In this document: piece by piece, positions 1 to 64,000 of the stretch
Numbering within the stretch: the first letter of the stretch is position 1
How the letters are laid out: each line of letters opens with the position of its first letter
Origin: Denitrovibrio sp.
GTDB taxonomy: Bacteria; Chrysiogenota; Deferribacteres; Deferribacterales; Geovibrionaceae
Direction of reading: 5' to 3'
DNA length: 64,000 nt
Assembly (NCBI GenBank): GCA_002869145.1
Contig: PKTM01000020.1
Span: 62,001-126,000, forward strand
Made by a program: the position numbers and the translations under genes
Notes under the pieces: model-generated
The model's database searches: none
What the model saw: the letters and a program-made list of their open reading frames with translations, nothing else
What the model was told of the DNA's origin: nothing

Positions 1-1
1 T

Positions 2-307
2 GAGAAGATCAGCCCTAAAAAAAGTATAGAAGGAGCATTTGCAGCTTATATCGGCGGTGTTTCCTCTGGTGTTCTATACGCATATCTGTTTATGGACGAC
101 TCACTTTACCAAGTGGCATTTGCATCTTTTCTTGTAGTTACTGCAGGGATGATAGGCGACCTTGTTGAGTCCATGTTTAAAAGACGTGCTAATGTTAAAG
201 ACTCCGGAAGCCTTATACCCGGTCACGGCGGTGTGCTTGACAGAGTAGATTCACTTCTTTTTGGTGCGCCCGCACTTTATCTGTATGTTATCTATGTGAT
301 GGTTTAG
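2..307 (+). CDS. cdsA: Phosphatidate cytidylyltransferase, C-terminal part
   Basis: CdsA makes CDP-diacylglycerol from phosphatidate and CTP at the inner membrane, the precursor of all phospholipids. Only the last ~100 residues are in the window; the frame is open from base 2. It contains the family signature region ([11 protein letters not shown] near the edge, then G-rich and Ser-rich membrane segments) and the conserved [12 protein letters not shown] and [19 protein letters not shown] stretch that closes the family. It ends 3 bases before dxr, as in the common frr-uppS-cdsA-dxr-rseP order, so it is the upstream part of the same operon. The true start lies outside the window. Confidence 0.93.
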
Positions 308-310
308 ATC

Positions 311-1447
311 ATGGCGAAAAAGATAGGCATCATAGGTTCTACCGGCTCCATTGGAACCCAGGCTCTTGATGTGATTCGTCAGAATCGTGATGATTATCAT
401 ATAAGTTTTCTTAGTTGTAATAACAATGTAAAATTGCTCAAGGAGCAGGCGGAAGAGTTTTCACCTGACCATATATGCGCTACAGGCAGTGAATTGCCTG
501 ATGGTGCTTTAAAAGGGCTGGAAGGCCTTAAGAAGCTCATCAGAAATGAAGACCTGGACATTGTTCTTCTTGCTGCTGTGGGCGCTGCTGGGATTGTTCC
601 GGCGTATGAGGTTGTTTCCAGAGGTATTGACCTGGCTTTAGCAAATAAAGAATCCATTGTAGCATCAGGCAGACTTCTTCTGGACAAGGCGAAAGAGACT
701 GGAAGCAGAGTTATCCCTGTGGATTCTGAGCACTCAGCGATATTCCAGTGCCTTCAGGGACAGAAGAAGGAGCATCTTGAAAAAATAATTCTTACAGCCT
801 CCGGCGGTGCTTTCAGAAACACACCAGTAGACGCACTTAAACTTATGGAGCCTGATGACGCTTTGAAACACCCAAACTGGGTTATGGGCAGCAAGGTCAC
901 TATAGATAGTGCTACAATGATGAATAAGGGGCTGGAGCTTATAGAGGCGAGATTTCTTTTTGATGTTGAGCCTTCCATGCTGGGTTTGGTGATACACCCC
1001 GAGTCCATAGTTCACTCATATATAACTTTTAAGGATGGAAGCATGCTGGCACAGATGGGCGACCCGGACATGCGGACACCTATATCATATTCAATGGCAT
1101 ATCCAGAAAGGATTGTTTCCGGTGTGAAACCCCTTGATCTGTCTTCGGTTGGAGTGCTGAATTTTTACAAACCGGATCTTGAAAAGTACACTTGTTTAAA
1201 GCTTGCCTATGAGGTATTGAAAAAGGATCGCAATGCTCCTATGATAGTTATGAATGCGGCTAACGAGATAGCTGTTTCTGCTTTTATGAACAAGACAATA
1301 GCCTATCTTCAGATTTCAGAGATAATCGAAAAAGCTTTGAATAAATGCGATTTTAATGAACCACAGTCAGTTCAGTCTGTCATAGAGATTGACACAAAAA
1401 CAAGATATGTGGTTCAAGAGATTTTAAAGAGGGAAGTGAATAAATAA
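311..1447 (+). CDS. dxr: 1-deoxy-D-xylulose 5-phosphate reductoisomerase
   Basis: Cytosolic NADPH enzyme of the MEP isoprenoid pathway that converts DXP to MEP. At 378 residues it has normal length. The NADPH-binding GSTGSIG loop is at residues 9-15; the metal-binding VDSEHSAIFQ segment, the substrate-binding GGAFR loop, the NPNW-like HPNW motif and NKGLELIEA are all present. It starts 3 bases after cdsA and its stop overlaps the rseP start by one base, so the three genes are translationally coupled. Nothing unusual was seen. Confidence 0.97.
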   Translation: MAKKIGIIGSTGSIGTQALDVIRQNRDDYHISFLSCNNNVKLLKEQAEEFSPDHICATGSELPDGALKGLEGLKKLIRNEDLDIVLLAAVGAAGIVPAYEVVSRGIDLALANKESIVASGRLLLDKAKETGSRVIPVDSEHSAIFQCLQGQKKEHLEKIILTASGGAFRNTPVDALKLMEPDDALKHPNWVMGSKVTIDSATMMNKGLELIEARFLFDVEPSMLGLVIHPESIVHSYITFKDGSMLAQMGDPDMRTPISYSMAYPERIVSGVKPLDLSSVGVLNFYKPDLEKYTCLKLAYEVLKKDRNAPMIVMNAANEIAVSAFMNKTIAYLQISEIIEKALNKCDFNEPQSVQSVIEIDTKTRYVVQEILKREVNK

Positions 1448-2505
1448 TGGGCTTTATTTCAGCAATAATATTACTAGGGATACTGATTTTTATACATGAA
1501 CTTGGACACTTTCTTGTTGCCAAGCGAAGCGGTGTGCTTGTGGAGAAGTTTTCCATAGGTTTTGGGCCAAAACTCTTTTCAAAAACTGTAGGCGAGACGG
1601 AATATGCACTTTCAGCAATACCCCTTGGCGGTTTTGTTAAGATGTATGGTGAAAGCCTAGAATCAGAAGTGGAAGAAGAGCTTAAAGACAGGTCTTTCGC
1701 CCATAAATCTCTTAAGGCACGCTTTGCCATAGTTTTTGCAGGGCCATTTTTCAATTTCATGCTGGCTGTTTTTATATATGCACTTATATTCATGGCGGGC
1801 ACTCCAAGATTTTTAGCATCTGTAGGCGGCACAGTAGAGAGCTCACCAGCTGCTGAGGCAGGGCTTGTTGAGGGATACATTATTCTTGCTATGGATGGTT
1901 CTGAAGTTAGATATTGGGACGAGATGAGCCAATATATCAGCCAGAAACCGGGCGAAGCTATAAACTTAGAAATTGATCGTGATGACAAAATAATAAATAT
2001 CTCTGTTACGCCGAATATTGTTACAGACAAGAACATCTTCGGTGAAGAAGTGCAGGTAGGGCGCATAGGTATCACTCGCGGCGAGCTTAGTGAAACTGTA
2101 CGCACGCTGAACCCCATCACAGCAATAGGTAAAGGCTTTACACAGACCTACAAAGTGTCGGAACTGATGATTATGGGTGTGGTGAAGATATTTCAGAGTG
2201 TAGTCCCTGCTGACAGTCTCGGCGGTCCTATCATGATTGTGCAGATGGCCAAAGATTCTGCAGAATCAGGAATAATAAGTTTTTTGAGTTTCATGGCTAT
2301 CATAAGTATTAACCTGGCTATTCTTAACCTGCTGCCTATACCTGTTTTGGACGGCGGCCACCTTATGTTTTTCACAGTGGAGGCAATAACCAGAAGACCT
2401 GTCAGTGTGAAGGTGAGAGAATATGCAAATATGGTAGGCCTGACGCTTCTTATAATGGTTATGTTTTTTGCTTTTTATAATGATATTATGCGTTTCTTTA
2501 AGTAA
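1447..2505 (+). CDS. rseP: RIP zinc metalloprotease RseP
   Basis: Site-2 intramembrane protease that cleaves anti-sigma factors and signal-peptide remnants in the inner membrane. The zinc motif HELGH is at residues 17-21 inside the first membrane segment, a PDZ domain occupies roughly residues 110-190, and the second active-site motif LLPIPVLDGGH lies near residue 300, followed by a last membrane helix. It has a single PDZ domain, unlike the two in E. coli, and a matching shorter length of 352 residues. It closes the cdsA-dxr-rseP operon. Confidence 0.96.
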   Translation: MGFISAIILLGILIFIHELGHFLVAKRSGVLVEKFSIGFGPKLFSKTVGETEYALSAIPLGGFVKMYGESLESEVEEELKDRSFAHKSLKARFAIVFAGPFFNFMLAVFIYALIFMAGTPRFLASVGGTVESSPAAEAGLVEGYIILAMDGSEVRYWDEMSQYISQKPGEAINLEIDRDDKIINISVTPNIVTDKNIFGEEVQVGRIGITRGELSETVRTLNPITAIGKGFTQTYKVSELMIMGVVKIFQSVVPADSLGGPIMIVQMAKDSAESGIISFLSFMAIISINLAILNLLPIPVLDGGHLMFFTVEAITRRPVSVKVREYANMVGLTLLIMVMFFAFYNDIMRFFK

Positions 2506-2728
2506 TTTCTGCGTCAATTTTAATTTCTAAATACTGAATTGTGTAACCTTAAAATATTTCAGCCTTTCGTTCTGGTTTAAGTTTGATATTTAATCCAGTC
2601 TTGTTTCAAAAACCAAAAATACCCAAAAAAAGCTTTTTACTTTAGAAAAAAAATTAAAAAAATTAAACTTTTTTATTCTTTATTATAAACAGTTTAAAAA
2701 ATAAATAAAAAAAAGTTGTTATTTGTTC

Positions 2729-2756
2729 TAAAGAATTTGTACTTTTTGGCCGAATT
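2729..2756 (+). promoter_or_regulatory. Probable sigma28 (FliA) promoter of the flagellin gene
   Basis: TAAAGAAT at 2729-2736 and GCCGAATT at 2749-2756 resemble the sigma28 boxes (TAAAGTTT and GCCGATAA), with a spacer one base longer than the usual 11. They lie 55 bases before the chosen flagellin start. The rest of the ~300 bp between rseP and the flagellin gene (2506-2810) is very AT-rich, with long A and T runs, and shows no gene. Confidence 0.6.
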
Positions 2757-2810
2757 TAAAAATGCGCAAGGATGCGCAGACCTCTATTGAAAAAATCAAG
2801 GAGGATGGAA

Positions 2811-5222
2811 ATGTCAATTTCAATCTACCAGAACGTGATGTCTCTTAATGCACAGAGACACCTAGCTGTGAACCAAAACCAGCTCGGTAAATCCATCGAA
2901 AGGCTCTCATCAGGGCTTCGTATTAACCATGCCGCAGATGACGCTTCAGGTCTAGCAATATCAGAAAAATTGAGAGGTCAAATTGCCGGTCTACAAAGAG
3001 CTTCTATGAACGCTCAGGACGGTATTTCTATGTTGCAAACGGCTGAAGGCGGATTAGGCGAAGTGAACACAATGCTCAGTAGAATTCGTGAGCTTGCAGT
3101 TCAGGCATCCAACGGTACGTACACTTCAAACGACCGCGTAGAGATTCAGAAAGAGGTCGATCAGCTCTTAAACGAGATCGACAGGATATCTACATCTACA
3201 GAATTCAACACAAAGAAACTCCTTAACGGAGATGGAACAGCCTTGTGGTCTTCCAGCTCTGCCAACATCGAAGCCATCATTCGTGATGAGGTTGATGAAG
3301 GTAACTACAGAATCACACTGGAATCAGAAGCTGGTGCAAACCAGGTAATGAAAACAGACATTATGACACTTAGAGATGGTGTTATAGGTGCTGAGATAAT
3401 TACTGACACCAACTCAAACACATCTAATGTCTTTAGCATTACAAACCCTGAGTCTTTGGCTACAACAACTGGAACAGCTTACTATACTGTAAAAGTTGCC
3501 GACACATCAGCAAGTTCAAGTGTTGGAGTGTCCGGCACTTATCAGCAGCCTGGGTCAGGTTTTACTATTGACTCAGTTGGCGCTGGCGCCACTCCTGCTT
3601 TGGGTACGGAGTCAGGCTGGGTAGAGATCGAATTTACAGGCTCTACAACTGGTTCTGCCGGCGGCACTATTGATGCAAAAGCACGCTTCATAGATGCCAA
3701 AACTGGAGCAGTAGGCGAGTGGGGAAATTTAACATTATCAGATGCTAATGGAACTGGAGTTATGTCTGCAGATTCAACAGTATTTTCTAATGTGCTTAAC
3801 AGTCAAGGCACAGCAATAGGCTTTGACATTCAGGTTGACTTCTCCAGCGGTAAGATTTCAGACGGAGATAAGATTCTTGTAAATATTACTCCCGGATCAG
3901 TAGATAACACAGCAGTGTCCGGTGGTGGTTCTATCCAGATATCAGGTGGTCCAACAGGCCAAAGCGGTCCGAGGATTGACTTCAGTGATCCTGCAAATGA
4001 TCCACTGACAAAACCTGATAATGGCGACAACTTTATCGATACAAACAGTGTAACTGTCTATCATGCTACAATTAACGCAAAAACAGGTAATATCGACCTA
4101 GGTAACATGACTCTTAACTTTAAAGAAGACAGTAACCCTGCCGATAACGGTACGTTATCCGGTATGACATCTCTTGATGCTACAAATGGCATCTCTCTCC
4201 AAATTACAGGTTCTGGACAAGCAGCTTCTACCACTACCAAAGTCAAAGACCTTGCAGTGTTTGTAGATGCAGACGGAAACAGCCTGTTTGAAAACAAGCA
4301 GGAACTGACAATTTGGGGCAACGGACAGAACCATACTATTTATCTCGAAGCTGACGATACTGTAGCAGACATCGAAGATAAACTTACATCGGCTATCGTT
4401 GACGGTCTAGGAATGGGCTCAAAGGATAATAATGTAAACAGTCACCTTGTGGACTACGTTTCTGTTCCAAATCAAACAGGAACTCATTCAGTGAAAGGTA
4501 CTTTTATCATTCAGACTGCCCTAACAGGAGAGCAGGGTCAGCTTGCTTTCTCAGGAGATCAGAGGCTAATAGACGGTCTCTCCCTGAACACTATTCAGGA
4601 AGCTGTAAACAATACTACTAAGGTAGAGATACATGACGCTCACACTGGCGACCTGATAGGCACAGATGAAACAGGTAACGACAGAGTGTATGGTCTTATC
4701 GGCGGTGTTGAGCTTGTGCTTGACTCCAGAGCCGGGCTTAATGAGTCATGGAATACTATCACACAGAGTATTGACTTTACTCCGAACGATGTTTCCTCAA
4801 ACGAAGAGCATTTCCTTCATGTAGTAGATAACTCTACAGAGCTACAAATAGGTGCTAACGAAGGTCAGACTCTTGCAGTAAGTATTCCGCAGCTCGATGT
4901 GACAGGACTCGGACTTGACGATGTAAAACTCGTCTCTCAGGAGCTTGCACAGGCAGCTATCCCTGATATAGATGCGGCGATAGATCAGGTTGTAAGTATC
5001 AGAGCTACACTGGGTGCACAGATCAACAGACTTGAGCACACCATTGTTAACCTCGACATAGCAGAAGAGAACATGACAGCTTCTGAGTCTAGGATACGCG
5101 ACCTTGATATGGCTAAAGAGATGGCAACATTTACCAAAAATCAGATGCTTTCTCAGGCCGGTATTTCCATGCTGGCTCAGGCTAATCAGATTCCGCAGAT
5201 GGCGCTTCAGCTTCTTCAATAA
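2811..5222 (+). CDS. fliC: Flagellin with a very long central domain
   Basis: Structural subunit of the flagellar filament, exported through the flagellar secretion apparatus. The N-terminal D0/D1 region (MSISIYQNVMSLNAQ onward, with SIERLSSGLRINHAADDASG) and the C-terminal D1/D0 region (roughly residues 705-803, ending QANQIPQMALQLLQ) are canonical. Between them lies about 500 residues of Ser/Thr/Gly/Asn/Asp-rich sequence; most flagellins are 270-500 residues in total. An upstream ATG at 2772 would add 13 residues, but the AAGGAGG at 2798-2804 places the start at 2811 (803 residues). The Ser/Thr-rich insert would be a natural target for O-glycosylation by the nonulosonic acid genes nearby (inference). 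Confidence 0.93.
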   Translation: MSISIYQNVMSLNAQRHLAVNQNQLGKSIERLSSGLRINHAADDASGLAISEKLRGQIAGLQRASMNAQDGISMLQTAEGGLGEVNTMLSRIRELAVQASNGTYTSNDRVEIQKEVDQLLNEIDRISTSTEFNTKKLLNGDGTALWSSSSANIEAIIRDEVDEGNYRITLESEAGANQVMKTDIMTLRDGVIGAEIITDTNSNTSNVFSITNPESLATTTGTAYYTVKVADTSASSSVGVSGTYQQPGSGFTIDSVGAGATPALGTESGWVEIEFTGSTTGSAGGTIDAKARFIDAKTGAVGEWGNLTLSDANGTGVMSADSTVFSNVLNSQGTAIGFDIQVDFSSGKISDGDKILVNITPGSVDNTAVSGGGSIQISGGPTGQSGPRIDFSDPANDPLTKPDNGDNFIDTNSVTVYHATINAKTGNIDLGNMTLNFKEDSNPADNGTLSGMTSLDATNGISLQITGSGQAASTTTKVKDLAVFVDADGNSLFENKQELTIWGNGQNHTIYLEADDTVADIEDKLTSAIVDGLGMGSKDNNVNSHLVDYVSVPNQTGTHSVKGTFIIQTALTGEQGQLAFSGDQRLIDGLSLNTIQEAVNNTTKVEIHDAHTGDLIGTDETGNDRVYGLIGGVELVLDSRAGLNESWNTITQSIDFTPNDVSSNEEHFLHVVDNSTELQIGANEGQTLAVSIPQLDVTGLGLDDVKLVSQELAQAAIPDIDAAIDQVVSIRATLGAQINRLEHTIVNLDIAEENMTASESRIRDLDMAKEMATFTKNQMLSQAGISMLAQANQIPQMALQLLQ

Positions 5223-5264
5223 AATGAGAACTGATGCACGTAGAATATTAAGGGAGGTAGTACA

Positions 5265-5432
5265 ATGGCTGCTATGAGTGTACAAAAAAAGGATAATAAT
5301 AAATCCCAGATGGAGCAGCTCGAAAGTATGCTTAAAGAGATGTTCCAGACTAGTTTCTACGGTTCTGTTGAGGTTAAATTCGAAGCTGGACGAGTAACAA
5401 TCGTCCGCAAGACAGAATCCGTGAAGATCTAA
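5265..5432 (+). CDS. Small DUF2292 (YezD-like) protein
   Basis: A 55-residue protein with a strong ribosome site (AGGGAGG at 5251-5257). After a charged N-terminal helix it has the core YGSVEVKFEAGRVTIVRKTES, which matches the pattern of the DUF2292/YezD family (helix then a short beta hairpin ending in a K/R-T-E motif). The function of that family is not known to me. It follows the flagellin stop by 42 bases with no terminator between them, and a strong terminator follows it, so it is probably co-transcribed with flagellin. This is too short for usual ORF cut-offs and could be missed. Confidence 0.75.
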   Translation: MAAMSVQKKDNNKSQMEQLESMLKEMFQTSFYGSVEVKFEAGRVTIVRKTESVKI

Positions 5433-5446
5433 CATATAAGCTTAAG

Positions 5447-5473
5447 GGGGCGGTTTTAAATACCGCCCCTTTT
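5447..5473 (+). terminator. Rho-independent terminator after flagellin/DUF2292
   Basis: Perfect 8-bp stem GGGGCGGT (5447-5454) and ACCGCCCC (5462-5469), 7-base loop, then TTTT. It ends the flagellin transcript. Confidence 0.9.
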
Positions 5474-5590
5474 CTATTTACTTCCTCAAAAGATATCATC
5501 AATTCATTCCACTATAAAAGTATAAAGCAATTCACCTTGTCACATGTTATTCTTAATAAAATACATATTGAAAATTTCCGGAAGTGACAC

Positions 5591-6754
5591 ATGACTAGAG
5601 TAATAGCCGCTGTGACAGGTTCCAGGGCAGAGTTTGGTCTGCTGAGGCCTGTGCTTCAAAAGATAAAGAACGACCCGGAGCTTACGCTGAAACTGTATGT
5701 TACCGGAATGCATATAGAGTCAATATTCGGACAGACGATTGATGAGATAACCGGTGCAGGATTAGAGATTGAGCAGAAGGTGGATATCTTCCTTCAGGAT
5801 GACAGCAGAAGAGGTGTGGCAAGGTCTACAGCTTTATCCATGATGGGATTTGCTGATCTGTTTGACAAAAATAAGCCTGACATGCTGCTTGTTCTTGGCG
5901 ACAGGTTTGAAATATTTGGTGCTGTTTCTGCTGCCTGCATATGCGGAGTCCCGATTGCGCATATTCACGGAGGAGAGCTGACTGAAGGTGTTATAGACGA
6001 GCAGTTTCGTCATTGCATTACAAAAATGTCACACTTACACTTTGCTTCAACGAATCAATACAGAGACAGGATAATCCAGATGGGCGAACAGCCTGATATG
6101 GTTTTCAATACCGGTTCACCGTCTGTGGATGCAGTTTTTTCAGAAGAGCTGCTGCCGAAGGATGTTTTAGAGCAGGAACTTAATATCAGCTTTGCTGATG
6201 AAAACCTTTTGGTGACTTTCCATCCAGCTGCTACAGAGGATCAGAGTCCAAAAGAGCAGTTTGCAGAGCTTTTGAAAGCTCTCAGAAAAACGGATGCTTT
6301 TATAATATTTACATACGCTAATGCTGATTCCGGAGGGAAAGAGATAAATAGTATGATAGAGAAGTTTGTGGCAGAAAACAGAGTTAGCTCAGCGGCATTT
6401 CCTTCTCTTGGTCATAAGAGGTATCTGTCAGTCATGAACCTTTGCAGCGGGCTTGTTGGGAACTCTTCCAGCGGACTCATAGAAGCAGCAGTCCTTAAAA
6501 AAGGCGCAGTAAATATTGGAATCAGACAACAGGGGCGTGTACGGGGAGAGAATGTTATAGATTGCGGAAACTCTGAAACAGAGATTTCAGAGGCGCTCAC
6601 CATGCTTTTTTCTGAGGGTTTTAAAAATTTGCTGAAAAACGTATCATCCCCTTACGGAGAAGGTAACTCTGCTGAGCGTATAGTAGAAAAACTGAAAAAA
6701 ATAAACCTGAAAAAAATACAAATAAAAAGATTTCATGATCTGGAGAAGCGATGA
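5591..6754 (+). CDS. neuC: UDP-N-acetylglucosamine 2-epimerase (hydrolysing), NeuC/LegG-like
   Basis: Enzyme of the NeuC/NnaA/LegG type, which hydrolyses and epimerises a nucleotide-activated GlcNAc or diacetylbacillosamine to give the free manno-configured sugar used for sialic or legionaminic acid synthesis. At 387 residues it has full length. The N-terminal VTGSRAEFGLLRPVL, the HIHGGELTEG and the GNSSSGLIEA motifs of the two-Rossmann (GT-B) fold are visible. Whether the substrate is UDP-GlcNAc or the GDP-bacillosamine derivative of the legionaminic route cannot be decided from sequence, but the PtmE-like gene at 17.2 kb favours the latter. The stop overlaps the exonuclease III start (ATGA). 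Confidence 0.88.
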   Translation: MTRVIAAVTGSRAEFGLLRPVLQKIKNDPELTLKLYVTGMHIESIFGQTIDEITGAGLEIEQKVDIFLQDDSRRGVARSTALSMMGFADLFDKNKPDMLLVLGDRFEIFGAVSAACICGVPIAHIHGGELTEGVIDEQFRHCITKMSHLHFASTNQYRDRIIQMGEQPDMVFNTGSPSVDAVFSEELLPKDVLEQELNISFADENLLVTFHPAATEDQSPKEQFAELLKALRKTDAFIIFTYANADSGGKEINSMIEKFVAENRVSSAAFPSLGHKRYLSVMNLCSGLVGNSSSGLIEAAVLKKGAVNIGIRQQGRVRGENVIDCGNSETEISEALTMLFSEGFKNLLKNVSSPYGEGNSAERIVEKLKKINLKKIQIKRFHDLEKR

Positions 6755-7551
6755 AGATAGTTACTTTTAACGTTAACAGTATAAGAACAAGACTGCATCA
6801 GCTGGAAAAGCTTATTGATAAGCACAATCCCGACATTATAGGACTACAGGAGACAAAAGTGCGTGATGAAGAGTTTACCGTGAGCGACATCACCAAACTT
6901 GGTTATCACGTGGAATTTTTCGGACAAAAAACCCACTACGGTGTGGCAGTAATGTCAAAAAATAAACCTGTTGCAGTACAGAAAGGCTTTATTTCGGATA
7001 ATGATGAAGCCCAGCGCAGGATGATAATGTGCGATTTTGGAAATATTAAGTTTATTAACGGATATTTCCCTCAGGGAGAAAGCAGAGATCATCCGGTTAA
7101 ATTTCCCGCTAAAAGCAAGTTTTTCGCCGATTTGCTTGGATATTTAAAGAGCTATTTTAACTCATCAGAAAATATTTTGCTTGTAGGCGACATGAATGTT
7201 GCACCCCTTGATCTGGACATTGGGATAAGTCCTGACAGTGTGAAGAGGTGGCTGAAACAGGGCAAAACCAGCTTTCTGCCGGAAGAACGCAGGTGGCTGT
7301 CTGATATTGCTGAGTGGGGACTGGTGGATGTTTACAGAAAGCTGAATCCTGACTGCTCAGATTTTATGAGCTGGTTTGATTACAGAAGCAAAGGTTTTGA
7401 AGCGGAGCCCAAAAGAGGTCTTCGTATCGATCATATTATGGCCTCAGCACCTTTGGCAGAAAAAAGCATTTCCGCTGGGATAGACTACGAGATAAGAGGG
7501 ATGGAAAGACCATCTGATCATGCACCTGTATGGGTGGAATTTTCTGTTTAA
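6751..7551 (+). CDS. xth: Exodeoxyribonuclease III
   Basis: AP endonuclease/3'-5' exonuclease of base-excision repair, cytosolic. At 266 residues it is complete. Visible family motifs in order are the N-terminal FNVNSIRTRL, the metal-binding Glu in GLQETKV, the GDMNVAP loop and the C-terminal SDHAPVWVEF with the catalytic Asp-His. It overlaps the neuC-like gene by 4 bases. It is relevant to the cluster of point-mutated genes in this window because its repair pathway handles oxidised bases; the gene itself looks intact. Confidence 0.95.
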   Translation: MKIVTFNVNSIRTRLHQLEKLIDKHNPDIIGLQETKVRDEEFTVSDITKLGYHVEFFGQKTHYGVAVMSKNKPVAVQKGFISDNDEAQRRMIMCDFGNIKFINGYFPQGESRDHPVKFPAKSKFFADLLGYLKSYFNSSENILLVGDMNVAPLDLDIGISPDSVKRWLKQGKTSFLPEERRWLSDIAEWGLVDVYRKLNPDCSDFMSWFDYRSKGFEAEPKRGLRIDHIMASAPLAEKSISAGIDYEIRGMERPSDHAPVWVEFSV

Positions 7552-7655
7552 AATTATAATAAAAAAATAGTACAGTTAGTGTGTCAAATATTTGTAAATA
7601 CGGCTTTTATTGTGAAAAAAGCTCTAAAATTACTTCTGTTTGCAAAGGTGGATAA

Positions 7656-8165
7656 ATGGGGAAATTTCTGGAATTAAAGGTTACTGAAGACGGGTGGGAG
7701 TACGTGAGCAGAGTTAACTGCGCAGGTGCTGCTCTGGTGCTTGTTTATAATAAAGATACTGACAGATATCTTATGGTGGAACAGTACAGACCACCTGTGA
7801 AATGCAGGGTCTTAGAGTGGCCTGCCGGACTTATTGAAGAAGGGGAAGAACCTGCTGAGGCTGCCGTTCGCGAACTTCGTGAGGAGACAGGGTTACAGGC
7901 CGATGTTTCAGACTTGATAGATCTGGGTAAAGTTTTCAGTGCAGTAGGGCTCACTGATGAGCAGGTATGTCTTTTTGCACTGGAGATGGACAGCACTTTC
8001 TCGATAGGAAAACCTGATGCGCAGGGCAAGGAGAGAGGATACGGGCTTGCAGGTAAATGGATTACCGAAGAAGAACTGCTCACCGCAAAGGCCGCAAAAT
8101 CTCTGACGGTTTATGCGAGATTTATGGCGAAAAAGAAAAACCCGTCGCTGAAATTTACGGACTAG
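7656..8165 (+). CDS. Nudix hydrolase, ADP-ribose pyrophosphatase type
   Basis: Hydrolyses a nucleoside diphosphate linked to another moiety, most likely ADP-ribose. The Nudix box (G-x5-E-x7-REUxEExGU) is complete at residues 58-80, with G58, E64, R72, E73, E76, E77 and G79. The preceding VEQYRPPV and EWPAGLIE segments are typical of the ADP-ribose pyrophosphatase (NudF-like) subgroup. It is a stand-alone gene, and its end overlaps the convergent PilZ gene by 4 bases. Confidence 0.9.
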   Translation: MGKFLELKVTEDGWEYVSRVNCAGAALVLVYNKDTDRYLMVEQYRPPVKCRVLEWPAGLIEEGEEPAEAAVRELREETGLQADVSDLIDLGKVFSAVGLTDEQVCLFALEMDSTFSIGKPDAQGKERGYGLAGKWITEEELLTAKAAKSLTVYARFMAKKKNPSLKFTD

Positions 8166-8938
8166 CCCATTAGCTGTTTCAGTTCGATCTGCCTTTTGAA
8201 AACGTATTTGATGATAAGGTTACGTTCAGATTCTTTCTCTATGTTAAACTTAAAACTCACTTCAGATTTTTCCTGAATACGCTTGGATCTTATACAGGTG
8301 CACATTATGTTTTCTGTTCCAGGGATCTCCTCTGACATATCAAGACCAAAAACCTGACCTTTCTCAAAGAATGCCTCCGTTAAAAGTTTACCGCCGCCGC
8401 CTGACATATCGACTACTTTGCAGTCCACTTTTTTATGAGGTATCTTCATACTTTTATCCGGCACTTTGGAATAAAACAGTTTCACCTTTGCTTTTAGGTT
8501 GCATGAAACACGGAAAAATTCCCTGAGCTGATTTTTTGTGATAGCCTCAGGTATGGCCACCTCTATGAAGCTTAGGCTGCCTTCAGAATGCCTGCCTATT
8601 ACGTTTGATTCAAAATGATATCTGCCATCTTTACTTACGTACTCTACGGACAATTTTGTCCCTGGCAGCATAGGGATAGGCACGCCGTTGTCGGTTGGGT
8701 GAGATATCAGGATATGTTTTTTTGTGATATCTTCCACTCGGTAGTCATATACTCCGGAATAATCCGCACGTTTTAAGCCTACTGAAATTCTTGTGTTTGG
8801 TTCAAGAAAAACACTGAGGTCTTTTACTTTCTCTTTCATACGCAGTTCGCCCTCAACAAAGAATAATACTTCTAGGATATCATCTTTTTCATTATTTTTA
8901 AAGTCTACAAATTTGTGTAAAAATTCAAGTCCGAACAT
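8162..8938 (-). CDS. PilZ-domain c-di-GMP effector, YcgR-like
   Basis: Likely c-di-GMP receptor that slows flagellar rotation or modulates motility. The C-terminal half has the two parts of the PilZ c-di-GMP site: RxxxR (R139, R143) and DxSxxG (D177, S179, G182). Residues ~35-130 resemble the N-terminal YcgR/flagellar brake beta-domain. It is 258 residues long and starts at ATG 8938. c-di-GMP sources in the window are the GGDEF genes at 40.0 and 56.4 kb. Its 5' region contains several short inverted repeats (8957-9060). Confidence 0.85.
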   Translation of the reverse strand: MFGLEFLHKFVDFKNNEKDDILEVLFFVEGELRMKEKVKDLSVFLEPNTRISVGLKRADYSGVYDYRVEDITKKHILISHPTDNGVPIPMLPGTKLSVEYVSKDGRYHFESNVIGRHSEGSLSFIEVAIPEAITKNQLREFFRVSCNLKAKVKLFYSKVPDKSMKIPHKKVDCKVVDMSGGGGKLLTEAFFEKGQVFGLDMSEEIPGTENIMCTCIRSKRIQEKSEVSFKFNIEKESERNLIIKYVFKRQIELKQLMG

Positions 8939-8956
8939 ATCATTACCCTAAAGGAG

Positions 8957-9060
8957 TCACCTGTATCAGCTGATGATTTGTTACATTTAAAAAAACAGGT
9001 GATTTGCGCTTTTGAAGCTAATTTCACGCCGGATCTGAGTCCGGAAGAGGTAGTCCCCTT
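8957..9060. other. Cluster of inverted repeats in the divergent region before the PilZ gene
   Basis: The ~300 bp gap 8939-9238 has no ORF but contains three possible hairpins. TCACCTGT (8957-8964) pairs with ACAGGTGA (8995-9002); CCGGA (9029-9033) pairs with TCCGG (9040-9044); AAGAGG (9045-9050) pairs with CCCCTT (9055-9060) with one mismatch. They could be a structured 5' leader of the PilZ gene (minus strand) or operator sites. I could not match it to a known riboswitch class, including both c-di-GMP classes. Confidence 0.35.
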
Positions 9061-9238
9061 GTAATGCCTGACTGATGTTGTGTCTCTTATGATTATATTA
9101 TCGCAAAAAACATGCCGATAATTAGAGGTAATTTTTTCCTTTATTCTGGATAATAATCGTATATGCTACTGTAAATGACTTGTGGAAATAATTCTAACTA
9201 ATGTATATTATATATTCATAAACTAAGAGGTGTTCCAG

Positions 9239-9805
9239 ATGGAGTGGGAGTTTAGCGCAGATCAGGTTAATGATGGTGAATACGATATCTCGTTAACTGA
9301 TTTTACTAAAAAATTATATTCTAAGACAACTGAGCTGACAGCAATGTCTCTTGATCTTGGTGTTGTGGAAACAAACTCCATAGATGACACACTGGATCCT
9401 CTGGAGGACTACAGGGTTCAGTTTTTTATCTGTTATTACAATTTTCTGCTGTGCTTAGCCACAGGCAGAACTATCAGACAATTCAAAAGCCATACCAAAA
9501 AGCTTCCTATAGACAAAACTCTTAAAAGCAAATTTATGGATAAAAAATACCTGATTGAACTGGAACAAAATTCAAGAGACACAGTTATGATATTTATGGC
9601 TGTTATTAAAAGCTTTGTATCATACCTTATAGAGTCAGGTTCAAGTACCAGCAGACTACCGCAGATGTTACTGATGCAGCAACTTAATTCCTTCTCTTCT
9701 ATCATTCCCAGTGTGATGAAAAACGAGAACGCCAGAAACATGCTGATGCACATAGATTTTGAAAAGGGTTTTTTAAGTGGTAGACTTGGTAGAATGTTCA
9801 GATAG
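9239..9805 (+). CDS. Hypothetical cytosolic protein
   Basis: I do not recognise a family. It is 188 residues, mostly helical, without membrane segments or signal peptide. A GTG at 9230 would add three residues, but AAGAGGTG at 9225-9232 fits ATG 9239. It lies 7 bases upstream of the next unknown gene, so the two probably form an operon and may act together. Base composition is like that of the neighbours. Confidence 0.7.
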   Translation: MEWEFSADQVNDGEYDISLTDFTKKLYSKTTELTAMSLDLGVVETNSIDDTLDPLEDYRVQFFICYYNFLLCLATGRTIRQFKSHTKKLPIDKTLKSKFMDKKYLIELEQNSRDTVMIFMAVIKSFVSYLIESGSSTSRLPQMLLMQQLNSFSSIIPSVMKNENARNMLMHIDFEKGFLSGRLGRMFR

Positions 9806-9812
9806 GTAGGCT

Positions 9813-10592
9813 ATGTCTAAAGACAAATCGAAGGATATAAGACTTCTTAAGATTGCAAGCAGGGTTTCAGATGTAAAATCTGTTACCATGGCTTATGTCC
9901 TTTTTGAACAGGAAATTGTAAAGACCAATTCTGAGATAAACATCTCTTCAGTTATTACGCCTATAGTCAAAAACTCGACTGATGGCGAGCCCTTGCTGGA
10001 GGACTATGCTCAGTCTGGTCCTGCGGCACAGACCAACATATTTAAAAAAGAGAATAAACTGAGCTGTGTTGTTGACCTTATAGCTCATTCCATAAAGTTT
10101 CCGCATCTGAACAGATACAAGTTATCTAAAAGCTACCGAGGCTATGGACTCAGCACATACGCCATGAACGAAATAGTCGCCATTCTGAAAAACTCATATC
10201 CTGATTTTGCGGTAGAGCCTGTAAATTTCTCATTTAGCAAAGAGGACGCAGATGTTGACAGAGCTGCATTTTTTGCATTTATGGAGAAATTCGGTTTCTG
10301 GTTTCGTTTCGATGGCAACGATAATAATCAAGGTATACTGAATATTGAAAAAGCTGAAATGCTTAAGCAACCGCCTAAAAAAGAGAGTATAAGCGAGCTA
10401 GAGATAGCGCCTTTCATGAAGGAATTATTTAACGACAGGGTGAAGCTTGCAGAAGATATCAAACGAATAAAACTTGAGTTTAAAGAAAAAAACACCGTGT
10501 TTAACAGGTTTGAAAAAGATCAGGCGATAACATTTCTTCTGAATATTATCGGAGCTCTTATTCTTCTGATGCTTATTGTAATTTTGCTTTAA
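9813..10592 (+). CDS. Tail-anchored protein with a possible GNAT-like domain
   Basis: A 259-residue protein of unknown role. Residues ~105-185 contain SYRGYGLSTYAMNEI followed about 50 residues later by FFAFMEKFGFWFRF. This resembles motif A (R-G-x-G-x-x-T) and motif B (F-x-x-x-Y/F-x-K-x-G-F) of GNAT acetyltransferases; I offer this as a fold guess only. A charged coiled-coil-like stretch then leads to a single C-terminal membrane helix (residues ~240-259) with no tail, so the protein is probably tail-anchored in the inner membrane facing the cytosol. It follows the unknown gene at 9239 and ends against the convergent chemoreceptor gene. Confidence 0.7.
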   Translation: MSKDKSKDIRLLKIASRVSDVKSVTMAYVLFEQEIVKTNSEINISSVITPIVKNSTDGEPLLEDYAQSGPAAQTNIFKKENKLSCVVDLIAHSIKFPHLNRYKLSKSYRGYGLSTYAMNEIVAILKNSYPDFAVEPVNFSFSKEDADVDRAAFFAFMEKFGFWFRFDGNDNNQGILNIEKAEMLKQPPKKESISELEIAPFMKELFNDRVKLAEDIKRIKLEFKEKNTVFNRFEKDQAITFLLNIIGALILLMLIVILL

Positions 10593-12400
10593 TAAATGTT
10601 TTTGCTGCTCTCCTCCAATAATACATTAGGATTAAACCCAATTCTCATTGCACCCCAGTGTTTACCATTAATAATAATTGGAAGACTGAGATCGTTAAGT
10701 ATCTCCCCTGTATCTCTGGCATAGGTCTGCAAGAGGAAAGGAGTTTCATTTTTGGCAGCTTTTGTGCCTGCCGGGTCGTTGAACATTCTTTTATCTCTGC
10801 TGTTTATAACGTCTACAGCAGGGTCTCCAGTCGGCTTCTTGGAGAATTTTTTATTATGCGTTGGTGCATAACCGTTTATGTCAACTGCCAAACAGAATAT
10901 CCCGCCTTTGATGCTGTTTAAAAGCTTTTCTGCAATATCCTGAAAGTGATGTTCGACTTTTTTATCGTATTTAGTGGAGTATTTTTGTGGGGCAGTGCCC
11001 GGTATTTCTTTATAGTTTTTGTCGAAGACATCCACACCCTGTGCTGCGAGTTCTCTCAGGTAGGTTTCGAACTCTTCCTTAGTGCTTTGGGCATAATGAA
11101 GTATGTGCTCCATGTAGCCCATTCCAATTTTAAAGCGTGATGCGTTATCCTGAATCTCTTCAATACGCTGATTCAGGCTGAGAGTATCTTCTTTTGATGT
11201 ATCAATTTTTACTGTGACATTATCAGCCAGCGAATTGATCATATTGACATTTTCGAATATAGCAGCGTTTATATTGGTGAACTCATCCAGTGAGACGGTA
11301 ATCTCGTTTACCCCTCTGCCTGTTTCCTCAAAATCGTTCACCATATTTTCAAAGCTTACCGCTGTGCTGTCTACGACTTCTCTGGTTTTTTTGATAAACT
11401 GATCGATCTTGCCTGTTTGTTCTTCTGTGTGTTTAACCTGACCTATCATCTCGTTAATGTTTGAGGATATCTCTTCAGTGGCGGTTCTTGCTCTTTCGGC
11501 TAGTTTTCTTACTTCGTCAGCTACCACAGCAAACCCTCTCCCAGCCTCACCGGCACGGGCTGCCTCGATGGCTGCATTCAGCGCCAGCAGGTTTGTTTGG
11601 TCTGATATATCTTCTATAAGTGATACTATGTCCCTGATATTTTCCGAGTTTTTAGTAAGATCAGAAACTGTCCCCTGAAAATCTTCCAGCATCTGGCTTA
11701 TGCTGTCCATGTTACTTGTTAGTGCAAACATTTCGTCTTTGGATTTTTGGGCAGACTGAAGATTATGGTTTGCTGTATCGCTTATTGACACAGAGTTTGC
11801 CCTGATGGTTTCTATGGATTCATTTGTTCTGGAGCTGGATTCGTATATTTCTGCTGCAACTCCGCTTTGCTTATCAACCTCTTCAGCAGCTTTTTTAACA
11901 CTCAAAACAACCTGAGCTGATTCTACTCCAATATTCACGCTTAAAAGTCTTACTTTCAGGAGAATCTTTCTGAGTTTTTCCATGAAAAGGTTATAATTAT
12001 GTGACAGGTCACGCATTTCGTCATACGTAAGCAGCGGCATGTCTTTTGAAAGATCGCTCCCGCCTTCGCCTATTTCGGCAAACACATTAGCTATCTTTTG
12101 AATAGGCTTTACTATTAGGTGCGAAAAGAAAAACATTATAAAAAACAGTCCCGCAAATGTTAAACCAATAAAAACAAGCGGTACTATGAACTGGTCACGT
12201 AAAAGATTCAGGACGTCTTCTATCTGTGCAGGTGTCAAAGGCAAAGACTGAAGCTTTGCAGTAATAACGTCTCTGGTCAGTCCGAAAGTGACAAGTGCAC
12301 CAAGCTGAAGCAGTGCAATAAAAAGCAGGTTCCCGAAAAGCTTTCGGCGCAGGGTATTAAAAATATTCTTTTCGAGACTTGTGTATAAATTTCTGAACAT
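10589..12400 (-). CDS. Methyl-accepting chemotaxis protein with C-terminal sensor domain
   Basis: Chemoreceptor with two N-terminal membrane helices separated by only ~35 residues, a HAMP domain, a full signalling domain with the kinase-contact hairpin ([18 protein letters not shown]), and after it an extra ~150-residue domain (from [15 protein letters not shown]; it includes [14 protein letters not shown] and [13 protein letters not shown]). That tail resembles a cytoplasmic ligand-binding domain found at the C-terminus of some Geobacter/Desulfovibrio-type receptors. The tiny periplasmic loop and the tail suggest that it senses an intracellular signal. A GTG at 12412 is in frame, but TGTGGAG just before ATG 12400 favours the latter (603 residues). 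Confidence 0.9.
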
Positions 12401-12509
12401 AAACAACTCCACAGCAAAATAGTGTTCTAAATTTAATTATATTTAAAAATGGGCTGATATGCAATATAAAATCTGTGAGTCTAAGTTGTTTATTTAAATA
12501 ACCTATTTG

Positions 12510-12767
12510 TTAGAGATGGTATTTCAAACCGTTAATTATTTTTATTAAACTGTATAGTTTCTGAAGCTCCTGATAGTCGGTAACTTCAACAGTTGCGGAA
12601 ACGGACACATAGTTCCCTTTTTTACTTGGTCTTTCAGTAAAGTCTTTCATTTTTTTATCGCAGAATACTTTTTTAACGTCATTTATAAACTGCTGATTGT
12701 TTTCACCCATAGCCTTAAAAGTGTAAAGCACTGGAAATTCCATCATATCTTTCAAATTCTCAGACAA
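12510..12767 (-). CDS. YbeD-like DUF493 protein
   Basis: An 85-residue DUF493/YbeD family protein with an ACT-like alpha/beta fold and no firmly known function. The FPVLYTFKAMG start, the central SKKGNYVSVSATV strand and the C-terminal YSLIKIINGLKYHL are typical for the family. It overlaps the end of nfeD by 8 bases and is probably the last gene of the trmB-nfeD-ybeD operon. Confidence 0.85.
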   Translation of the reverse strand: MSENLKDMMEFPVLYTFKAMGENNQQFINDVKKVFCDKKMKDFTERPSKKGNYVSVSATVEVTDYQELQKLYSLIKIINGLKYHL

Positions 12768-14001
12768 GTTCTCTCTCCACCTTTATGTTCATTCCATCCA
12801 CGCCGACTATAGTTACTTTTTCGTCTTTTTCAAGAGTTTCTTCAGAAGTAGCATTCCATATTTCTCCGTGCACAAATATCTGTCCGCTGTTTTCTTTCCA
12901 GCTGATGACCTTTGCAGATTTTCCTGTTAGAGCCTGTTTGCCTGTGGCTGGTTTTGACCGGAAATCTCTAAAAATAAGCCTGCCTATAAGCACTGCAACG
13001 GCAAGTATGAGTGCTAGCAAAGAGCCTATAAGCCAGAAGGATACGCCTATGCCCATGTTGCCCTCCGTGGAGAAAAGAAGATAGAGTCCTGTGCCGAGAC
13101 ACGCCATGGATGCGACTGTTAAAAGCCCAAAACTCGGCAAAAATATCTCTGCTCCCAAAAGGCAGAAACCTGCTACTAAAAGCAGAAGCCCCAGAGAGTT
13201 GATCGGGATGATATTTATCCCCATAAGGAACATTATGATGGCGGCTATACCGATGGCGGCAAATACAAAAGTACCGGGTATTTTAAACTCCAGCACTATT
13301 GCAAGTATGCCAATAAAAAGCAGTAAGACAAGTACATTCGGATCACTAAGGAAGAAAGCAACTTTTTGAAGAGGTGTCGCTTTCAGTGTGACCATGTCAT
13401 CTACTGAGAAGCCTAGTTTTCCGCCAGCTTTTTCTGCGATATCTCTGCTGTCGTTTCCCACAGCATCTATTATACCGAGTGACAGAGCCTGATTTGCAGT
13501 GTAGCTTTTAGACTCGGTCACAGTGGCAATGGCTGCATCTGTGTTGCGCCCTCTCTTTTCAGCAATAGAGCGCATGAAGGCTACCGTGTCATTTTCTATT
13601 TTTTTCGCCATGTTTCCTTCGAAATCTTTACCTGTGATATTCACCGGATGAGCTGCACCAATATTTGTACCTTCAGACATGGCGGCAAAGTGAGAGGCGA
13701 GGGCTATGAATGTGCCTGCTGAGCCTGCCCTTGACCCTTGTGGAGAGACAAATGTGATAACAGGTGTCTCTGATTCCAGAATAAGCTGCACTATCCCTCT
13801 GGTTGATTGCAGGAGTCCTCCGGGTGTATCAATCTTTAGCATGAGCACTCCGTCAGATTCTGAAGCTTTGTCTATGGATGTCTTTATATATTTTTCTGTG
13901 TAGCCTGTTATAACCCCTGACACTTCTATTACAAAGATGTCTTTTGCCTGTGCGAGAAGAGGCATAGTGAGCAGGGCTAAAAAAAGTAAGAACCTAAACA
14001 T
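12760..14001 (-). CDS. nfeD: NfeD-family membrane-bound serine protease
   Basis: Long-type NfeD protein: signal peptide, ClpP/SppA-like periplasmic protease domain, four membrane helices, then a cytosolic OB-fold domain. The catalytic serine is probably in SRAGSAGTFIA, followed by EGTNIGAAHPV; a Lys in the SIAEKRGRN segment is the likely base. These proteins cleave stomatin partners in membrane quality control. No stomatin (slipin) gene, the usual neighbour, is in this operon. It starts directly after trmB (one base apart) and overlaps ybeD. Confidence 0.9.
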   Translation of the reverse strand: MFRFLLFLALLTMPLLAQAKDIFVIEVSGVITGYTEKYIKTSIDKASESDGVLMLKIDTPGGLLQSTRGIVQLILESETPVITFVSPQGSRAGSAGTFIALASHFAAMSEGTNIGAAHPVNITGKDFEGNMAKKIENDTVAFMRSIAEKRGRNTDAAIATVTESKSYTANQALSLGIIDAVGNDSRDIAEKAGGKLGFSVDDMVTLKATPLQKVAFFLSDPNVLVLLLFIGILAIVLEFKIPGTFVFAAIGIAAIIMFLMGINIIPINSLGLLLLVAGFCLLGAEIFLPSFGLLTVASMACLGTGLYLLFSTEGNMGIGVSFWLIGSLLALILAVAVLIGRLIFRDFRSKPATGKQALTGKSAKVISWKENSGQIFVHGEIWNATSEETLEKDEKVTIVGVDGMNIKVERELV

Positions 14002-14691
14002 TTACCCTCCGGTCTTTTTCAGTCTGAAAAAATGCACTCCAAGTTCGGGGACAAATTTTCTGTAGTATTTTGTAGGCAGATAATCATCCAGCCTGTCTAT
14101 GTATATAGTATCGTATACACTGCTCAGCTCCGCAATAGGTTTAAGGTTTTCCACTATCTCCTGTGCATAATCTATCTGGTCTGTGGCGATGCACAGTGTT
14201 CCGCCGGGTTTCAGTTTCTGAACCAGAAGCTTTATGAATTTTGTTTTGAGTATCCTTCTTTTCTTGTGTTTCTTTTTAGGCCACGGATCAGGAAAATTGA
14301 CGTAAAAATTATCCACACTTTCGTCCTGTAATATTGAGACAAAAAATGTTGCATCGAAGTGTATCAGCCTGATGTTTTCGTGTTCAACCTGTCTGGCTTT
14401 AACAACAGCTCTGCGGAATATACGTTTCATCACTTCAAATCCCAAAAAATTTTGATCAGGGTGTTTTTTGGCATATTCAGAGATAAACTCGCCGTTGCCT
14501 ATTCCTATCTCAATATTAAATGGTTTATCATTATCAAAAAAGTCCTGTACTGTCAGTCGTTCATAGTTTTCATACTCGCCACCGTGGCCGTATTTCTGGA
14601 TTCTTTCAGTTTGTTGCTTGACAGCTTCTGAAAAAATGTAGATATTATCTTCGAAATCGAACTTAAGATGCACCTTATTGTCAGTAGTCAT
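14002..14691 (-). CDS. trmB: tRNA (guanine-N7-)-methyltransferase
   Basis: Makes m7G46 in the variable loop of tRNAs using S-adenosylmethionine. At 229 residues it carries the Rossmann motif EIGIGNGEFISEYA and the family hallmark NFPDPWPKKKHKKRR. It is the first gene of the trmB-nfeD-ybeD operon and diverges from rpmB. Confidence 0.95.
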   Translation of the reverse strand: MTTDNKVHLKFDFEDNIYIFSEAVKQQTERIQKYGHGGEYENYERLTVQDFFDNDKPFNIEIGIGNGEFISEYAKKHPDQNFLGFEVMKRIFRRAVVKARQVEHENIRLIHFDATFFVSILQDESVDNFYVNFPDPWPKKKHKKRRILKTKFIKLLVQKLKPGGTLCIATDQIDYAQEIVENLKPIAELSSVYDTIYIDRLDDYLPTKYYRKFVPELGVHFFRLKKTGG

Positions 14692-14754
14692 AATTTCTCC
14701 TGGAAATCGTAAAAGTTCATATTTATCAGGTTTTTATTTTTTCGTAAAAAACAC

Positions 14755-14784
14755 TTGATTTAAAAATGGGATTTATGCTAGCAT
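14755..14784 (+). promoter_or_regulatory. Sigma70-type promoter of rpmB
   Basis: TTGATT at 14755-14760 and TAGCAT at 14779-14784 are separated by 18 bases, with a TGC extended -10 element at 14776-14778. They lie ~33 bases before the rpmB start, which has the strong ribosome site AAGGAGG at 14802-14808. Confidence 0.65.
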
Positions 14785-14816
14785 TTTAAGCTCTTGAAAT
14801 CAAGGAGGTAGGTACG

Positions 14817-15005
14817 ATGGCTAAAAGATGTGAAGTCTGCGGTAAAGGCCCTATGTTTGGTCACCAGATCAGCCACGCTCATAATGTCAGCAGAAGGGTT
14901 TTCTATCCCAATGTACATAGAATAAGAGTTGTTGAACAAGGTGCTGTGGTCCGCAAGAAAGTCTGCACAAAGTGTATGAAAGCCGGAAAAGTTCAGAAAG
15001 CCTAG
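14817..15005 (+). CDS. rpmB: Ribosomal protein L28
   Basis: A 62-residue large-subunit protein with the family start KRCEVCGKGP. It has two CxxC pairs (CEVC near the N-terminus and CTKC near the C-terminus), so it is the zinc-binding form of L28. It is a single-gene transcript with its own promoter and terminator. Confidence 0.96.
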   Translation: MAKRCEVCGKGPMFGHQISHAHNVSRRVFYPNVHRIRVVEQGAVVRKKVCTKCMKAGKVQKA

Positions 15006-15070
15006 TTACTTCCTGACTTGCAGATTTATTTCTGCATATTGGTAGACATATTAATGAAACTGAAAAAGAT

Positions 15071-15094
15071 GCCCGCCGATGGCGGGCTTTTTTT
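15071..15094 (+). terminator. Rho-independent terminator after rpmB
   Basis: GCCCGCC (15071-15077) pairs with GGCGGGC (15081-15087), followed by a run of seven T. The hairpin also faces the convergent gene at 15127. Confidence 0.9.
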
Positions 15095-15126
15095 CGTAAA
15101 AGCTAAGTTTAGAAAACCTGAACACA

Positions 15127-16113
15127 TCAGCTCTTTGCATTGTTTCTTAACAATAACCTTCTGAAAAGCCCTGCAAGGTAATATATCGGAAGCATGATGT
15201 TTGTCCCGGCAAAAATCAATGCAATAACAGCCATTCCTGTTTTGACATATTTCCTGAGGATACTGTCACTGCTGTGAGTGACTTCCGTGTAAACCAACTC
15301 TGGTGTGCTGTTTTTATAGGGTACTGATTTTCTTATAAATAGAGCTTTATCTGATAGTTCTCTCTGGGTTTTTACAATTTCAGGAAAGTTGTCGCCATTG
15401 TAGAGATAAACAGATGCAAAGGTTTGCTTGTCTCCGAAATAAGGGTGTTCTGCTATAGGCTTTCCACTCATGCAGTGCTCGCTTCCTCCAAAATATTCAA
15501 AGCGCATCCAGCCATCATTTACCATAGCCTCTGCAAACTGAATGTATGACATAAATCCATCTTTTGAAGCCGCTGTCATAGCAAAATAGGTGTCGATATA
15601 AATCCACTTTTCTCCATCGAAGACCTCAGATGCTTCATGGAAACCGTTGGAAACTATCCGCACTTCGAGCCCTGTGTATCTGGCAAGCATCCCAAAAACC
15701 AGTGCAAAATCATTTGCACAGCCCTCTTTATCTGCCATACGGTTTATCTTTTCAGGCAGTGCCGCTTCTGTCATGCATTTGCCGTCACCCATCAGACTGA
15801 ACATCTGTACTATCTTTTTACTTCTTTCATAGGCAGGAAGCTTTTTCAGGTTGTCTAACTCACCCCTGCTGGTATTTGTCTTTTCAAAGATGTCGCTCAT
15901 CTGCTGATCAAAGAACTTCGTGTCTCCTTTAATAAAACCCGTACGCTCAAGCTCTTTTGGGCTAAGTGTGAAAAAATCAGGCGTGACTTTCTCGCCAAAT
16001 AATATTTGAGATGCAGTCTCTGTAAATATTTCATTTTTAGCTGAAAACACCACGATAAGCATCAGAACAATATTCATCATTACAAATGTTGCAATAAACC
16101 TTTCAAATTTCAT
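15127..16113 (-). CDS. Membrane-anchored transglutaminase-like protein
   Basis: A 328-residue protein with an N-terminal membrane helix (residues ~8-28), a periplasmic domain and a C-terminal membrane helix (~290-315). The middle has the order GCANDFALVFGMLAR, then GFHEASEVF, then IYIDTYF, which places Cys, His and Asp as in the transglutaminase/papain-like core. The function is unknown. It could be a peptidase or an amide-forming enzyme acting on envelope or surface polysaccharide proteins. It is divergent from the radical SAM gene of the sugar cluster at 16.2 kb, which may be only a neighbour. Confidence 0.75.
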   Translation of the reverse strand: MKFERFIATFVMMNIVLMLIVVFSAKNEIFTETASQILFGEKVTPDFFTLSPKELERTGFIKGDTKFFDQQMSDIFEKTNTSRGELDNLKKLPAYERSKKIVQMFSLMGDGKCMTEAALPEKINRMADKEGCANDFALVFGMLARYTGLEVRIVSNGFHEASEVFDGEKWIYIDTYFAMTAASKDGFMSYIQFAEAMVNDGWMRFEYFGGSEHCMSGKPIAEHPYFGDKQTFASVYLYNGDNFPEIVKTQRELSDKALFIRKSVPYKNSTPELVYTEVTHSSDSILRKYVKTGMAVIALIFAGTNIMLPIYYLAGLFRRLLLRNNAKS

Positions 16114-16244
16114 ACTTTTCTCCGATAAGTATATAAGACAATTAGTACTTACTATAAATGTTAATAACAGTTTTTACAAACAGATCAGTATAATGTATGA
16201 TTTTTTTATGTTAATAGATCAAAATACACAAGCAGTAGGGGATT

Positions 16245-17210
16245 ATGTACAGATTTGAGACAGTTCAGGATGTTTACAAAGAGGCTAGAAAGTATAACAA
16301 ATATCAGAACACGGCACCTTTTCCGCCGTATGTAACAATAGAGTTGCTGAGTGACTGTAATTTTCTATGCAGAATGTGCGCTCTCACCTATCAGAAGCAC
16401 CATGGGGGTCAGATGCACATCAGCAATCTGAAAGCTACTATCAGAGAGATAGCTAAGTACGGGAGCATGATACGCTTTATAGGCTATTGTGAGCCCCTCA
16501 TGTACCGGCATATCAAAGAAGCGGTGACCTATGTGAAAAACTATGGACTTCTGCTTCATCTTACAACAAATGCCAGCACAATGAATAGAGATATGGCTGA
16601 TTTTCTGGTGGATGCTGGACTGGACAGTATTATTTACTCTTTCCAAGGGGGCTCAAAAGAAGAATACCTTAAGATGAGAGCTCTCGGAGGACCTATTTAC
16701 GAGCGTGTAATAGAAAACATCAGCTACTTTCAGTCAATCAAGGTAGACACTATTACAAAGCTCACAACAACAGTTACTCAAAGAGACAGCAAAGAGGATA
16801 TAGAGAAGTTTATAAACGATCATAAGTCACTAGTGGATGAGATACAGATATCAGGTTTCACACATTTTATACATGTGTCCGACCATTTCGGTGAACAGGA
16901 TGTCTGGGGTCAGCTTGGTATATCCAGACCAAAGCTCAAAGAAGACGCGAAGTGCTTCGTTACAAATTACGAAATGATGATAAAACCTGACGGTTCGGCC
17001 TATGCATGCTGTGGTGCTTACACTGATCAGCTGAAATACGGAAATGTTTTTGAATGTGATATAATGGACATATGGAAGGGCGGTGAAGCTGAAAAGATGC
17101 GTACTAAGATATGCGGCGGTGAACTTGATTCTATAGATAACTGCTCTGTGTGTCCTGTCAGGTATAAGTATGATAATATTGATAATGCGGTGTTTAACAC
17201 CAGAAAATAG
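16245..17210 (+). CDS. Radical SAM protein with SPASM-type C-terminal cluster domain
   Basis: A 321-residue radical SAM enzyme. The cluster motif CNFLCRMC (CxxxCxxC) is at residues ~38-45. The C-terminal third is a SPASM-like domain with six or more Cys (CFVTNYEMMIKPDGSAYACC, then KICGG, CSVCP) that binds auxiliary Fe-S clusters. It starts at ATG 16245 with AGGGG before it and stands directly upstream of the PtmE-like and NeuA-like genes. The context suggests a role in making or modifying the surface sugar, but the substrate cannot be inferred. Confidence 0.88.
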   Translation: MYRFETVQDVYKEARKYNKYQNTAPFPPYVTIELLSDCNFLCRMCALTYQKHHGGQMHISNLKATIREIAKYGSMIRFIGYCEPLMYRHIKEAVTYVKNYGLLLHLTTNASTMNRDMADFLVDAGLDSIIYSFQGGSKEEYLKMRALGGPIYERVIENISYFQSIKVDTITKLTTTVTQRDSKEDIEKFINDHKSLVDEIQISGFTHFIHVSDHFGEQDVWGQLGISRPKLKEDAKCFVTNYEMMIKPDGSAYACCGAYTDQLKYGNVFECDIMDIWKGGEAEKMRTKICGGELDSIDNCSVCPVRYKYDNIDNAVFNTRK

Positions 17211-17222
17211 GTGGGAAACCAT

Positions 17223-18296
17223 ATGAAAGATATTGAGCTTCTGATAAGCCCTGATGCTACCGTGAAGGATGCACTCAGGAAACTGGACAAGTCGGCGGAG
17301 AAAGTTCTTATTGTTGTGGACAAACAGATGAAGCTTATGGGTGCTCTTACTGATGGTGATATTCGCCGCAGTTTGCTTTCCGGTTCCGATCTTAACAGCA
17401 GCATCAGCAGGGTTTATAACAACAAACCCTTATATATCTTCGTAGAAGATTTTGCTTTTGATACAATAAAGTCATTGCTTTTAAAACATAAAGTTGAGCT
17501 TCTGCCTGTTGTTGAAAAAGACATGACGGTTGCAGATTTCATAACATGGGACAAAGTTTTTACAGAAAAGAAGGAAGACACTTCTGAGATACTTAAAAAC
17601 TGCCCTGTGGTTGTTATGGCGGGCGGTAAAGGCACACGCCTTGAACCTTTCACAAAGATACTCCCAAAACCGCTGATCCCTATTGGCGACAAACCTATTA
17701 TTCAGGTTATTGTGGATAAATTCAAAGCAAGAGGGACAGAAAAGTTTTATTTTGTGGTGAACTATAAAGGGGATATGATTCAGTCTTATTTTAACCATAT
17801 AGATGATAAATATAATATCGAATATCTGTGGGAAAAAGACTTTTTTGGTACGGCAGGCTGTCTGAAAATGATGGAAAATCGAGTTGAAGACGATTTTTTT
17901 GTATCAAACTGCGACGTCATCATCAGGGCAAAATATGAGAATATTCTTGATTTTCATAAAAAAGAGGATGCAGCGCTGACCATTGTTTCTGCTATTCAGC
18001 ACTACCGTATCCCTTATGGTGTTGTTGATTTTAAAAGCGGAGGAGATGTCGTAGGTGTCAAAGAGAAGCCTGAGTATACTTTCACAGTGAACACCGGACT
18101 ATACATTTTAAACAAAAAAGCTCTTGATTATATCCCGGAAGGCATCGTGATGGACATGACAGACCTTATAGCTCAGCTTATAAAATCTGACGAAAAAGTA
18201 ATAACTTATCCTGTAAACGAAAACGAATACATAGATATCGGCCAGTGGGAAGAATATAAAAAATCGGTAAGCAAACTCAAGGTAATAGAAGAATGA
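17223..18296 (+). CDS. CBS-domain nucleotidyltransferase, PtmE-like
   Basis: Two CBS motifs (residues ~1-125) are fused to a sugar-1-phosphate nucleotidyltransferase beginning PVVVMAGGKGTRLEPFTK. This architecture matches PtmE, which makes GDP-glucosamine at the start of the Campylobacter legionaminic acid pathway. A GTG at 17211 would start 4 codons earlier; AGGTGG upstream fits ATG 17223. It is 13 bases from the radical SAM gene and overlaps the cytidylyltransferase by 4 bases (ATGA). The other pathway enzymes (dehydratase, aminotransferase, acetyltransferase, condensing enzyme) are not in this window. Confidence 0.85.
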   Translation: MKDIELLISPDATVKDALRKLDKSAEKVLIVVDKQMKLMGALTDGDIRRSLLSGSDLNSSISRVYNNKPLYIFVEDFAFDTIKSLLLKHKVELLPVVEKDMTVADFITWDKVFTEKKEDTSEILKNCPVVVMAGGKGTRLEPFTKILPKPLIPIGDKPIIQVIVDKFKARGTEKFYFVVNYKGDMIQSYFNHIDDKYNIEYLWEKDFFGTAGCLKMMENRVEDDFFVSNCDVIIRAKYENILDFHKKEDAALTIVSAIQHYRIPYGVVDFKSGGDVVGVKEKPEYTFTVNTGLYILNKKALDYIPEGIVMDMTDLIAQLIKSDEKVITYPVNENEYIDIGQWEEYKKSVSKLKVIEE

Positions 18297-18994
18297 TAGG
18301 TGGTAAAAAAGTTTTGGGGCTTGTTATTGCCAGAGGCGGAAGCAAAGGACTTACGGGGAAGAACCTGCTCACACTTGGCGGTTTGTCCCTTACGGCTCGG
18401 GCTGTGAAAGCCGGGCTTGAAAGCCAATACATAGACGATGTAATAATATCCACAGATGATGAAGCCATAGCAAAAGAGGCAGAAGATGCTGGCTGTGAGG
18501 TTCCTTTCTTGAGACCCGCAGAGCTTGCTTCTGACAGTTCAAAAAGCATAGATGTTATAAGACACGCACTCACTACCCTCAAAAAGTCTGGACGAATATA
18601 TGACGTATTTGTTCTTCTTCAGCCTACAACACCACTTCGCTCCTCAAAACATATTGACGATTGTTTGGAGCTTTATTCGGAAAAATGCGCTGATTCTGTG
18701 GTGAGCGTTACCGAGGCGGAACATCATCCGCTCTGGATGAACACTCTTCCGGACGACATGTCTATGAAGGACTTCATAAGAGCTGAGGCAGAGAATGTGA
18801 ACAGACAGGATATGCCCACGTACTACAGGATAAACGGAGGGGTTTACGCCGTCTCTTGTGAATATATGTTTAAAACAGGAAAGCTTTACTCAGACAAGTC
18901 ATACGCTTTTGTGATGGACAGCAAAAGTTCTGTTGATATAGATAGTAAACTTGATTTCAAAATAGCTGAGCTTTTGATAAAAGAAAGCGAATAA
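18293..18994 (+). CDS. Acylneuraminate (nonulosonate) cytidylyltransferase
   Basis: Activates a nonulosonic acid as its CMP derivative. At 233 residues it has the family start LGLVIARGGSKGLTGKN (the ARGGSKGxxxKN nucleotide loop) and LLQPTTPLRS. It could be NeuA, LegF/PtmB or PseF; the PtmE-like neighbour favours a legionaminate enzyme. It is the third gene of an operon with the radical SAM and PtmE-like genes. Confidence 0.88.
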   Translation: MIGGKKVLGLVIARGGSKGLTGKNLLTLGGLSLTARAVKAGLESQYIDDVIISTDDEAIAKEAEDAGCEVPFLRPAELASDSSKSIDVIRHALTTLKKSGRIYDVFVLLQPTTPLRSSKHIDDCLELYSEKCADSVVSVTEAEHHPLWMNTLPDDMSMKDFIRAEAENVNRQDMPTYYRINGGVYAVSCEYMFKTGKLYSDKSYAFVMDSKSSVDIDSKLDFKIAELLIKESE

Positions 18995-19022
18995 TTTCAA
19001 TCAGAATGTGGTATACATAGAT

Positions 19023-20963
19023 ATGGAAAGAGGGCTTTCAAGAGAGTTGGCTTCCGAACTAAAAACACAAATTTCAAGTAACGAAGACTGGCTTATCAAA
19101 CGTATTCTTCATTATGCAAAAAAACAGGGTTACACTGCCTACACATCTACTCTCGAAGAAGCGTGGCGTGCATCTATTGTGGGGCTCAGTAAACCTCTGC
19201 TGGAGACTCCTTCCACCTCTTTTCAGCTTCTGGAACTGCACCCGCATTTCAATTTTATGAATGATCAGTATGCGCTTTTCGGTGTACAGGAAGCAAAAAA
19301 ACACAGGGAACGCGGAATAGATCTCATTATGTTCATGGGGCTTTTCAAATATTACAGGCAGATATTCGAAGACCTGTTGTTTAAAGTGGAGATGAACAGT
19401 GATGACATCAGAAGCTGCCGTATGTTTTTGAAAAGGTATTTCGACAGGGTGGAGATAGGCTTTCTGGACGAATGGATGAGGGTTAGTCCGCAGGAGTTGA
19501 AACAGGAACTTCAGGAAGCCAACCGAAGAGTCACTAATGAAAAATCGCTATACCTTACTACTCTGGAAAGCCTTAAACAGCCGGTACTGGTAGTGAATTC
19601 GAAATGCGAAACACTGGTTATGAATCAGGCTGCCGCAGAGCTTTTTGCAGGTTATTCATCCCCGGGTTCAGTTTATTACGGAGGTCAGAAACCTGAGATA
19701 AGGCCTTCTGTTAAAAGTAAGATATCCGAGTTTCTTTCTGAACATAAAGATTCTAAGGTGTTCACCCATTCTATAGATAAAAGTATTTTTGAGGTTACTT
19801 TCTCACGCATGAAAGATATTAGCGGTAAATTTATAGGTCTTGCTGTTATCTTTAACGACATCACTGAGAAACGCCGTGCGGAATCTGTTCTGGAGGAGAG
19901 CGAAACTCTTCGCAGGGCGCTTATGGAAGGCATAGATGCCGCTGCTTTGATCCTTGAAATGGAGTCAAAGATCGTGGTTGATTTTAATACTAAGGCGGAA
20001 GAACTCTTTTCTAAGCATATCTCCGAACATGGTTTAAACAGCAAATTACCGCTTTTTTACGAAGAGGCTGGCAGCGAAGGTCTTTCAGTTTTTGAACTTT
20101 CCGAAAAATCAGTTAGTAATGAAGAGAGACTGCTTGACCTTGGAGAGGGTGGAGTTAAGCCGGTCAGGCTTTTCACCATAGATGTATGGTTTTCCAACGA
20201 CAGACATAAGATATTTATAATATTTGATATAACCCGTGAAAAAATGCTTGAAAAACGCGCAAATCATCTACAGCACCTTGAGGTGCTTGGCGATATCGCG
20301 GGATCACTTCCGTTTATGCTCTCAGAGAGCTGCATAAACATTCAGAACACTCTGGACAAGACTGCTGAGCTGCTGGGTAAGACAGGCGGATTTACTCAGC
20401 TTATGCCGGATTTAGCGAAAGCTATTGGGGATATAAGCTATGTGAACGAAATAGTTAGCGCACTTTCATCCATAGTTAAGTATGAGCTCGAAAATGCATG
20501 CATAGATATGAATCAGCTTGTAAAAAACTGTATTGTGCTCACCAGAGACAAATGGCATCCATATGCCGAGATGGATCTTTTTCTGAGTTCAGACAGGAGA
20601 AGCATATTTTGCAGTCCGGATGAAATGGGGCAGGTCTTTCTGAACTTGCTGGTGAACGCCGCGTATGCTGTCAGGAAGAAGTTTGAGGCAGATGATGAAC
20701 GAGGAGCTATAAAAGTTGTGAGTCGCTACTGCGATGGTTTTTATGAAGTTCTTATTTCTGATACAGGGGTTGGAATAAAAAAACAGGACTATAAGCGGAT
20801 ATTTGATCAGGGATTTTCTACAAAAGAGGTCGGGCGTGTTACAGGTAACGGACTGGCTATTGTTTATGATCTGGTGGTTCGCAGACATAAAGGGACTATA
20901 GAGTTCAATAGTGAAGAAGGTAAGGGGACGGAATTTATAATCAGGCTGCCTATCAGTTCATGA
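19023..20963 (+). CDS. PAS sensor histidine kinase lacking the usual phospho-acceptor His
   Basis: The N-terminal ~160 residues match the RsbRD-N-like sensor region of some deltaproteobacterial kinases (HRERGIDLIMFMGLFKYYRQ, then FDRVEIGFLDEW). Two PAS domains follow, then a kinase ATPase domain with intact N box (NLLVNAAYAV), G1 (DTGVGI), F box (IFDQGFSTK) and G2 (GNGLAI). Where an H box should read LGxxAxGIAHEI, the protein reads LGDIAGSLPFMLSE, so Phe (codon 20313-20315) replaces His. It is soluble, with no membrane helix. A GTG at 19008 is an alternative start; neither has a clear ribosome site. No response regulator is adjacent. Confidence 0.85.
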   Translation: MERGLSRELASELKTQISSNEDWLIKRILHYAKKQGYTAYTSTLEEAWRASIVGLSKPLLETPSTSFQLLELHPHFNFMNDQYALFGVQEAKKHRERGIDLIMFMGLFKYYRQIFEDLLFKVEMNSDDIRSCRMFLKRYFDRVEIGFLDEWMRVSPQELKQELQEANRRVTNEKSLYLTTLESLKQPVLVVNSKCETLVMNQAAAELFAGYSSPGSVYYGGQKPEIRPSVKSKISEFLSEHKDSKVFTHSIDKSIFEVTFSRMKDISGKFIGLAVIFNDITEKRRAESVLEESETLRRALMEGIDAAALILEMESKIVVDFNTKAEELFSKHISEHGLNSKLPLFYEEAGSEGLSVFELSEKSVSNEERLLDLGEGGVKPVRLFTIDVWFSNDRHKIFIIFDITREKMLEKRANHLQHLEVLGDIAGSLPFMLSESCINIQNTLDKTAELLGKTGGFTQLMPDLAKAIGDISYVNEIVSALSSIVKYELENACIDMNQLVKNCIVLTRDKWHPYAEMDLFLSSDRRSIFCSPDEMGQVFLNLLVNAAYAVRKKFEADDERGAIKVVSRYCDGFYEVLISDTGVGIKKQDYKRIFDQGFSTKEVGRVTGNGLAIVYDLVVRRHKGTIEFNSEEGKGTEFIIRLPISS

Positions 20964-20979
20964 AAATGTTGTCCTAAGT

Positions 20980-21897
20980 TTATACACCTAAAACAAACAG
21001 CCATAGTGAAAAACTCAGAATGGAGAGCAGGGTAGACATCACAATTGTACTTCCTGCCATCGGAGCATCCCCCTGCATTTGCGAAGCAAGCACATAGTTT
21101 ACAGTGGCAGTAGGCGCAGAAAGCATTATTACAAGTGTTTTGGATGTTACTGATAATTCTATACCGGAAATTTTAAGCATTAGATAAGCACAAAACGGCA
21201 TTACCAGAAGTTTCAGGAAAGACGATGACAAAGCGGGGAAAAAGTCTCCCTTCATCCTGTCTCTGCTCATACTTCCGCCTACGCAGAAAAGTGCCAGAGG
21301 CAGAGTTACTCCGCTCACTATCTCTAATGACCTAGCTATAAATACCGGAAAACCTATGTTAAACCAGGAAGCAGCAATTCCCAACAGACAAGCTATGGCA
21401 AGGGGGTTCAGCAGTGTGTTTTTTATAAAGGGCTTCAGTGAACGTTCGCCAGTCATAGAGATGCTCAGTGCGACCACAGACATAAAATTGACCATAGGCA
21501 CAACAAAAGCCATAAGTACACTGGCTATCACAAGACCCTGATCACCGAATGCATATGCACTTACAGGGAGCCCCATATAAGCATAGTTTGCCCTAAAGGT
21601 GTTCATAGCAAACGTACCTTCTGATTTACCAAGTTTCATAGCTTTCGCTGTGACAAAAGCAATAACGAACATCAAGATTATTGAGATAAACATTATTATG
21701 AGGTGGCTGATGCTGAAAACAGAACGAAGGTCAGCCAGAGCTATCTTGTAAAAAAGCAGGACTGGCAGGCAAACGTTGAATATCAGTTTGTTAGCTGTCT
21801 GAATAAAGTCATCGTCAATAAGTTTTATCTGCCTGATAAACCATCCGATAAAAAGAACGATAAATACGGGCAGAACGATTTGAAGTATTTGTATCAT
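20980..21897 (-). CDS. AEC-family transporter
   Basis: A 305-residue integral membrane protein of the auxin efflux carrier (AEC) family, which exports or takes up organic anions such as malate or other carboxylates in bacteria. Hydrophobic helices fill the sequence, with the split-helix motif FNVCLPVLLFYKIA near residue 40 and NYAYMGLPVSAYAFGDQG near the middle. The substrate is unknown. It is convergent with the sensor kinase. Confidence 0.88.
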   Translation of the reverse strand: MIQILQIVLPVFIVLFIGWFIRQIKLIDDDFIQTANKLIFNVCLPVLLFYKIALADLRSVFSISHLIIMFISIILMFVIAFVTAKAMKLGKSEGTFAMNTFRANYAYMGLPVSAYAFGDQGLVIASVLMAFVVPMVNFMSVVALSISMTGERSLKPFIKNTLLNPLAIACLLGIAASWFNIGFPVFIARSLEIVSGVTLPLALFCVGGSMSRDRMKGDFFPALSSSFLKLLVMPFCAYLMLKISGIELSVTSKTLVIMLSAPTATVNYVLASQMQGDAPMAGSTIVMSTLLSILSFSLWLFVLGV

Positions 21898-21984
21898 ATT
21901 AATGCTTTTGTTCTTGTTTGCGATTAGCTCATGAAGTATACTCTAAAAAGTTTCATCTATCACTAAATTATTTTAAATGAGAAC

Positions 21985-23337
21985 ATGAGAAAGACGAAAA
22001 CTGAAGGCTTTTTTTGGCTGACATTTTTTTTCACCTGTCTTTTCGGCGGCAGAATGTACGATTTCGATCTCCGCGGCGACAGTATGAACTATGCTGCCAT
22101 ATCAAACAACATACTCTACAGCAATGACCCACTTATTCTCACCCTGAACGGCGAGCTTTACATGAATAAGCCCCCGCTTTTTTTCTGGGTTAATGCACTT
22201 TTCATAAAGCTTTTCGGGGCTAACCCTTTCAGTGTCAGGTTATCAACTCTGATAGCTGTTATTGTGATAATCTGGTTTTTGTATAAGATAGCTATGGAGC
22301 TTTTCGAAGATTCAGACACGGCATTAATGATGCCTCTGCTTTTCTTTGCCACATACATTGTTTATAAAAACACACATATGCTAAAATTAGAGGCTTTTGT
22401 CTCTGCTTTTGTAGCGGGTTCTCTGTATTTTTTCATCAGATATCTTCGTGAAAAGGATGTCCGAAGCATTGTATTTACAGCTGTTTTTGCAGGACTTGCT
22501 GTTTTCAGCAAGGGACCACTCGGACTGATAGTTTTGCTTGCTTCAATTATTTTTCCTCTGGTGTCAAAAGAGCACAGAACTATCAAATATTTTAAGCATA
22601 TTCTTCTGGCTTTAGGCATCACACTTCTTATCCCTGGGTGGTGGTACGGCTATGTTATGGCAAAGACTCCGTTTTTTGATACATTCTTTCTGGAGCAAAT
22701 GTTTGACAGACTCGGCGGGAACAGCCTTAACTTCACAGAAGCCACATATAAGGTAAGACCGCTCTGGCAGTATCTGCTATACATAGGCAAATACGGAGGC
22801 CTTTTTCTTATCCTTTTTCCTCTTGGACTTTATAAGCTGATTACACAGGAGAGGTTCACAAGCGGACTGAGATTCATGTTCACCCTTTCAGTCCTATATT
22901 TTGTTATTATCCATTTTATAACCACTAAGGAACACCGATATCTTTATCAGTTTTATATGTTCACCTCTTTTATCTCAGCCTACGGACTTACCTCAGTATT
23001 AAGCAAGGGTTTTGTGCCTTTTGTTAAGTGGCTCGGAGTGATATTCGCTCTGTTCATAGCACTTTACCCAGGCACACTCGACTGGGACAGTTACGATTCT
23101 ATAAAGCGGGCAAAAGAGATGTCTGAAAAAAGCGGGCTGCCTGTTGTTGCGCGTGATGATTTTATAAGAGACATCTCTGATAAAGCTGCCATGAGCTTTT
23201 ATCTGCGTGACCACCTGAAAGAACCGCCACAAAGCGGAGGCTGGCTTGAAGTTGTAGAGAAAAGGTTCAAAGTTGAAAACGGACATGAACTGTACCGCTC
23301 GAAAAGGGTCAGTGTATATATTGTAAATACGGAATAA
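21985..23337 (+). CDS. Glycosyltransferase family 39 (ArnT-like) membrane protein
   Basis: A 450-residue polytopic membrane protein of the GT39/PMT_2 type, which uses polyprenyl-phosphate sugars on the periplasmic side. The first periplasmic loop has the acidic catalytic region (DLRGDSMNYAAISNN), followed by NKPPLFFWVNALFIKLFG, the family motif. The acceptor could be lipid A, a glycan or a surface protein. A paralogue lies at 23407 on the opposite strand. Confidence 0.88.
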   Translation: MRKTKTEGFFWLTFFFTCLFGGRMYDFDLRGDSMNYAAISNNILYSNDPLILTLNGELYMNKPPLFFWVNALFIKLFGANPFSVRLSTLIAVIVIIWFLYKIAMELFEDSDTALMMPLLFFATYIVYKNTHMLKLEAFVSAFVAGSLYFFIRYLREKDVRSIVFTAVFAGLAVFSKGPLGLIVLLASIIFPLVSKEHRTIKYFKHILLALGITLLIPGWWYGYVMAKTPFFDTFFLEQMFDRLGGNSLNFTEATYKVRPLWQYLLYIGKYGGLFLILFPLGLYKLITQERFTSGLRFMFTLSVLYFVIIHFITTKEHRYLYQFYMFTSFISAYGLTSVLSKGFVPFVKWLGVIFALFIALYPGTLDWDSYDSIKRAKEMSEKSGLPVVARDDFIRDISDKAAMSFYLRDHLKEPPQSGGWLEVVEKRFKVENGHELYRSKRVSVYIVNTE

Positions 23338-23406
23338 AAAAAGTTGTATAGAATTTTCTGCCTGACAGTTGCTAAGGTAAAACTAATGAAGTATATTCTG
23401 AACAGT

Positions 23407-24735
23407 TTACTTTAAACACGCTTGAACTTTTCTGTTTTTAATCAGAATATTACCGTCACATTCACCATTTTTTGAGGTGATTTTTATGTCAGAATCAGCA
23501 CAGCTGCCCACAGAGTAGCCTTCGCCATAGTAAAATATCATTGCGGATTTCCGTTCCCAGTGAGAGTAATACTGCTCATCAACGCAAACATTCAGACTGT
23601 TTGTTTTTGCAAATGCTTTCACCTTTTTGATCTCATCAAAGGTCTCCTGACCAGTACTAAATGGATATAAAACCATAAAGAATGCATATATGAACATCAG
23701 TCCAAAGAAGACCTTTCGCATCTTGTACTTTAAAACAGAAGCCAGTCCGACACCAGCAGCGATACTCATGAAGGGAATCATAACATAAAGATACCTGCTG
23801 TATTTAGAAGAGATAAAATGTATAGATATAAAGTATATAATAGTAAACCATGTAAAAAGCTTCACATATTTTTTAGTTCTCACACTCCAGATTCTTCGCT
23901 TAAACCCAATTACCATGAATATAATAAGCAGAAAATTATACTTTAACATGGTCATTGAGTGTTTAAAGATCGAAACATACTGAAAATTCCCTTCCCCAGT
24001 CATCGACATCCGCGCAACACTTTCCTTTAACAAAAAAACCTGATAAAGATCGCTGTTGGCAAAAGCATAGGCATACCACCATCCGAAGGTGATCAGAAAA
24101 GCTATAGCTGAAAACATCAGATCAATAAGGAGCGCAGCTCTCTTCTGTTCTGTTATCAGAAGGTACAAAGCGATAAAGACAAAAACAAAAATCCCAGCAA
24201 AGCCTTTGGTAAGCACAGCAAGTCCTGCAAATACCCCTACTGCTATTAATAATATCCTTTTGCGGCTTGAAATGTATTTGTAGGTGAAAATAAGACTAAG
24301 CATTATAAAAAAAGTGAGTAAGCTTTCCAGCCTGCATGCCTGAGAGTTTTTGAAAACTATAAAATTAACCAGAAAAAAAAGAACTGCGCCGTATCCGGCA
24401 TCAACACTGTCGAATGCTAATTTTGTAAGGTGAAATACCAGAAGCATTATAGCTATAGCAGCCAGTATGGAGACAAATTTCGCTCCGTAAACGTTACTGC
24501 CGAAAGCCCATATTGCTATTGAGTTCAGCCAGAAGAAAAGCGGCGGTTTGTTAAGGTACGGTTCACTGCCGAGGGTCAGAAGAAGTGGGTTGTCTGAACT
24601 TAAAAGGCTTTTTGATATAGCAGCATAATGAATATTGTCTGTGGTTAACCCGTGCTCATATGCTCTGCCGAACATAGCTATTATCCCAAACAAGACCACA
24701 TTAATATAGTCTTTAAAGTTAAGTAACTTCTGCAT
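23407..24735 (-). CDS. Glycosyltransferase family 39 (ArnT-like) membrane protein
   Basis: A 442-residue paralogue of the gene at 21985, convergent with it. It has the same order of motifs: GLTTDNIHYAAISKSLL with the catalytic Asp, then NKPPLFFWLNSIAIWAFG, about ten membrane helices and a small soluble C-terminal domain. The two share clear similarity over their N-terminal halves, which suggests an old inverted duplication with divergence of acceptor or donor. Confidence 0.88.
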   Translation of the reverse strand: MQKLLNFKDYINVVLFGIIAMFGRAYEHGLTTDNIHYAAISKSLLSSDNPLLLTLGSEPYLNKPPLFFWLNSIAIWAFGSNVYGAKFVSILAAIAIMLLVFHLTKLAFDSVDAGYGAVLFFLVNFIVFKNSQACRLESLLTFFIMLSLIFTYKYISSRKRILLIAVGVFAGLAVLTKGFAGIFVFVFIALYLLITEQKRAALLIDLMFSAIAFLITFGWWYAYAFANSDLYQVFLLKESVARMSMTGEGNFQYVSIFKHSMTMLKYNFLLIIFMVIGFKRRIWSVRTKKYVKLFTWFTIIYFISIHFISSKYSRYLYVMIPFMSIAAGVGLASVLKYKMRKVFFGLMFIYAFFMVLYPFSTGQETFDEIKKVKAFAKTNSLNVCVDEQYYSHWERKSAMIFYYGEGYSVGSCADSDIKITSKNGECDGNILIKNRKVQACLK

Positions 24736-24984
24736 TCATTTCCTTTAGATGTTTTTTATTGGAAACACAATATTTATACCTGCTTTATAATATTTTTCAT
24801 TAAAAAAAACATTATCAAATATGACTGAAGTTAAAAATTTATTGTTTTTTATATGTGGTGTTGAGAAAAATATATAAGTGGTTATATTTTGTTTTTAAAA
24901 TATTTATATTTTTTTGAGAAATAGTTTGCTTTTCATAAAACAAATGCGTGTTACACCAGACAAGACCAAATTTTTATCACAAAA

Positions 24985-25302
24985 GTGTCTATGTGTCATT
25001 ATGTTCTTGTTTTTCTTATCCTTCTGGTGTATTCAGTTCATATGAGATTTAAAGAATTCAGTAAATATTTCGGTGGAAAATATATGCCATGGTGGTACGG
25101 TGCTTTTGCCATTGTTTTGATATGGTTTGCCGTTAACCTTGTTAATAATTCTTCCGTAAGCAGGTACGAGCTGACCGCATACGACAATGCAGGCAATGTC
25201 ATTGGCAGCAAGACCGTTGGTGCTCAGACCATGACCCCGCCTGAAAAGCTTCCTGTTCCAAAGTCCTACAAACCAGTGAAGTCGATAGGTTTTCTTGACT
25301 GA
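24985..25302 (+). CDS. Small membrane protein of unknown function
   Basis: I recognise no family. From GTG 24985 it has 105 residues with two hydrophobic stretches (residues 6-18 and ~35-52); from ATG 25042 it has 86 residues and one membrane helix (WWYGAFAIVLIWFAVNLV). Neither start has a good ribosome site. The C-terminal part is soluble and ends in a Pro/Lys-rich tail. The 250 bp before it (24736-24984) is very AT-rich and has no gene. Confidence 0.5.
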   Translation: MSMCHYVLVFLILLVYSVHMRFKEFSKYFGGKYMPWWYGAFAIVLIWFAVNLVNNSSVSRYELTAYDNAGNVIGSKTVGAQTMTPPEKLPVPKSYKPVKSIGFLD

Positions 25303-25451
25303 CATTTTTTCATTCCCAATTAATGCTTTACTTAATCGTCACCATATTACTGTAATCTAACAAAACACAAGCATCTAAAAATCTAAAAGTTCTTGCTTTC
25401 CAGTTATTTTGAGACAATAATCACTAAAATAGGGGTATTATAGGTTTTATT

Positions 25452-27230
25452 ATGTCAAAGGTTAGTTATCAAAGCCTGAAATACAGGTGGATATACCGAA
25501 AACCTGAATCAGAAGGGATGACAGCCATGGTTGATGAGCTGAAAATGCCTGCGTGCATAACTGAGGTTTTAACAAAAAGAGGCTTCGTAAAACCTGATGA
25601 CATCGACTCCTATTTTAAAACACCGCTTAAAGGGATATCCTCCCCGTTTCTTATAAAAGATATGGAAAAGGCATCGCAATATATTGCTGATGCCATAGAC
25701 CGTAATGAAAATATTTGTATTTACGGTGACTATGATGTCGATGGTGTAACAGCCGTAGCACTCCTTTATCTGTTTCTGGTAGAGGTAGGCGCAAATGTCA
25801 GCTACTACATTCCCAATAGGTTAGAGGAAGGGTATGGGCTGAATAAATCCGCTATAGATGAGATAAAATCCTCAAAAACAGATCTTATCGTCACTGTTGA
25901 CTGCGGTATAAATGCATTGCCGGAGGTTACCTATGCCACTTCGCTGGGAATGAAGGTCATAATTACAGATCATCACCAGCCTTCTGAGGAGATACCTTCT
26001 GAGGCTATTGCTGTGGTTAACCCTATGCGTGAGGACGACACCAGCCAGTTCAAAGGTCTTTCAGGTGTTGGCGTGGCTTTCAAACTAGTTATGGCTCTCC
26101 GCTACAAGCTAAATGATAACGGCAGGTTCAAAGGCAAAATACCTAACATAAAAAAATATCTGGATCTTGTCACTCTTGGCACAGTGGCAGACGTGGTTCC
26201 ACTTGTGGGTGAAAACAGGATAATTGTTAAACATGGTCTGGAGATACTCTCCAGTAAAACCTGCAGGCCTGGGCTGAAAGAGCTTAAGCGTATCTCTGGT
26301 ATAGATGGACAAAAGGTTACTACCACCCATGTGGGGTTCGGTCTGGCTCCCAGAATAAACGCTGTGGGCCGTATGGGTGCATCAGACAAAGGTCTGAAAC
26401 TTCTTATTACAAATGACAGAAAACAATCTAAATATCTTGCCGAGGAGCTAGAGAAAGAGAACAAATCCCGTCAGGAGATAGAAAGACAGATCATAGAGGA
26501 ATCTTTTGCGAGGGTGGAGAAGAATAAGCTCCACGAAAAATATAAAGGTCTTGTGCTTTACTCCGAAGACTGGCATCAGGGTGTAATAGGTATTGTGGCC
26601 TCCAGACTTGTGGAGAAATATCACATGCCAGCCATTGTTCTTACCTTTGATGAAGGAGTAGGAAAAGGCTCAGGGAGAAGCATCCCGTCTTTTGATCTTT
26701 ATAAAGGGCTGGAACAGCTTCAGGATATCCTTCTCTCTTTCGGAGGGCACAAGTATGCCGCCGGGCTAAAGATAGAGGAGCAGCACCTCTCAAACCTTCA
26801 AAAGAGGTTTCACAATGCAGTGGACGACCTGCTGGAACCGGAAGACTTTGTGGCTGAGATAAATATTGACGCCTACGCAGAACCCGAAGACATATGTGCA
26901 GAGATGATGATGTGGCTGGAAAGGATGGAGCCTTATGGCTCTGGAAACAGAGAGCCAGTATTTTGCATGAAAAACGTAAACAAACACCAAGAGCATGTAT
27001 ATGTAGGCAGAGACAATATGCATCTGAAGCTCTTTTTGGAAAAAGATGGTAAGGTTTTCGACTGTATCGGATACAACATGAAAATATATAAAGATATTGT
27101 AAAAAATTCAGATAGGTTCGATATTATATTTTCACCCGCTGTAACAGGTTACTACAGTGGTAAATATACTCAGCTTGTGCTGAAGGACATTAAACCGGCA
27201 GAAGGGGAATGGGAAGCAGAGAACGAATAG
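25452..27230 (+). CDS. recJ: Single-stranded-DNA-specific exonuclease RecJ
   Basis: 5'-3' exonuclease of recombination and mismatch/base-excision repair. Among 592 residues the DHH-family motifs are complete: YGDYDVDGVTA (residues ~95-105), VTVDCG, DHHQP, the DHHA1 region with the GSGRSIPSFDLYKGL and FGGHKYAAGL motifs, and the OB-fold C-terminal domain. The gene overlaps rel by 22 bases. Confidence 0.96.
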   Translation: MSKVSYQSLKYRWIYRKPESEGMTAMVDELKMPACITEVLTKRGFVKPDDIDSYFKTPLKGISSPFLIKDMEKASQYIADAIDRNENICIYGDYDVDGVTAVALLYLFLVEVGANVSYYIPNRLEEGYGLNKSAIDEIKSSKTDLIVTVDCGINALPEVTYATSLGMKVIITDHHQPSEEIPSEAIAVVNPMREDDTSQFKGLSGVGVAFKLVMALRYKLNDNGRFKGKIPNIKKYLDLVTLGTVADVVPLVGENRIIVKHGLEILSSKTCRPGLKELKRISGIDGQKVTTTHVGFGLAPRINAVGRMGASDKGLKLLITNDRKQSKYLAEELEKENKSRQEIERQIIEESFARVEKNKLHEKYKGLVLYSEDWHQGVIGIVASRLVEKYHMPAIVLTFDEGVGKGSGRSIPSFDLYKGLEQLQDILLSFGGHKYAAGLKIEEQHLSNLQKRFHNAVDDLLEPEDFVAEINIDAYAEPEDICAEMMMWLERMEPYGSGNREPVFCMKNVNKHQEHVYVGRDNMHLKLFLEKDGKVFDCIGYNMKIYKDIVKNSDRFDIIFSPAVTGYYSGKYTQLVLKDIKPAEGEWEAENE

Positions 27231-29365
27231 TCCGACTAATGGACATACAGGATAGACTTGTTAAGAACGGTATAAAGGAAGGTTTCGACCGTGTGCATAC
27301 CGCATATGTTTATGCCGCTCAAAAACACAGAGGCCAGCTCCGCAAAAGCGGTGAACCATACCTTTCTCACCCGCTGAATGTCGCTTATATTCTTGCCCAG
27401 ATGAACATGGACGTTGATACTGTTATTGGTGGACTTCTGCACGACACAGTAGAGGACACAGATGCAACTTTCGATGAAGTATCAAACCTTTTCGGCAGTG
27501 ATGTTGCATTCATTGTGGACGGTGTGACAAAGATTGGAAAGATAGAATTCAAGTCACATCAGGAGAAGCAGGCAGAAAACTTCCGAAAAATGCTCATATC
27601 TATGTCCAAAGACGTTCGCGTAATCCTTATCAAACTGGCAGACAGACTTCATAATATGCGTACTATGGACTATCTGAACGATGAGAAGAAACGCCGCATT
27701 GCCCAGGAAACAATGGATATCTATGCTCCCATGGCACACAGAATGGGTATTGCGTGGATAAAATGGGAGCTGGAAGACAGGTGTTTCCGGATACTAGAGC
27801 CGGACAACTATTACGAAATATACGAAAAAGTTAAGCTGAAACGCGGAGAACGTGAAGAGCTTTTAGTGGAAGTGCGGGAGAAGGTTGTTGATGAGCTTCA
27901 AAAGCACGGTATCAAGGCGAGTGTTACAGGCAGACCAAAACACTTCTACTCCATTTATAATAAGATGAAAAGAAAAAAGGTCAGTTTCGAAGAGATATAT
28001 GACCTTTTAGCTTTGAGGGTGCTGGTGGAAGATATACCCACATGCTACGCTGCTATGGGTATCCTCCACAATATCTGGCGACCTATACAGCACAGGTTCA
28101 AAGACTATATAGCCATGCAGAAGACAAACCTCTACCAGTCTCTGCACACAACCATAATTACCAAAATAGGCGTCACCGTGGAGTTTCAGATAAGAACCCA
28201 CGAAATGCACAAAATAGCAGAAGAGGGGATCGCCGCTCACTGGAAATATAAAGAAGGAAATGTTTTTAATCCTCAGGAGGATAAAACATTCACTTGGCTC
28301 AGACAGCTTTTAGATCAGCATGACCTGCAAAAACCGGAAGACCTTGTGGAGGCACTCAAAGAGGACGTGCTCCCCACTCAGATATATGTTTTCACACCAC
28401 AAGGGGATGTGGTTGAGCTCCCTGTTGGCTCGACACCGGTTGACTTTGCATACAGCATTCACACCGAAGTGGGTCATAAATGTAAAGGTGCAAAGGTGGA
28501 TGGCCGTATTGTCCCGCTGAAATACAAACTTAGAAATGGTGACCGCATATCCATTATTACTGGAGAAGATCATAAACCAAGCCGAGACTGGCTGAATTTT
28601 GTAAAAACCAGCCGCGCAAAAACAAGAATCAGGGCGGCACTGAGAAAGATAGACACTGACCACAGCAAACACGTGGGCTTTGAACTTCTGGAAAAAGAGT
28701 TTCATGCCGAAAATCTTGAGTTTAGAGAGATATTTAATAAGTCTGCAAATGTAAAAAAAGTGCTTGAAAGGTATAGACTCAGGGACGAAGAAGATATATA
28801 CGTGAGTGTCGGTTTTGGAAGGATATCTCCAAAACAGATAGTGCATATGTTTTCTGAACCGAAGGAACTGAAGCCTGAAGATGTTGCCAAACCTCAAGCC
28901 ACGCAGCAGAAGAAAAAGTCCTCCAGCCCTTTTATAATAGAAGGTATAGATGATGTTTTGGTAAAGATAGCCAAATGCTGTTCACCTCTCCCAGGTGAGG
29001 AGGTTGTAGGGTATATAAGCAGAGGACGGGGGATTGTTGTTCACCGCACAGACTGCGAAAACCTTAAAAACACAGCATTTTCAACCGAACGTCTTGTGGA
29101 CGTTGAGTGGGACGAGAAGAAGAACTATAAAATGCCTGTGCGCATTCATGCAAACGTAGAAGACAAGACAGGAATGCTGAACTCGCTGACATCTGTTTTA
29201 AAAGATATGGGTCTTAACATACTGGAGATAGCTTCCCGCAGAGATAAAGACGATACAGCTTCACTTGATTTTTCCATAGAGGTTAAAAACAAGAATGAGC
29301 TTGAGTCTGTTATGCGCAAAATAAAGACCATCGAAGGCATGGTAGAAGTTGTCTATAAGAATTAG
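27209..29365 (+). CDS. rel: Bifunctional (p)ppGpp synthetase/hydrolase
   Basis: Long RelA/SpoT-type stringent response enzyme of 718 residues. The HD hydrolase domain is intact (HDTVEDTD), as is the synthetase domain (GRPKHFYSIYNKMK, YIAMQKTNLYQSLHTT, EFQIRTHEMHKIAEEGIAAHW). TGS (from QIYVFTPQGDVVELP), zinc-finger-like and C-terminal ACT domains follow. Both catalytic centres look active, so it probably both makes and degrades ppGpp. The ATG at 27209 overlaps recJ; an internal ATG at 27239 is possible, but alignment with family N-termini favours a start near 27209-27230. Confidence 0.95.
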   Translation: MGSRERIVRLMDIQDRLVKNGIKEGFDRVHTAYVYAAQKHRGQLRKSGEPYLSHPLNVAYILAQMNMDVDTVIGGLLHDTVEDTDATFDEVSNLFGSDVAFIVDGVTKIGKIEFKSHQEKQAENFRKMLISMSKDVRVILIKLADRLHNMRTMDYLNDEKKRRIAQETMDIYAPMAHRMGIAWIKWELEDRCFRILEPDNYYEIYEKVKLKRGEREELLVEVREKVVDELQKHGIKASVTGRPKHFYSIYNKMKRKKVSFEEIYDLLALRVLVEDIPTCYAAMGILHNIWRPIQHRFKDYIAMQKTNLYQSLHTTIITKIGVTVEFQIRTHEMHKIAEEGIAAHWKYKEGNVFNPQEDKTFTWLRQLLDQHDLQKPEDLVEALKEDVLPTQIYVFTPQGDVVELPVGSTPVDFAYSIHTEVGHKCKGAKVDGRIVPLKYKLRNGDRISIITGEDHKPSRDWLNFVKTSRAKTRIRAALRKIDTDHSKHVGFELLEKEFHAENLEFREIFNKSANVKKVLERYRLRDEEDIYVSVGFGRISPKQIVHMFSEPKELKPEDVAKPQATQQKKKSSSPFIIEGIDDVLVKIAKCCSPLPGEEVVGYISRGRGIVVHRTDCENLKNTAFSTERLVDVEWDEKKNYKMPVRIHANVEDKTGMLNSLTSVLKDMGLNILEIASRRDKDDTASLDFSIEVKNKNELESVMRKIKTIEGMVEVVYKN

Positions 29366-29383
29366 TACATATAAAAGCCTGAT

Positions 29384-29399
29384 GTTTAATTAATTAAAC
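29384..29399. terminator. Perfect AT-rich palindrome between convergent rel and antiporter genes
   Basis: GTTTAATTAATTAAAC is a perfect 16-bp palindrome followed on the + strand by CCTTTTT. It may act as a weak bidirectional terminator, though with no loop bases it would need to open at its centre. Confidence 0.3.
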
Positions 29400-29409
29400 C
29401 CTTTTTAAA

Positions 29410-30618
29410 TCAAGGCAGAGGCTTCTTTAAAGTTTTTAAATATACACTGAGGCTTAGCGGCGGAAGCATAGTTGTTACAAATGCTATCAGAACCAGTATT
29501 GAAAAAACTGAGTCGTTAATAATGCCAAGCTTTAGCCCCACTGATGCTATGACAAGCTCCACAGCCCCTCTGCCGTTTAGTGCAAAACCTACAATTGTAG
29601 CCTCCTGCCTGTTCATTTTACCAAGCAGAGCACCAGCGCCCCCTCCCACGAACTTTCCAAGTATGGCAGCGAAAAGCAGCACGGAAACAAGAAGTAAATC
29701 AGTTCGGAAAATGTCGAATGTTACATGAAATGATAGGCTGACAAAAAATATTGGTCCTATAAAACCATAAGTGATTGATACGAACCTGTCGCTGATTTTG
29801 TTGAATAAATCTTTGTCTACAACACCCTCTCTGACGAAAAGTCCTGCCATATATGCACCGATAATAATGTGAAGCCCTGCTATCTCTGCCATCACTCCAA
29901 ACAGGAAAGCCATAACGAGTGCAAAGGTAAAGCCCTTTGACTCTCTGCCTGAGAAGTATTTACCTATTTTAGGATATACGAAAAGCCCTACTGATATTGT
30001 CACTGCAAAGAAAATCAGCACTTTTGCAGTAAGTATCATAAAGCTGAAAAAATCAAAAGAGCCGGATTTAGTGGCGATATCTATTATAGCAGTGAAAAAA
30101 GCCAGAGACATTACGTCATCGATAATAGAAGCACCTATGATAACAGGTGTTACTCGTTTTTCTGTGATGCCCATATCATGCAGAACTCTTGCATTTACAG
30201 CTATGGCGGTTATAGAAAGTCCCATAGCTACAAACAAAGATTGGTTTTGTCCCATACCGAACGCAGTGCATACAGCATAACCTATAAAAAATGGAATAAT
30301 AAAACCGAAAATACCAACAAGACTAGACTGGTAGCTGTTTTGTTTAAGTTTTGCTGGGTCTGTCTCTAGCCCCGCATAAAACATCAGAAAAAACACTCCC
30401 AGTTCCGAGAGTATCTCTATCATCTCGTTAGGCACTATAACGCCTAACAGAGCCGGCCCGAATATGATTCCAGCGGTAAGCTCTCCTAAAACTGCGGGCT
30501 GCTTAAGTTTACGGCAGATAACACCTGTGGTCCATACTATCACAAGTATTAAGAGGAGGTTCAATGTAGGATCGTTAGAAGTGACATACTTTATGATTCC
30601 ATCTGCAAATTTTTCCAA
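29410..30618 (-). CDS. CPA2-family Na+(K+)/H+ antiporter
   Basis: A 402-residue, 12-13 helix monovalent cation:proton antiporter of the CPA2 (KefB/NapA-like) family. The family regions LGELTAGIIFGPALLGVI, GLETDPAKLKQNSY and the ASIIDDVMSLAFF segment with the paired acidic residues of the ion site are visible. It lacks the TrkA-N nucleotide domain of full KefB/C. It is 43 bases downstream of the UspE-like gene on the same strand, so the two may be co-expressed. Confidence 0.9.
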   Translation of the reverse strand: MEKFADGIIKYVTSNDPTLNLLLILVIVWTTGVICRKLKQPAVLGELTAGIIFGPALLGVIVPNEMIEILSELGVFFLMFYAGLETDPAKLKQNSYQSSLVGIFGFIIPFFIGYAVCTAFGMGQNQSLFVAMGLSITAIAVNARVLHDMGITEKRVTPVIIGASIIDDVMSLAFFTAIIDIATKSGSFDFFSFMILTAKVLIFFAVTISVGLFVYPKIGKYFSGRESKGFTFALVMAFLFGVMAEIAGLHIIIGAYMAGLFVREGVVDKDLFNKISDRFVSITYGFIGPIFFVSLSFHVTFDIFRTDLLLVSVLLFAAILGKFVGGGAGALLGKMNRQEATIVGFALNGRGAVELVIASVGLKLGIINDSVFSILVLIAFVTTMLPPLSLSVYLKTLKKPLP

Positions 30619-30661
30619 AACGTATTATCCTTTTATGGTTCTTATGTGGTTATTTTCAGAC

Positions 30662-31522
30662 CTAGGTAACAACCAGAACATCAGATACCAGCTCGTCCAG
30701 TATTTTCTCGGCGGTGTTACCTATAAGGGCTCCTGTTACACCTTTTCGCACAACAGACCCTATAACAACTATGTCTGCGTCAACTTTTTCCGCTGCCTCC
30801 AGTATGGCAATTTTCGCCTTCCCTTTGGAGAGGAAAACCTTATCTTTATCTATTCCGAAATAAGCTCCGATAATCTCTTCATTAGACGAGAATGTGTCAT
30901 CCTTGTCTTCTATATAGCTTTTGAATGTAACCGTATCTGTCACTGCGCTTACAATTGCCACACTCATTCCGGTAAGCTGCGCAATTGTCTTTGCACGCTG
31001 AATAACAGCCATGTTCAGCCTTGCATGATCTTCATCCGGATACTCAAGGTTTATGGCTGCCAGTATAACGCCGCTGGTGTAGTCTTTGTCCTCCCGAACA
31101 AAAAGAATAGGGCTCACACACCTTCTGATAAGCATAAAGTCAGAAGTCTTTCTCATTTTTCTTTTTGATTTACCGTAAGCAAATGTAGATTTTACAATCA
31201 GATTACTAGCCCTGCGCACTGCAGCGTGGGGGATTGCCTCGTGCCAGTTTTTATGCCAGTAGAGTTCGAATGTTGATTTCACACTGTCACTTTCAATAGG
31301 CTTCACAAGTTCCTGAACCCATTCGAGCTTCTCTTCATAAAATCTATTTTTTGCATCGGACATAGAGAATGATTTGTCTATTTGGCTTTTTTCAGGGTAA
31401 TCGCTCACGAAGAAATGAACATGACTGCAGGCGTTGCGTGTTAGTTTGGAAACTCTGTCAAGCACAGCGTTATTGCCTGAAGTGGGGTCAATAACTACAA
31501 AAATGTTTGAATTGTATATAAC
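30662..31522 (-). CDS. UspE-like tandem universal stress protein with a non-canonical start
   Basis: Two tandem Usp domains; the second ends with the ATP-binding G-x2-G-x9-GS/N-type pattern (VVIGSVVRKGVTGALIGNTAEKI). The first canonical start in frame is GTG 31465, but this would cut off the conserved first strand (SNIFVVIDPTSGNNAVLDR), which is encoded upstream in the same frame. The frame reaches back to a TGA, then GTT (31522-31520), then ATA (31519-31517). AGGAG at 31534-31530 lies 7 bases before the GTT, the ideal distance for a start codon, so a GTG start may have changed to GTT, or ATA is used. The protein would have ~286 residues. Confidence 0.75.
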   Translation of the reverse strand, partial: VIYNSNIFVVIDPTSGNNAVLDRVSKLTRNACSHVHFFVSDYPEKSQIDKSFSMSDAKNRFYEEKLEWVQELVKPIESDSVKSTFELYWHKNWHEAIPHAAVRRASNLIVKSTFAYGKSKRKMRKTSDFMLIRRCVSPILFVREDKDYTSGVILAAINLEYPDEDHARLNMAVIQRAKTIAQLTGMSVAIVSAVTDTVTFKSYIEDKDDTFSSNEEIIGAYFGIDKDKVFLSKGKAKIAILEAAEKVDADIVVIGSVVRKGVTGALIGNTAEKILDELVSDVLVVT

Positions 31523-31600
31523 TCAGCTACTCCTAATTTGACTCTAACAATATTATAATGCTAGCGAATAAGTTTAGCCATAGAATATGGCGGAATTATA

Positions 31601-33361
31601 TTAGGTGAAAAGTCCTGAGGCTCTCTCGGTCTTTCTGCGGATGCAATCATAGACTGCTTTTTCAGTGGAGATTATTGTAAGGTGTTTTCTTGCTCTGGTC
31701 AGCGCAGTATAAAACAGTTCTCTGGTAAGTATTTTGCTGTCTGATTCGGGGAGTACAAAAAGTACATGGTCAAACTCTGACCCCTGACTTTTGTGCACTG
31801 TCATTGAGTAGGCAGGGACATGGTCCGGAAGTCTGGCAGGAGTTATCATTCTGGTTTTACTGTTTTCATCTGCGAAATGAGCCCTGCACTCTTCACCCTG
31901 ACCGAGTATAAGCCCTGTTTCACCGTTGAAAAGGGAGAGACCATAGTCGTTTTGAACTATCATAACGGGCATTCCGTTATAGAATTGCTTTGTATTGTCG
32001 TTTATACCCGCTTTAAAAAGTGTTTTTAACGCCACAGCATTTATGTGGTCGGTGCCGCCTGCTGTTTTTCTGTGTGGAGTAAGAATCCTGAACCTGTTGA
32101 AAAGCTCTATTGCATTTGCAGGGTCATCTGTTGATGTGTAGCTTTTGACATGATCAAGTATAAAAGTGCCTATAACACTTTCAAAGCTGTCGTCCAGTTT
32201 GATGAAATCAACAACCCCTGTGCTGTCTTTTTTAAGAACATCCAGAGCGGTATCTGCATCGCCCGCCCCGGCTGCTGCTGCAAGAAGTCCTATCCCCTCA
32301 TCACTTTTATATCTGTAGCTTTTGTCCAGCATTATGGTTATGTTTGAAAACCTGTCACCGGAACCTCTGAGTGGGGAATCTGAGATGTTTGAAAGCAGCT
32401 CAGCACGTTCTTTTGTAAAATCCCCAACCGGAGCGTTCAGGCATATATCCCCAAGCACTGCTCCCGGCTGTACGGATGCCAGCTGGTCCTTGTCGCCCAT
32501 CAAGATAAGACGGCAGTCACTCTTTAGGCCGTCAATAAGCTTTGCCATAAGCCTGACATCCACCATAGATGCTTCATCCACAACCAAAATGTCATACGGC
32601 AGTTTATTATCTTTGTCATAAACAGGTCTTTTGCTGTCTCCTGTCATTCCCAGCAGCCTGTGTATTGTGACCGCTTTTTCAGGTATGTGTTCAGCTCCAG
32701 AGTCACCTGACACACTATTTCGTTTTTCTGTAATGGTCTCAGTCAGTCTTGAAGCAGCTTTGCCTGTTGGTGCACAAACGGCTGTTTTTAGAGGTTTTCC
32801 GGAGATGTCTCCCATAAGCGCAATGAGACTGAATACTGTAGTGGTCTTACCTGTGCCGGGGCCACCGGAGATAACAGACAGGCTGTTCAAAGCGGCGTTT
32901 GCTGCGGCAGCTTTCTGCATGGAATTCTCAGGGAAATAGCTGTTGATAACTTTCAAAAGTCTGTCAATTTCACACTGGTCATCTCTTAGGGCGCGCTCTT
33001 TAATGAAATCTGCTACAGATTTTTCGTCCGAGTAAAAACTTTTCATGTAAAGACTGTTGCCTGCTTTGATAAAAGGGGCGTTCATGGATGGCGCTTCAGC
33101 TATTACACCAGCGTCAATAAGGCTGTTTATCATCTCTTTACGAAGTACACTATCTATATCTTTCTGATACGTTTCATAAAATTCAAAAAGCTCAGGTTTC
33201 TCTGTGTCCAGACATGTGTTTCCGCCTTCTGTTGCATTAAAGATCAGCGCAAAAAGAAGCTCTCCTTCTGGGACACAGAAAGATTCGGCAATATTTTTTG
33301 CAAAATATATATCGATATCTCTAAGATGTTTTCTGTCTCTCAGTTCCTGTAATATGTTCAT
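31601..33361 (-). CDS. recD: Exodeoxyribonuclease V alpha chain (RecD)
   Basis: 5'-3' helicase subunit of RecBCD, 586 residues. Visible motifs are Walker A SGGPGTGKTTT, DEASMVD, GDKDQLASVQPG, TVHKSQGSEFDHV and YTALTRARKHLTI. It overlaps recB by 4 bases (ATGA) and is the last gene of the recC-recB-recD operon. It looks intact. Confidence 0.95.
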   Translation of the reverse strand: MNILQELRDRKHLRDIDIYFAKNIAESFCVPEGELLFALIFNATEGGNTCLDTEKPELFEFYETYQKDIDSVLRKEMINSLIDAGVIAEAPSMNAPFIKAGNSLYMKSFYSDEKSVADFIKERALRDDQCEIDRLLKVINSYFPENSMQKAAAANAALNSLSVISGGPGTGKTTTVFSLIALMGDISGKPLKTAVCAPTGKAASRLTETITEKRNSVSGDSGAEHIPEKAVTIHRLLGMTGDSKRPVYDKDNKLPYDILVVDEASMVDVRLMAKLIDGLKSDCRLILMGDKDQLASVQPGAVLGDICLNAPVGDFTKERAELLSNISDSPLRGSGDRFSNITIMLDKSYRYKSDEGIGLLAAAAGAGDADTALDVLKKDSTGVVDFIKLDDSFESVIGTFILDHVKSYTSTDDPANAIELFNRFRILTPHRKTAGGTDHINAVALKTLFKAGINDNTKQFYNGMPVMIVQNDYGLSLFNGETGLILGQGEECRAHFADENSKTRMITPARLPDHVPAYSMTVHKSQGSEFDHVLFVLPESDSKILTRELFYTALTRARKHLTIISTEKAVYDCIRRKTERASGLFT

Positions 33362-36300
33362 GGTCTTTTCACCAGTTTTTCAAGTTCTTCTATAGTAGAT
33401 CCCTTAGGACTGTGCAGATAAAAACCTTCGGTTCCAAGAGAGTTTACACCCCTCATAAAGAGATACAGTCCGCCGCCTATGTGAGTGTCGAAGCTATAGT
33501 GGGGTATCAGCTTTTTCAGGTGCATGTGCAGTGCGAGGATATAGATGTGCATCTGCATATAGTAATGACTGCCCAGCATCTCAGCGTGCATCTTTTCAAA
33601 AGAGTAAGAATGTATATCACTTCCCAGATGATTAGATTTCCAGTCGAGAACCCAGTATTTGCCGTTTTGCTGAAAAATAAGGTCGGCAAACCCGTTCATA
33701 AACCCCTGCATAGTGCTAAAGCTGAGTGTGGAGGCCGCCTTTGCAAAGTCATCTTCGCCGCTTTTTTCGAAAATGTCTGATATATCTGCTGAACTGAATT
33801 TTCCTGTACTGATATGAAACTCCATCTCCGGTATGTATTGCCCTTTTTTGAGTTTCGAAAGGTTTATGCCTGCCACATCTTTCTCTATAATACTTATGAG
33901 GTTGTCCGCTACGGCAGGAGCATACGACTGATCAAATGAATACTTTTCAAGCTTTTCATGGACGGTGTCTAAAACAGAAAACTTGCTGTAGTTTTCGAAA
34001 TATATATTTTCCATACACTCGTGGAGAAATGTTCCGGCTTTTGCCCCTTTTGGGAAACTGAATATGTCAAATCTGGATGTCTCCTCCTGTTTCTCCTGTG
34101 CTGTGAACTGGTCGGTGTCTTTCACACCTGCGCTGGATGAGTGTATCAGTCTGGAGAAGCTGTTTATCTGCCAGCCGTAGGGGATTACTGAGCTGAATGT
34201 CCTGCCTGCTGTTTTCGGTTTCTCCTTAGAGTTTGTGTATGTCTGGACGACATTTTCAGGCAGACTGCATACTCTTATGCCCGTTTCAGATGCAAAGGAT
34301 TTCAGCACGGTAGGATCATATTTTTCATATTCGCCGTTTATCAGCTTTGCTATGGAGGTTTTGTAGCTCTCTTTCGCCTCACCCCAGGCAGTGAAGCAGA
34401 CAGAGTTTGCTCTTGTAAGTGCTACATAAGCTATCCGCAGGTCTTCTGCCATTTTTTCATCGTTTGCGTAATCTTTTGATTGCTGCGAATCAGTAATGTC
34501 CAGATAATATTTTTCGTCTTTATGATATTTAGGGTAGTTCTTAACTCTCGGGTTGCTTCCTGACGGGAACATCAAAAAAGGTGTGTAGACGATGTTGTAT
34601 TCAAGCCCCTTGCTTTTGAAAATGGTGATAATGGTAACAGCATTCTCGTCACTGTCCATCTTTAGCTCCGCTTCTTCCTCTCTGCCGTTTTCCTGAGTCA
34701 TTTTCTCTTTCATCCACTTAAGAATGTCTGAGGGTGAGGCTTTTCTGTCCGCCTCGTGTCTTTGAGCCAGTTCGCTGAGATGGATAAGGTTCGTCAGCTT
34801 GCGTTCGCCGTTTTTCGTTGCGGCAGTTTTTTCAAAAAGCCTTCGTGATGCAGCCAGACTGAAAAACATAGGCGCAAAACCTTTCATATTTATCAGGTCG
34901 TTATATGATCGAAACTCCTCTGTTATGCGGTCCCACTCTTCTGTTTCCGTTATGCCGTGGATGTCATTTGCATTGTAGCCGAAGAGACTTGTAGCCATTG
35001 CTGTTTTTACAGCTTTTTGACTGAAAGGCGATATGACAGCCTGCAAAACAGATATCAGCTCCATAGCTTCTACACTGTCAAATACTGATTCTGAGCCGGA
35101 CATAACAGCGGGTACCAGACAATCAGCAAGGGCTTCTTTTACCATAATCATCTGTTTTCTGCTGCGGCAAAGCACAGCTATGTCAGATGGCTGTACAGGT
35201 TTTCCGTCAAGAGATGCATTACCGCTGGCTGAGGTGTTCAGCAGTTCGGCTATGTGTCTGGCTGTAGAACCTGCTATCTGCTGAGCGGTAGTTTTTTCAG
35301 CGTTCCATATGGTCATTGGCGGGTAGGTTTTGCCGTTGACATTAAGTCTGTAATTCTTATCTCCCCTTGACGGTTTATAGCTGATGTCGTCCATCAGAAA
35401 TGAGTTCTCTTTATCAAAGAATTTATTAACACTCTCCACCAGATTGCTGTCTGAGCGGTAGTTTTGGGTAAGGGTGTATTTATCGCCACCCGATTTTGAC
35501 GCTTTCAGATAAGCGTATACATCTGCCCCGCGAAACGAATATATTGCTTGTTTCGGGTCGCCTATCATAAAGAACGGCCGCCCTTTTTTGCCGAATGCGA
35601 TATTAAATATATCGTACTGATAAGGGTCGGTATCCTGAAACTCATCTATAAGTGCGGCCATATATTTGCTGTACAGAGTGTTTGCCATAGAGCTTCCATC
35701 TGTGCACACTGCGTCACGCATTCTTGTTATAAGATCATCGTAAGACTGCATATTATTGTTCAGCTTGTGCTTTTCCAGATTGCTGTCCATATAATCGCAC
35801 AGCCGGTATTTCAAACCGCTCACGTAGTTTTCTGTCAGCGTGTTAAATTCCTCCGCATCTTTATACCAGTTTTCAAATATCTCAAAAAAGCTGTGATCAA
35901 GAGAATGTCCCTTTTTTAAACTTTTAGTGACATTGCTTTGGGTAAGTCTTATTAAATCACCGTCTGAGTCTTCCATAGTATATCTGTTTTCGAGTATCTT
36001 TTTTTCAAAAATTGCCAGAGTCCTTTCGACTATGTGTATGCTGTATGAATTTCTGTTTAGAGGGTAGTTGGGATTTGCCGGGTCGAGAAGCTCCGTAACC
36101 TCTTCACGCACAAGTTTCCACTCTTTTGATATAACGCCAAACGCTGCTTCTATGTATTTTGCATTGTCAGCAACTTCCTGTTCGCTTATCTCCTTCTCTG
36201 GTCTGATAAGTTCCGCAGAGAGGCTTGATGAAACCTGCATGTAAAAATCCACTAACCCGTCTGGGGATTCCTTTGCCAGTCTTGGTATCACAGCCTTGTC

Positions 36301-36810
36301 TGCACTGTAAAAATTCTTACGCCAGAAATCATACACAGGTTTTTTTATTATCTCTCTGATGTCTCCGGAAAGCTCCACGTCATAAGGAATTTTTCCTGAG
36401 AATGCGCTCTCTTTCAGCATCCTCTGACAGAAGCCGTGTATGGTGAAAACCGAACACTGATCAAAGTCTCTGATGGCGTATTTGATAAGCTTCAGATCGC
36501 TTTCAGCACTTTTTGCTCTTTCGTCTGCATATTCACAAGCAAAAGGGTCATCAGGTGGCGTGGTACCGTCTTTTCTACTCAGTATGGCATCACGCACAGC
36601 CAGAAGCCTGCGGTATATCTTTGCCTTTAAATCTGAGACGGCGGCCTTGGTATATGTAACCACCAGAATGGATTCCACACTGTACTGCTTCTCTATGATC
36701 ATCCGTACAAATAGTCCGGTTATGTTGTATGTTTTACCAGTCCCTGCGTTTGCCTCTATAAGGTTTGTGCCAGTAAGGGGAGCTTTCAGAAGCTCTAGTT
36801 CCTGCTTCAT
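33358..36810 (-). CDS. recB: Exodeoxyribonuclease V beta chain (RecB)
   Basis: 3'-5' helicase and nuclease subunit of RecBCD, 1150 residues. The UvrD-type helicase motifs are present: EANAGTGKTYNI, DEFQDTDPYQYDIF, the GDPKQAIYSFRGAD segment and IAYVALTRA. The C-terminal nuclease centre includes FVDLI-like FADLIFQQ and WVLDWKSNHLG with the DxK motif. It overlaps recC and recD by 4 bases each, so it is translationally coupled to both. It looks intact even though recC upstream is interrupted. Confidence 0.95.
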   Translation of the reverse strand: MKQELELLKAPLTGTNLIEANAGTGKTYNITGLFVRMIIEKQYSVESILVVTYTKAAVSDLKAKIYRRLLAVRDAILSRKDGTTPPDDPFACEYADERAKSAESDLKLIKYAIRDFDQCSVFTIHGFCQRMLKESAFSGKIPYDVELSGDIREIIKKPVYDFWRKNFYSADKAVIPRLAKESPDGLVDFYMQVSSSLSAELIRPEKEISEQEVADNAKYIEAAFGVISKEWKLVREEVTELLDPANPNYPLNRNSYSIHIVERTLAIFEKKILENRYTMEDSDGDLIRLTQSNVTKSLKKGHSLDHSFFEIFENWYKDAEEFNTLTENYVSGLKYRLCDYMDSNLEKHKLNNNMQSYDDLITRMRDAVCTDGSSMANTLYSKYMAALIDEFQDTDPYQYDIFNIAFGKKGRPFFMIGDPKQAIYSFRGADVYAYLKASKSGGDKYTLTQNYRSDSNLVESVNKFFDKENSFLMDDISYKPSRGDKNYRLNVNGKTYPPMTIWNAEKTTAQQIAGSTARHIAELLNTSASGNASLDGKPVQPSDIAVLCRSRKQMIMVKEALADCLVPAVMSGSESVFDSVEAMELISVLQAVISPFSQKAVKTAMATSLFGYNANDIHGITETEEWDRITEEFRSYNDLINMKGFAPMFFSLAASRRLFEKTAATKNGERKLTNLIHLSELAQRHEADRKASPSDILKWMKEKMTQENGREEEAELKMDSDENAVTIITIFKSKGLEYNIVYTPFLMFPSGSNPRVKNYPKYHKDEKYYLDITDSQQSKDYANDEKMAEDLRIAYVALTRANSVCFTAWGEAKESYKTSIAKLINGEYEKYDPTVLKSFASETGIRVCSLPENVVQTYTNSKEKPKTAGRTFSSVIPYGWQINSFSRLIHSSSAGVKDTDQFTAQEKQEETSRFDIFSFPKGAKAGTFLHECMENIYFENYSKFSVLDTVHEKLEKYSFDQSYAPAVADNLISIIEKDVAGINLSKLKKGQYIPEMEFHISTGKFSSADISDIFEKSGEDDFAKAASTLSFSTMQGFMNGFADLIFQQNGKYWVLDWKSNHLGSDIHSYSFEKMHAEMLGSHYYMQMHIYILALHMHLKKLIPHYSFDTHIGGGLYLFMRGVNSLGTEGFYLHSPKGSTIEELEKLVKRP

Positions 36811-39800
36811 TTTACCCCCTGTATATGCTCAATTATAGGTTTTAATACGATATTTGTTATCTCTTCATCCGGTCGGATTTCCCCTCCGAAACATATCTGA
36901 AATGCAAAATCATTTGCCAGTTTATTATATTTGTCAGCGCTGATACCTTTTGGTCGTTTTATCATCTCTGTTCCGTCAGATATGTGAAATCTCAGAGGTG
37001 TTCTGCATCCTTTTTTAAAGAGTTTCATTAGCTCTTGCAGATGGTTTCCGCTGTATGGAGGTAACTCAATATGCGCTTCATTCCCTATGAGTAGTGTCGT
37101 AAAAGGGCTCTCAATGTTTAAAAGCAGGTGTCTGATCCACCCTTTGATAAGGTCTTTAGGCTTTATCTTTGCAGGTCTTATGTATGCGTGTCTGGCGCCT
37201 GATATACCCGGAATATGTGCTTTTATTAAAACGTCATCCACAGTAAGCTCTATCTCTTTCTCTTCAGGTCTGCCGCCCAGAAGACTGAATGCGTTTTCTG
37301 CCATGGCTGAGCTTGTTCTTCTTGTTTCTTCTATGTAGTAGATGCCAAGATTTTCCGGCGGAAGCTGCGCTGTCATGTACTGATATGTAAGTGCATCGGT
37401 GTTATCGCCAGCGAGTTTTCTGTTTATAGAATCTTCCTGAAGGTTATAATTGTTAAGTCCGTCCAGAACCATGTGCTCTGTCTCAGGGAGTGTTTCGTCA
37501 TATATTCTGCTGTTTATGCCGAGTGTCTTTTTTAAAAAATATGCAGGCGGGCTCACAAAGAAATTCTCAAAATCAGCCAGCGTAACCTCGGTAAGCTCTT
37601 CTGTTTCAACAGGTAAATCTGCAAAGCTGTGCGGTTTCTTTTCACCAGACAAAGCGATGGCTGCGGCATATCTCGCAGGGGAATATGTGAACAGCCGTCC
37701 ACCTTTGAAATAGTCTCTGGAGAAGCTGTGAAGTTTATGTCTGGTGGTTATATCCTTTTGAGCAAATCTGTTTTGCATATGAGTGAGCAGTTCTGTGACA
37801 AGTGTGGAAGGGGGGAGCTCAGAGTTGTCCCTTTCACTTTGACCTTTATAACTGAGAATAAGCTTATCCCTAGCAGAGATCAGCGTTTCCAAGAAGAGAT
37901 ACCTGTCGCTGTCACGATTGTTTCTGTCGCCCGGTTTTGGCGATTTTGCCATCAGGTCAAACTCAAGAGAGACCTTTTGTCTGGGGAAAGTGTTCTCGTC
38001 CAGGCCTGCTATGGCTATTATACGGAAAGGGATGCTCCTCATAGGCAGCATAGCGCAGAAGGTGACCCTGCCGGACATAAAGCCTTTTGCTCCCCTTGTT
38101 TCACCAAGCATCTCTTTAAGACGCTCTTCAACAGGGGTGAAGTTTATCGGATCTGTAAACTCAGAAGATTCAGCGGCAATTTCCGCTATGGAAGAATTCA
38201 GATTCAGAGTGTCGTCTGCGAAGTTATATGACTGGCTAAGGAATGTTTCCGCTATCTCATGCATAAGTGCGCACCAGTCTGATATTGTCATATTGGTTTT
38301 AAGTAGTTTTGAATAGTAAGCAGCCTTATCTGCAAATCGCATAACTCCGCCTATCTGCTCAGCCAGAGAGAAGGGGATATCTTTCACCGCTGCGTCAATA
38401 TACACGCATCAGGTGCTGCCTTCTGCAAGACCAAGCGAGATACGTCTGAGGGCTTTTTTCCATGTGAAGATGTCTGTTATCTCAAGTCCTTCGCTTTTGA
38501 GGTGTTCAGCATCGTGCCCCCAGAATGCCCCAGAGTTTTCAAAAACAGAGGAGAGGGTGTTTAAATCTGTGATATTTATGTCAAAATTATCTGCAACTAT
38601 GTCATATGAAAGAACTTTGAAAACGTCAGAAAGAGAAAAATCTCCCTCCAGAAGCGATAAAAGCTCCAGAAAAACCCCTGCTGGCCGGTTGGTCTGACGT
38701 TCGCTGATGTCTGCTATGGAGTAAGGTATTGCGCTTCTGTCATCGTAAGGGTTGTCAAATACTGCTTTAATGTAAGGTGAATATTTTTCTATGTCAGGTG
38801 TCATCACCAGAACATCAGACGGCTGAAGGTCTTTGCCGGACTGAAAGATATCCAAAAGCTGATCGTAAAGTGTTTCCATCTCACGCAGTGGGTTATGGCA
38901 TGAGTTTATTATGATAGAATTGTCGTAAGCAGGTTCACTGTCTACACGTTCAAGGTCAAGTATCTCAGCTTGAACAGTGTTCAGCATAGTGTCTGCGGAT
39001 ATGTCTTCGTAGTACTCCTCGGTGATGAAAGAATCGTCCGACCCTAGGATGTGGTCGAAGAAATCCCTCCCTATAACGCCGAGGTTGTCCAGAAGCTCGT
39101 GCTTCTCCTCAATGTACATCTGTTGAGCAGTAAGCCCCGTGCGTTTCTCTTTGCGTCTTATGTCCCGCACTGTGTGACTGTCACCCCAGTACTGTCTGGT
39201 GGGGCTCAGCAGATAAAAATACACATCTGTGTGGAGTGATGCGGCCTTCAGCATGTCTATAAAAAAGGCTGGAAGCACGCTTATGCCGAATATGTGCAGA
39301 GGCGAGTTTTGATTTATATTTTCAGGCTTTGCCTTTTCAGCATCTTTTATAAAACGATGAAAAACGCTTGTCTTGCAGTTTCTTTTATTTGCAAATAGGG
39401 AGCGGAACATCTCCAGCTGCCATATATCTTTGTCGTCTTTTGGTGTTTGTTTTGGTGAAGGGGAGAGCCAGTCAAGTATCATCTCAGGCCTGTATATCTG
39501 GTACTGATCAAAGGTGTCGGCTATGCGGCCTGCCAGTCTGAACGCTTTTATATTCCCTTCGTCATCCTCCAGATAGCTGTTTATCTGATCGTATATTGGC
39601 TCCTGTGGAAGGTTTAACAGTTTACTGAAAACGCTCCATATGAGCTCCTGTTTTTCCGGCCAGAGTGCTCTTTCGCCAGCTTTTACACCAGCCAGCCTCT
39701 TCATCAGTGCGCCGGGGAATATAAAATCGAGGTTGGCGCTTATTCCTGTTTTTTCTGCAAGTTTCAGCCCTATCCAGCGCTGCATACCGGGTGTCTGAAT

Positions 39801-39905
39801 GCATATGGACGAGCCTATGAGCGGATTTGTGCCTGAACAGCAGATATTTGCATCGAGCAGATCAAGCAGTTTCTCCAGTCTGTTACCAGTATAAATTTTC
39901 AGCAT
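36807..39905 (-). pseudogene. recC: Exodeoxyribonuclease V gamma chain (RecC), interrupted by an in-frame TGA
   Basis: RecC recognises Chi and holds RecB and RecD together. The N-terminal part runs from ATG 39905 (AAGAGG 5 bases before it; an earlier in-frame start at 39944 is unlikely) to TGA 38411-38409 (498 residues). In the same frame the rest continues at once (TGC, then GTG 38405) for 532 residues with typical RecC features such as LPMRSIPFRIIAIAGLDENTFPR. The stop lies between LGLAEGST and YIDAAVKDIP, a linker that is variable in the family. There is no frameshift. The downstream half could be re-initiated at GTG 38405, but no good ribosome site precedes it. recB and recD remain intact. 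Confidence 0.88.
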
Positions 39906-40045
39906 TACAACCTCTTCACTGATTATAAACGTGCTTAGAGACAATGTGAAGAATAACGTAGCTTTTCAGTAAATATAAAAATGATTACTCTGGAAATGCT
40001 CCCAAAAACTGCTAAAATAAAGATATTATTATTTAGGTGTAGTAA

Positions 40046-41359
40046 ATGGATGAAAAAAAAGAGGCTGAATGGATGCAAGATGTTACTAAGGACGAAAAGG
40101 AAGAGTTTCTCTGTAACATATTTCACGGTATTCAGGATTCCATACTAATCCTTGATAAAAGCAGCAGCATTATCAGCTATAACATGAGGGTAGTTGAGCT
40201 TTTAGATGTGGATATGGATTTTATGTCGGATTCAGTCAATTTTAAAGATATATCTGCGCCGGATGTTACATATAAGGTCGCCGATAAGTTTATGAAAGAG
40301 GCGTTCGAAGGTAATGATCAGTTTTTTACATGGCAACTGCAGAAGCCGAAAACATCTCAGGTGATAGATGTAGAGGTCTATTTTTCTAAAATAAGTAAAA
40401 TGGGCGAAGATGTGCTTCTGGCGAGCATCAGGGACATCACTTTTAAAAAGCAGATAGAAGAAGACCTTCGTAGGTCTGAGAGCAGATACAGGCAGCTTGT
40501 GGAATATTCGCCGGATGGCATTGTTATCCACAGACAAGGCATAGTAAAATATATCAACCCTGCCGGAGCAGCTATTTTAGGCGGAGAGAGGGAAGAAGAT
40601 ATCTTAGGCCGCGAGGTTTTGGAATTTTTTGCTGATGACAGGAAACCTTTGATTGCTGAGCTTCTTAGAAAACTATATGAAGATAATGAAGCAGTGCCTC
40701 TTATGGAGAGCGAACTTATACGTATTGACGGTAAAAAGATATATGTCGATTTTGCTGCAATGCCTTTTGATATGGACGGAAAAACCGCAGTTCAGGTAGT
40801 TTTGAGGGACATCACTGAGAAAAAGAAACAGGACGAATATATCAGATATCTCGCAATGCATGACAAGCTGACCGGGCTTCCGAACAGGGAACTGCTCGCA
40901 GACAGAGTGAGCAGGGCTAGTAAAAGGCGTAAAAGAGATAAACAAAAAAACGCTCTTATATATTTTGACCTGGACGGTTTCAAACCAATAAATGACACAC
41001 TGTGGCATGATGCCGGCGATAAGGCTCTCAAAGAGATCGCCGTGCGTGTTGAAAACGCCATTAGAGGAGCAGATACCGCAGCAAGGATGGGTGGTGACGA
41101 GTTTGTTGTTCTGCTGGAAGATATCAGTGACTACGAAGAGATTAAAACAATCAGTCAGCGTGTGCATGACAGTGTGAACCAGCCCATCGAGATAAGCGGA
41201 GAGAGTTTTCACGTGGGCGCAAGCATGGGGATAGCAGTTTATCCTGATGATACTAAAAACCATGATGAGCTTGTGAATATGGCTGATAAGGCTATGTATT
41301 ATGTAAAAGCGACAGGAAAGAACAGATTCGAATTTTACGGCAACCTTCCTAAAAAATAG
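40046..41359 (+). CDS. PAS-PAS-GGDEF diguanylate cyclase
   Basis: Soluble 437-residue signalling protein. It has two PAS domains (residues ~22-140 and ~147-265) and a GGDEF domain with DKLTGLPNRE at its start and an intact MGGDEF active site. An RxxD inhibitory site (RGAD) lies five residues before GGDEF, so product inhibition is likely. It makes c-di-GMP, and the PilZ protein at 8.2 kb is a possible receptor. The start has AGGTG 6 bases upstream. It is divergent from recC, with ~140 bp of shared promoter region. Confidence 0.92.
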   Translation: MDEKKEAEWMQDVTKDEKEEFLCNIFHGIQDSILILDKSSSIISYNMRVVELLDVDMDFMSDSVNFKDISAPDVTYKVADKFMKEAFEGNDQFFTWQLQKPKTSQVIDVEVYFSKISKMGEDVLLASIRDITFKKQIEEDLRRSESRYRQLVEYSPDGIVIHRQGIVKYINPAGAAILGGEREEDILGREVLEFFADDRKPLIAELLRKLYEDNEAVPLMESELIRIDGKKIYVDFAAMPFDMDGKTAVQVVLRDITEKKKQDEYIRYLAMHDKLTGLPNRELLADRVSRASKRRKRDKQKNALIYFDLDGFKPINDTLWHDAGDKALKEIAVRVENAIRGADTAARMGGDEFVVLLEDISDYEEIKTISQRVHDSVNQPIEISGESFHVGASMGIAVYPDDTKNHDELVNMADKAMYYVKATGKNRFEFYGNLPKK

Positions 41360-41376
41360 ATATCCAGGAATAATTA

Positions 41377-41829
41377 ATGGGCAAAACATTTGATGTGGCC
41401 GATAACCTTGTAAAGACGGCCCGTACTTTGAAATATGATGATTTTGACGCGAAAGATAAAGTGATTAAGTATGCGGGGAAGCTGATATCTGAAGAGTTCG
41501 GACCTTCCAGTCTATATATGCAAAAACTTGGACTCATAGTGTTTTCACCGAAAGATGGCAATGTACTCGGAAACATGGGGGCAGATGAAGAACATATCAA
41601 AAGATCAGTTTTTAACTCAGGGCTGGAAAGGCTTATTAGTCTTTTAGAAGATGTTCGGGACAGTATTGGCGGAGAGACTGCTTCCGGTGACAGGATTGTT
41701 GTTGTTAAGGCGAAAGACAAAATAAGCGCAGCACGCATAACCTCGCACATAAAGGCCAAAGGTTACGAAACTATCACTATAAAAGATACAGACGACTGGA
41801 AAGAGAAGCTGGACAAACTGCTTTCCTAA
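41377..41829 (+). CDS. Hypothetical cytosolic protein
   Basis: I do not recognise a family. It is 150 residues, alpha/beta, with no membrane segment or signal peptide, and begins MGKTFDVADNLVKTART. It lies 17 bases after the diguanylate cyclase on the same strand, so it is probably its operon partner. Its end overlaps the convergent permease gene by 4 bases. Confidence 0.7.
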   Translation: MGKTFDVADNLVKTARTLKYDDFDAKDKVIKYAGKLISEEFGPSSLYMQKLGLIVFSPKDGNVLGNMGADEEHIKRSVFNSGLERLISLLEDVRDSIGGETASGDRIVVVKAKDKISAARITSHIKAKGYETITIKDTDDWKEKLDKLLS

Positions 41830-42698
41830 GGTTTGTTCATTATAATCCTTAAATTAGGAACCACTATCCCCAGTATCAGCAGAACCACACCATATATCTG
41901 GAATGAGACGATCTCTTCACCTATCAAAACAGCCGCCAGAAGAAGGGTTGCTGCTGGCTCAAATGAGCTGAAAAGTGAAACGTATGTCGCACCGATAAGA
42001 TCCATCGCCAAATAAAGAAAACCGATTGCAATAGCAGTGGGGATTACGCCAAGCATTATAGCAACAGAGAGCTGTGCGCTATTTAACTCTGCCAGTCCAA
42101 GCCCTTGGTTTATAACAGCAAAACCTGCACCTGTGAAAGCCAGCATGTATAAGGCTACCTTTGCCGGACGTTCATTTTTTAAAACCACCTGACTCATAGT
42201 AAGGCACGTTCCAAAAATAATAGGTGCGGCAAGTCATAAAAGTATTCCGGTTAGGTTGAGCTGACGGAGGAAGGCATCGTAAAAAACCAGACAGCACCCT
42301 GCCATTATAAGCACTACCGAGACTAAAGATGCCATACGGAACTTTATCTTTAGAAAAATTGTGGATTCTGCAAGAACTATCAGAGGATAAAGGTATAAAA
42401 GCAGCGAAGCTGTTGATGCGGGTATGTACTTAAGCGCAGTGAAAAAAGAGAGACTTTGAAGTAGGTAAAGCCCAAGCCCGAGTCCTGCACATTTAAGCAG
42501 AAGCTTTGGGGTGGGTATCAGCGCTTTCCTACGGAAAAAAAGGAAGAAAACTGCCAGTGTAGCCGCACCAAAACAGAACCTATAGGTAAGCATCTGGATG
42601 GCTGTGAGCCCCTGCTCGTAACCCATCTTGCCAAGCACCGGAAGCGTTGCGTATGCGCATGCAGAAATTATTGCGAGTATAATACCTTTGACCATCAA
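41826..42698 (-). pseudogene. DMT-superfamily (EamA) permease, interrupted by an in-frame TGA
   Basis: Ten-helix drug/metabolite transporter built of two EamA repeats. Repeat one runs from 42698 to TGA 42236-42234; the frame continues directly through LAAPIIFGTCLTMSQVVLKNERPAKV and repeat two to 41826. The stop falls inside the first helix of the second repeat (GILL-stop-LAAPII), where the family commonly has a small residue such as Gly or Ala, so GGA to TGA is a plausible origin. Reconstructed length is ~290 residues, normal for the family. Neither half would be a complete transporter. Confidence 0.85.
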
Positions 42699-42795
42699 AA
42701 GGTATTATATCTGAACGGTTTAAAAGTCAATGACAAAAATCTTATATGAGTGCTTGACATTTATACGTAAGTTTATTATAAACGTATCTCTTGTT

Positions 42796-42869
42796 CGGGG
42801 TGTAGCGCAGGTTGGTAGCGCACCTGTCTTGGGAACAGGGGGTCGAAGGTTCAAATCCTTTCACCCCGA
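42796..42869 (+). tRNA. tRNA-Pro(TGG)
   Basis: The acceptor stem CGGGGTG/CACCCCG closes the cloverleaf. The D arm is GCGCAGGTTGGTAGCGC, and the anticodon stem CCTGT/ACAGG encloses loop CTTGGGA with anticodon TGG. The T arm is AAGGTTCAAATCCTT. CCA is not encoded. A 7-bp-loop terminator follows at 42888. Confidence 0.95.
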
Positions 42870-42887
42870 TTTTTGTTAAATAACTTA

Positions 42888-42915
42888 GGCCAGTGTCCCA
42901 AGCACTGGCCTTTTT
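42888..42915 (+). terminator. Terminator after tRNA-Pro
   Basis: Perfect 8-bp stem GGCCAGTG (42888-42895) and CACTGGCC (42903-42910), loop TCCCAAG, then TTTTT. Confidence 0.9.
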
Positions 42916-43006
42916 ACGTTTCAGGTGGTTTTTCGTCAGATAATGATAGTGATTGCTCGAAATTGTTTCGGGTTCTTTCGAAGAATGGCTAACTTGTTTA
43001 GCCTTC

Positions 43007-43069
43007 ATCCTTTCACCCCGATTTATAACGAGAATAGAGTGAGCCGGCGTCCCAAGCGTCGCTTTTTTT
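43007..43069 (+). repeat. Decayed copy of the tRNA-Pro 3' end and its terminator
   Basis: ATCCTTTCACCCCGATTT at 43007-43024 is identical to 42855-42872, the last 15 bases of the tRNA plus flank. About 20 bases later comes CCGGCG-TCCCAAG-CGTCG and a T run (43044-43069), a worn copy of the tRNA terminator with the same 7-base loop TCCCAAG. The offset from the repeat to the loop is 41 bases in the original and 43 here. It could be a tandem duplication or the scar of an element that integrated at the tRNA 3' end. No integrase is nearby. Confidence 0.75.
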
Positions 43070-43090
43070 ATATGAAAAATATCCGTCTCG

Positions 43091-44674
43091 CTATCTTTGT
43101 TTGATAAAGTCCACAGATATCCACCCTTTGTCCACTTCCAGCCATCCGGAATGAACCTTGTTCCCACAGACAATGTCGCCCTGCTCATAGCTTCCTGTTA
43201 TGCTGCTTTGTATTGTAGGCTCTGTCCTGATATTAAGAGATGTGGCTAATACCGTGTAGCAGTCAGGTTTTATCTGGTCTATTTTTTCTTTTTTAGGATT
43301 TGTCTGTAATTGTTCTGAATAATTTACTGGTTCAACGACAATAAGGCTGTCATATACCTTATTCCAGTCAATCACATCATCCTTAAAAATTTCTTTTGTT
43401 TCATCAGTGTTATCCATTACCTGATTGTATATAACACCTAGGGCTTCAACTATTCTGAATTTCACATATATAAGGTCGTATTGCGCTCTGATAAGATCTT
43501 TGATGGACCTGATATAATCATTTTCTGCTACAGATATGTCCATAAGGTCAGATATTCCAAGCTGAAACTCTTTATGATATGTATCAAGAGCAATTTTCTC
43601 TATCTGATATGTTTCTTTCAGAAGTTCAATCTTATTGTTAAAATTGTGATAAAGGCTCCACGCCAGTTTCAAACGCAGCTCAGTATCTTTCTTAGCCTTA
43701 TCGAGAAGCTGATATTTTTCCAGAAGAGCACCATATCTTTTCATCTTTATATATTTACTTTCGTTGCCTTTAAATATGTTGTAACTCATCTCCAGCATCA
43801 GTGAATATTCATCTCTATAGTCTGTGTAGGTATAGTCATCTCTGTAGCCGTATGAGCCCTTTACGCTAAGTGTGGGAAGTTTGCTGCTGTTCACATCTCT
43901 TTTCATTTCAGAACGGGTGATTTCAATATTCTCTTTTGCAACCTTAATGCTCGGGTGGTGTTCTTCAATGATTTTAAGCGCTTCCTGAAGTGAATAAGGG
44001 ATTTCAAAATTCAGTTCAGGTCTGACAAGACTCTGCGGGTCTATGTCTTTGCCTGTGTAATATGAAAGGTTAGCAGCTGCCTGACTCAGGTCGATACTAT
44101 GCACTGAGTGATTCAGATTTGATGTCGTGTACATGGATTCTGCTTTTTTCAGTTCAGATAATTTGCCGAGACCGATGTCAAATTTAATCTTAATTTTTTT
44201 GAGAAAGCTCTTATGCCTTGCAAGTACTTCATCTGAGACCTTTACTAGCTCTCTTTGTTTAAGAACTTCAAGATAAGCTTTTACTGCTTCAAGTGTGAAT
44301 GTGTTGATATTCTCTTTTACTTTTATATCTGCAGAGACTTTTCTGAATGATTCTGTCTCTTTATTATATTTTCTTTTATTACCGTCAAAGATGTTATAGC
44401 TGATACCTATCTCAGCTTCAGTCGTGGTGCCGTCTTTATCCGTACCGTTATTAAAATCGTGCCCTTCAAAGCCAGCGGCACCTCTTGCATACACTGTGGG
44501 GTAATAGTCAGATTCTGCTATACCTATGTCGCCTTTGATGCTTTTACTGGTTTGGCGCAGATGCTGTATGTTAGGGTGGTTTTCTACTGCGTCTTTAATA
44601 TACTCCTTCATTGTGAGAGCATTTGAGTTTACACAGATAAAAAGTGTTGCAGTGATATATATAATTTTATTCAT
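43091..44674 (-). CDS. TolC-family outer membrane protein with C-terminal SH3 domain
   Basis: Outer-membrane channel of a type I secretion system. A signal peptide (MNKIIYITATLFICVNSNA) is followed by two OEP repeats (residues ~20-440) with long coiled coils and the NHPNIQHLRQ and HHPSIKVAKENI repeat starts. After a linker, residues ~470-527 form a bacterial SH3-like domain (VLATSLNIRTEPTIQSSITG ... GWISVDFIKQR), probably a peptidoglycan-binding module. It overlaps the siaC-like gene by 8 bases and is third in the operon behind the acidic repeat protein. The partner ABC exporter and adaptor are encoded divergently at 49.3 kb. Confidence 0.88.
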   Translation of the reverse strand: MNKIIYITATLFICVNSNALTMKEYIKDAVENHPNIQHLRQTSKSIKGDIGIAESDYYPTVYARGAAGFEGHDFNNGTDKDGTTTEAEIGISYNIFDGNKRKYNKETESFRKVSADIKVKENINTFTLEAVKAYLEVLKQRELVKVSDEVLARHKSFLKKIKIKFDIGLGKLSELKKAESMYTTSNLNHSVHSIDLSQAAANLSYYTGKDIDPQSLVRPELNFEIPYSLQEALKIIEEHHPSIKVAKENIEITRSEMKRDVNSSKLPTLSVKGSYGYRDDYTYTDYRDEYSLMLEMSYNIFKGNESKYIKMKRYGALLEKYQLLDKAKKDTELRLKLAWSLYHNFNNKIELLKETYQIEKIALDTYHKEFQLGISDLMDISVAENDYIRSIKDLIRAQYDLIYVKFRIVEALGVIYNQVMDNTDETKEIFKDDVIDWNKVYDSLIVVEPVNYSEQLQTNPKKEKIDQIKPDCYTVLATSLNIRTEPTIQSSITGSYEQGDIVCGNKVHSGWLEVDKGWISVDFIKQR

Positions 44675-45050
44675 TGTATGATTTTAGCTGTATATCCAGC
44701 TCTTCAAAGTCTTCCTGAAATTCTTCGCCCATCTCCTCAGCAGATTCATTGTCTTTGTCATATTGCCACACTACAGTGAATGCTGTCCCATTCTCTTTTG
44801 CATCAGACAATATATCTAGAATATCAAAAAGAGTTTTTGACGTGCTGCTATTATAGTAAGGGATATCAAATGTCACAACAGTTCCCTCTTTAGGTGTATC
44901 AAAATAATCTTCTAGCCAATCTATTACGTCCTTGTAAAACTCATTGCAGTTTTCCGGGTAAGATTTGCCTTTGATACTAAGTTTTCCGGCATCAGGGTCA
45001 AAATCAATTAATGGAGTATATTTGGTTGCCTCTTTGTATAATCTACTCAC
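44667..45050 (-). CDS. siaC: SiaC-family regulatory phosphoprotein
   Basis: A 127-residue protein of the DUF1987/SiaC family. In Pseudomonas SiaC is phosphorylated by SiaB, dephosphorylated by the PP2C phosphatase SiaA, and in its free form activates the cyclase SiaD. Seen here are DFDPDAGKLSIKGKSYPEN and IPYYNSSTSKTLFDIL; Ser68 in NSST aligns with the phosphorylated Thr of the family (from memory of P. aeruginosa SiaC). The GTG start at 45050 has AAGGAGG 5 bases upstream. It sits between the acidic protein gene and tolC, and the matching SiaA/SiaB domains lie at 53.9-56.3 kb. Confidence 0.88.
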   Translation of the reverse strand: MSRLYKEATKYTPLIDFDPDAGKLSIKGKSYPENCNEFYKDVIDWLEDYFDTPKEGTVVTFDIPYYNSSTSKTLFDILDILSDAKENGTAFTVVWQYDKDNESAEEMGEEFQEDFEELDIQLKSYNE

Positions 45051-45117
45051 ATTCGCCTCCTTATATATGCTTAAATTGTAATTATCAGTATGTTTAATGT
45101 CCAGCTAAATAGAGAGC

Positions 45118-48100
45118 TTACATAGAATCGTCAACATCGGTATTATCAAAAAAGTCTCCTGCGTCGAAGCTGTCTTCGCTGAATTCTTCAAAGTCGATAT
45201 CATCGTCAGATTTGCTGTCGTCTTTTTCGCTGTTTTTATCCTCTTTTTTGCCCTTGCCTTTACCAGAGCTTTCAGAGCTGTCATCGTCTGGCAGTATACT
45301 TTCAGAATCTTCATCGATGATATCAGCGAGATCAATTTCAGTTTCTTCGTCAGACTGCTCTCCTGTCTGCTCTTTTTGTACCGGTGTCTCTATTTCATCA
45401 AAGTTAATCTCATCCTCATCATTGAGTGACATCTCATCGTCTTCAGAGTTCTTAGCAGCTGCAGGATTATCTTCATCGATACCGTCATCGTCATTGCCAT
45501 GACCTTTGTTATTGTCTGAGGAGTCATCTTCTTCATCAAGATCATTTTTAGACTGACCAGGGTTACTTTCGTCAACTCCGTCATCGTCATTCCCGTGTCC
45601 GTTATCTTCATGTTCTTGACCAGATTTACCCTGATTTGACTTTTCTGAATTATCATCGTCAGAGGTGTCGTCATCAGTTGTGGCAGTATCTTCTTCTGAA
45701 CCAATATTGTCAAAATCGATTTCAAACTCTTCTTCATCCAGAGAAAGTGCTTCAGATTCATCATTTAATGAACCTTCATCGTCTTCATAACCTTGCCTAT
45801 CAGGTTTTGAAGCTCCCGGATTATTTTCATCAACTCCGTCTTCATTGTTTCCGTGGCCCATGTTTTCCTTCAAATCATTATCGCCACTTTTTGACTGACC
45901 AGGATTATCTTCATCGATGCCGTCTTCATCATTCCCATGGCCTCTGTCTTCATGTTCCTGACCGGATTTACCCTTATCTGACTTTTCAGAATTGTTTTCG
46001 TCAGGAGCGTCATCTTCTGATGGGGTATCGTCTTCAGACGGAGTATCATCTTCAGACGGAGTGTCATCGTCTTCGTCAGGAGTATCATCCTCGTCAGGAG
46101 TGTCGTCTTCTGTCGGAGTGTCATCGTCTTCGTCAGGAGTTTCGTCCTCTGCCGGAGTATCGTCCTCAGCAGGTGTGTCATCCTCAGTCGGAGTATCGTC
46201 CTCGTCAGGGGTGTCGTCTTCTGTCGGAGTATCGTCTTCGTCAGGAGTATCATCTTCGTCAGGAGTATCATCTTCGTCAGGGGTGTCGTCTTCAGACGGA
46301 GTATCGTCTTCGTCAGGAGTGTCATCTTCTGTCGGAGTATCGTCTTCAGACGGAGTGTCATCGTCTTCGTCTGGAGTATCGTCTTCAGACGGAGTGTCAT
46401 CGTCTTCGTCAGGAGTATCATCTTCGTCCGGTGTCTCATCTTCAGACGGAGTATCATCCTCGTCAGGAGTGTCGTCTTCTGTCGGAGTATCGTCTTCAGA
46501 CGGAGTGTTGTCCTCGTCAGGTGTATCTTCTTCAGACGGAGTATCGTCTTCGTCAGGAGTGTCATCATCAGACGGAGTATCATCTTCGTCAGGAGTCTCA
46601 TCATCTGACGGAGTATCATCTTCGTCAGGAGTATCGTCTTCAGACGGAGTATCATCTTCGTCAGGAGCGTCATCTTCTGATGGTGTATCATCTTCTGTCG
46701 GGGTATCATCGTCTGCCGGAGTGTCATCTTCGTCAGGAGTGTCATCTTCTGTCGGAGTATCCTCTTCGTCAGGGGTGTCGTCTTCAGACGGAGTATCGTC
46801 TTCGTCAGGAGTATCGTCTTCAGACGGAGTGTCATCGTCTTCGTCAGACGGAGTATCGTCTTCAGACGGAGTATCATCGTCTTCGTCAGGTGTCTCATCT
46901 TCAGACGGAGTATCATCTTCGTCAGGTGTCTCATCGTCAGACGGAGTATCGTCTTCGTCAGGAGTGTCATCATCTGACGGAGTATCATCCTCAGCAGGTG
47001 CATCATCTTCGTCAATAGTATCGTCTTCATCAGGAGTGTTGTCTTCGTCAGGGGTGTCATCTTCTGTCGGAGTGTCGTCTTCAGACGGAGTGTCATCGTC
47101 TTCGTCAGTGGTGTCATCTTCTGTCGGAGTTTCGTCCTCATCAGGTGCATCATCTTCGTCAGGAGTGTCATCATCTGACGGAGTATCATCTTCGTCAGGA
47201 GTATCGTCTTCAGACGGAGTATCATCTTCAGTCGGAGTATCGTCCTCGTCAGGTGTATCATCGTCCTCTGCCGGTGTATCATCTTCGTCAGGTGTCTCAT
47301 CGTCAGACGGAGTGTCATCGTCTTCGTCAGGAGTATCATCTTCGTCAGGTGTCTCATCTTCGTCAGGAGTGTCATCTTCGTCAGGAGTGTCATCGTCTTC
47401 GTCAGGGGTGTCGTCTTCAGACGGAGTGTCATCGTCTTCGTCAGGAGTATCGTCTTCAGACGGAGTATCATCTTCGTCAGGAGTGTCGTCTTCAGACGGA
47501 GTATCGTCTTCGTCTGGAGTAACGTCTTCAGCCGGAGTGTCATCTTCGTCAGGAGTGTCATCATCTGACGGAGTATCGTCTTCAGACGGAGTGTCATCGT
47601 CTTCGTCAGGTGTATCATCGTCCTCTGCCGGAGTATCGTCTTCAGACGGAGTGTCATCGTCTTCGTCAGGTGTATCATCTTCGTCAGGAGTGTCGTCTTC
47701 AGACGGAGTGTTGTCTTCTGCAGGTGTATCGTCTTCAGACGGAGTATCGTCCTCGTCAGGGGTGTCGTCTTCTGTCGGAGTGTCGTCCTCAGCCGGAGTA
47801 TCGTCCTCAGCCGGAGTATCGTCCTCAGCAGGTGCATCATCTTCGTCAGGTGTCTCGTCTTCGTCTGGAGTATCATTCTCGTCAGGTGTCTCATCTTCAG
47901 ACGGAGTATCATCGTCTTCGTCAGGTGTCTCATCTTCAGACGGAGTATCATCTTCGTCAGGTGTCTCATCGTCAGACAGAGTATCGTCTTCGTCAGGAGT
48001 GTCATCTTCTGTCGGAGTGTCGTCCTCAGCCGGAGTGTCATCGTCTTCTTCAGGAGTTTCGTCCTCTGCCGGAGTATCGTCCTCAGCAGGTGTGTCATCC

Positions 48101-49122
48101 TCGTCAGGAGTGTCGTCTTCTGTCGGAGTATCGTCTTCAGACGGAGTGTTGTCCTCGTCAGGAGTGTCATCATCAGACGGTGTATCATCCTCAGCCGGTG
48201 TATCATCCTCAGCAGGTGTGTCATCCTCAGCAGGCGTCTCATCCTCAGCCGGAGTTTCGTCATCTGAAGGTGTGTCATCTTCTGCAGGTGTATCATCGTC
48301 CTCTGACGGAGTATCATCGTCTTCAGGTGTATCGTCTTCAGACGGAGTGTCATCGTCTTCGTCAGGAGTATCATCTTCAGACGGAGTGTCATCGTCTTCG
48401 TCAGGGGTGTCATCTTCTGATGGTGTATCATCTTCGTCAGGAGTGTCATCATCTGACGGTGCATCATCTTCTTCAGGTGTCTCATCGTCTGACGGAGTAT
48501 CGTCCTCAGCAGGTGTATCATCTTCGTCAGGAGTGTCGTCTTCATCAGGAGTGTCATCTTCGTTAGGAGTATCGTCTTCTGCTTGGATATCTGCAGTTTC
48601 ATCAGTATCATTAATGTCTTCAGATTGCTGCGGCTGTTCTGTCTGGGGTGGAACTGATTCTGCTTGTGCATCTGTTACATCTGAGACAGATCCTCCACTG
48701 GTACGTGACTGGACATCAGAGTTTGTGTCCAATTCTTCTGTTTCTTCGTCAGTAATGCCTGTGAAAAGCTGCTCTGTGTTTACATCTGCTTCAGAAACAT
48801 TTTGTCCTGCTCTGCCAATGCCAGAGTCTTCATCTATGATTTCATTTATCGATGCTGCCTCTCCAGAATCAAAAGCAATTTCTGTGATGTCAAAACCTTC
48901 ATTTTCAAGAACGGAATCATCTATCTCAACCTGTCTGTTAGGGCCTATTTCAAAAATTCTGCCATCAGAACGCTCAAAAACTATTGTGCTGAAATCACCC
49001 GTTTTGATAATTCCTCCGTTTTCAGTGATAACATCTCTTTCTCGCAAAATTTTTTCTTTTGCATCTGATTCTATGCTTACAACGCCTGAAATGCTTTGTA
49101 CAGTTAATGTTTCTCTGGACAT
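45118..49122 (-). CDS. Giant acidic repeat protein with FecR/retention-module-like N-terminus, likely T1SS substrate
   Basis: A 1334-residue protein with almost no basic residues in its middle. Residues 1-75 (VQSISGVVSIESDAKEKIL ... GGIIKTGDFSTIVFERSDG) resemble the beta-rich retention module of LapA-type type I adhesins or a FecR-like fold. Residues 183-1042 are a run of hexapeptides DDTPxE (x is D, S, A or T, some with an extra D), about 130-140 copies. Then come three to four GHGNDxDGxDExNPGxSK-type units, known from large RTX-like surface proteins, and an acidic C-terminus (EFSEDSFDAGDFF) that could be the secretion signal. There are no Ig-like or RTX nonapeptide repeats. It is flanked by all type I secretion parts. 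It might be a calcium-rich or cation-binding surface stalk. Confidence 0.85.
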   Translation of the reverse strand: MSRETLTVQSISGVVSIESDAKEKILRERDVITENGGIIKTGDFSTIVFERSDGRIFEIGPNRQVEIDDSVLENEGFDITEIAFDSGEAASINEIIDEDSGIGRAGQNVSEADVNTEQLFTGITDEETEELDTNSDVQSRTSGGSVSDVTDAQAESVPPQTEQPQQSEDINDTDETADIQAEDDTPNEDDTPDEDDTPDEDDTPAEDDTPSDDETPEEDDAPSDDDTPDEDDTPSEDDTPDEDDDTPSEDDTPDEDDDTPSEDDTPEDDDTPSEDDDTPAEDDTPSDDETPAEDETPAEDDTPAEDDTPAEDDTPSDDDTPDEDNTPSEDDTPTEDDTPDEDDTPAEDDTPAEDETPEEDDDTPAEDDTPTEDDTPDEDDTLSDDETPDEDDTPSEDETPDEDDDTPSEDETPDENDTPDEDETPDEDDAPAEDDTPAEDDTPAEDDTPTEDDTPDEDDTPSEDDTPAEDNTPSEDDTPDEDDTPDEDDDTPSEDDTPAEDDDTPDEDDDTPSEDDTPSDDDTPDEDDTPAEDVTPDEDDTPSEDDTPDEDDTPSEDDTPDEDDDTPSEDDTPDEDDDTPDEDDTPDEDETPDEDDTPDEDDDTPSDDETPDEDDTPAEDDDTPDEDDTPTEDDTPSEDDTPDEDDTPSDDDTPDEDDAPDEDETPTEDDTTDEDDDTPSEDDTPTEDDTPDEDNTPDEDDTIDEDDAPAEDDTPSDDDTPDEDDTPSDDETPDEDDTPSEDETPDEDDDTPSEDDTPSDEDDDTPSEDDTPDEDDTPSEDDTPDEEDTPTEDDTPDEDDTPADDDTPTEDDTPSEDDAPDEDDTPSEDDTPDEDDTPSDDETPDEDDTPSDDDTPDEDDTPSEEDTPDEDNTPSEDDTPTEDDTPDEDDTPSEDETPDEDDTPDEDDDTPSEDDTPDEDDDTPSEDDTPTEDDTPDEDDTPSEDDTPDEDDTPDEDDTPDEDDTPTEDDTPDEDDTPTEDDTPAEDDTPAEDETPDEDDDTPTEDDTPDEDDTPDEDDDTPSEDDTPSEDDTPSEDDAPDENNSEKSDKGKSGQEHEDRGHGNDEDGIDEDNPGQSKSGDNDLKENMGHGNNEDGVDENNPGASKPDRQGYEDDEGSLNDESEALSLDEEEFEIDFDNIGSEEDTATTDDDTSDDDNSEKSNQGKSGQEHEDNGHGNDDDGVDESNPGQSKNDLDEEDDSSDNNKGHGNDDDGIDEDNPAAAKNSEDDEMSLNDEDEINFDEIETPVQKEQTGEQSDEETEIDLADIIDEDSESILPDDDSSESSGKGKGKKEDKNSEKDDSKSDDDIDFEEFSEDSFDAGDFFDNTDVDDSM
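45997..48576 (-). repeat. 18-bp/21-bp coding tandem repeat tract (DDTPxE units)
   Basis: About 2.6 kb of imperfect 18-bp units, with 21-bp variants when an extra GAC/GAT codon is added. On the + strand the units read GGAGTATCGTCTTCGTCA-like. Higher-order blocks of several units recur, a sign of past slippage or unequal exchange. All codon choices keep the reading frame. The tract is also open in antisense frames because of the repeat. Confidence 0.92.
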
Positions 49123-49258
49123 TCAATGCTCCGAAATATCTATTCTTAAATGATACTATAGTCATAACTGAAAAAAATAATATTATACTTGGGTATAATT
49201 TATAAGAATAAAGATTAAAATAATGATAATATTAAGAATATAAAAGTAAGGGAAAAAT

Positions 49259-51418
49259 ATGCCAAACGATAATTATTCAGATCCTCTGCTTCAATGCCTG
49301 GTTATTTTTACGAAGATTCAGGGGAGACCATTTTCAGCCGAAGCTCTCACCGCAGGACTGCCTGTAGAGGAGGGGAAATCCTCACCTACCTTATTTTCTT
49401 TGAAAAGATCTCAGGGGCTTTTTTCACGAGCAGCAGCAAAAGCAGGTTTTAAAACCAAGATCAGCAAGACTGGCTTGGATGACATTACGTCACTGACACT
49501 TCCTTGTATTCTGCTATTAAAAAGCAAAGACAGCGAAAGTATAAATGCGTGCATTCTGCAAAAATTTGATGAAACCAGAGAGAATGCATACATAATACTT
49601 CCTGAGATGGGAGAGGTCATAAACAAAGTTCCTGTTCAGGATTTGGCTCAGGAATATTTCGGGCTGGCATTTTTCCTTAAGCGAGAGATAGTTTATGACG
49701 ACAAAGACCTTGACCTGCTTCGTTTCGAAGGTAAGCACTGGTTCTGGGGTACTATGAAGATGGTGACGGGAACATACAGAAACGTATTTCTTGCCTCGCT
49801 TCTTATAAATATTTTTGTAATAGCAACCCCTCTTTATACTATGAATGTTTATGACAGGGTAGTACCGAACAGCGCAACAGATACACTCTGGATATTATCT
49901 ATCGGAGTACTGGCTATTTATGCCATAGACCTGACTCTGAAATTTATACGTTCTTATCTACTGGAGGTGGCTGGGAAAAAGAGCGATATCATCATGTCAT
50001 CTATTATTTTTGAAAAGGTTATGGATTTGAAAATGTCTGCAATGCCGAAGTCTATCGGCTCATTTGCAAATGTTCTTAAAGAATTTGAGAGTATCAGAAA
50101 TTTTATGACCTCATCAACCATCACAATACTTATAGACATGCCTTTTGTGATCATATTTCTTGTTGTAATTTATAATATCTCCGGTGCTGCTGTGCTTATA
50201 CCTCTTGTTACTATGTTTGCGATAGTTATCTACACCACTACTCTTAGGAGCAGAATCCAATCAAGCATCAGAAACACTTATAAAGCAAACTCAAGCAAAA
50301 ACGGAGTACTTATTGAGAGCTTGTCATCTATAGAAACACTTAAAACCATGGGTGCAACCGGTTATGCCCAGTGGAAATGGGAAGAGGCAACGGGCAATAT
50401 CGCAGAAAAAAGTATCAAAACTAAATTTCTGACAGCTTCTATCTCTTCTGTAACCAGTTTTTTTGTACAACTGAATACAGTTTCAATCATTATATTCGGC
50501 GTCTATATGATCAAATCCAACAGCCTGACACTAGGCGGTTTGATCGCTACTGTGATTATCTCTACCAGAGCGATAGCTCCTATGGGGCAGATAGCAAGCC
50601 TCATAGCACAGTTTCATCATACAAAGACAGCATACACTGCAATAGATAAGATTATGGATCTGCCTGCTGAGCACCCTAAGGGTAAAAAGTTTGTACAGAG
50701 AACAGAGTTCAAAGGCCATATAGAACTCCGTAATGTAAATTTTGCATATCCGGAAACAGATAAGTTTGCACTCTCTAACGTTTCAGCAAATATAAGCCCG
50801 GGTGAGCATGTCGGTATCATTGGCAAGATAGGTTCTGGTAAATCAACAATACAGAAACTGCTACTCGGTCTGCATTACGCAAATGAAGGATCAGTGTACA
50901 TAGATGGGATTGATATTAAACAGCTGGATCCTGCTGAGCTGAGAAAAAATATCGCATATGTTCCTCAGGATATTACGCTTTTTTCAGGAAATGTGCGTGA
51001 AAACCTTATATACAGAGCTCCACATGCCACAGATGAAGACATACTGCGTGCTGCAGATATAAGCGGTGTATCTTCTTTTGTTAACAAACATCCTATGGGC
51101 TTTGACATGCCTGTTGGTGAGCGTGGCTCTATGGTTTCTGGTGGTCAGAGACAGAGTATAGCCTTAGCACGTGCTATACTGCTGGAAAGCCCGATAGTGA
51201 TACTGGACGAACCGACAAACGCTATGGACAACACAACAGAAGCACAGGTTATAAGGCGTCTGAAAGAGCATTTGGCAGGGAAAACCATAATACTTGTGAC
51301 ACATAAAACCAGTGTGCTTAATCTGGTGGACAGAATAATTGTCATGGAAGACGGTATGGTTGCTATGGACGGCCGGAAAGAAGATGTGGTTTCCCGATTG
51401 AAAGCGAAGAAGAGTTAA
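49259..51418 (+). CDS. Type I secretion ABC exporter, LapB-like
   Basis: A 719-residue fused permease-ATPase. Residues 1-135 form a C39-like domain in which the peptidase Cys is absent, so it binds but does not cut the substrate. Six membrane helices follow (residues ~160-440), then an ABC domain with Walker A GKIGSGKST, signature VSGGQRQSIALARA, Walker B IVILDEPTNAMD and the VTHK switch His. It is the first gene of the operon divergent from the acidic protein (136 bp shared upstream region) and exports that protein by inference from position. A ribosome site, AAGGGAAA, precedes the start. Confidence 0.93.
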   Translation: MPNDNYSDPLLQCLVIFTKIQGRPFSAEALTAGLPVEEGKSSPTLFSLKRSQGLFSRAAAKAGFKTKISKTGLDDITSLTLPCILLLKSKDSESINACILQKFDETRENAYIILPEMGEVINKVPVQDLAQEYFGLAFFLKREIVYDDKDLDLLRFEGKHWFWGTMKMVTGTYRNVFLASLLINIFVIATPLYTMNVYDRVVPNSATDTLWILSIGVLAIYAIDLTLKFIRSYLLEVAGKKSDIIMSSIIFEKVMDLKMSAMPKSIGSFANVLKEFESIRNFMTSSTITILIDMPFVIIFLVVIYNISGAAVLIPLVTMFAIVIYTTTLRSRIQSSIRNTYKANSSKNGVLIESLSSIETLKTMGATGYAQWKWEEATGNIAEKSIKTKFLTASISSVTSFFVQLNTVSIIIFGVYMIKSNSLTLGGLIATVIISTRAIAPMGQIASLIAQFHHTKTAYTAIDKIMDLPAEHPKGKKFVQRTEFKGHIELRNVNFAYPETDKFALSNVSANISPGEHVGIIGKIGSGKSTIQKLLLGLHYANEGSVYIDGIDIKQLDPAELRKNIAYVPQDITLFSGNVRENLIYRAPHATDEDILRAADISGVSSFVNKHPMGFDMPVGERGSMVSGGQRQSIALARAILLESPIVILDEPTNAMDNTTEAQVIRRLKEHLAGKTIILVTHKTSVLNLVDRIIVMEDGMVAMDGRKEDVVSRLKAKKS

Positions 51419-51426
51419 GGAGGGTA

Positions 51427-53292
51427 ATGGTGGAAGATAATAAAAATAACCCTCAGACCCAACTGAGCTATGAAGAACTTAAAAAACAGCATGAGAAACT
51501 CCTGACAAAATATGACAGAATGGAAAAACGTGTTGATAAAGTTATAAAGCAGGGTGACAAACAGCAGAAGTATGTACAAGATTTGAATGACAAGCTCGAA
51601 GGATACATAAGCACAATAGACGAGCATATTATAACGATTTCCGTTGATAAATCCGGTGTTGTGAAGTCTGTCAGCACTGCTTTTAAAAATGCTTTCGGAT
51701 ATAAAAGTACTGAAATCGAAGGGAAAGAGGCTACTTTTCTGGCTGATAGTGAAAATTATGACACTTTAAAAGCATCATTTGATGAGGTTTTAAATACGGG
51801 GATCCCCTTTAAAGTAGAGGTCAAACTCCAGAGGAAAAATGAGAGCAAAGCATGGGTGGATCTATACGTGAAGCCTGTATACGACTTTGAGGAGATATCC
51901 GGCCTGACACTGATATGTGAAGACATTACAGATAAAAAAGAGGTCGAACAGCTTAAAATATCAAGATTGGCTGCTAAGAAATATGATTCAGGATTACTCA
52001 GTTTCATGAGCAGCATAAGCGCTGCCACTCTTCAGACAGTACCCAGAAAGATAAATGCTGTTCTTTGGCTATTTATCTTTGCAGTTGGATTTTTTCTCAC
52101 ATGGTCGTTTTTCAGCGAGATAGATATAGTTGTTAAAGGAGACGGCAGAGTCAGTTCTCTAAAATCACTTCAAACTGTTCAGAGTCCTAAGGCTGGAATA
52201 TTGACTAAGGTTCATGTGCAAGAGAGTAACATTGTGTACAAGGGTGAAATCCTTGCTAATATTGAGTCACCTGAGCAGGTAAATAACCTTAACAGTCTTG
52301 AGCTAAGGCTGATAGCTAATAGGGCAAAGATTCTGAGATTGGAAGCTGAGTCAGCATTTTCAGATATGGATGAGTCTCTTTTAGAAACATTTCCTGACAA
52401 AGAAATTTTCAAACGTGAATACAGTCTCTTCCTGTCTAACAAGGATCAATTAATAAAGTCTGTTGAGAGGCTTAAGGAAGAGCTTAGCCAGAGGGAATCT
52501 GACCTAAAAGAAGCAAGAGCCAAGCTCGAGTTTTATAACAGAAACAATGAGCTTCTTATCAAAGAGCTTTCAATTAAAAAACCCCTGTTTGAGCAAAAGA
52601 TTATTTCGGAAGTTGAATTTTTGAAAATACTTCGTCAGCAGAATGAACTGAAACTGGATATCCTGAATACTAACGAAGAGATAGAGAGGCTTGAATCTAG
52701 GATCAGTGAGATAGAGCTTCGTATATCAGAGCAGAGAATAAATTATCAAAATACCGCAAAAAAAGATCTAAGCAAGGTATTTGCTGAAAACACCGAGCTG
52801 AAGGTTCAGGTTAGGGATATAGAATCTGATATAGATAGAGGTGTAATAAAATCACCTGTTAACGGATATATAAACAGAATAAACGTTAAAACCGATGGTG
52901 CTGTTGTTGCTAAAGGTGAGGGGATTTTTGAAATAGTACCTAGTGATGACAAAGTCGTAGCAGAGCTTAGAATAAAACCTTCTGACATAGTGGGCATATA
53001 CGTAGGGCAGGATCTTCAGCTCAAATTTGATGCATATGACTACACTATTTTCGGCGGTATAGAGGGCAGAATACTGAGGGTGAGTGAAGATACTCTCAGA
53101 GATGAAAAAGGAGATTATTACTACGTTGTTGTTGCAGAGGCGAAGAAAAATTATTTTGAAAAAGACGGAAGTAAGTTCTTTATCAAGCCGGGCATGAATG
53201 CATCTGCAAATATCATAAAAGGCAAGAGACGTATAATTAATTATATATTGAAGCCTATTATGAAAACAATCCAGTCACCGATGGCAGACTGA
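51427..53292 (+). CDS. HlyD-family membrane fusion protein with cytoplasmic coiled coil and PAS domain
   Basis: Periplasmic adaptor of the type I exporter with an unusual N-terminal extension. Residues ~10-58 form a coiled coil, ~61-175 a PAS domain (DEHIITISVDKSGVVKSVST ... SGLTLICEDITDKKEVEQ), 211-230 the single membrane helix and 235-600 the normal adaptor: biotinyl-lipoyl-like segments, a long coiled-coil hairpin, and the C-terminal beta-barrel part. Typical HlyD proteins have only a short cytosolic tail (~60 residues). The extension lets the exporter sense a ligand or redox state, or bind a signalling partner. It lies 8 bases after the ABC gene. Confidence 0.9.
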   Translation: MVEDNKNNPQTQLSYEELKKQHEKLLTKYDRMEKRVDKVIKQGDKQQKYVQDLNDKLEGYISTIDEHIITISVDKSGVVKSVSTAFKNAFGYKSTEIEGKEATFLADSENYDTLKASFDEVLNTGIPFKVEVKLQRKNESKAWVDLYVKPVYDFEEISGLTLICEDITDKKEVEQLKISRLAAKKYDSGLLSFMSSISAATLQTVPRKINAVLWLFIFAVGFFLTWSFFSEIDIVVKGDGRVSSLKSLQTVQSPKAGILTKVHVQESNIVYKGEILANIESPEQVNNLNSLELRLIANRAKILRLEAESAFSDMDESLLETFPDKEIFKREYSLFLSNKDQLIKSVERLKEELSQRESDLKEARAKLEFYNRNNELLIKELSIKKPLFEQKIISEVEFLKILRQQNELKLDILNTNEEIERLESRISEIELRISEQRINYQNTAKKDLSKVFAENTELKVQVRDIESDIDRGVIKSPVNGYINRINVKTDGAVVAKGEGIFEIVPSDDKVVAELRIKPSDIVGIYVGQDLQLKFDAYDYTIFGGIEGRILRVSEDTLRDEKGDYYYVVVAEAKKNYFEKDGSKFFIKPGMNASANIIKGKRRIINYILKPIMKTIQSPMAD

Positions 53293-53293
53293 C

Positions 53294-53890
53294 ATGATAG
53301 TTGTTTATTCTTCAAACCCAGATATAGGAAAAGATATTAGACAATCCCTCTCTAGTCATAATATAAAATCGTATAGTTCTTACGCTATTGCTGAGCGTTT
53401 TATGCTTTCAGCCAGTCTTCTGATATATGCACTGGACGAAGCGGAGGTTCAGGCAGAAAATATCTTATCTGACATGGATACTGTCCCGATTTTATTTATG
53501 AGGGATATCCCTGACGACGAAGAGGGCGTTCAGCTTTTAAGAAACGGCGCAAGAGGGTATGGTAATTCTGTCATGTCCACGCCTGTTCTCAGACAGGCTG
53601 TTGATATTATCAATAGCGGGAACATCTGGGTTTATCCGAGGCTTATGAATAGGCTTATCTCTTTCATCCCTGTTCAGAGAAAAACCATAGGGATACAAGG
53701 CTTAAGCAGCAGAGAGACCGAGATATCTTTGCTTGTATCTGAAGGTCTGAGTAACCAGGAGGTTGCTGATAAACTGGGAGTGGCAGAAATAACAGTCAAA
53801 AAGATATTGAGCGGAGTTTACTCTAAGCTGAAGCTGAAAGACAGGCTGGGGTTGGCTCTTTATGTTAATAAGCAGAGCGGCGGCGGTTAA
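53294..53890 (+). CDS. LuxR-family regulator with degenerate receiver domain
   Basis: A 198-residue protein with an N-terminal receiver-like domain (residues 1-115) that lacks the acidic pair and clear phospho-acceptor Asp of true receivers. It keeps the GARGYGNSVMSTPVLRQAVDIINSGNIWVYP segment, which I associate with regulators in type I adhesin loci. The C-terminal HTH (LSSRETEISLLVSEGLSNQEVADKLGV) is a standard LuxR DNA-binding domain. It is one base from the adaptor gene and overlaps the next gene by one base. It probably controls the divergent promoter region 49123-49258 (inference). Confidence 0.88.
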   Translation: MIVVYSSNPDIGKDIRQSLSSHNIKSYSSYAIAERFMLSASLLIYALDEAEVQAENILSDMDTVPILFMRDIPDDEEGVQLLRNGARGYGNSVMSTPVLRQAVDIINSGNIWVYPRLMNRLISFIPVQRKTIGIQGLSSRETEISLLVSEGLSNQEVADKLGVAEITVKKILSGVYSKLKLKDRLGLALYVNKQSGGG

Positions 53891-56292
53891 TGAAAAATAT
53901 TCTGATAGTAGATGACAGCAAGCTTGTGCTGAAAGCTCTTCTGGCAAGAACTCTGAGTGGGAAGAAACTCAGACCGGTTCTTGCTGCTAACTTTCAGCAG
54001 GCTCAGGCAGCTGTGGAATCTGATAACGATTTTTTTGTGGCTATTGCTGATCTGATACTTCCAGATTGCGGAGAAACAGAGTTAGTAGAATATCTTCTGT
54101 CTAAAAACATTCCCACGATTGTTCTAAGCGGTTCTATAGATAATAAGCTACGCTCTATGCTGCTTGCGAGACCGATTGTTGATTATATTGTAAAATCAGG
54201 AGCTGAGGATTTGCGTTCGGCGATTAGCCTTGCAGAGCTATTGCTGTTTAATAAAAAAATAAAAGCTTTGGTGTTATCAGAAAATAAAACCTTTGCTAAT
54301 GAGATGGGACATTTTTTATCTAATCTCTTAATAGATACAATTTTCTGCCAGTCTCCTGATGAAATACCCGAGATACTTACAAATGACACCAAGATAAAGA
54401 TATTGATAGTGCCTAACAGTGTAACAGGAACATCAGGACCGGATGTTGTAAAGAAGCTTCGTGACAGCTATCTGGAGACTCTTGTGGTGTTCGGTGTCAC
54501 TACGAGTGATGATTCTGAAACCAGATATAAGTTTCTCAAAAGCGGTGCGGACGACTGCCTGATAAGGCCTTTTTACAAAGAAGAATTCAATGCGAGAATA
54601 ATGAACCTTATCAGAATTCTCTCGCAGAAAGAGCAGATAGAAAAACAGCTGAAAATTGTCGATAAAAATATCATTACCTCCAGCACAGACGAAAAAGGAA
54701 TTATCAAAACAGCCAGTGAGGCGTTCAGCAGTGTCTCAGGATTTGCTAAAGAAGAGCTGATTGGAAACAATCATAACATTGTGAGACACCCTGACAACTC
54801 GAAAGAGTTTTATAAAAACCTCTGGGATACCATTTCTGCCGGCAAGCCTTGGCAGGGCGAGTTTAAAAATAAGAAGAAAGATGGCGGTTTTTACTGGGTT
54901 AGAGCCAATATTGAACCAGATTTTGACTATGACGGCACCATCTCTGGGTATACAGCAATCAGACAGGATATTACGGATAAAATATTAGTTGAAGAGAAGT
55001 CTAAAGAACTTGAAGAAGCACAACAGAAAATTATGGATAGTATCAGATTTTCCTCACTGATACAGGATTCTCTACTGCCTGATGAATCAATACTTGATGA
55101 GTTTTTTAAGGAGAGTTTAATCATTTGGGAACCTAAAGATATAGTGGGCGGAGACACTTATTATTTTTATAAAGATGAAGACTGTTGTTATGTTATGGTT
55201 CTTGACTGTACCGGCCACGGTGTTCCTGGAGCATTTATGACTATGCTAGTAACATCTATTTTGAATAACCTGTTTGTTTCAACTTATCGTCCTGCTCCAT
55301 CATCTATTTTATCTGCTTTGAACAAAAATATAAAAGAGACCCTCAAACAATATTCTAGATCTGCAAAGAGTGATGCAGGGCTTGATGGCGGAGTGCTGAG
55401 ATATGACCGATCAGATAATACTATAGTTTACTCAGGTGCAAAATGAGAGCTGTTCTGTTTTGCTGATGGAGAACTTAATATAGTGAAAGGGGACAGGCAT
55501 TCTGTTGGTTATATAAAATCTGATCCGGAATATAAATTTAGTTAGAAAAAAATAGCTATTGATAAAGAGATGTTAATATATCTTTCCACTGACGGCTTTA
55601 TAGACCAGAACGGTGGAGAGAAAGGTTTTCCAATGGGAAAGAAAAAGTTTACTTCACTGCTTAAAAAAAACCTTGGTTATTCAATGGATGTGCAGGGGCA
55701 GAATTTGCTAGAGGCTCTTGATGACCACCAGAGGGGAAATGAAAGGAATGACGACGTGACATTGGTTGGATTCAAAGTAGTCCCTCAGAAGGTGGATACT
55801 AGTATTATTATCAGCCATAAAGGAGAACTGACTCAGGAGCTGATTAAAGAATATACTGATAAGCTTGAAAACGAGCTGGAAAAAATTGTATGGGCAAAAA
55901 AGAAGACGAGCAGGGTGCTAATAACTTTTGTCGAGATGATTCAGAATGTTTTTAAGTATTCTCTATCTCAAAACAGCTCTGGCAGCTATAAAGATAATGT
56001 AACAGTAAAAATAAACAAGGCTGAGGAGCAGATAGTTGTAGAGACTTTGAATCTAACTGACAGCTTCTCATCAGGTAAAATACTGGAAGATGTTATGAGT
56101 ATAAACATGCTGGATAAAGACGAAATAAAGAAACTTTACCGTGATATGCGTAAAAGCGGCGACGGTTCACATGACATAGGCGCAGGAATAGGTTTTATTG
56201 AAATAGCTAAGCAGACCGGGGGCAATATTTCTGCCGGTGTCGAAAGGTGTGACAAAAATCAGTGTGTTCTGCATATCACCGCCAAGGTTTAG
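53890..56292 (+). pseudogene. REC-REC-PAS-PP2C(SpoIIE)-SiaB fusion, interrupted by two in-frame stops
   Basis: Reconstructed protein of ~800 residues. It has receiver 1 (IVDDSK and Asp in ADLILPD), receiver 2 (degenerate, Asn in VPNSV), an Aer-like PAS (NHNIVRHPDNSKEFYKNLW), a PP2C/SpoIIE phosphatase (VGGDTYYF, LDCTGHGVPGAFMTM) and a SiaB-type kinase domain (from DTSIIISHKGELTQEL). TGA at 55444-55446 and TAG at 55543-55545 cut the phosphatase domain; both sides and the 32 codons between are in one frame and read as normal phosphatase sequence (ELFCFADGELN, DRHSVGY). The N-terminal part keeps the first metal-binding motifs; the remainder from ATG 55570 keeps the kinase. This would be SiaA and SiaB activities in one polypeptide acting on SiaC. 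Confidence 0.85.
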
Positions 56293-56420
56293 CGTGTTTA
56301 GCTGCTCACGTATTCAAATATATAGAAAATAGAATAGTCAAAGATAATCTACCCATATCATTATGTTCTTTTTATGAAGTTTTTGTTTTCAATGTTCTAC
56401 TTTTTGATTAAAATATTTTT

Positions 56421-56999
56421 ATGGATATAGACAAACTTTCATACGATGAATTAAAAGAACTGTATATAAAGCAATCTTAAAGAATGGATAAAATTCTTAA
56501 ACAAAGCGATAAACAGGCTAAAGAACTTTTATTATTAAATGAAGAACTGGAAAAGTTTGCTAATACTGATCCTATGACAGGATTATATAATAGAAGATAT
56601 TTTTATACTTTTGTTAAAAAAATTATCTCTCAATGTGATCGTAGTAATACAACATTCTCCTTAGCCCTGATAGATATCGATAAGTTTAAAAATATCAATG
56701 ATACATACGGACATGAAGCTGGAGATGAAATTATTAAAGATCTTTCATCAGTGCTTACTGAGTCGATCAGAGCTACCGATATAGTTGTTAGATTTGGCGG
56801 AGAAGAGTTTTTAGTTTTGCTGCATAATACCGGGGCAAATTCTGCATTCAGTGTGATTGAGCAAATTCGGGCACTTGTGAGTGAAAACTCAAAAAACTCA
56901 GCTATCGCATATACTTTCAGCTCAGGAATCTCAGAATATATAAAGTCTGAAGATATTAAAAATACAATCAAAAGGGCAGATGAAGCTTTGTATAATTAG
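56421..56999 (+). pseudogene. Small GGDEF diguanylate cyclase (SiaD-like), interrupted near its N-terminus
   Basis: From ATG 56421 the frame reads 19 codons (MDIDKLSYDELKELYIKQS), meets TAA 56478-56480 and goes on through RMDKILKQSDKQAKEL to a complete GGDEF domain (TDPMTGLYNRRYF, FGGEEF, with the RxxD inhibitory site RATD). The ATG at 56484 could restore a 171-residue cyclase, so function may survive. The first 19 residues resemble the start of the adaptor gene product (SYEELKKQHEKLL ... VIKQGDKQQ), a coiled-coil lead typical of small cyclases. It lies 128 bases after the PP2C-SiaB gene and is the likely c-di-GMP output of the Sia module. Confidence 0.82.
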
Positions 57000-57061
57000 A
57001 AAGAAAATGGACGAAATCTAGTCTCAGTTTTTTAGGGGGGATTACCTATAGGTGTGAAAAC

Positions 57062-57469
57062 CTAGTTGGGCATATTTTTTATAAAAGCGGCCATTTTTAC
57101 GTCTGTATTCATGACATGGCTCATTATCCATTTTTTTGTTTCTCTGACGGTGATGTTCAAAACCTTTTTATTCTCGCGAAACATAAAGTTAGATTTTTCA
57201 AGAGTCTGGATTTTCATTCGAAAAAGTTCGTGCTCACGCTTATGCAGTTCATAGTCCTTGTAGTCTTGTTCTTCCATAATTTTTTCTTCTGTTTCCAAAT
57301 GGATATTTGTGTATGAGACTAGAAAGTCAATAAGTTTAGTAATTTCATCTTTAGGTTCTGCTGATTCCATGCATTCTATTATACTGTCAAATGTCTGAAG
57401 GAGTGTCAGGTGCTGCTTATCTATCGATTCAATTCCTGTTACTAAATCTTCTGGCAAATCTTTTGTCAT
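57062..57469 (-). CDS. Bacteriohemerythrin
   Basis: A 135-residue four-helix oxygen-binding diiron protein. The iron ligands are visible in order: DKQH, NIHLETEE, ELHKREHELF and MSHVMNTD. It probably binds O2 for sensing, storage or protection in an anaerobe or microaerophile. It has AGGGG upstream. It is convergent with the GGDEF gene and lies downstream of the bifunctional phosphofructokinase-2 homologue. Confidence 0.92.
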   Translation of the reverse strand: MTKDLPEDLVTGIESIDKQHLTLLQTFDSIIECMESAEPKDEITKLIDFLVSYTNIHLETEEKIMEEQDYKDYELHKREHELFRMKIQTLEKSNFMFRENKKVLNITVRETKKWIMSHVMNTDVKMAAFIKNMPN

Positions 57470-57581
57470 GTTTCCGCCCCTTTTTTCAACTTTTAACTAT
57501 GGCAAGACTGGATATTAAACAAGATTCTGATTTCCAAATATTTGCCATGGAAGAGCAAGTATTTTATATTTAAATAATTAA

Positions 57582-58811
57582 TTAATCATATTCAGAAAAT
57601 TTCTTCATTTCAATCAATTTTTTGTACTGAGTGGCAGTAATCTGGAAGTATTTGTCCTGTGGAATGTATATATATGGTACATCTTCCACATTTCTGAACT
57701 CAAAAAGAGATAAAATTATTCTATTTACGCCCCTGTGACCAATAATGATGATATTTCCTTCGCCTCCGCTTAGGAACAACGCTTTTTTAAGGCCAAATTC
57801 AACACGTTTTTTTAATGTTCGGTAACTCTCACCATTAGGGTAGGTGAAGTTGTACTTATCTTTGAGCCGGTTTTCGTATAGATCCGGAAAATTTAATCGG
57901 AGTTCATCGTATGTTATAGAGTCATGGTCGCCTGTGTTTATCTCATCAAACTCTTCAAACGGAAAGATTTCGATATTCGGAATCTCTTTTTTTATTTCTT
58001 CGGCAATGGCCAGAGTCCTTTTTTTGGTGCTGGTGAAAACATAGTGTATATCAGAATCTTTGAAATGTTTTGCGAGGTCTTTGGCTTGCTGCATGCCACG
58101 CTTAGTTAGTTCTGAATCCCCTCCAATACGGTTTTCAAGATTAAAGTAGGTTTGTCCGTGGCGAACCAAATATAGATTATGAATCCAGTCTGAAACTAAA
58201 ATATCTCTGATCAGGTGATAATAAGGTATCCCTTCCTCTTTTTCTCTGATGACCTTATTGTTGAGCGAATCAATTACAATATAGTTGGGTTCATTGGTGA
58301 GCTGATCATACCGGCTCCTGTAGTATTCAATTCGCTTTAAAAAGTTCTGATACGCTTCTTCTTTTGGCAAATGACTGAATTCCAGTAATTTAGTTTTTGT
58401 ATCGATGCAAATACTTAGAAAATCATCCTCGTCGTTAACACACTAAATAAAAAGTATGTTGTAATCTGACAGCTCCTCAATAATTGACCTTCTTCTGTTT
58501 CTGCTGACATTGGCTGCGTCAATAATCGCAATGTCACCTTTGCCATTCAAGTATTCTTTGGCACTGAGGACGTTTATTGAGGCGATCTCTTCCCTTATTC
58601 TGGCAGAAACAATATTATCGGGATCGTAAAACTCATATGAGGATGTATTTTCTTTTATATATTTTCTTCTCAAATCTCCATTGTTAAAAACTTCTACATT
58701 AAGATTTTCTTTGGAAAGGTTTTCAAGGATTTTTCCTGCATGAGTCGATTTACCTCTTGCTGGAAGCCCCATCATAACTATACAGAGTTTTTTGCGTTCC
58801 TTGGCTTTCAT
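57582..58811 (-). pseudogene. 6-phosphofructo-2-kinase/fructose-2,6-bisphosphatase homologue, interrupted by TAG
   Basis: The N-terminal kinase part has MMGLPARGKSTHAGKI (P-loop) and is cut after NILFI by TAG 58445-58443. The frame continues at once with CVNDEDDFLSI, KTKLLEFSHLP and then the phosphatase half with the RHG motif (VRHGQTYFNLENRIGGDSELT) and a second catalytic His in GHRGVNR. Related eukaryotic enzymes have Glu in the FxE-x-V-x-D stretch at the stop, so GAG to TAG is likely. Reconstructed length is ~409 residues. Fructose 2,6-bisphosphate control is mostly eukaryotic; bacterial homologues are uncommon. Two partial proteins are possible: a truncated kinase, and a phosphatase from TTG 58370. 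Confidence 0.88.
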
Positions 58812-59100
58812 ATGTCTCCCTGATTCTAAGATATACGCTAATATTGCACTTCAAATATTAATCTAAGCCTTTTGTTTTAAATAAACAATACATCAGAATG
58901 ATTTCTATAAATAATTGTTTACTCCAGATATTCGCAGTTGTATCTAATATTGTTTTATTATTAACCGCTATAAGATGAGCGTGTTTTTTGAGTAATTGTA
59001 CATTTTTCAATCTAGGATGTATATTATTCATAATATGGCTTTTTGTGAATACATGCACGTAGTTTTCTTTGTATAGTCTGCGTAACAATGTTCTATTATC
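58812..59100. other. Gap without a confident gene
   Basis: About 290 bp of AT-rich sequence upstream of the phosphofructokinase-2 homologue. An 82-codon minus-strand frame (58858-59106) starts with TTG inside an operator palindrome, has no ribosome site and no recognisable domain. I see nothing else here. Confidence 0.4.
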
Positions 59101-59118
59101 TGTCAATAATAGTTGACA
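59101..59118. promoter_or_regulatory. Operator-like palindrome 1
   Basis: TGTCAATAATAGTTGACA is an inverted repeat with 6-bp arms around a 6-base centre. It shares arms GTCAA/TTGAC with a second site at 59172. It lies ~125 bases before the -24 box of the chemoreceptor promoter and is a candidate enhancer site for a sigma54 activator. Confidence 0.6.
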
Positions 59119-59171
59119 TTGCTGTAAACAGTTAACTGCATCAAGTATTTATAACTATGCTTATCGTCGCC

Positions 59172-59187
59172 GTCAACTATGGTTGAC
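59172..59187. promoter_or_regulatory. Operator-like palindrome 2
   Basis: GTCAACTATGGTTGAC repeats the GTCAA-N6-TTGAC pattern of site 1, 71 bases further on (about seven helix turns), so both sites could be bound on the same face. It is ~55 bases before the -24 box. Confidence 0.6.
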
Positions 59188-59240
59188 ATAAAACAGAATT
59201 TGACGATTACTAAGTCATTTATAAATAACATAAAATGCCA

Positions 59241-59256
59241 TGGCATACATATTGCT
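59241..59256 (+). promoter_or_regulatory. Sigma54 promoter of the chemoreceptor-cheW operon
   Basis: TGGCATACATATTGCT matches the -24/-12 consensus TGGCAC-N5-TTGCW with one mismatch and correct spacing. It is 46 bases before the chemoreceptor start, which has GGAGG 6 bases before ATG 59303. Confidence 0.8.
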
Positions 59257-59302
59257 TCATTAATAACTTAGGTTTGCTACTTTATTATTTTGGAGGTCTC
59301 CA

Positions 59303-62113
59303 ATGCTAGGGAACATAAGAATGAAGCCGAAATTGATTGGGACGTCGCTTCTGATAAGTCTGATTCCGATAATTATAATCGGGCTTATGGCGGCAAAACT
59401 GTCGAAAGATGCTCTTTTAGAGACATCTTACAACCAGCTTGAAAGTGTGCGTGAGATAAAGAAAGCTGAGATTGATGAGATGTTTCACAGCTTTCACTCA
59501 GATATTTCTACTCTGTCAGCTAATGTGAATGCAGTTATTGATAATGGTTTTAAAAGTATGAACGCTATCAATACAAACAAAGCTGTAGCAATACGGGAAC
59601 TTGCACAACAGTGGCTCACAGATGTCAAAAATCAACAGACTCTCGACCTTACAGTTGATGGGCTGGAACATTTCGAAAACTTCATCAGAACCGGCAGGAA
59701 ATCAGCGGAATATATAAAATATGCTGCAATCATCGATGATTACATCAAAAACACAGGCTATTATGACTATTTTGTGATCAGTAAAAATGGACATATTGTT
59801 CATACGCAGGCTAAAGAGGCTGATTACAACACAAATATACTTAACGGAAAATATAAAGACTCCGGTTTGGCGCAGGCAACAAGACGTGCTCTGAACGGAG
59901 AGCCGAACATGCAGGACTTCGAGCCATATGCTCCAAGTAACGGCGATGCAGCGGCTTTTGTAGCAGCTCCCATTATAGACAACGGACGAATATAAGGTGT
60001 GGTAGCTATTCAGGTAGCCACTGATAAGATTGTAAGGGTTACAGGGGACAGAACCGGTCTTGGCGAAACGGGAGAATCCTACATAATTGGCGAACACGAA
60101 GGTGTTATAGCTTTCAGAAGCAATATGGTGACCATGGGCAACGGCAATTATGTTGTGGGTTATGACATGACAGACAAGGCCACAGAATATATAAACGAAG
60201 TTCTTGCGGGTAAAAAAGGCCATGAGATTTTTACTGATTCAACAGGTAATCTTGTTCTGGTTTCATATTTACCGCTTGAGCTGGATGGACTGAACTGGGG
60301 GATGATAACCAAGCGCAACCTCGAAGATGTAATTGTAACAAAAGAGGAAGGCGACGAGATGGATCTTTTTCAGCATTTTATTCAAGAGAACGACTATTAC
60401 GATCTTTTCCTCATCCACCCAAAGGGTAAAATATTTTATACAGCGGCTCGTGAGTCTGATTATGGGACAAATATAGTAAACGGAAAGTTCGCTGATTCAG
60501 GGCTTGGTAAGCTTACCCGAAGAGTGCTTGCAAAAAAAGAATACAGTGTGCAGGATTTTGAGCCTTATGAGCCCAGCAATTTTGACCCGGCGGCTTTTCT
60601 TGCGCTTCCTATAATGCACTTAGGCGAGGTGGAGTACATAGTGGCACTGCAGATATCTCTCGCCAAAATAAATAAAGTTATGCAGCAAAGAGAAGGTATG
60701 GGCAGAACCGGTGAGACCTATCTGATAGGTTCAGACAAAAGGATGCGCTCAGACTCATTTCTTGACCCGCAGGGACATTCTGTCGTAGCTTCTTTCAAAG
60801 GTACAGTAGAGAATAATGGTGTTGATACTGAAGCATCCAGAGAGCTTCTGGCTGGAAAAACAGGCAGCAAGATCATAGAAGATTACAACGGCAACGACGT
60901 TCTTTCCTCTTACACATCATTAAAAATTGACTCTTTCACTTGGGGTTTGATAGCAGAGATAGACAAGGCAGAAGTTTATGAACCAATAAATGAACTGGTG
61001 AAGTTCATCATGCTTATTGGAATAGTTATTGCGGTTATTGTTGCCATTATTGCATACCTGCTTGCTGTTGGTATAGCTAACCCTATAATTCTTGGTGTGA
61101 GGTTCGCTCAGGAGATATCCAGAGGAGATCTTGATGCACATATAGATGTTAACCAGAAAGATGAGATAGGTATGCTGGCGAATTCTCTTAAAGAGATGGT
61201 GGCAAACCTTAGAAATATCGTCAATGACGTAAAGCATGCATCAGACAATGTTGCCACAGGCTCAAACGAACTTAGCAGTGCAGCTCAGGACATGTCGCAG
61301 GGCGCAACAGAGCAGGCGGCTTCAGCGGAAGAGGCATCATCATCCATGGAAGAGATGAACTCCAATATTAACCAAAATGCTGACAATGCTCTCCAGACAG
61401 AAAAGATAGCCCTGAAAGTTTCTGAGGATGCAAAATCCGGCGGCGAGGCAGTTCAGAAGACAGTCGCTGCCATGAGAGATATTGCAGACAAGATATCTAT
61501 TATAGAAGAGATAGCCAGACAGACAAATCTACTTGCTCTTAACGCCGCCATTGAGGCTGCCAGAGCTGGTGAACACGGTAAGGGATTTGCTGTGGTTGCA
61601 TCAGAGGTTCGCAAGCTCGCAGAAAGATCACAGGAATCAGCAGCAGAGATAAGCGAACTGTCATCAAACAGCGTGGAGGTTGCAGAGAACGCAGGCAAAC
61701 TTCTTGATCAGATACTGCCGGATATCCAAAAGACAGCAGAGCTGGTGCAGGAAATATCGGCGGGAAGCAATGAAATGCGCACAGGTGCTGACCAGATTAA
61801 CACTGCTATACAGCAGCTTGACCAGGTTATTCAGCGTAATGCAGGTGTTTCAGAAGAGATGGCTGCAACTTCAGAAGAGCTGACAGGTCAGGCAAATGGA
61901 CTCCAGCAGGCCGTATCCTTCTTTAAAATGTCAGATAGACAGAGATCTTTTAGTGATCAAAAACCAACTAAAAACAAGAAAGCTGAGGTAAAAGAGCAGA
62001 AGGCAATCCCTGCGCAAAAAAAAGAGAATAAAGCCCAGAAGAGCATAATGCTTGATATGGATAGTGAGAAAAATGGCAAAGACAAAGCCGACGATGATTT
62101 CGAAAGTTTTTAG
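59303..62113 (+). pseudogene. Methyl-accepting chemotaxis protein with duplicated sensor modules, interrupted by TAA
   Basis: Reconstructed ~936 residues: membrane helix, a long periplasmic part, second helix (~residues 565-590), HAMP and a complete signalling domain ([28 protein letters not shown]). The periplasmic part holds two copies of one module, YYDYFVISKNGHIVHT ... QDFEPYAPSN and [16 protein letters not shown] ... [13 protein letters not shown] 59993-59995 ends the first part after [17 protein letters not shown] continues in frame. In the second module the aligned residue is Glu ([10 protein letters not shown]), so GAA to TAA is the simplest origin. The remainder from GTG 59999 would lack its first helix. 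It is followed by cheW 9 bases later. Confidence 0.9.
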
Positions 62114-62122
62114 GAGCGTGCA

Positions 62123-62632
62123 ATGTCAAACGAAGATAAAAAAGATTTAAGTGCTAGCTTTCAGGTGCTCACCTTTGAACTGGACAAAGATATATTTGGA
62201 GTAGATATCACGTCTATCAGAGAAGTGCTTGATTTTACTAATCTTACACGTGTGCCTCAGACCCCTAGCTATATGAAGGGGGTGATAAACCTGAGAGGCG
62301 GAGTTGTGCCTGTTATTGACCTGAAAGAAAAGTTTTCTATGGGTACAACAGTAAAAACAGTGAACACCTGCATTATTATTTTAGAAGTAGACATAGGGGA
62401 AGAGGTTGTGGTGCTCGGGGCTCTGGCTGATTCAGTTGACGAAGTAGTGGACTTCAGCTCTGACAATGTTGAACCGGCACCTAAGATAGGCACAAACCTT
62501 AAGACAGAATTTATAAAAGGTATGGCAAAACGTAACGATGATTTTGTCATAATCCTGAATGTAAACTCTGTTTTTTCGGATGAAGACATAAAAGATGTTA
62601 ATCATGAAATATCGAAGACCCCAAAAGAATAA
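62123..62632 (+). CDS. cheW: Chemotaxis coupling protein CheW
   Basis: A 169-residue adaptor linking receptors to the kinase CheA. It has the family core VLTFELDKDIFGVDITSIREVL, then MKGVINLRGGVVPVIDL. GGAG lies 8-9 bases before ATG 62123. It forms an operon with the receptor at 59303, probably under the sigma54 promoter, and may serve a receptor-specific array. Confidence 0.94.
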   Translation: MSNEDKKDLSASFQVLTFELDKDIFGVDITSIREVLDFTNLTRVPQTPSYMKGVINLRGGVVPVIDLKEKFSMGTTVKTVNTCIIILEVDIGEEVVVLGALADSVDEVVDFSSDNVEPAPKIGTNLKTEFIKGMAKRNDDFVIILNVNSVFSDEDIKDVNHEISKTPKE

Positions 62633-62657
62633 GTAAAGCATAGGTTCATTACTAATC

Positions 62658-62687
62658 AGGCTTCGTTTTTTGCGGAGCCTTTTTTTT
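62658..62687 (+). terminator. Terminator after cheW
   Basis: AGGCTTCG (62658-62665) pairs with CGGAGCCT (62673-62680) through a 7-base loop, with one G-T pair, then a run of seven or more T. Confidence 0.88.
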
Positions 62688-62762
62688 CGTTTTTTCTTGA
62701 ATTATCTATCTCTGTGGCGTAAAAAGTATGAGCTAATATTTTATTTGGTTGAGGAGAAAATT

Positions 62763-63290
62763 TTGAAATTTCTTAGTTAATTAAGCAGATTTATTGATTC
62801 TCTCAATGAGTGGGTCGGATATTTTACGTCATGGCTTACAACTCTTCTGGTGGTAGTAGTATGCTATGATGTCTTTACAAGATATGTGCTGAAAAACAGC
62901 TATGTGGCAGTGCAGGAACTTGAATGGCATATTTTTGCTGTCATATTTCTTGTGGGTGCTGCATACACGCTGAAAGAAGACAAGCATGTTCGTGTGGATG
63001 TTATATATACAAGATTATCCGCAAAGAAGAAGGCGGTTGTGAATCTTGCCGGAACAGTACTTTTTCTGCTGCCTTTTACTCTTTTGGTGACAAAGACAGC
63101 CATACCTTTTGCAATAAACGCTTATCACTTCAATGAAATCTCTCCTGACCCGGGCGGGCTTCCTTACAGATGGCTCTTAAAATCAGCCATCGTTGTAGGT
63201 TTTGCTCTTCTTTTTATGCAGGGGCTTTCCCTAGGGATAAAATCTTTTCTTACTATAATAGGCAACGAAGAGGAGGCGTCAAATGGCTGA
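62763..63290 (+). pseudogene. dctQ: TRAP transporter small permease (DctQ), interrupted near its N-terminus
   Basis: Small membrane subunit of a TRAP uptake system for carboxylates or similar acids. From TTG 62763 (GAGGAG upstream) the frame reads five codons, meets TAA 62778-62780, then continues with LSRFIDSLNEWVGYFTSWLTTLLVVVV and the four-helix DctQ fold (CYDVFTRYVL, VQELEWHIFAVIFLVGAAYTL, DKHVRVDV). The first start after the stop is GTG 62850, which would remove the first helix. It overlaps the large subunit by 8 bases. No periplasmic binding protein gene is in the window. Confidence 0.82.
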
Positions 63291-64000
63291 GTTAATGCCG
63301 CTTTTTCTCTTTCTGTCACTTTTTATACTTTTAATGTTCGGCTTCCCTGTTGCTTTCACTCTTGGGGGAGTTTCACTGATATTCGGATACTTCACATTTG
63401 GTCTGGATTTCTTCAACCTTCTGCCGTTAAGGCTTTGGGGGGTTATGACCAATTACGTTATGATAGCTGTGCCGCTTTTTGTTTATATGGGTGTCATGAT
63501 GGAAAAATCCGGTCTGGCCGAAGAGCTGCTTGAAACCATGGCTCTGCTTTTCGGAAGGGTCAGGGGCGGTCTTGCTATTTCTGTTGTAGTGGTTGGTGCA
63601 CTGCTTGCTGCCTCCACAGGCATCGTGGGTGCAACAGTTGTTACCATGGGGCTTCTGAGCCTGCCTACCATGATAAAACGAGGCTACAGTCCAGAGGTAG
63701 CCACAGGCACTATATGTGCCGCAGGTACTTTAGGGCAGATAATCCCGCCTTCCATAGTGCTTGTACTTCTTGGCAGCATACTGAACGTCTCCATAGGCGA
63801 TATGTTTATGGGTGCGGTTTTTCCGGGGCTGCTTCTGGTTAGTCTTTATTTCATATGGATACTCTTCATTGCCTTCATACGCCCTGATGCATCACCTGCC
63901 ATGCCCGCTGCTGAGCTTGCAGATTTTTCCGGCTGGCCTATGATAATCCGCATATTCAAAGCTTTCATACCTCCTTTTTTCCTTATACTTTCTGTGCTTG
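63283..64000 (+). CDS. dctM: TRAP transporter large permease (DctM), partial
   Basis: The main membrane subunit of the TRAP system; the first 239 residues are seen and the frame is open to the window edge. AGGAGG lies 7 bases before ATG 63283. Typical DctM features are FGFPVAFTLGGVSLIFG, the AASTGIVGATVVTMG segment, GYSPEVATGTICAAGTLGQIIPPSI and several hydrophobic helices. Its start is coupled to dctQ, whose interruption may lower its translation. Confidence 0.93.
   Translation, partial: MAELMPLFLFLSLFILLMFGFPVAFTLGGVSLIFGYFTFGLDFFNLLPLRLWGVMTNYVMIAVPLFVYMGVMMEKSGLAEELLETMALLFGRVRGGLAISVVVVGALLAASTGIVGATVVTMGLLSLPTMIKRGYSPEVATGTICAAGTLGQIIPPSIVLVLLGSILNVSIGDMFMGAVFPGLLLVSLYFIWILFIAFIRPDASPAMPAAELADFSGWPMIIRIFKAFIPPFFLILSVL

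Follow-up and report, generated by a model that had tools for sequence, protein, structure and literature searches.

The window, by which we mean the whole 64,000-nucleotide stretch of DNA analysed here, contains a type I secretion locus whose adaptor gene encodes a PAS-HlyD fusion. The genes and features of the locus are as follows:

43091-44674 (-): TolC-type outer membrane protein (PF02321, 9e-52)
44667-45050 (-): SiaC family phosphoprotein (PF09345, 7e-42)
45118-49122 (-): giant acidic DDTP-repeat protein, presumed type I secretion system (T1SS) cargo from its co-occurrence in seven loci
48766-48777 (-): TEQL motif of the cargo, residues 116-119, in the place of the LapG site of ordinary cargoes
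48877-49122 (-): LapA-like retention module of the cargo, residues 1-82 (NF033682 below cut-off; hhalign)
49259-51418 (+): type I secretion ABC transporter of the LssB type (TIGR03375, 890.5 bits), upstream of the fusion gene
51427-53292 (+): PAS-HlyD fusion adaptor of 621 aa, the main finding (profiles, predicted fold, transmembrane helix)
53294-53890 (+): LuxR/GerE-type regulator, one base past the adaptor stop
53890-56292 (+): receiver-receiver-PAS-PP2C (SiaA-like) and SiaB-like DUF6272 kinase in one frame, with in-frame TGA and TAG in the assembly
56484-56999 (+): GGDEF diguanylate cyclase in a SiaD-like position (PF00990, 5.2e-42)

Both type I secretion partners of the adaptor, the ABC exporter (TIGR03375) and TolC (PF02321), are present, and a LuxR/GerE gene comes after the adaptor at each of the seven fused loci found, as well as in the ordinary operons examined. 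A conserved lipoprotein-like gene of ~180 aa without Pfam match adjoins the ABC gene at three fused loci (L140:11501-12031, L141:2973-3527, L142:3814-4368); it is absent from the window locus and was rejected as a constant part of the system. The preliminary description of the adaptor gene as intact proved correct, as 51427-53292 (+) is a single ORF with an ATG start, a good Shine-Dalgarno sequence (AAGGAGG) ahead of it and zero internal stops. Its 621-aa product is composed of the following parts:

51469-51606 (+): N-terminal helix or possible coiled coil, residues 15-60, member-specific and of low confidence
51607-51936 (+): PAS domain, residues 61-170 (PAS_9, 2.9e-13; predicted fold)
51937-52047 (+): PAS output helix and linker with the invariant KKYD...L.FM.S.S.A.L motif, residues 171-207
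52051-52113 (+): transmembrane helix, about residues 209-229
52114-53289 (+): periplasmic HlyD adaptor with lipoyl/barrel-sandwich, alpha-hairpin and barrel (TIGR01843, 308.6 bits)

The architecture proposed earlier, with a PAS domain, a transmembrane helix and an HlyD adaptor in one chain, is borne out by profile, AlphaFold2 and Foldseek matches. Residues 68-169 match Pfam PAS_9 (E = 2.9e-13; 50.4 bits, above the cut-off of 27), residues 68-175 match the NCBIfam sensory_box profile (E = 3.1e-16), and residues 207-617 match TIGR01843 type_I_hlyD over profile positions 2-417 of 422, i.e., as a full adaptor, with 308.6 bits vs. a curated cut-off of 208.65 bits. The adaptor part also matches the structures 5nen, 8dck and 7sgr. 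In the AlphaFold2 model, obtained from a five-row alignment, residues 69-166 are predicted to adopt the canonical PAS order of two strands, four helices and three strands with pLDDT mostly of 75-87; an output helix follows, and the remainder is modelled as an HlyD adaptor. Foldseek searches with the predicted PAS returned PAS/LOV structures (FixL, 2.9e-8; YtvA, 4.4e-8), and the predicted fold together with the PAS_9 match supports a PAS fold for residues 61-170. The transmembrane helix at ~209-229 leaves ~208 cytosolic residues, in agreement with the ~210 noted before. In the ordinary adaptors of related loci, the stretch ahead of the position that aligns with residue 191 of the window protein is never longer than 68 residues, and a cytosolic part of this size is therefore really unusual. 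The N-terminal coiled coil described at first is predicted, but with low confidence (pLDDT of 40-60 for the helix at residues 15-64), and it is peculiar to the window member, relatives carrying only ~20-35 residues ahead of the PAS.

In-frame stops in other genes of the window would be compatible with a chance or decaying fusion, or with two separately made proteins. Five frames run on past an internal stop (TGA, TAG or TAA), at 53890-56292, 57582-58811, 59303-62113, 36807-39944 and 41826-42698. Of the SpoIIE profile, one half is matched by one side of the PP2C gene at 53890-56292 and the other half by the other side, and at least this gene is therefore really interrupted. Stop-codon reassignment was rejected for the interrupted genes, the stops being mixed (TGA, TAA, TAG), and a crude count of in-frame split frames (32 vs. 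27 per 200 kb in a same-genus genome) gave no clear genome-wide excess. In the adaptor gene, however, the frame is open through the PAS-HlyD junction in 7/7 fusions, and internal starts close to the junction are limited to TTG181, which has no Shine-Dalgarno sequence, and ATG194, which has AGGA 12 nt away and sits downstream of the start point of ordinary adaptors. With such poor starts and an open frame, two separate products are not supported. Since the seven members form one clade with high conservation and have no good internal start, the chance, decaying or two-product reading is already contradicted, and we give it almost no credence.

Seven PAS-HlyD fusions of the same layout were found in all, namely in the window, in genome G049, in one Desulfuromonadaceae MAG and in four Campylobacterales, and the seven genomes span two or three phyla. 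Within the window's phylum the fusion occurs in 2/51 genomes (the window's own and G049, which belongs to a remote family), and about a dozen other genomes carry an ordinary adaptor, which in those examined is part of an ABC-HlyD-LuxR operon. The Desulfuromonadaceae fusion was found by scanning genome contigs with two short patterns only, and no other turned up in samples at class (277) and phylum (297) level; its host is uncertain because the contig is only 5.1 kb long. A Campylobacterota sample gave the fusion in 2/249, an order-level sample around one of these cases in 4/349 (those two included), and at a strict threshold there was none among 369 sampled Gammaproteobacteria genomes. From such low counts we conclude that the PAS-HlyD fusion is rare and scattered. 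Protein searches with the PAS-HlyD junction for plasmid or phage carriage gave zero matches. A gene with a tyrosine-recombinase-like end (L156:7764-8933) lies shortly upstream of the adaptor fusion of G1046, hinting at a mobile island.

For the phylogeny we used the HlyD part alone, in 55 rows, with the PAS left out. The seven fusions form one clade on this tree with a support of 100/98. Placement of the window protein among the ordinary adaptors of its own phylum was rejected (p-AU 0.0007), with some risk in the tree placement owing to its long end branch (1.9). An independent fusion of the window member is unsupported, as it groups with the other six on the PAS-free tree. Because all seven form one clade there, the fusion appears to have arisen in one event; it then appears to have spread horizontally. 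When the six closer members were compared (window protein left out), identity between the G049 and Desulfuromonadaceae proteins and those of Campylobacterales was 61% for the PAS, 68% for the linker and 42% for the periplasmic part. Since the PAS and linker are better conserved across phyla than the periplasmic adaptor, the cytosolic part is under strong constraint and more constrained than the periplasmic one. The window protein is divergent, with 29% PAS and 35% periplasmic identity to the other six. Judged from these alignments and the tree, we are dealing with a conserved, once-evolved fusion and not with a chance join.

No cofactor signature was found in the PAS, either in alignments of the seven fusions or in the comparison with YtvA. 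A LOV photoreceptor was rejected: the position of the flavin-adduct cysteine is Ala102 in the window (YtvA 2pr5 GKNCRFLQ vs. GKEATFLA), and Cys is present there in 0/7 fusions. As to the histidine of heme-type PAS domains (FixL/DosP), no His is conserved across all seven fusions. The only histidine of the window PAS is H67, ahead of the first strand; H81, C87 and H134 are common to the other six fusions and missing from the window member. The predicted PAS may bind heme or another ligand, and it is plausible that this domain senses a cue. PAS domains can serve as dimerisers only. A purely structural PAS, which would bind no ligand and carry no signal but join the cytosolic tails in dimers or anchor the adaptor to the C39-like domain of the ABC transporter, would fit the lack of cofactor residues common to all seven and the docking of the HlyD tail itself on the HlyB C39-like domain (PMC11026475), and a partner interface would equally explain the high PAS conservation. 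Yet a tail of a few tens of residues is enough for ordinary adaptors, so that docking does not require a 110-residue PAS, and the canonical PAS-DIT-output helix layout is kept; we hold a merely structural role to be rather unlikely.

In each of the seven fused loci a gene for a large protein lies alongside the adaptor, and the first ~80 residues of this protein are LapA-retention-module-like. The window cargo has 1334 residues, mostly D/E-T-P repeats (D 435, E 216, T 172, P 148) that recall the DDxP repeats of PMC7730722, although the window unit is much shorter. Its match to NF033682 (E = 5.1e-4, 20.3 bits) is under the cut-off of 50 and a weak assignment if taken alone; hhalign comparison of the fused-system cargo N-termini with nine ordinary cargo N-termini gave 96.4% with E = 1.1e-9. 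TEQL is invariant in 7/7 fused-system cargoes, at residues 111-118 and 49-55 residues past the module. The cargo N-termini from ordinary-adaptor genomes, in contrast, have (T/P)AAG after the module in 10/10 cases and TEQL in 0/10, with a spacing of 49-50 residues past the module in seven of the nine measured. The [T/A/P]AAG LapG site after the module is absent from the fused-system cargoes, all seven having TEQL there instead. Among the 38 genomes searched with the cargo profile A6, there was one strong match per fused genome (7/7, E of 1e-42 or better), and the 31 controls gave only partial matches (best 6.6e-9); A6 was built from the seven cargoes and this gap in E-values is partly built in, the motif comparison being free of that. 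The adhesin is probably held at the surface.

The one-to-one pairing of the fused adaptor with a TEQL cargo in seven genomes, with both the PAS and the cargo N-terminus conserved, could also be read as cargo recognition, the PAS binding the secretion signal or the retention-module/TEQL region before export. Type I cargo, however, exits C-terminus first, whereas TEQL lies near the N-terminus, and the pairing may reflect only the joint inheritance of one gene cluster. We consider such recognition improbable.

LapG and DvhG cleave at (T/A/P)AAG (PMC6890996, PMC13090378). No LapG (PF06035) gene was found near the fused loci, of which the Desulfuromonadaceae contig covers only 5.1 kb, and G049 has none at all. 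LapG lies alongside the ordinary system in both the window's genome and G475; in the remaining fused genomes, none was found within 70 kb of the fused locus on the same contig. In principle, the fused-system cargo could still be a target of a LapG from another part of the genome, though this cargo is without the LapG site. A LapD-type c-di-GMP receptor was not seen in the ORF lists around the fused loci. In the window genome's other, LapG-linked system the LapB-type ABC gene is split in frame (L143:6191-8335; 484 + 201 aa), and this ordinary system may, in view of the split, be out of use.

With the LapA/LapB/LapC/LapE-LapD-LapG system of Pseudomonas fluorescens and V. cholerae FrhA/CraA (PMC6890996) the window locus shares the LssB-type ABC exporter, the HlyD/LapC-type adaptor, TolC and a giant cargo whose N-terminus resembles the retention module in profile comparison. 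It differs in the cytosolic PAS of the adaptor, in having no adjoining LapG gene and no LapD seen, and in TEQL standing in the fused-system cargoes at the position of (T/P)AAG. Dvh of Desulfovibrio vulgaris (PMC13090378) is likewise a Lap-like adhesin system with a PAS in its regulation, but there the PAS is part of the c-di-GMP receptor DvhD (dCache-PAS-HD-GYP), and Dvh has retained both the [T/A/P]AAG site and a protease resembling LapG (DvhG). The HlyB-HlyD hemolysin exporter (PDB 7sgr, 8dck) has a homologous adaptor and an ABC partner of the same kind; unlike here, the HlyD tail is short and without PAS, and the cargo is released, not retained. The flanks of the window locus resemble the SiaABCD biofilm module, which controls aggregation in P. 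aeruginosa (PMC7647112): across 43091-56999, SiaC (PF09345), a SiaA-like PP2C, a DUF6272 kinase and GGDEF surround the secretion genes. By neighbourhood only, this module may be functionally linked to the type I adhesin locus; none was seen adjoining the other fused loci.

On these grounds we favour, as somewhat probable, a LapG-independent T1SS variant of the Lap kind, once-evolved and horizontally spread, with a cytosolic PAS fused to the adaptor and the periplasmic release switch LapG missing. This reading is built on what was computed, i.e., the fusion, its predicted fold, single origin and conservation, the cargo motif swap and the absence of LapG near the locus; we infer the hexameric placement (by analogy with HlyBD), the direction of signalling, the cue and surface retention. 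HlyB-HlyD consists of three HlyB dimers and six HlyD, and an acidic cluster of HlyD binds basic residues of the HlyB C39-like domain (PMC11026475, PMC9751043). In a comparable arrangement, with six adaptor subunits around the ABC transporters, the PAS domains would pair up or close into a ring at the cytosolic side, near the C39-like and nucleotide-binding domains of the transporter. Located just before the linker, near the adaptor-transporter contact, the PAS would be well placed for setting assembly or cargo engagement. A cytosolic cue or partner would change the PAS, the change would reach the transmembrane helix by way of the output helix and KKYD linker, and complex assembly, cargo engagement or cargo hold would be set in this manner. 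As the cargo is without the LapG site, its retention module would stay plugged in the channel, so that control of adhesion would fall to export or hold and not to LapG proteolysis. More tentatively, retention-module adhesins may have a second mode of control, free of LapG, in which the adaptor would act as a cytosolic sensor that gates or locks the channel on a PAS signal, with TEQL as an anchoring or release element replacing the LapG site.

No earlier report of a PAS-HlyD fusion was found in the open literature searched, which covered few subscription papers. New here is the replacement of (T/P)AAG by TEQL after the retention module in all seven neighbouring cargoes. Three features of the system had escaped the preliminary description: the TEQL-bearing cargo with its retention module, the absence of LapG and the SiaABCD-type module on the flanks. 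More telling than the fusion itself is the coherent Lap-type variant with its own cargo motif and no LapG switch nearby. Type I secretion is usually viewed as unregulated once its genes are expressed, retained adhesins being regulated afterwards by LapG proteolysis. The fused machine and the matching cargo change in seven genomes suggest that a known biofilm-adhesin system exists here in a separate version. A sensor domain in the adaptor would turn the channel itself into a signal receiver, and a cargo in which a different invariant motif has taken the place of the cleavage site suggests that hold and release follow another rule.
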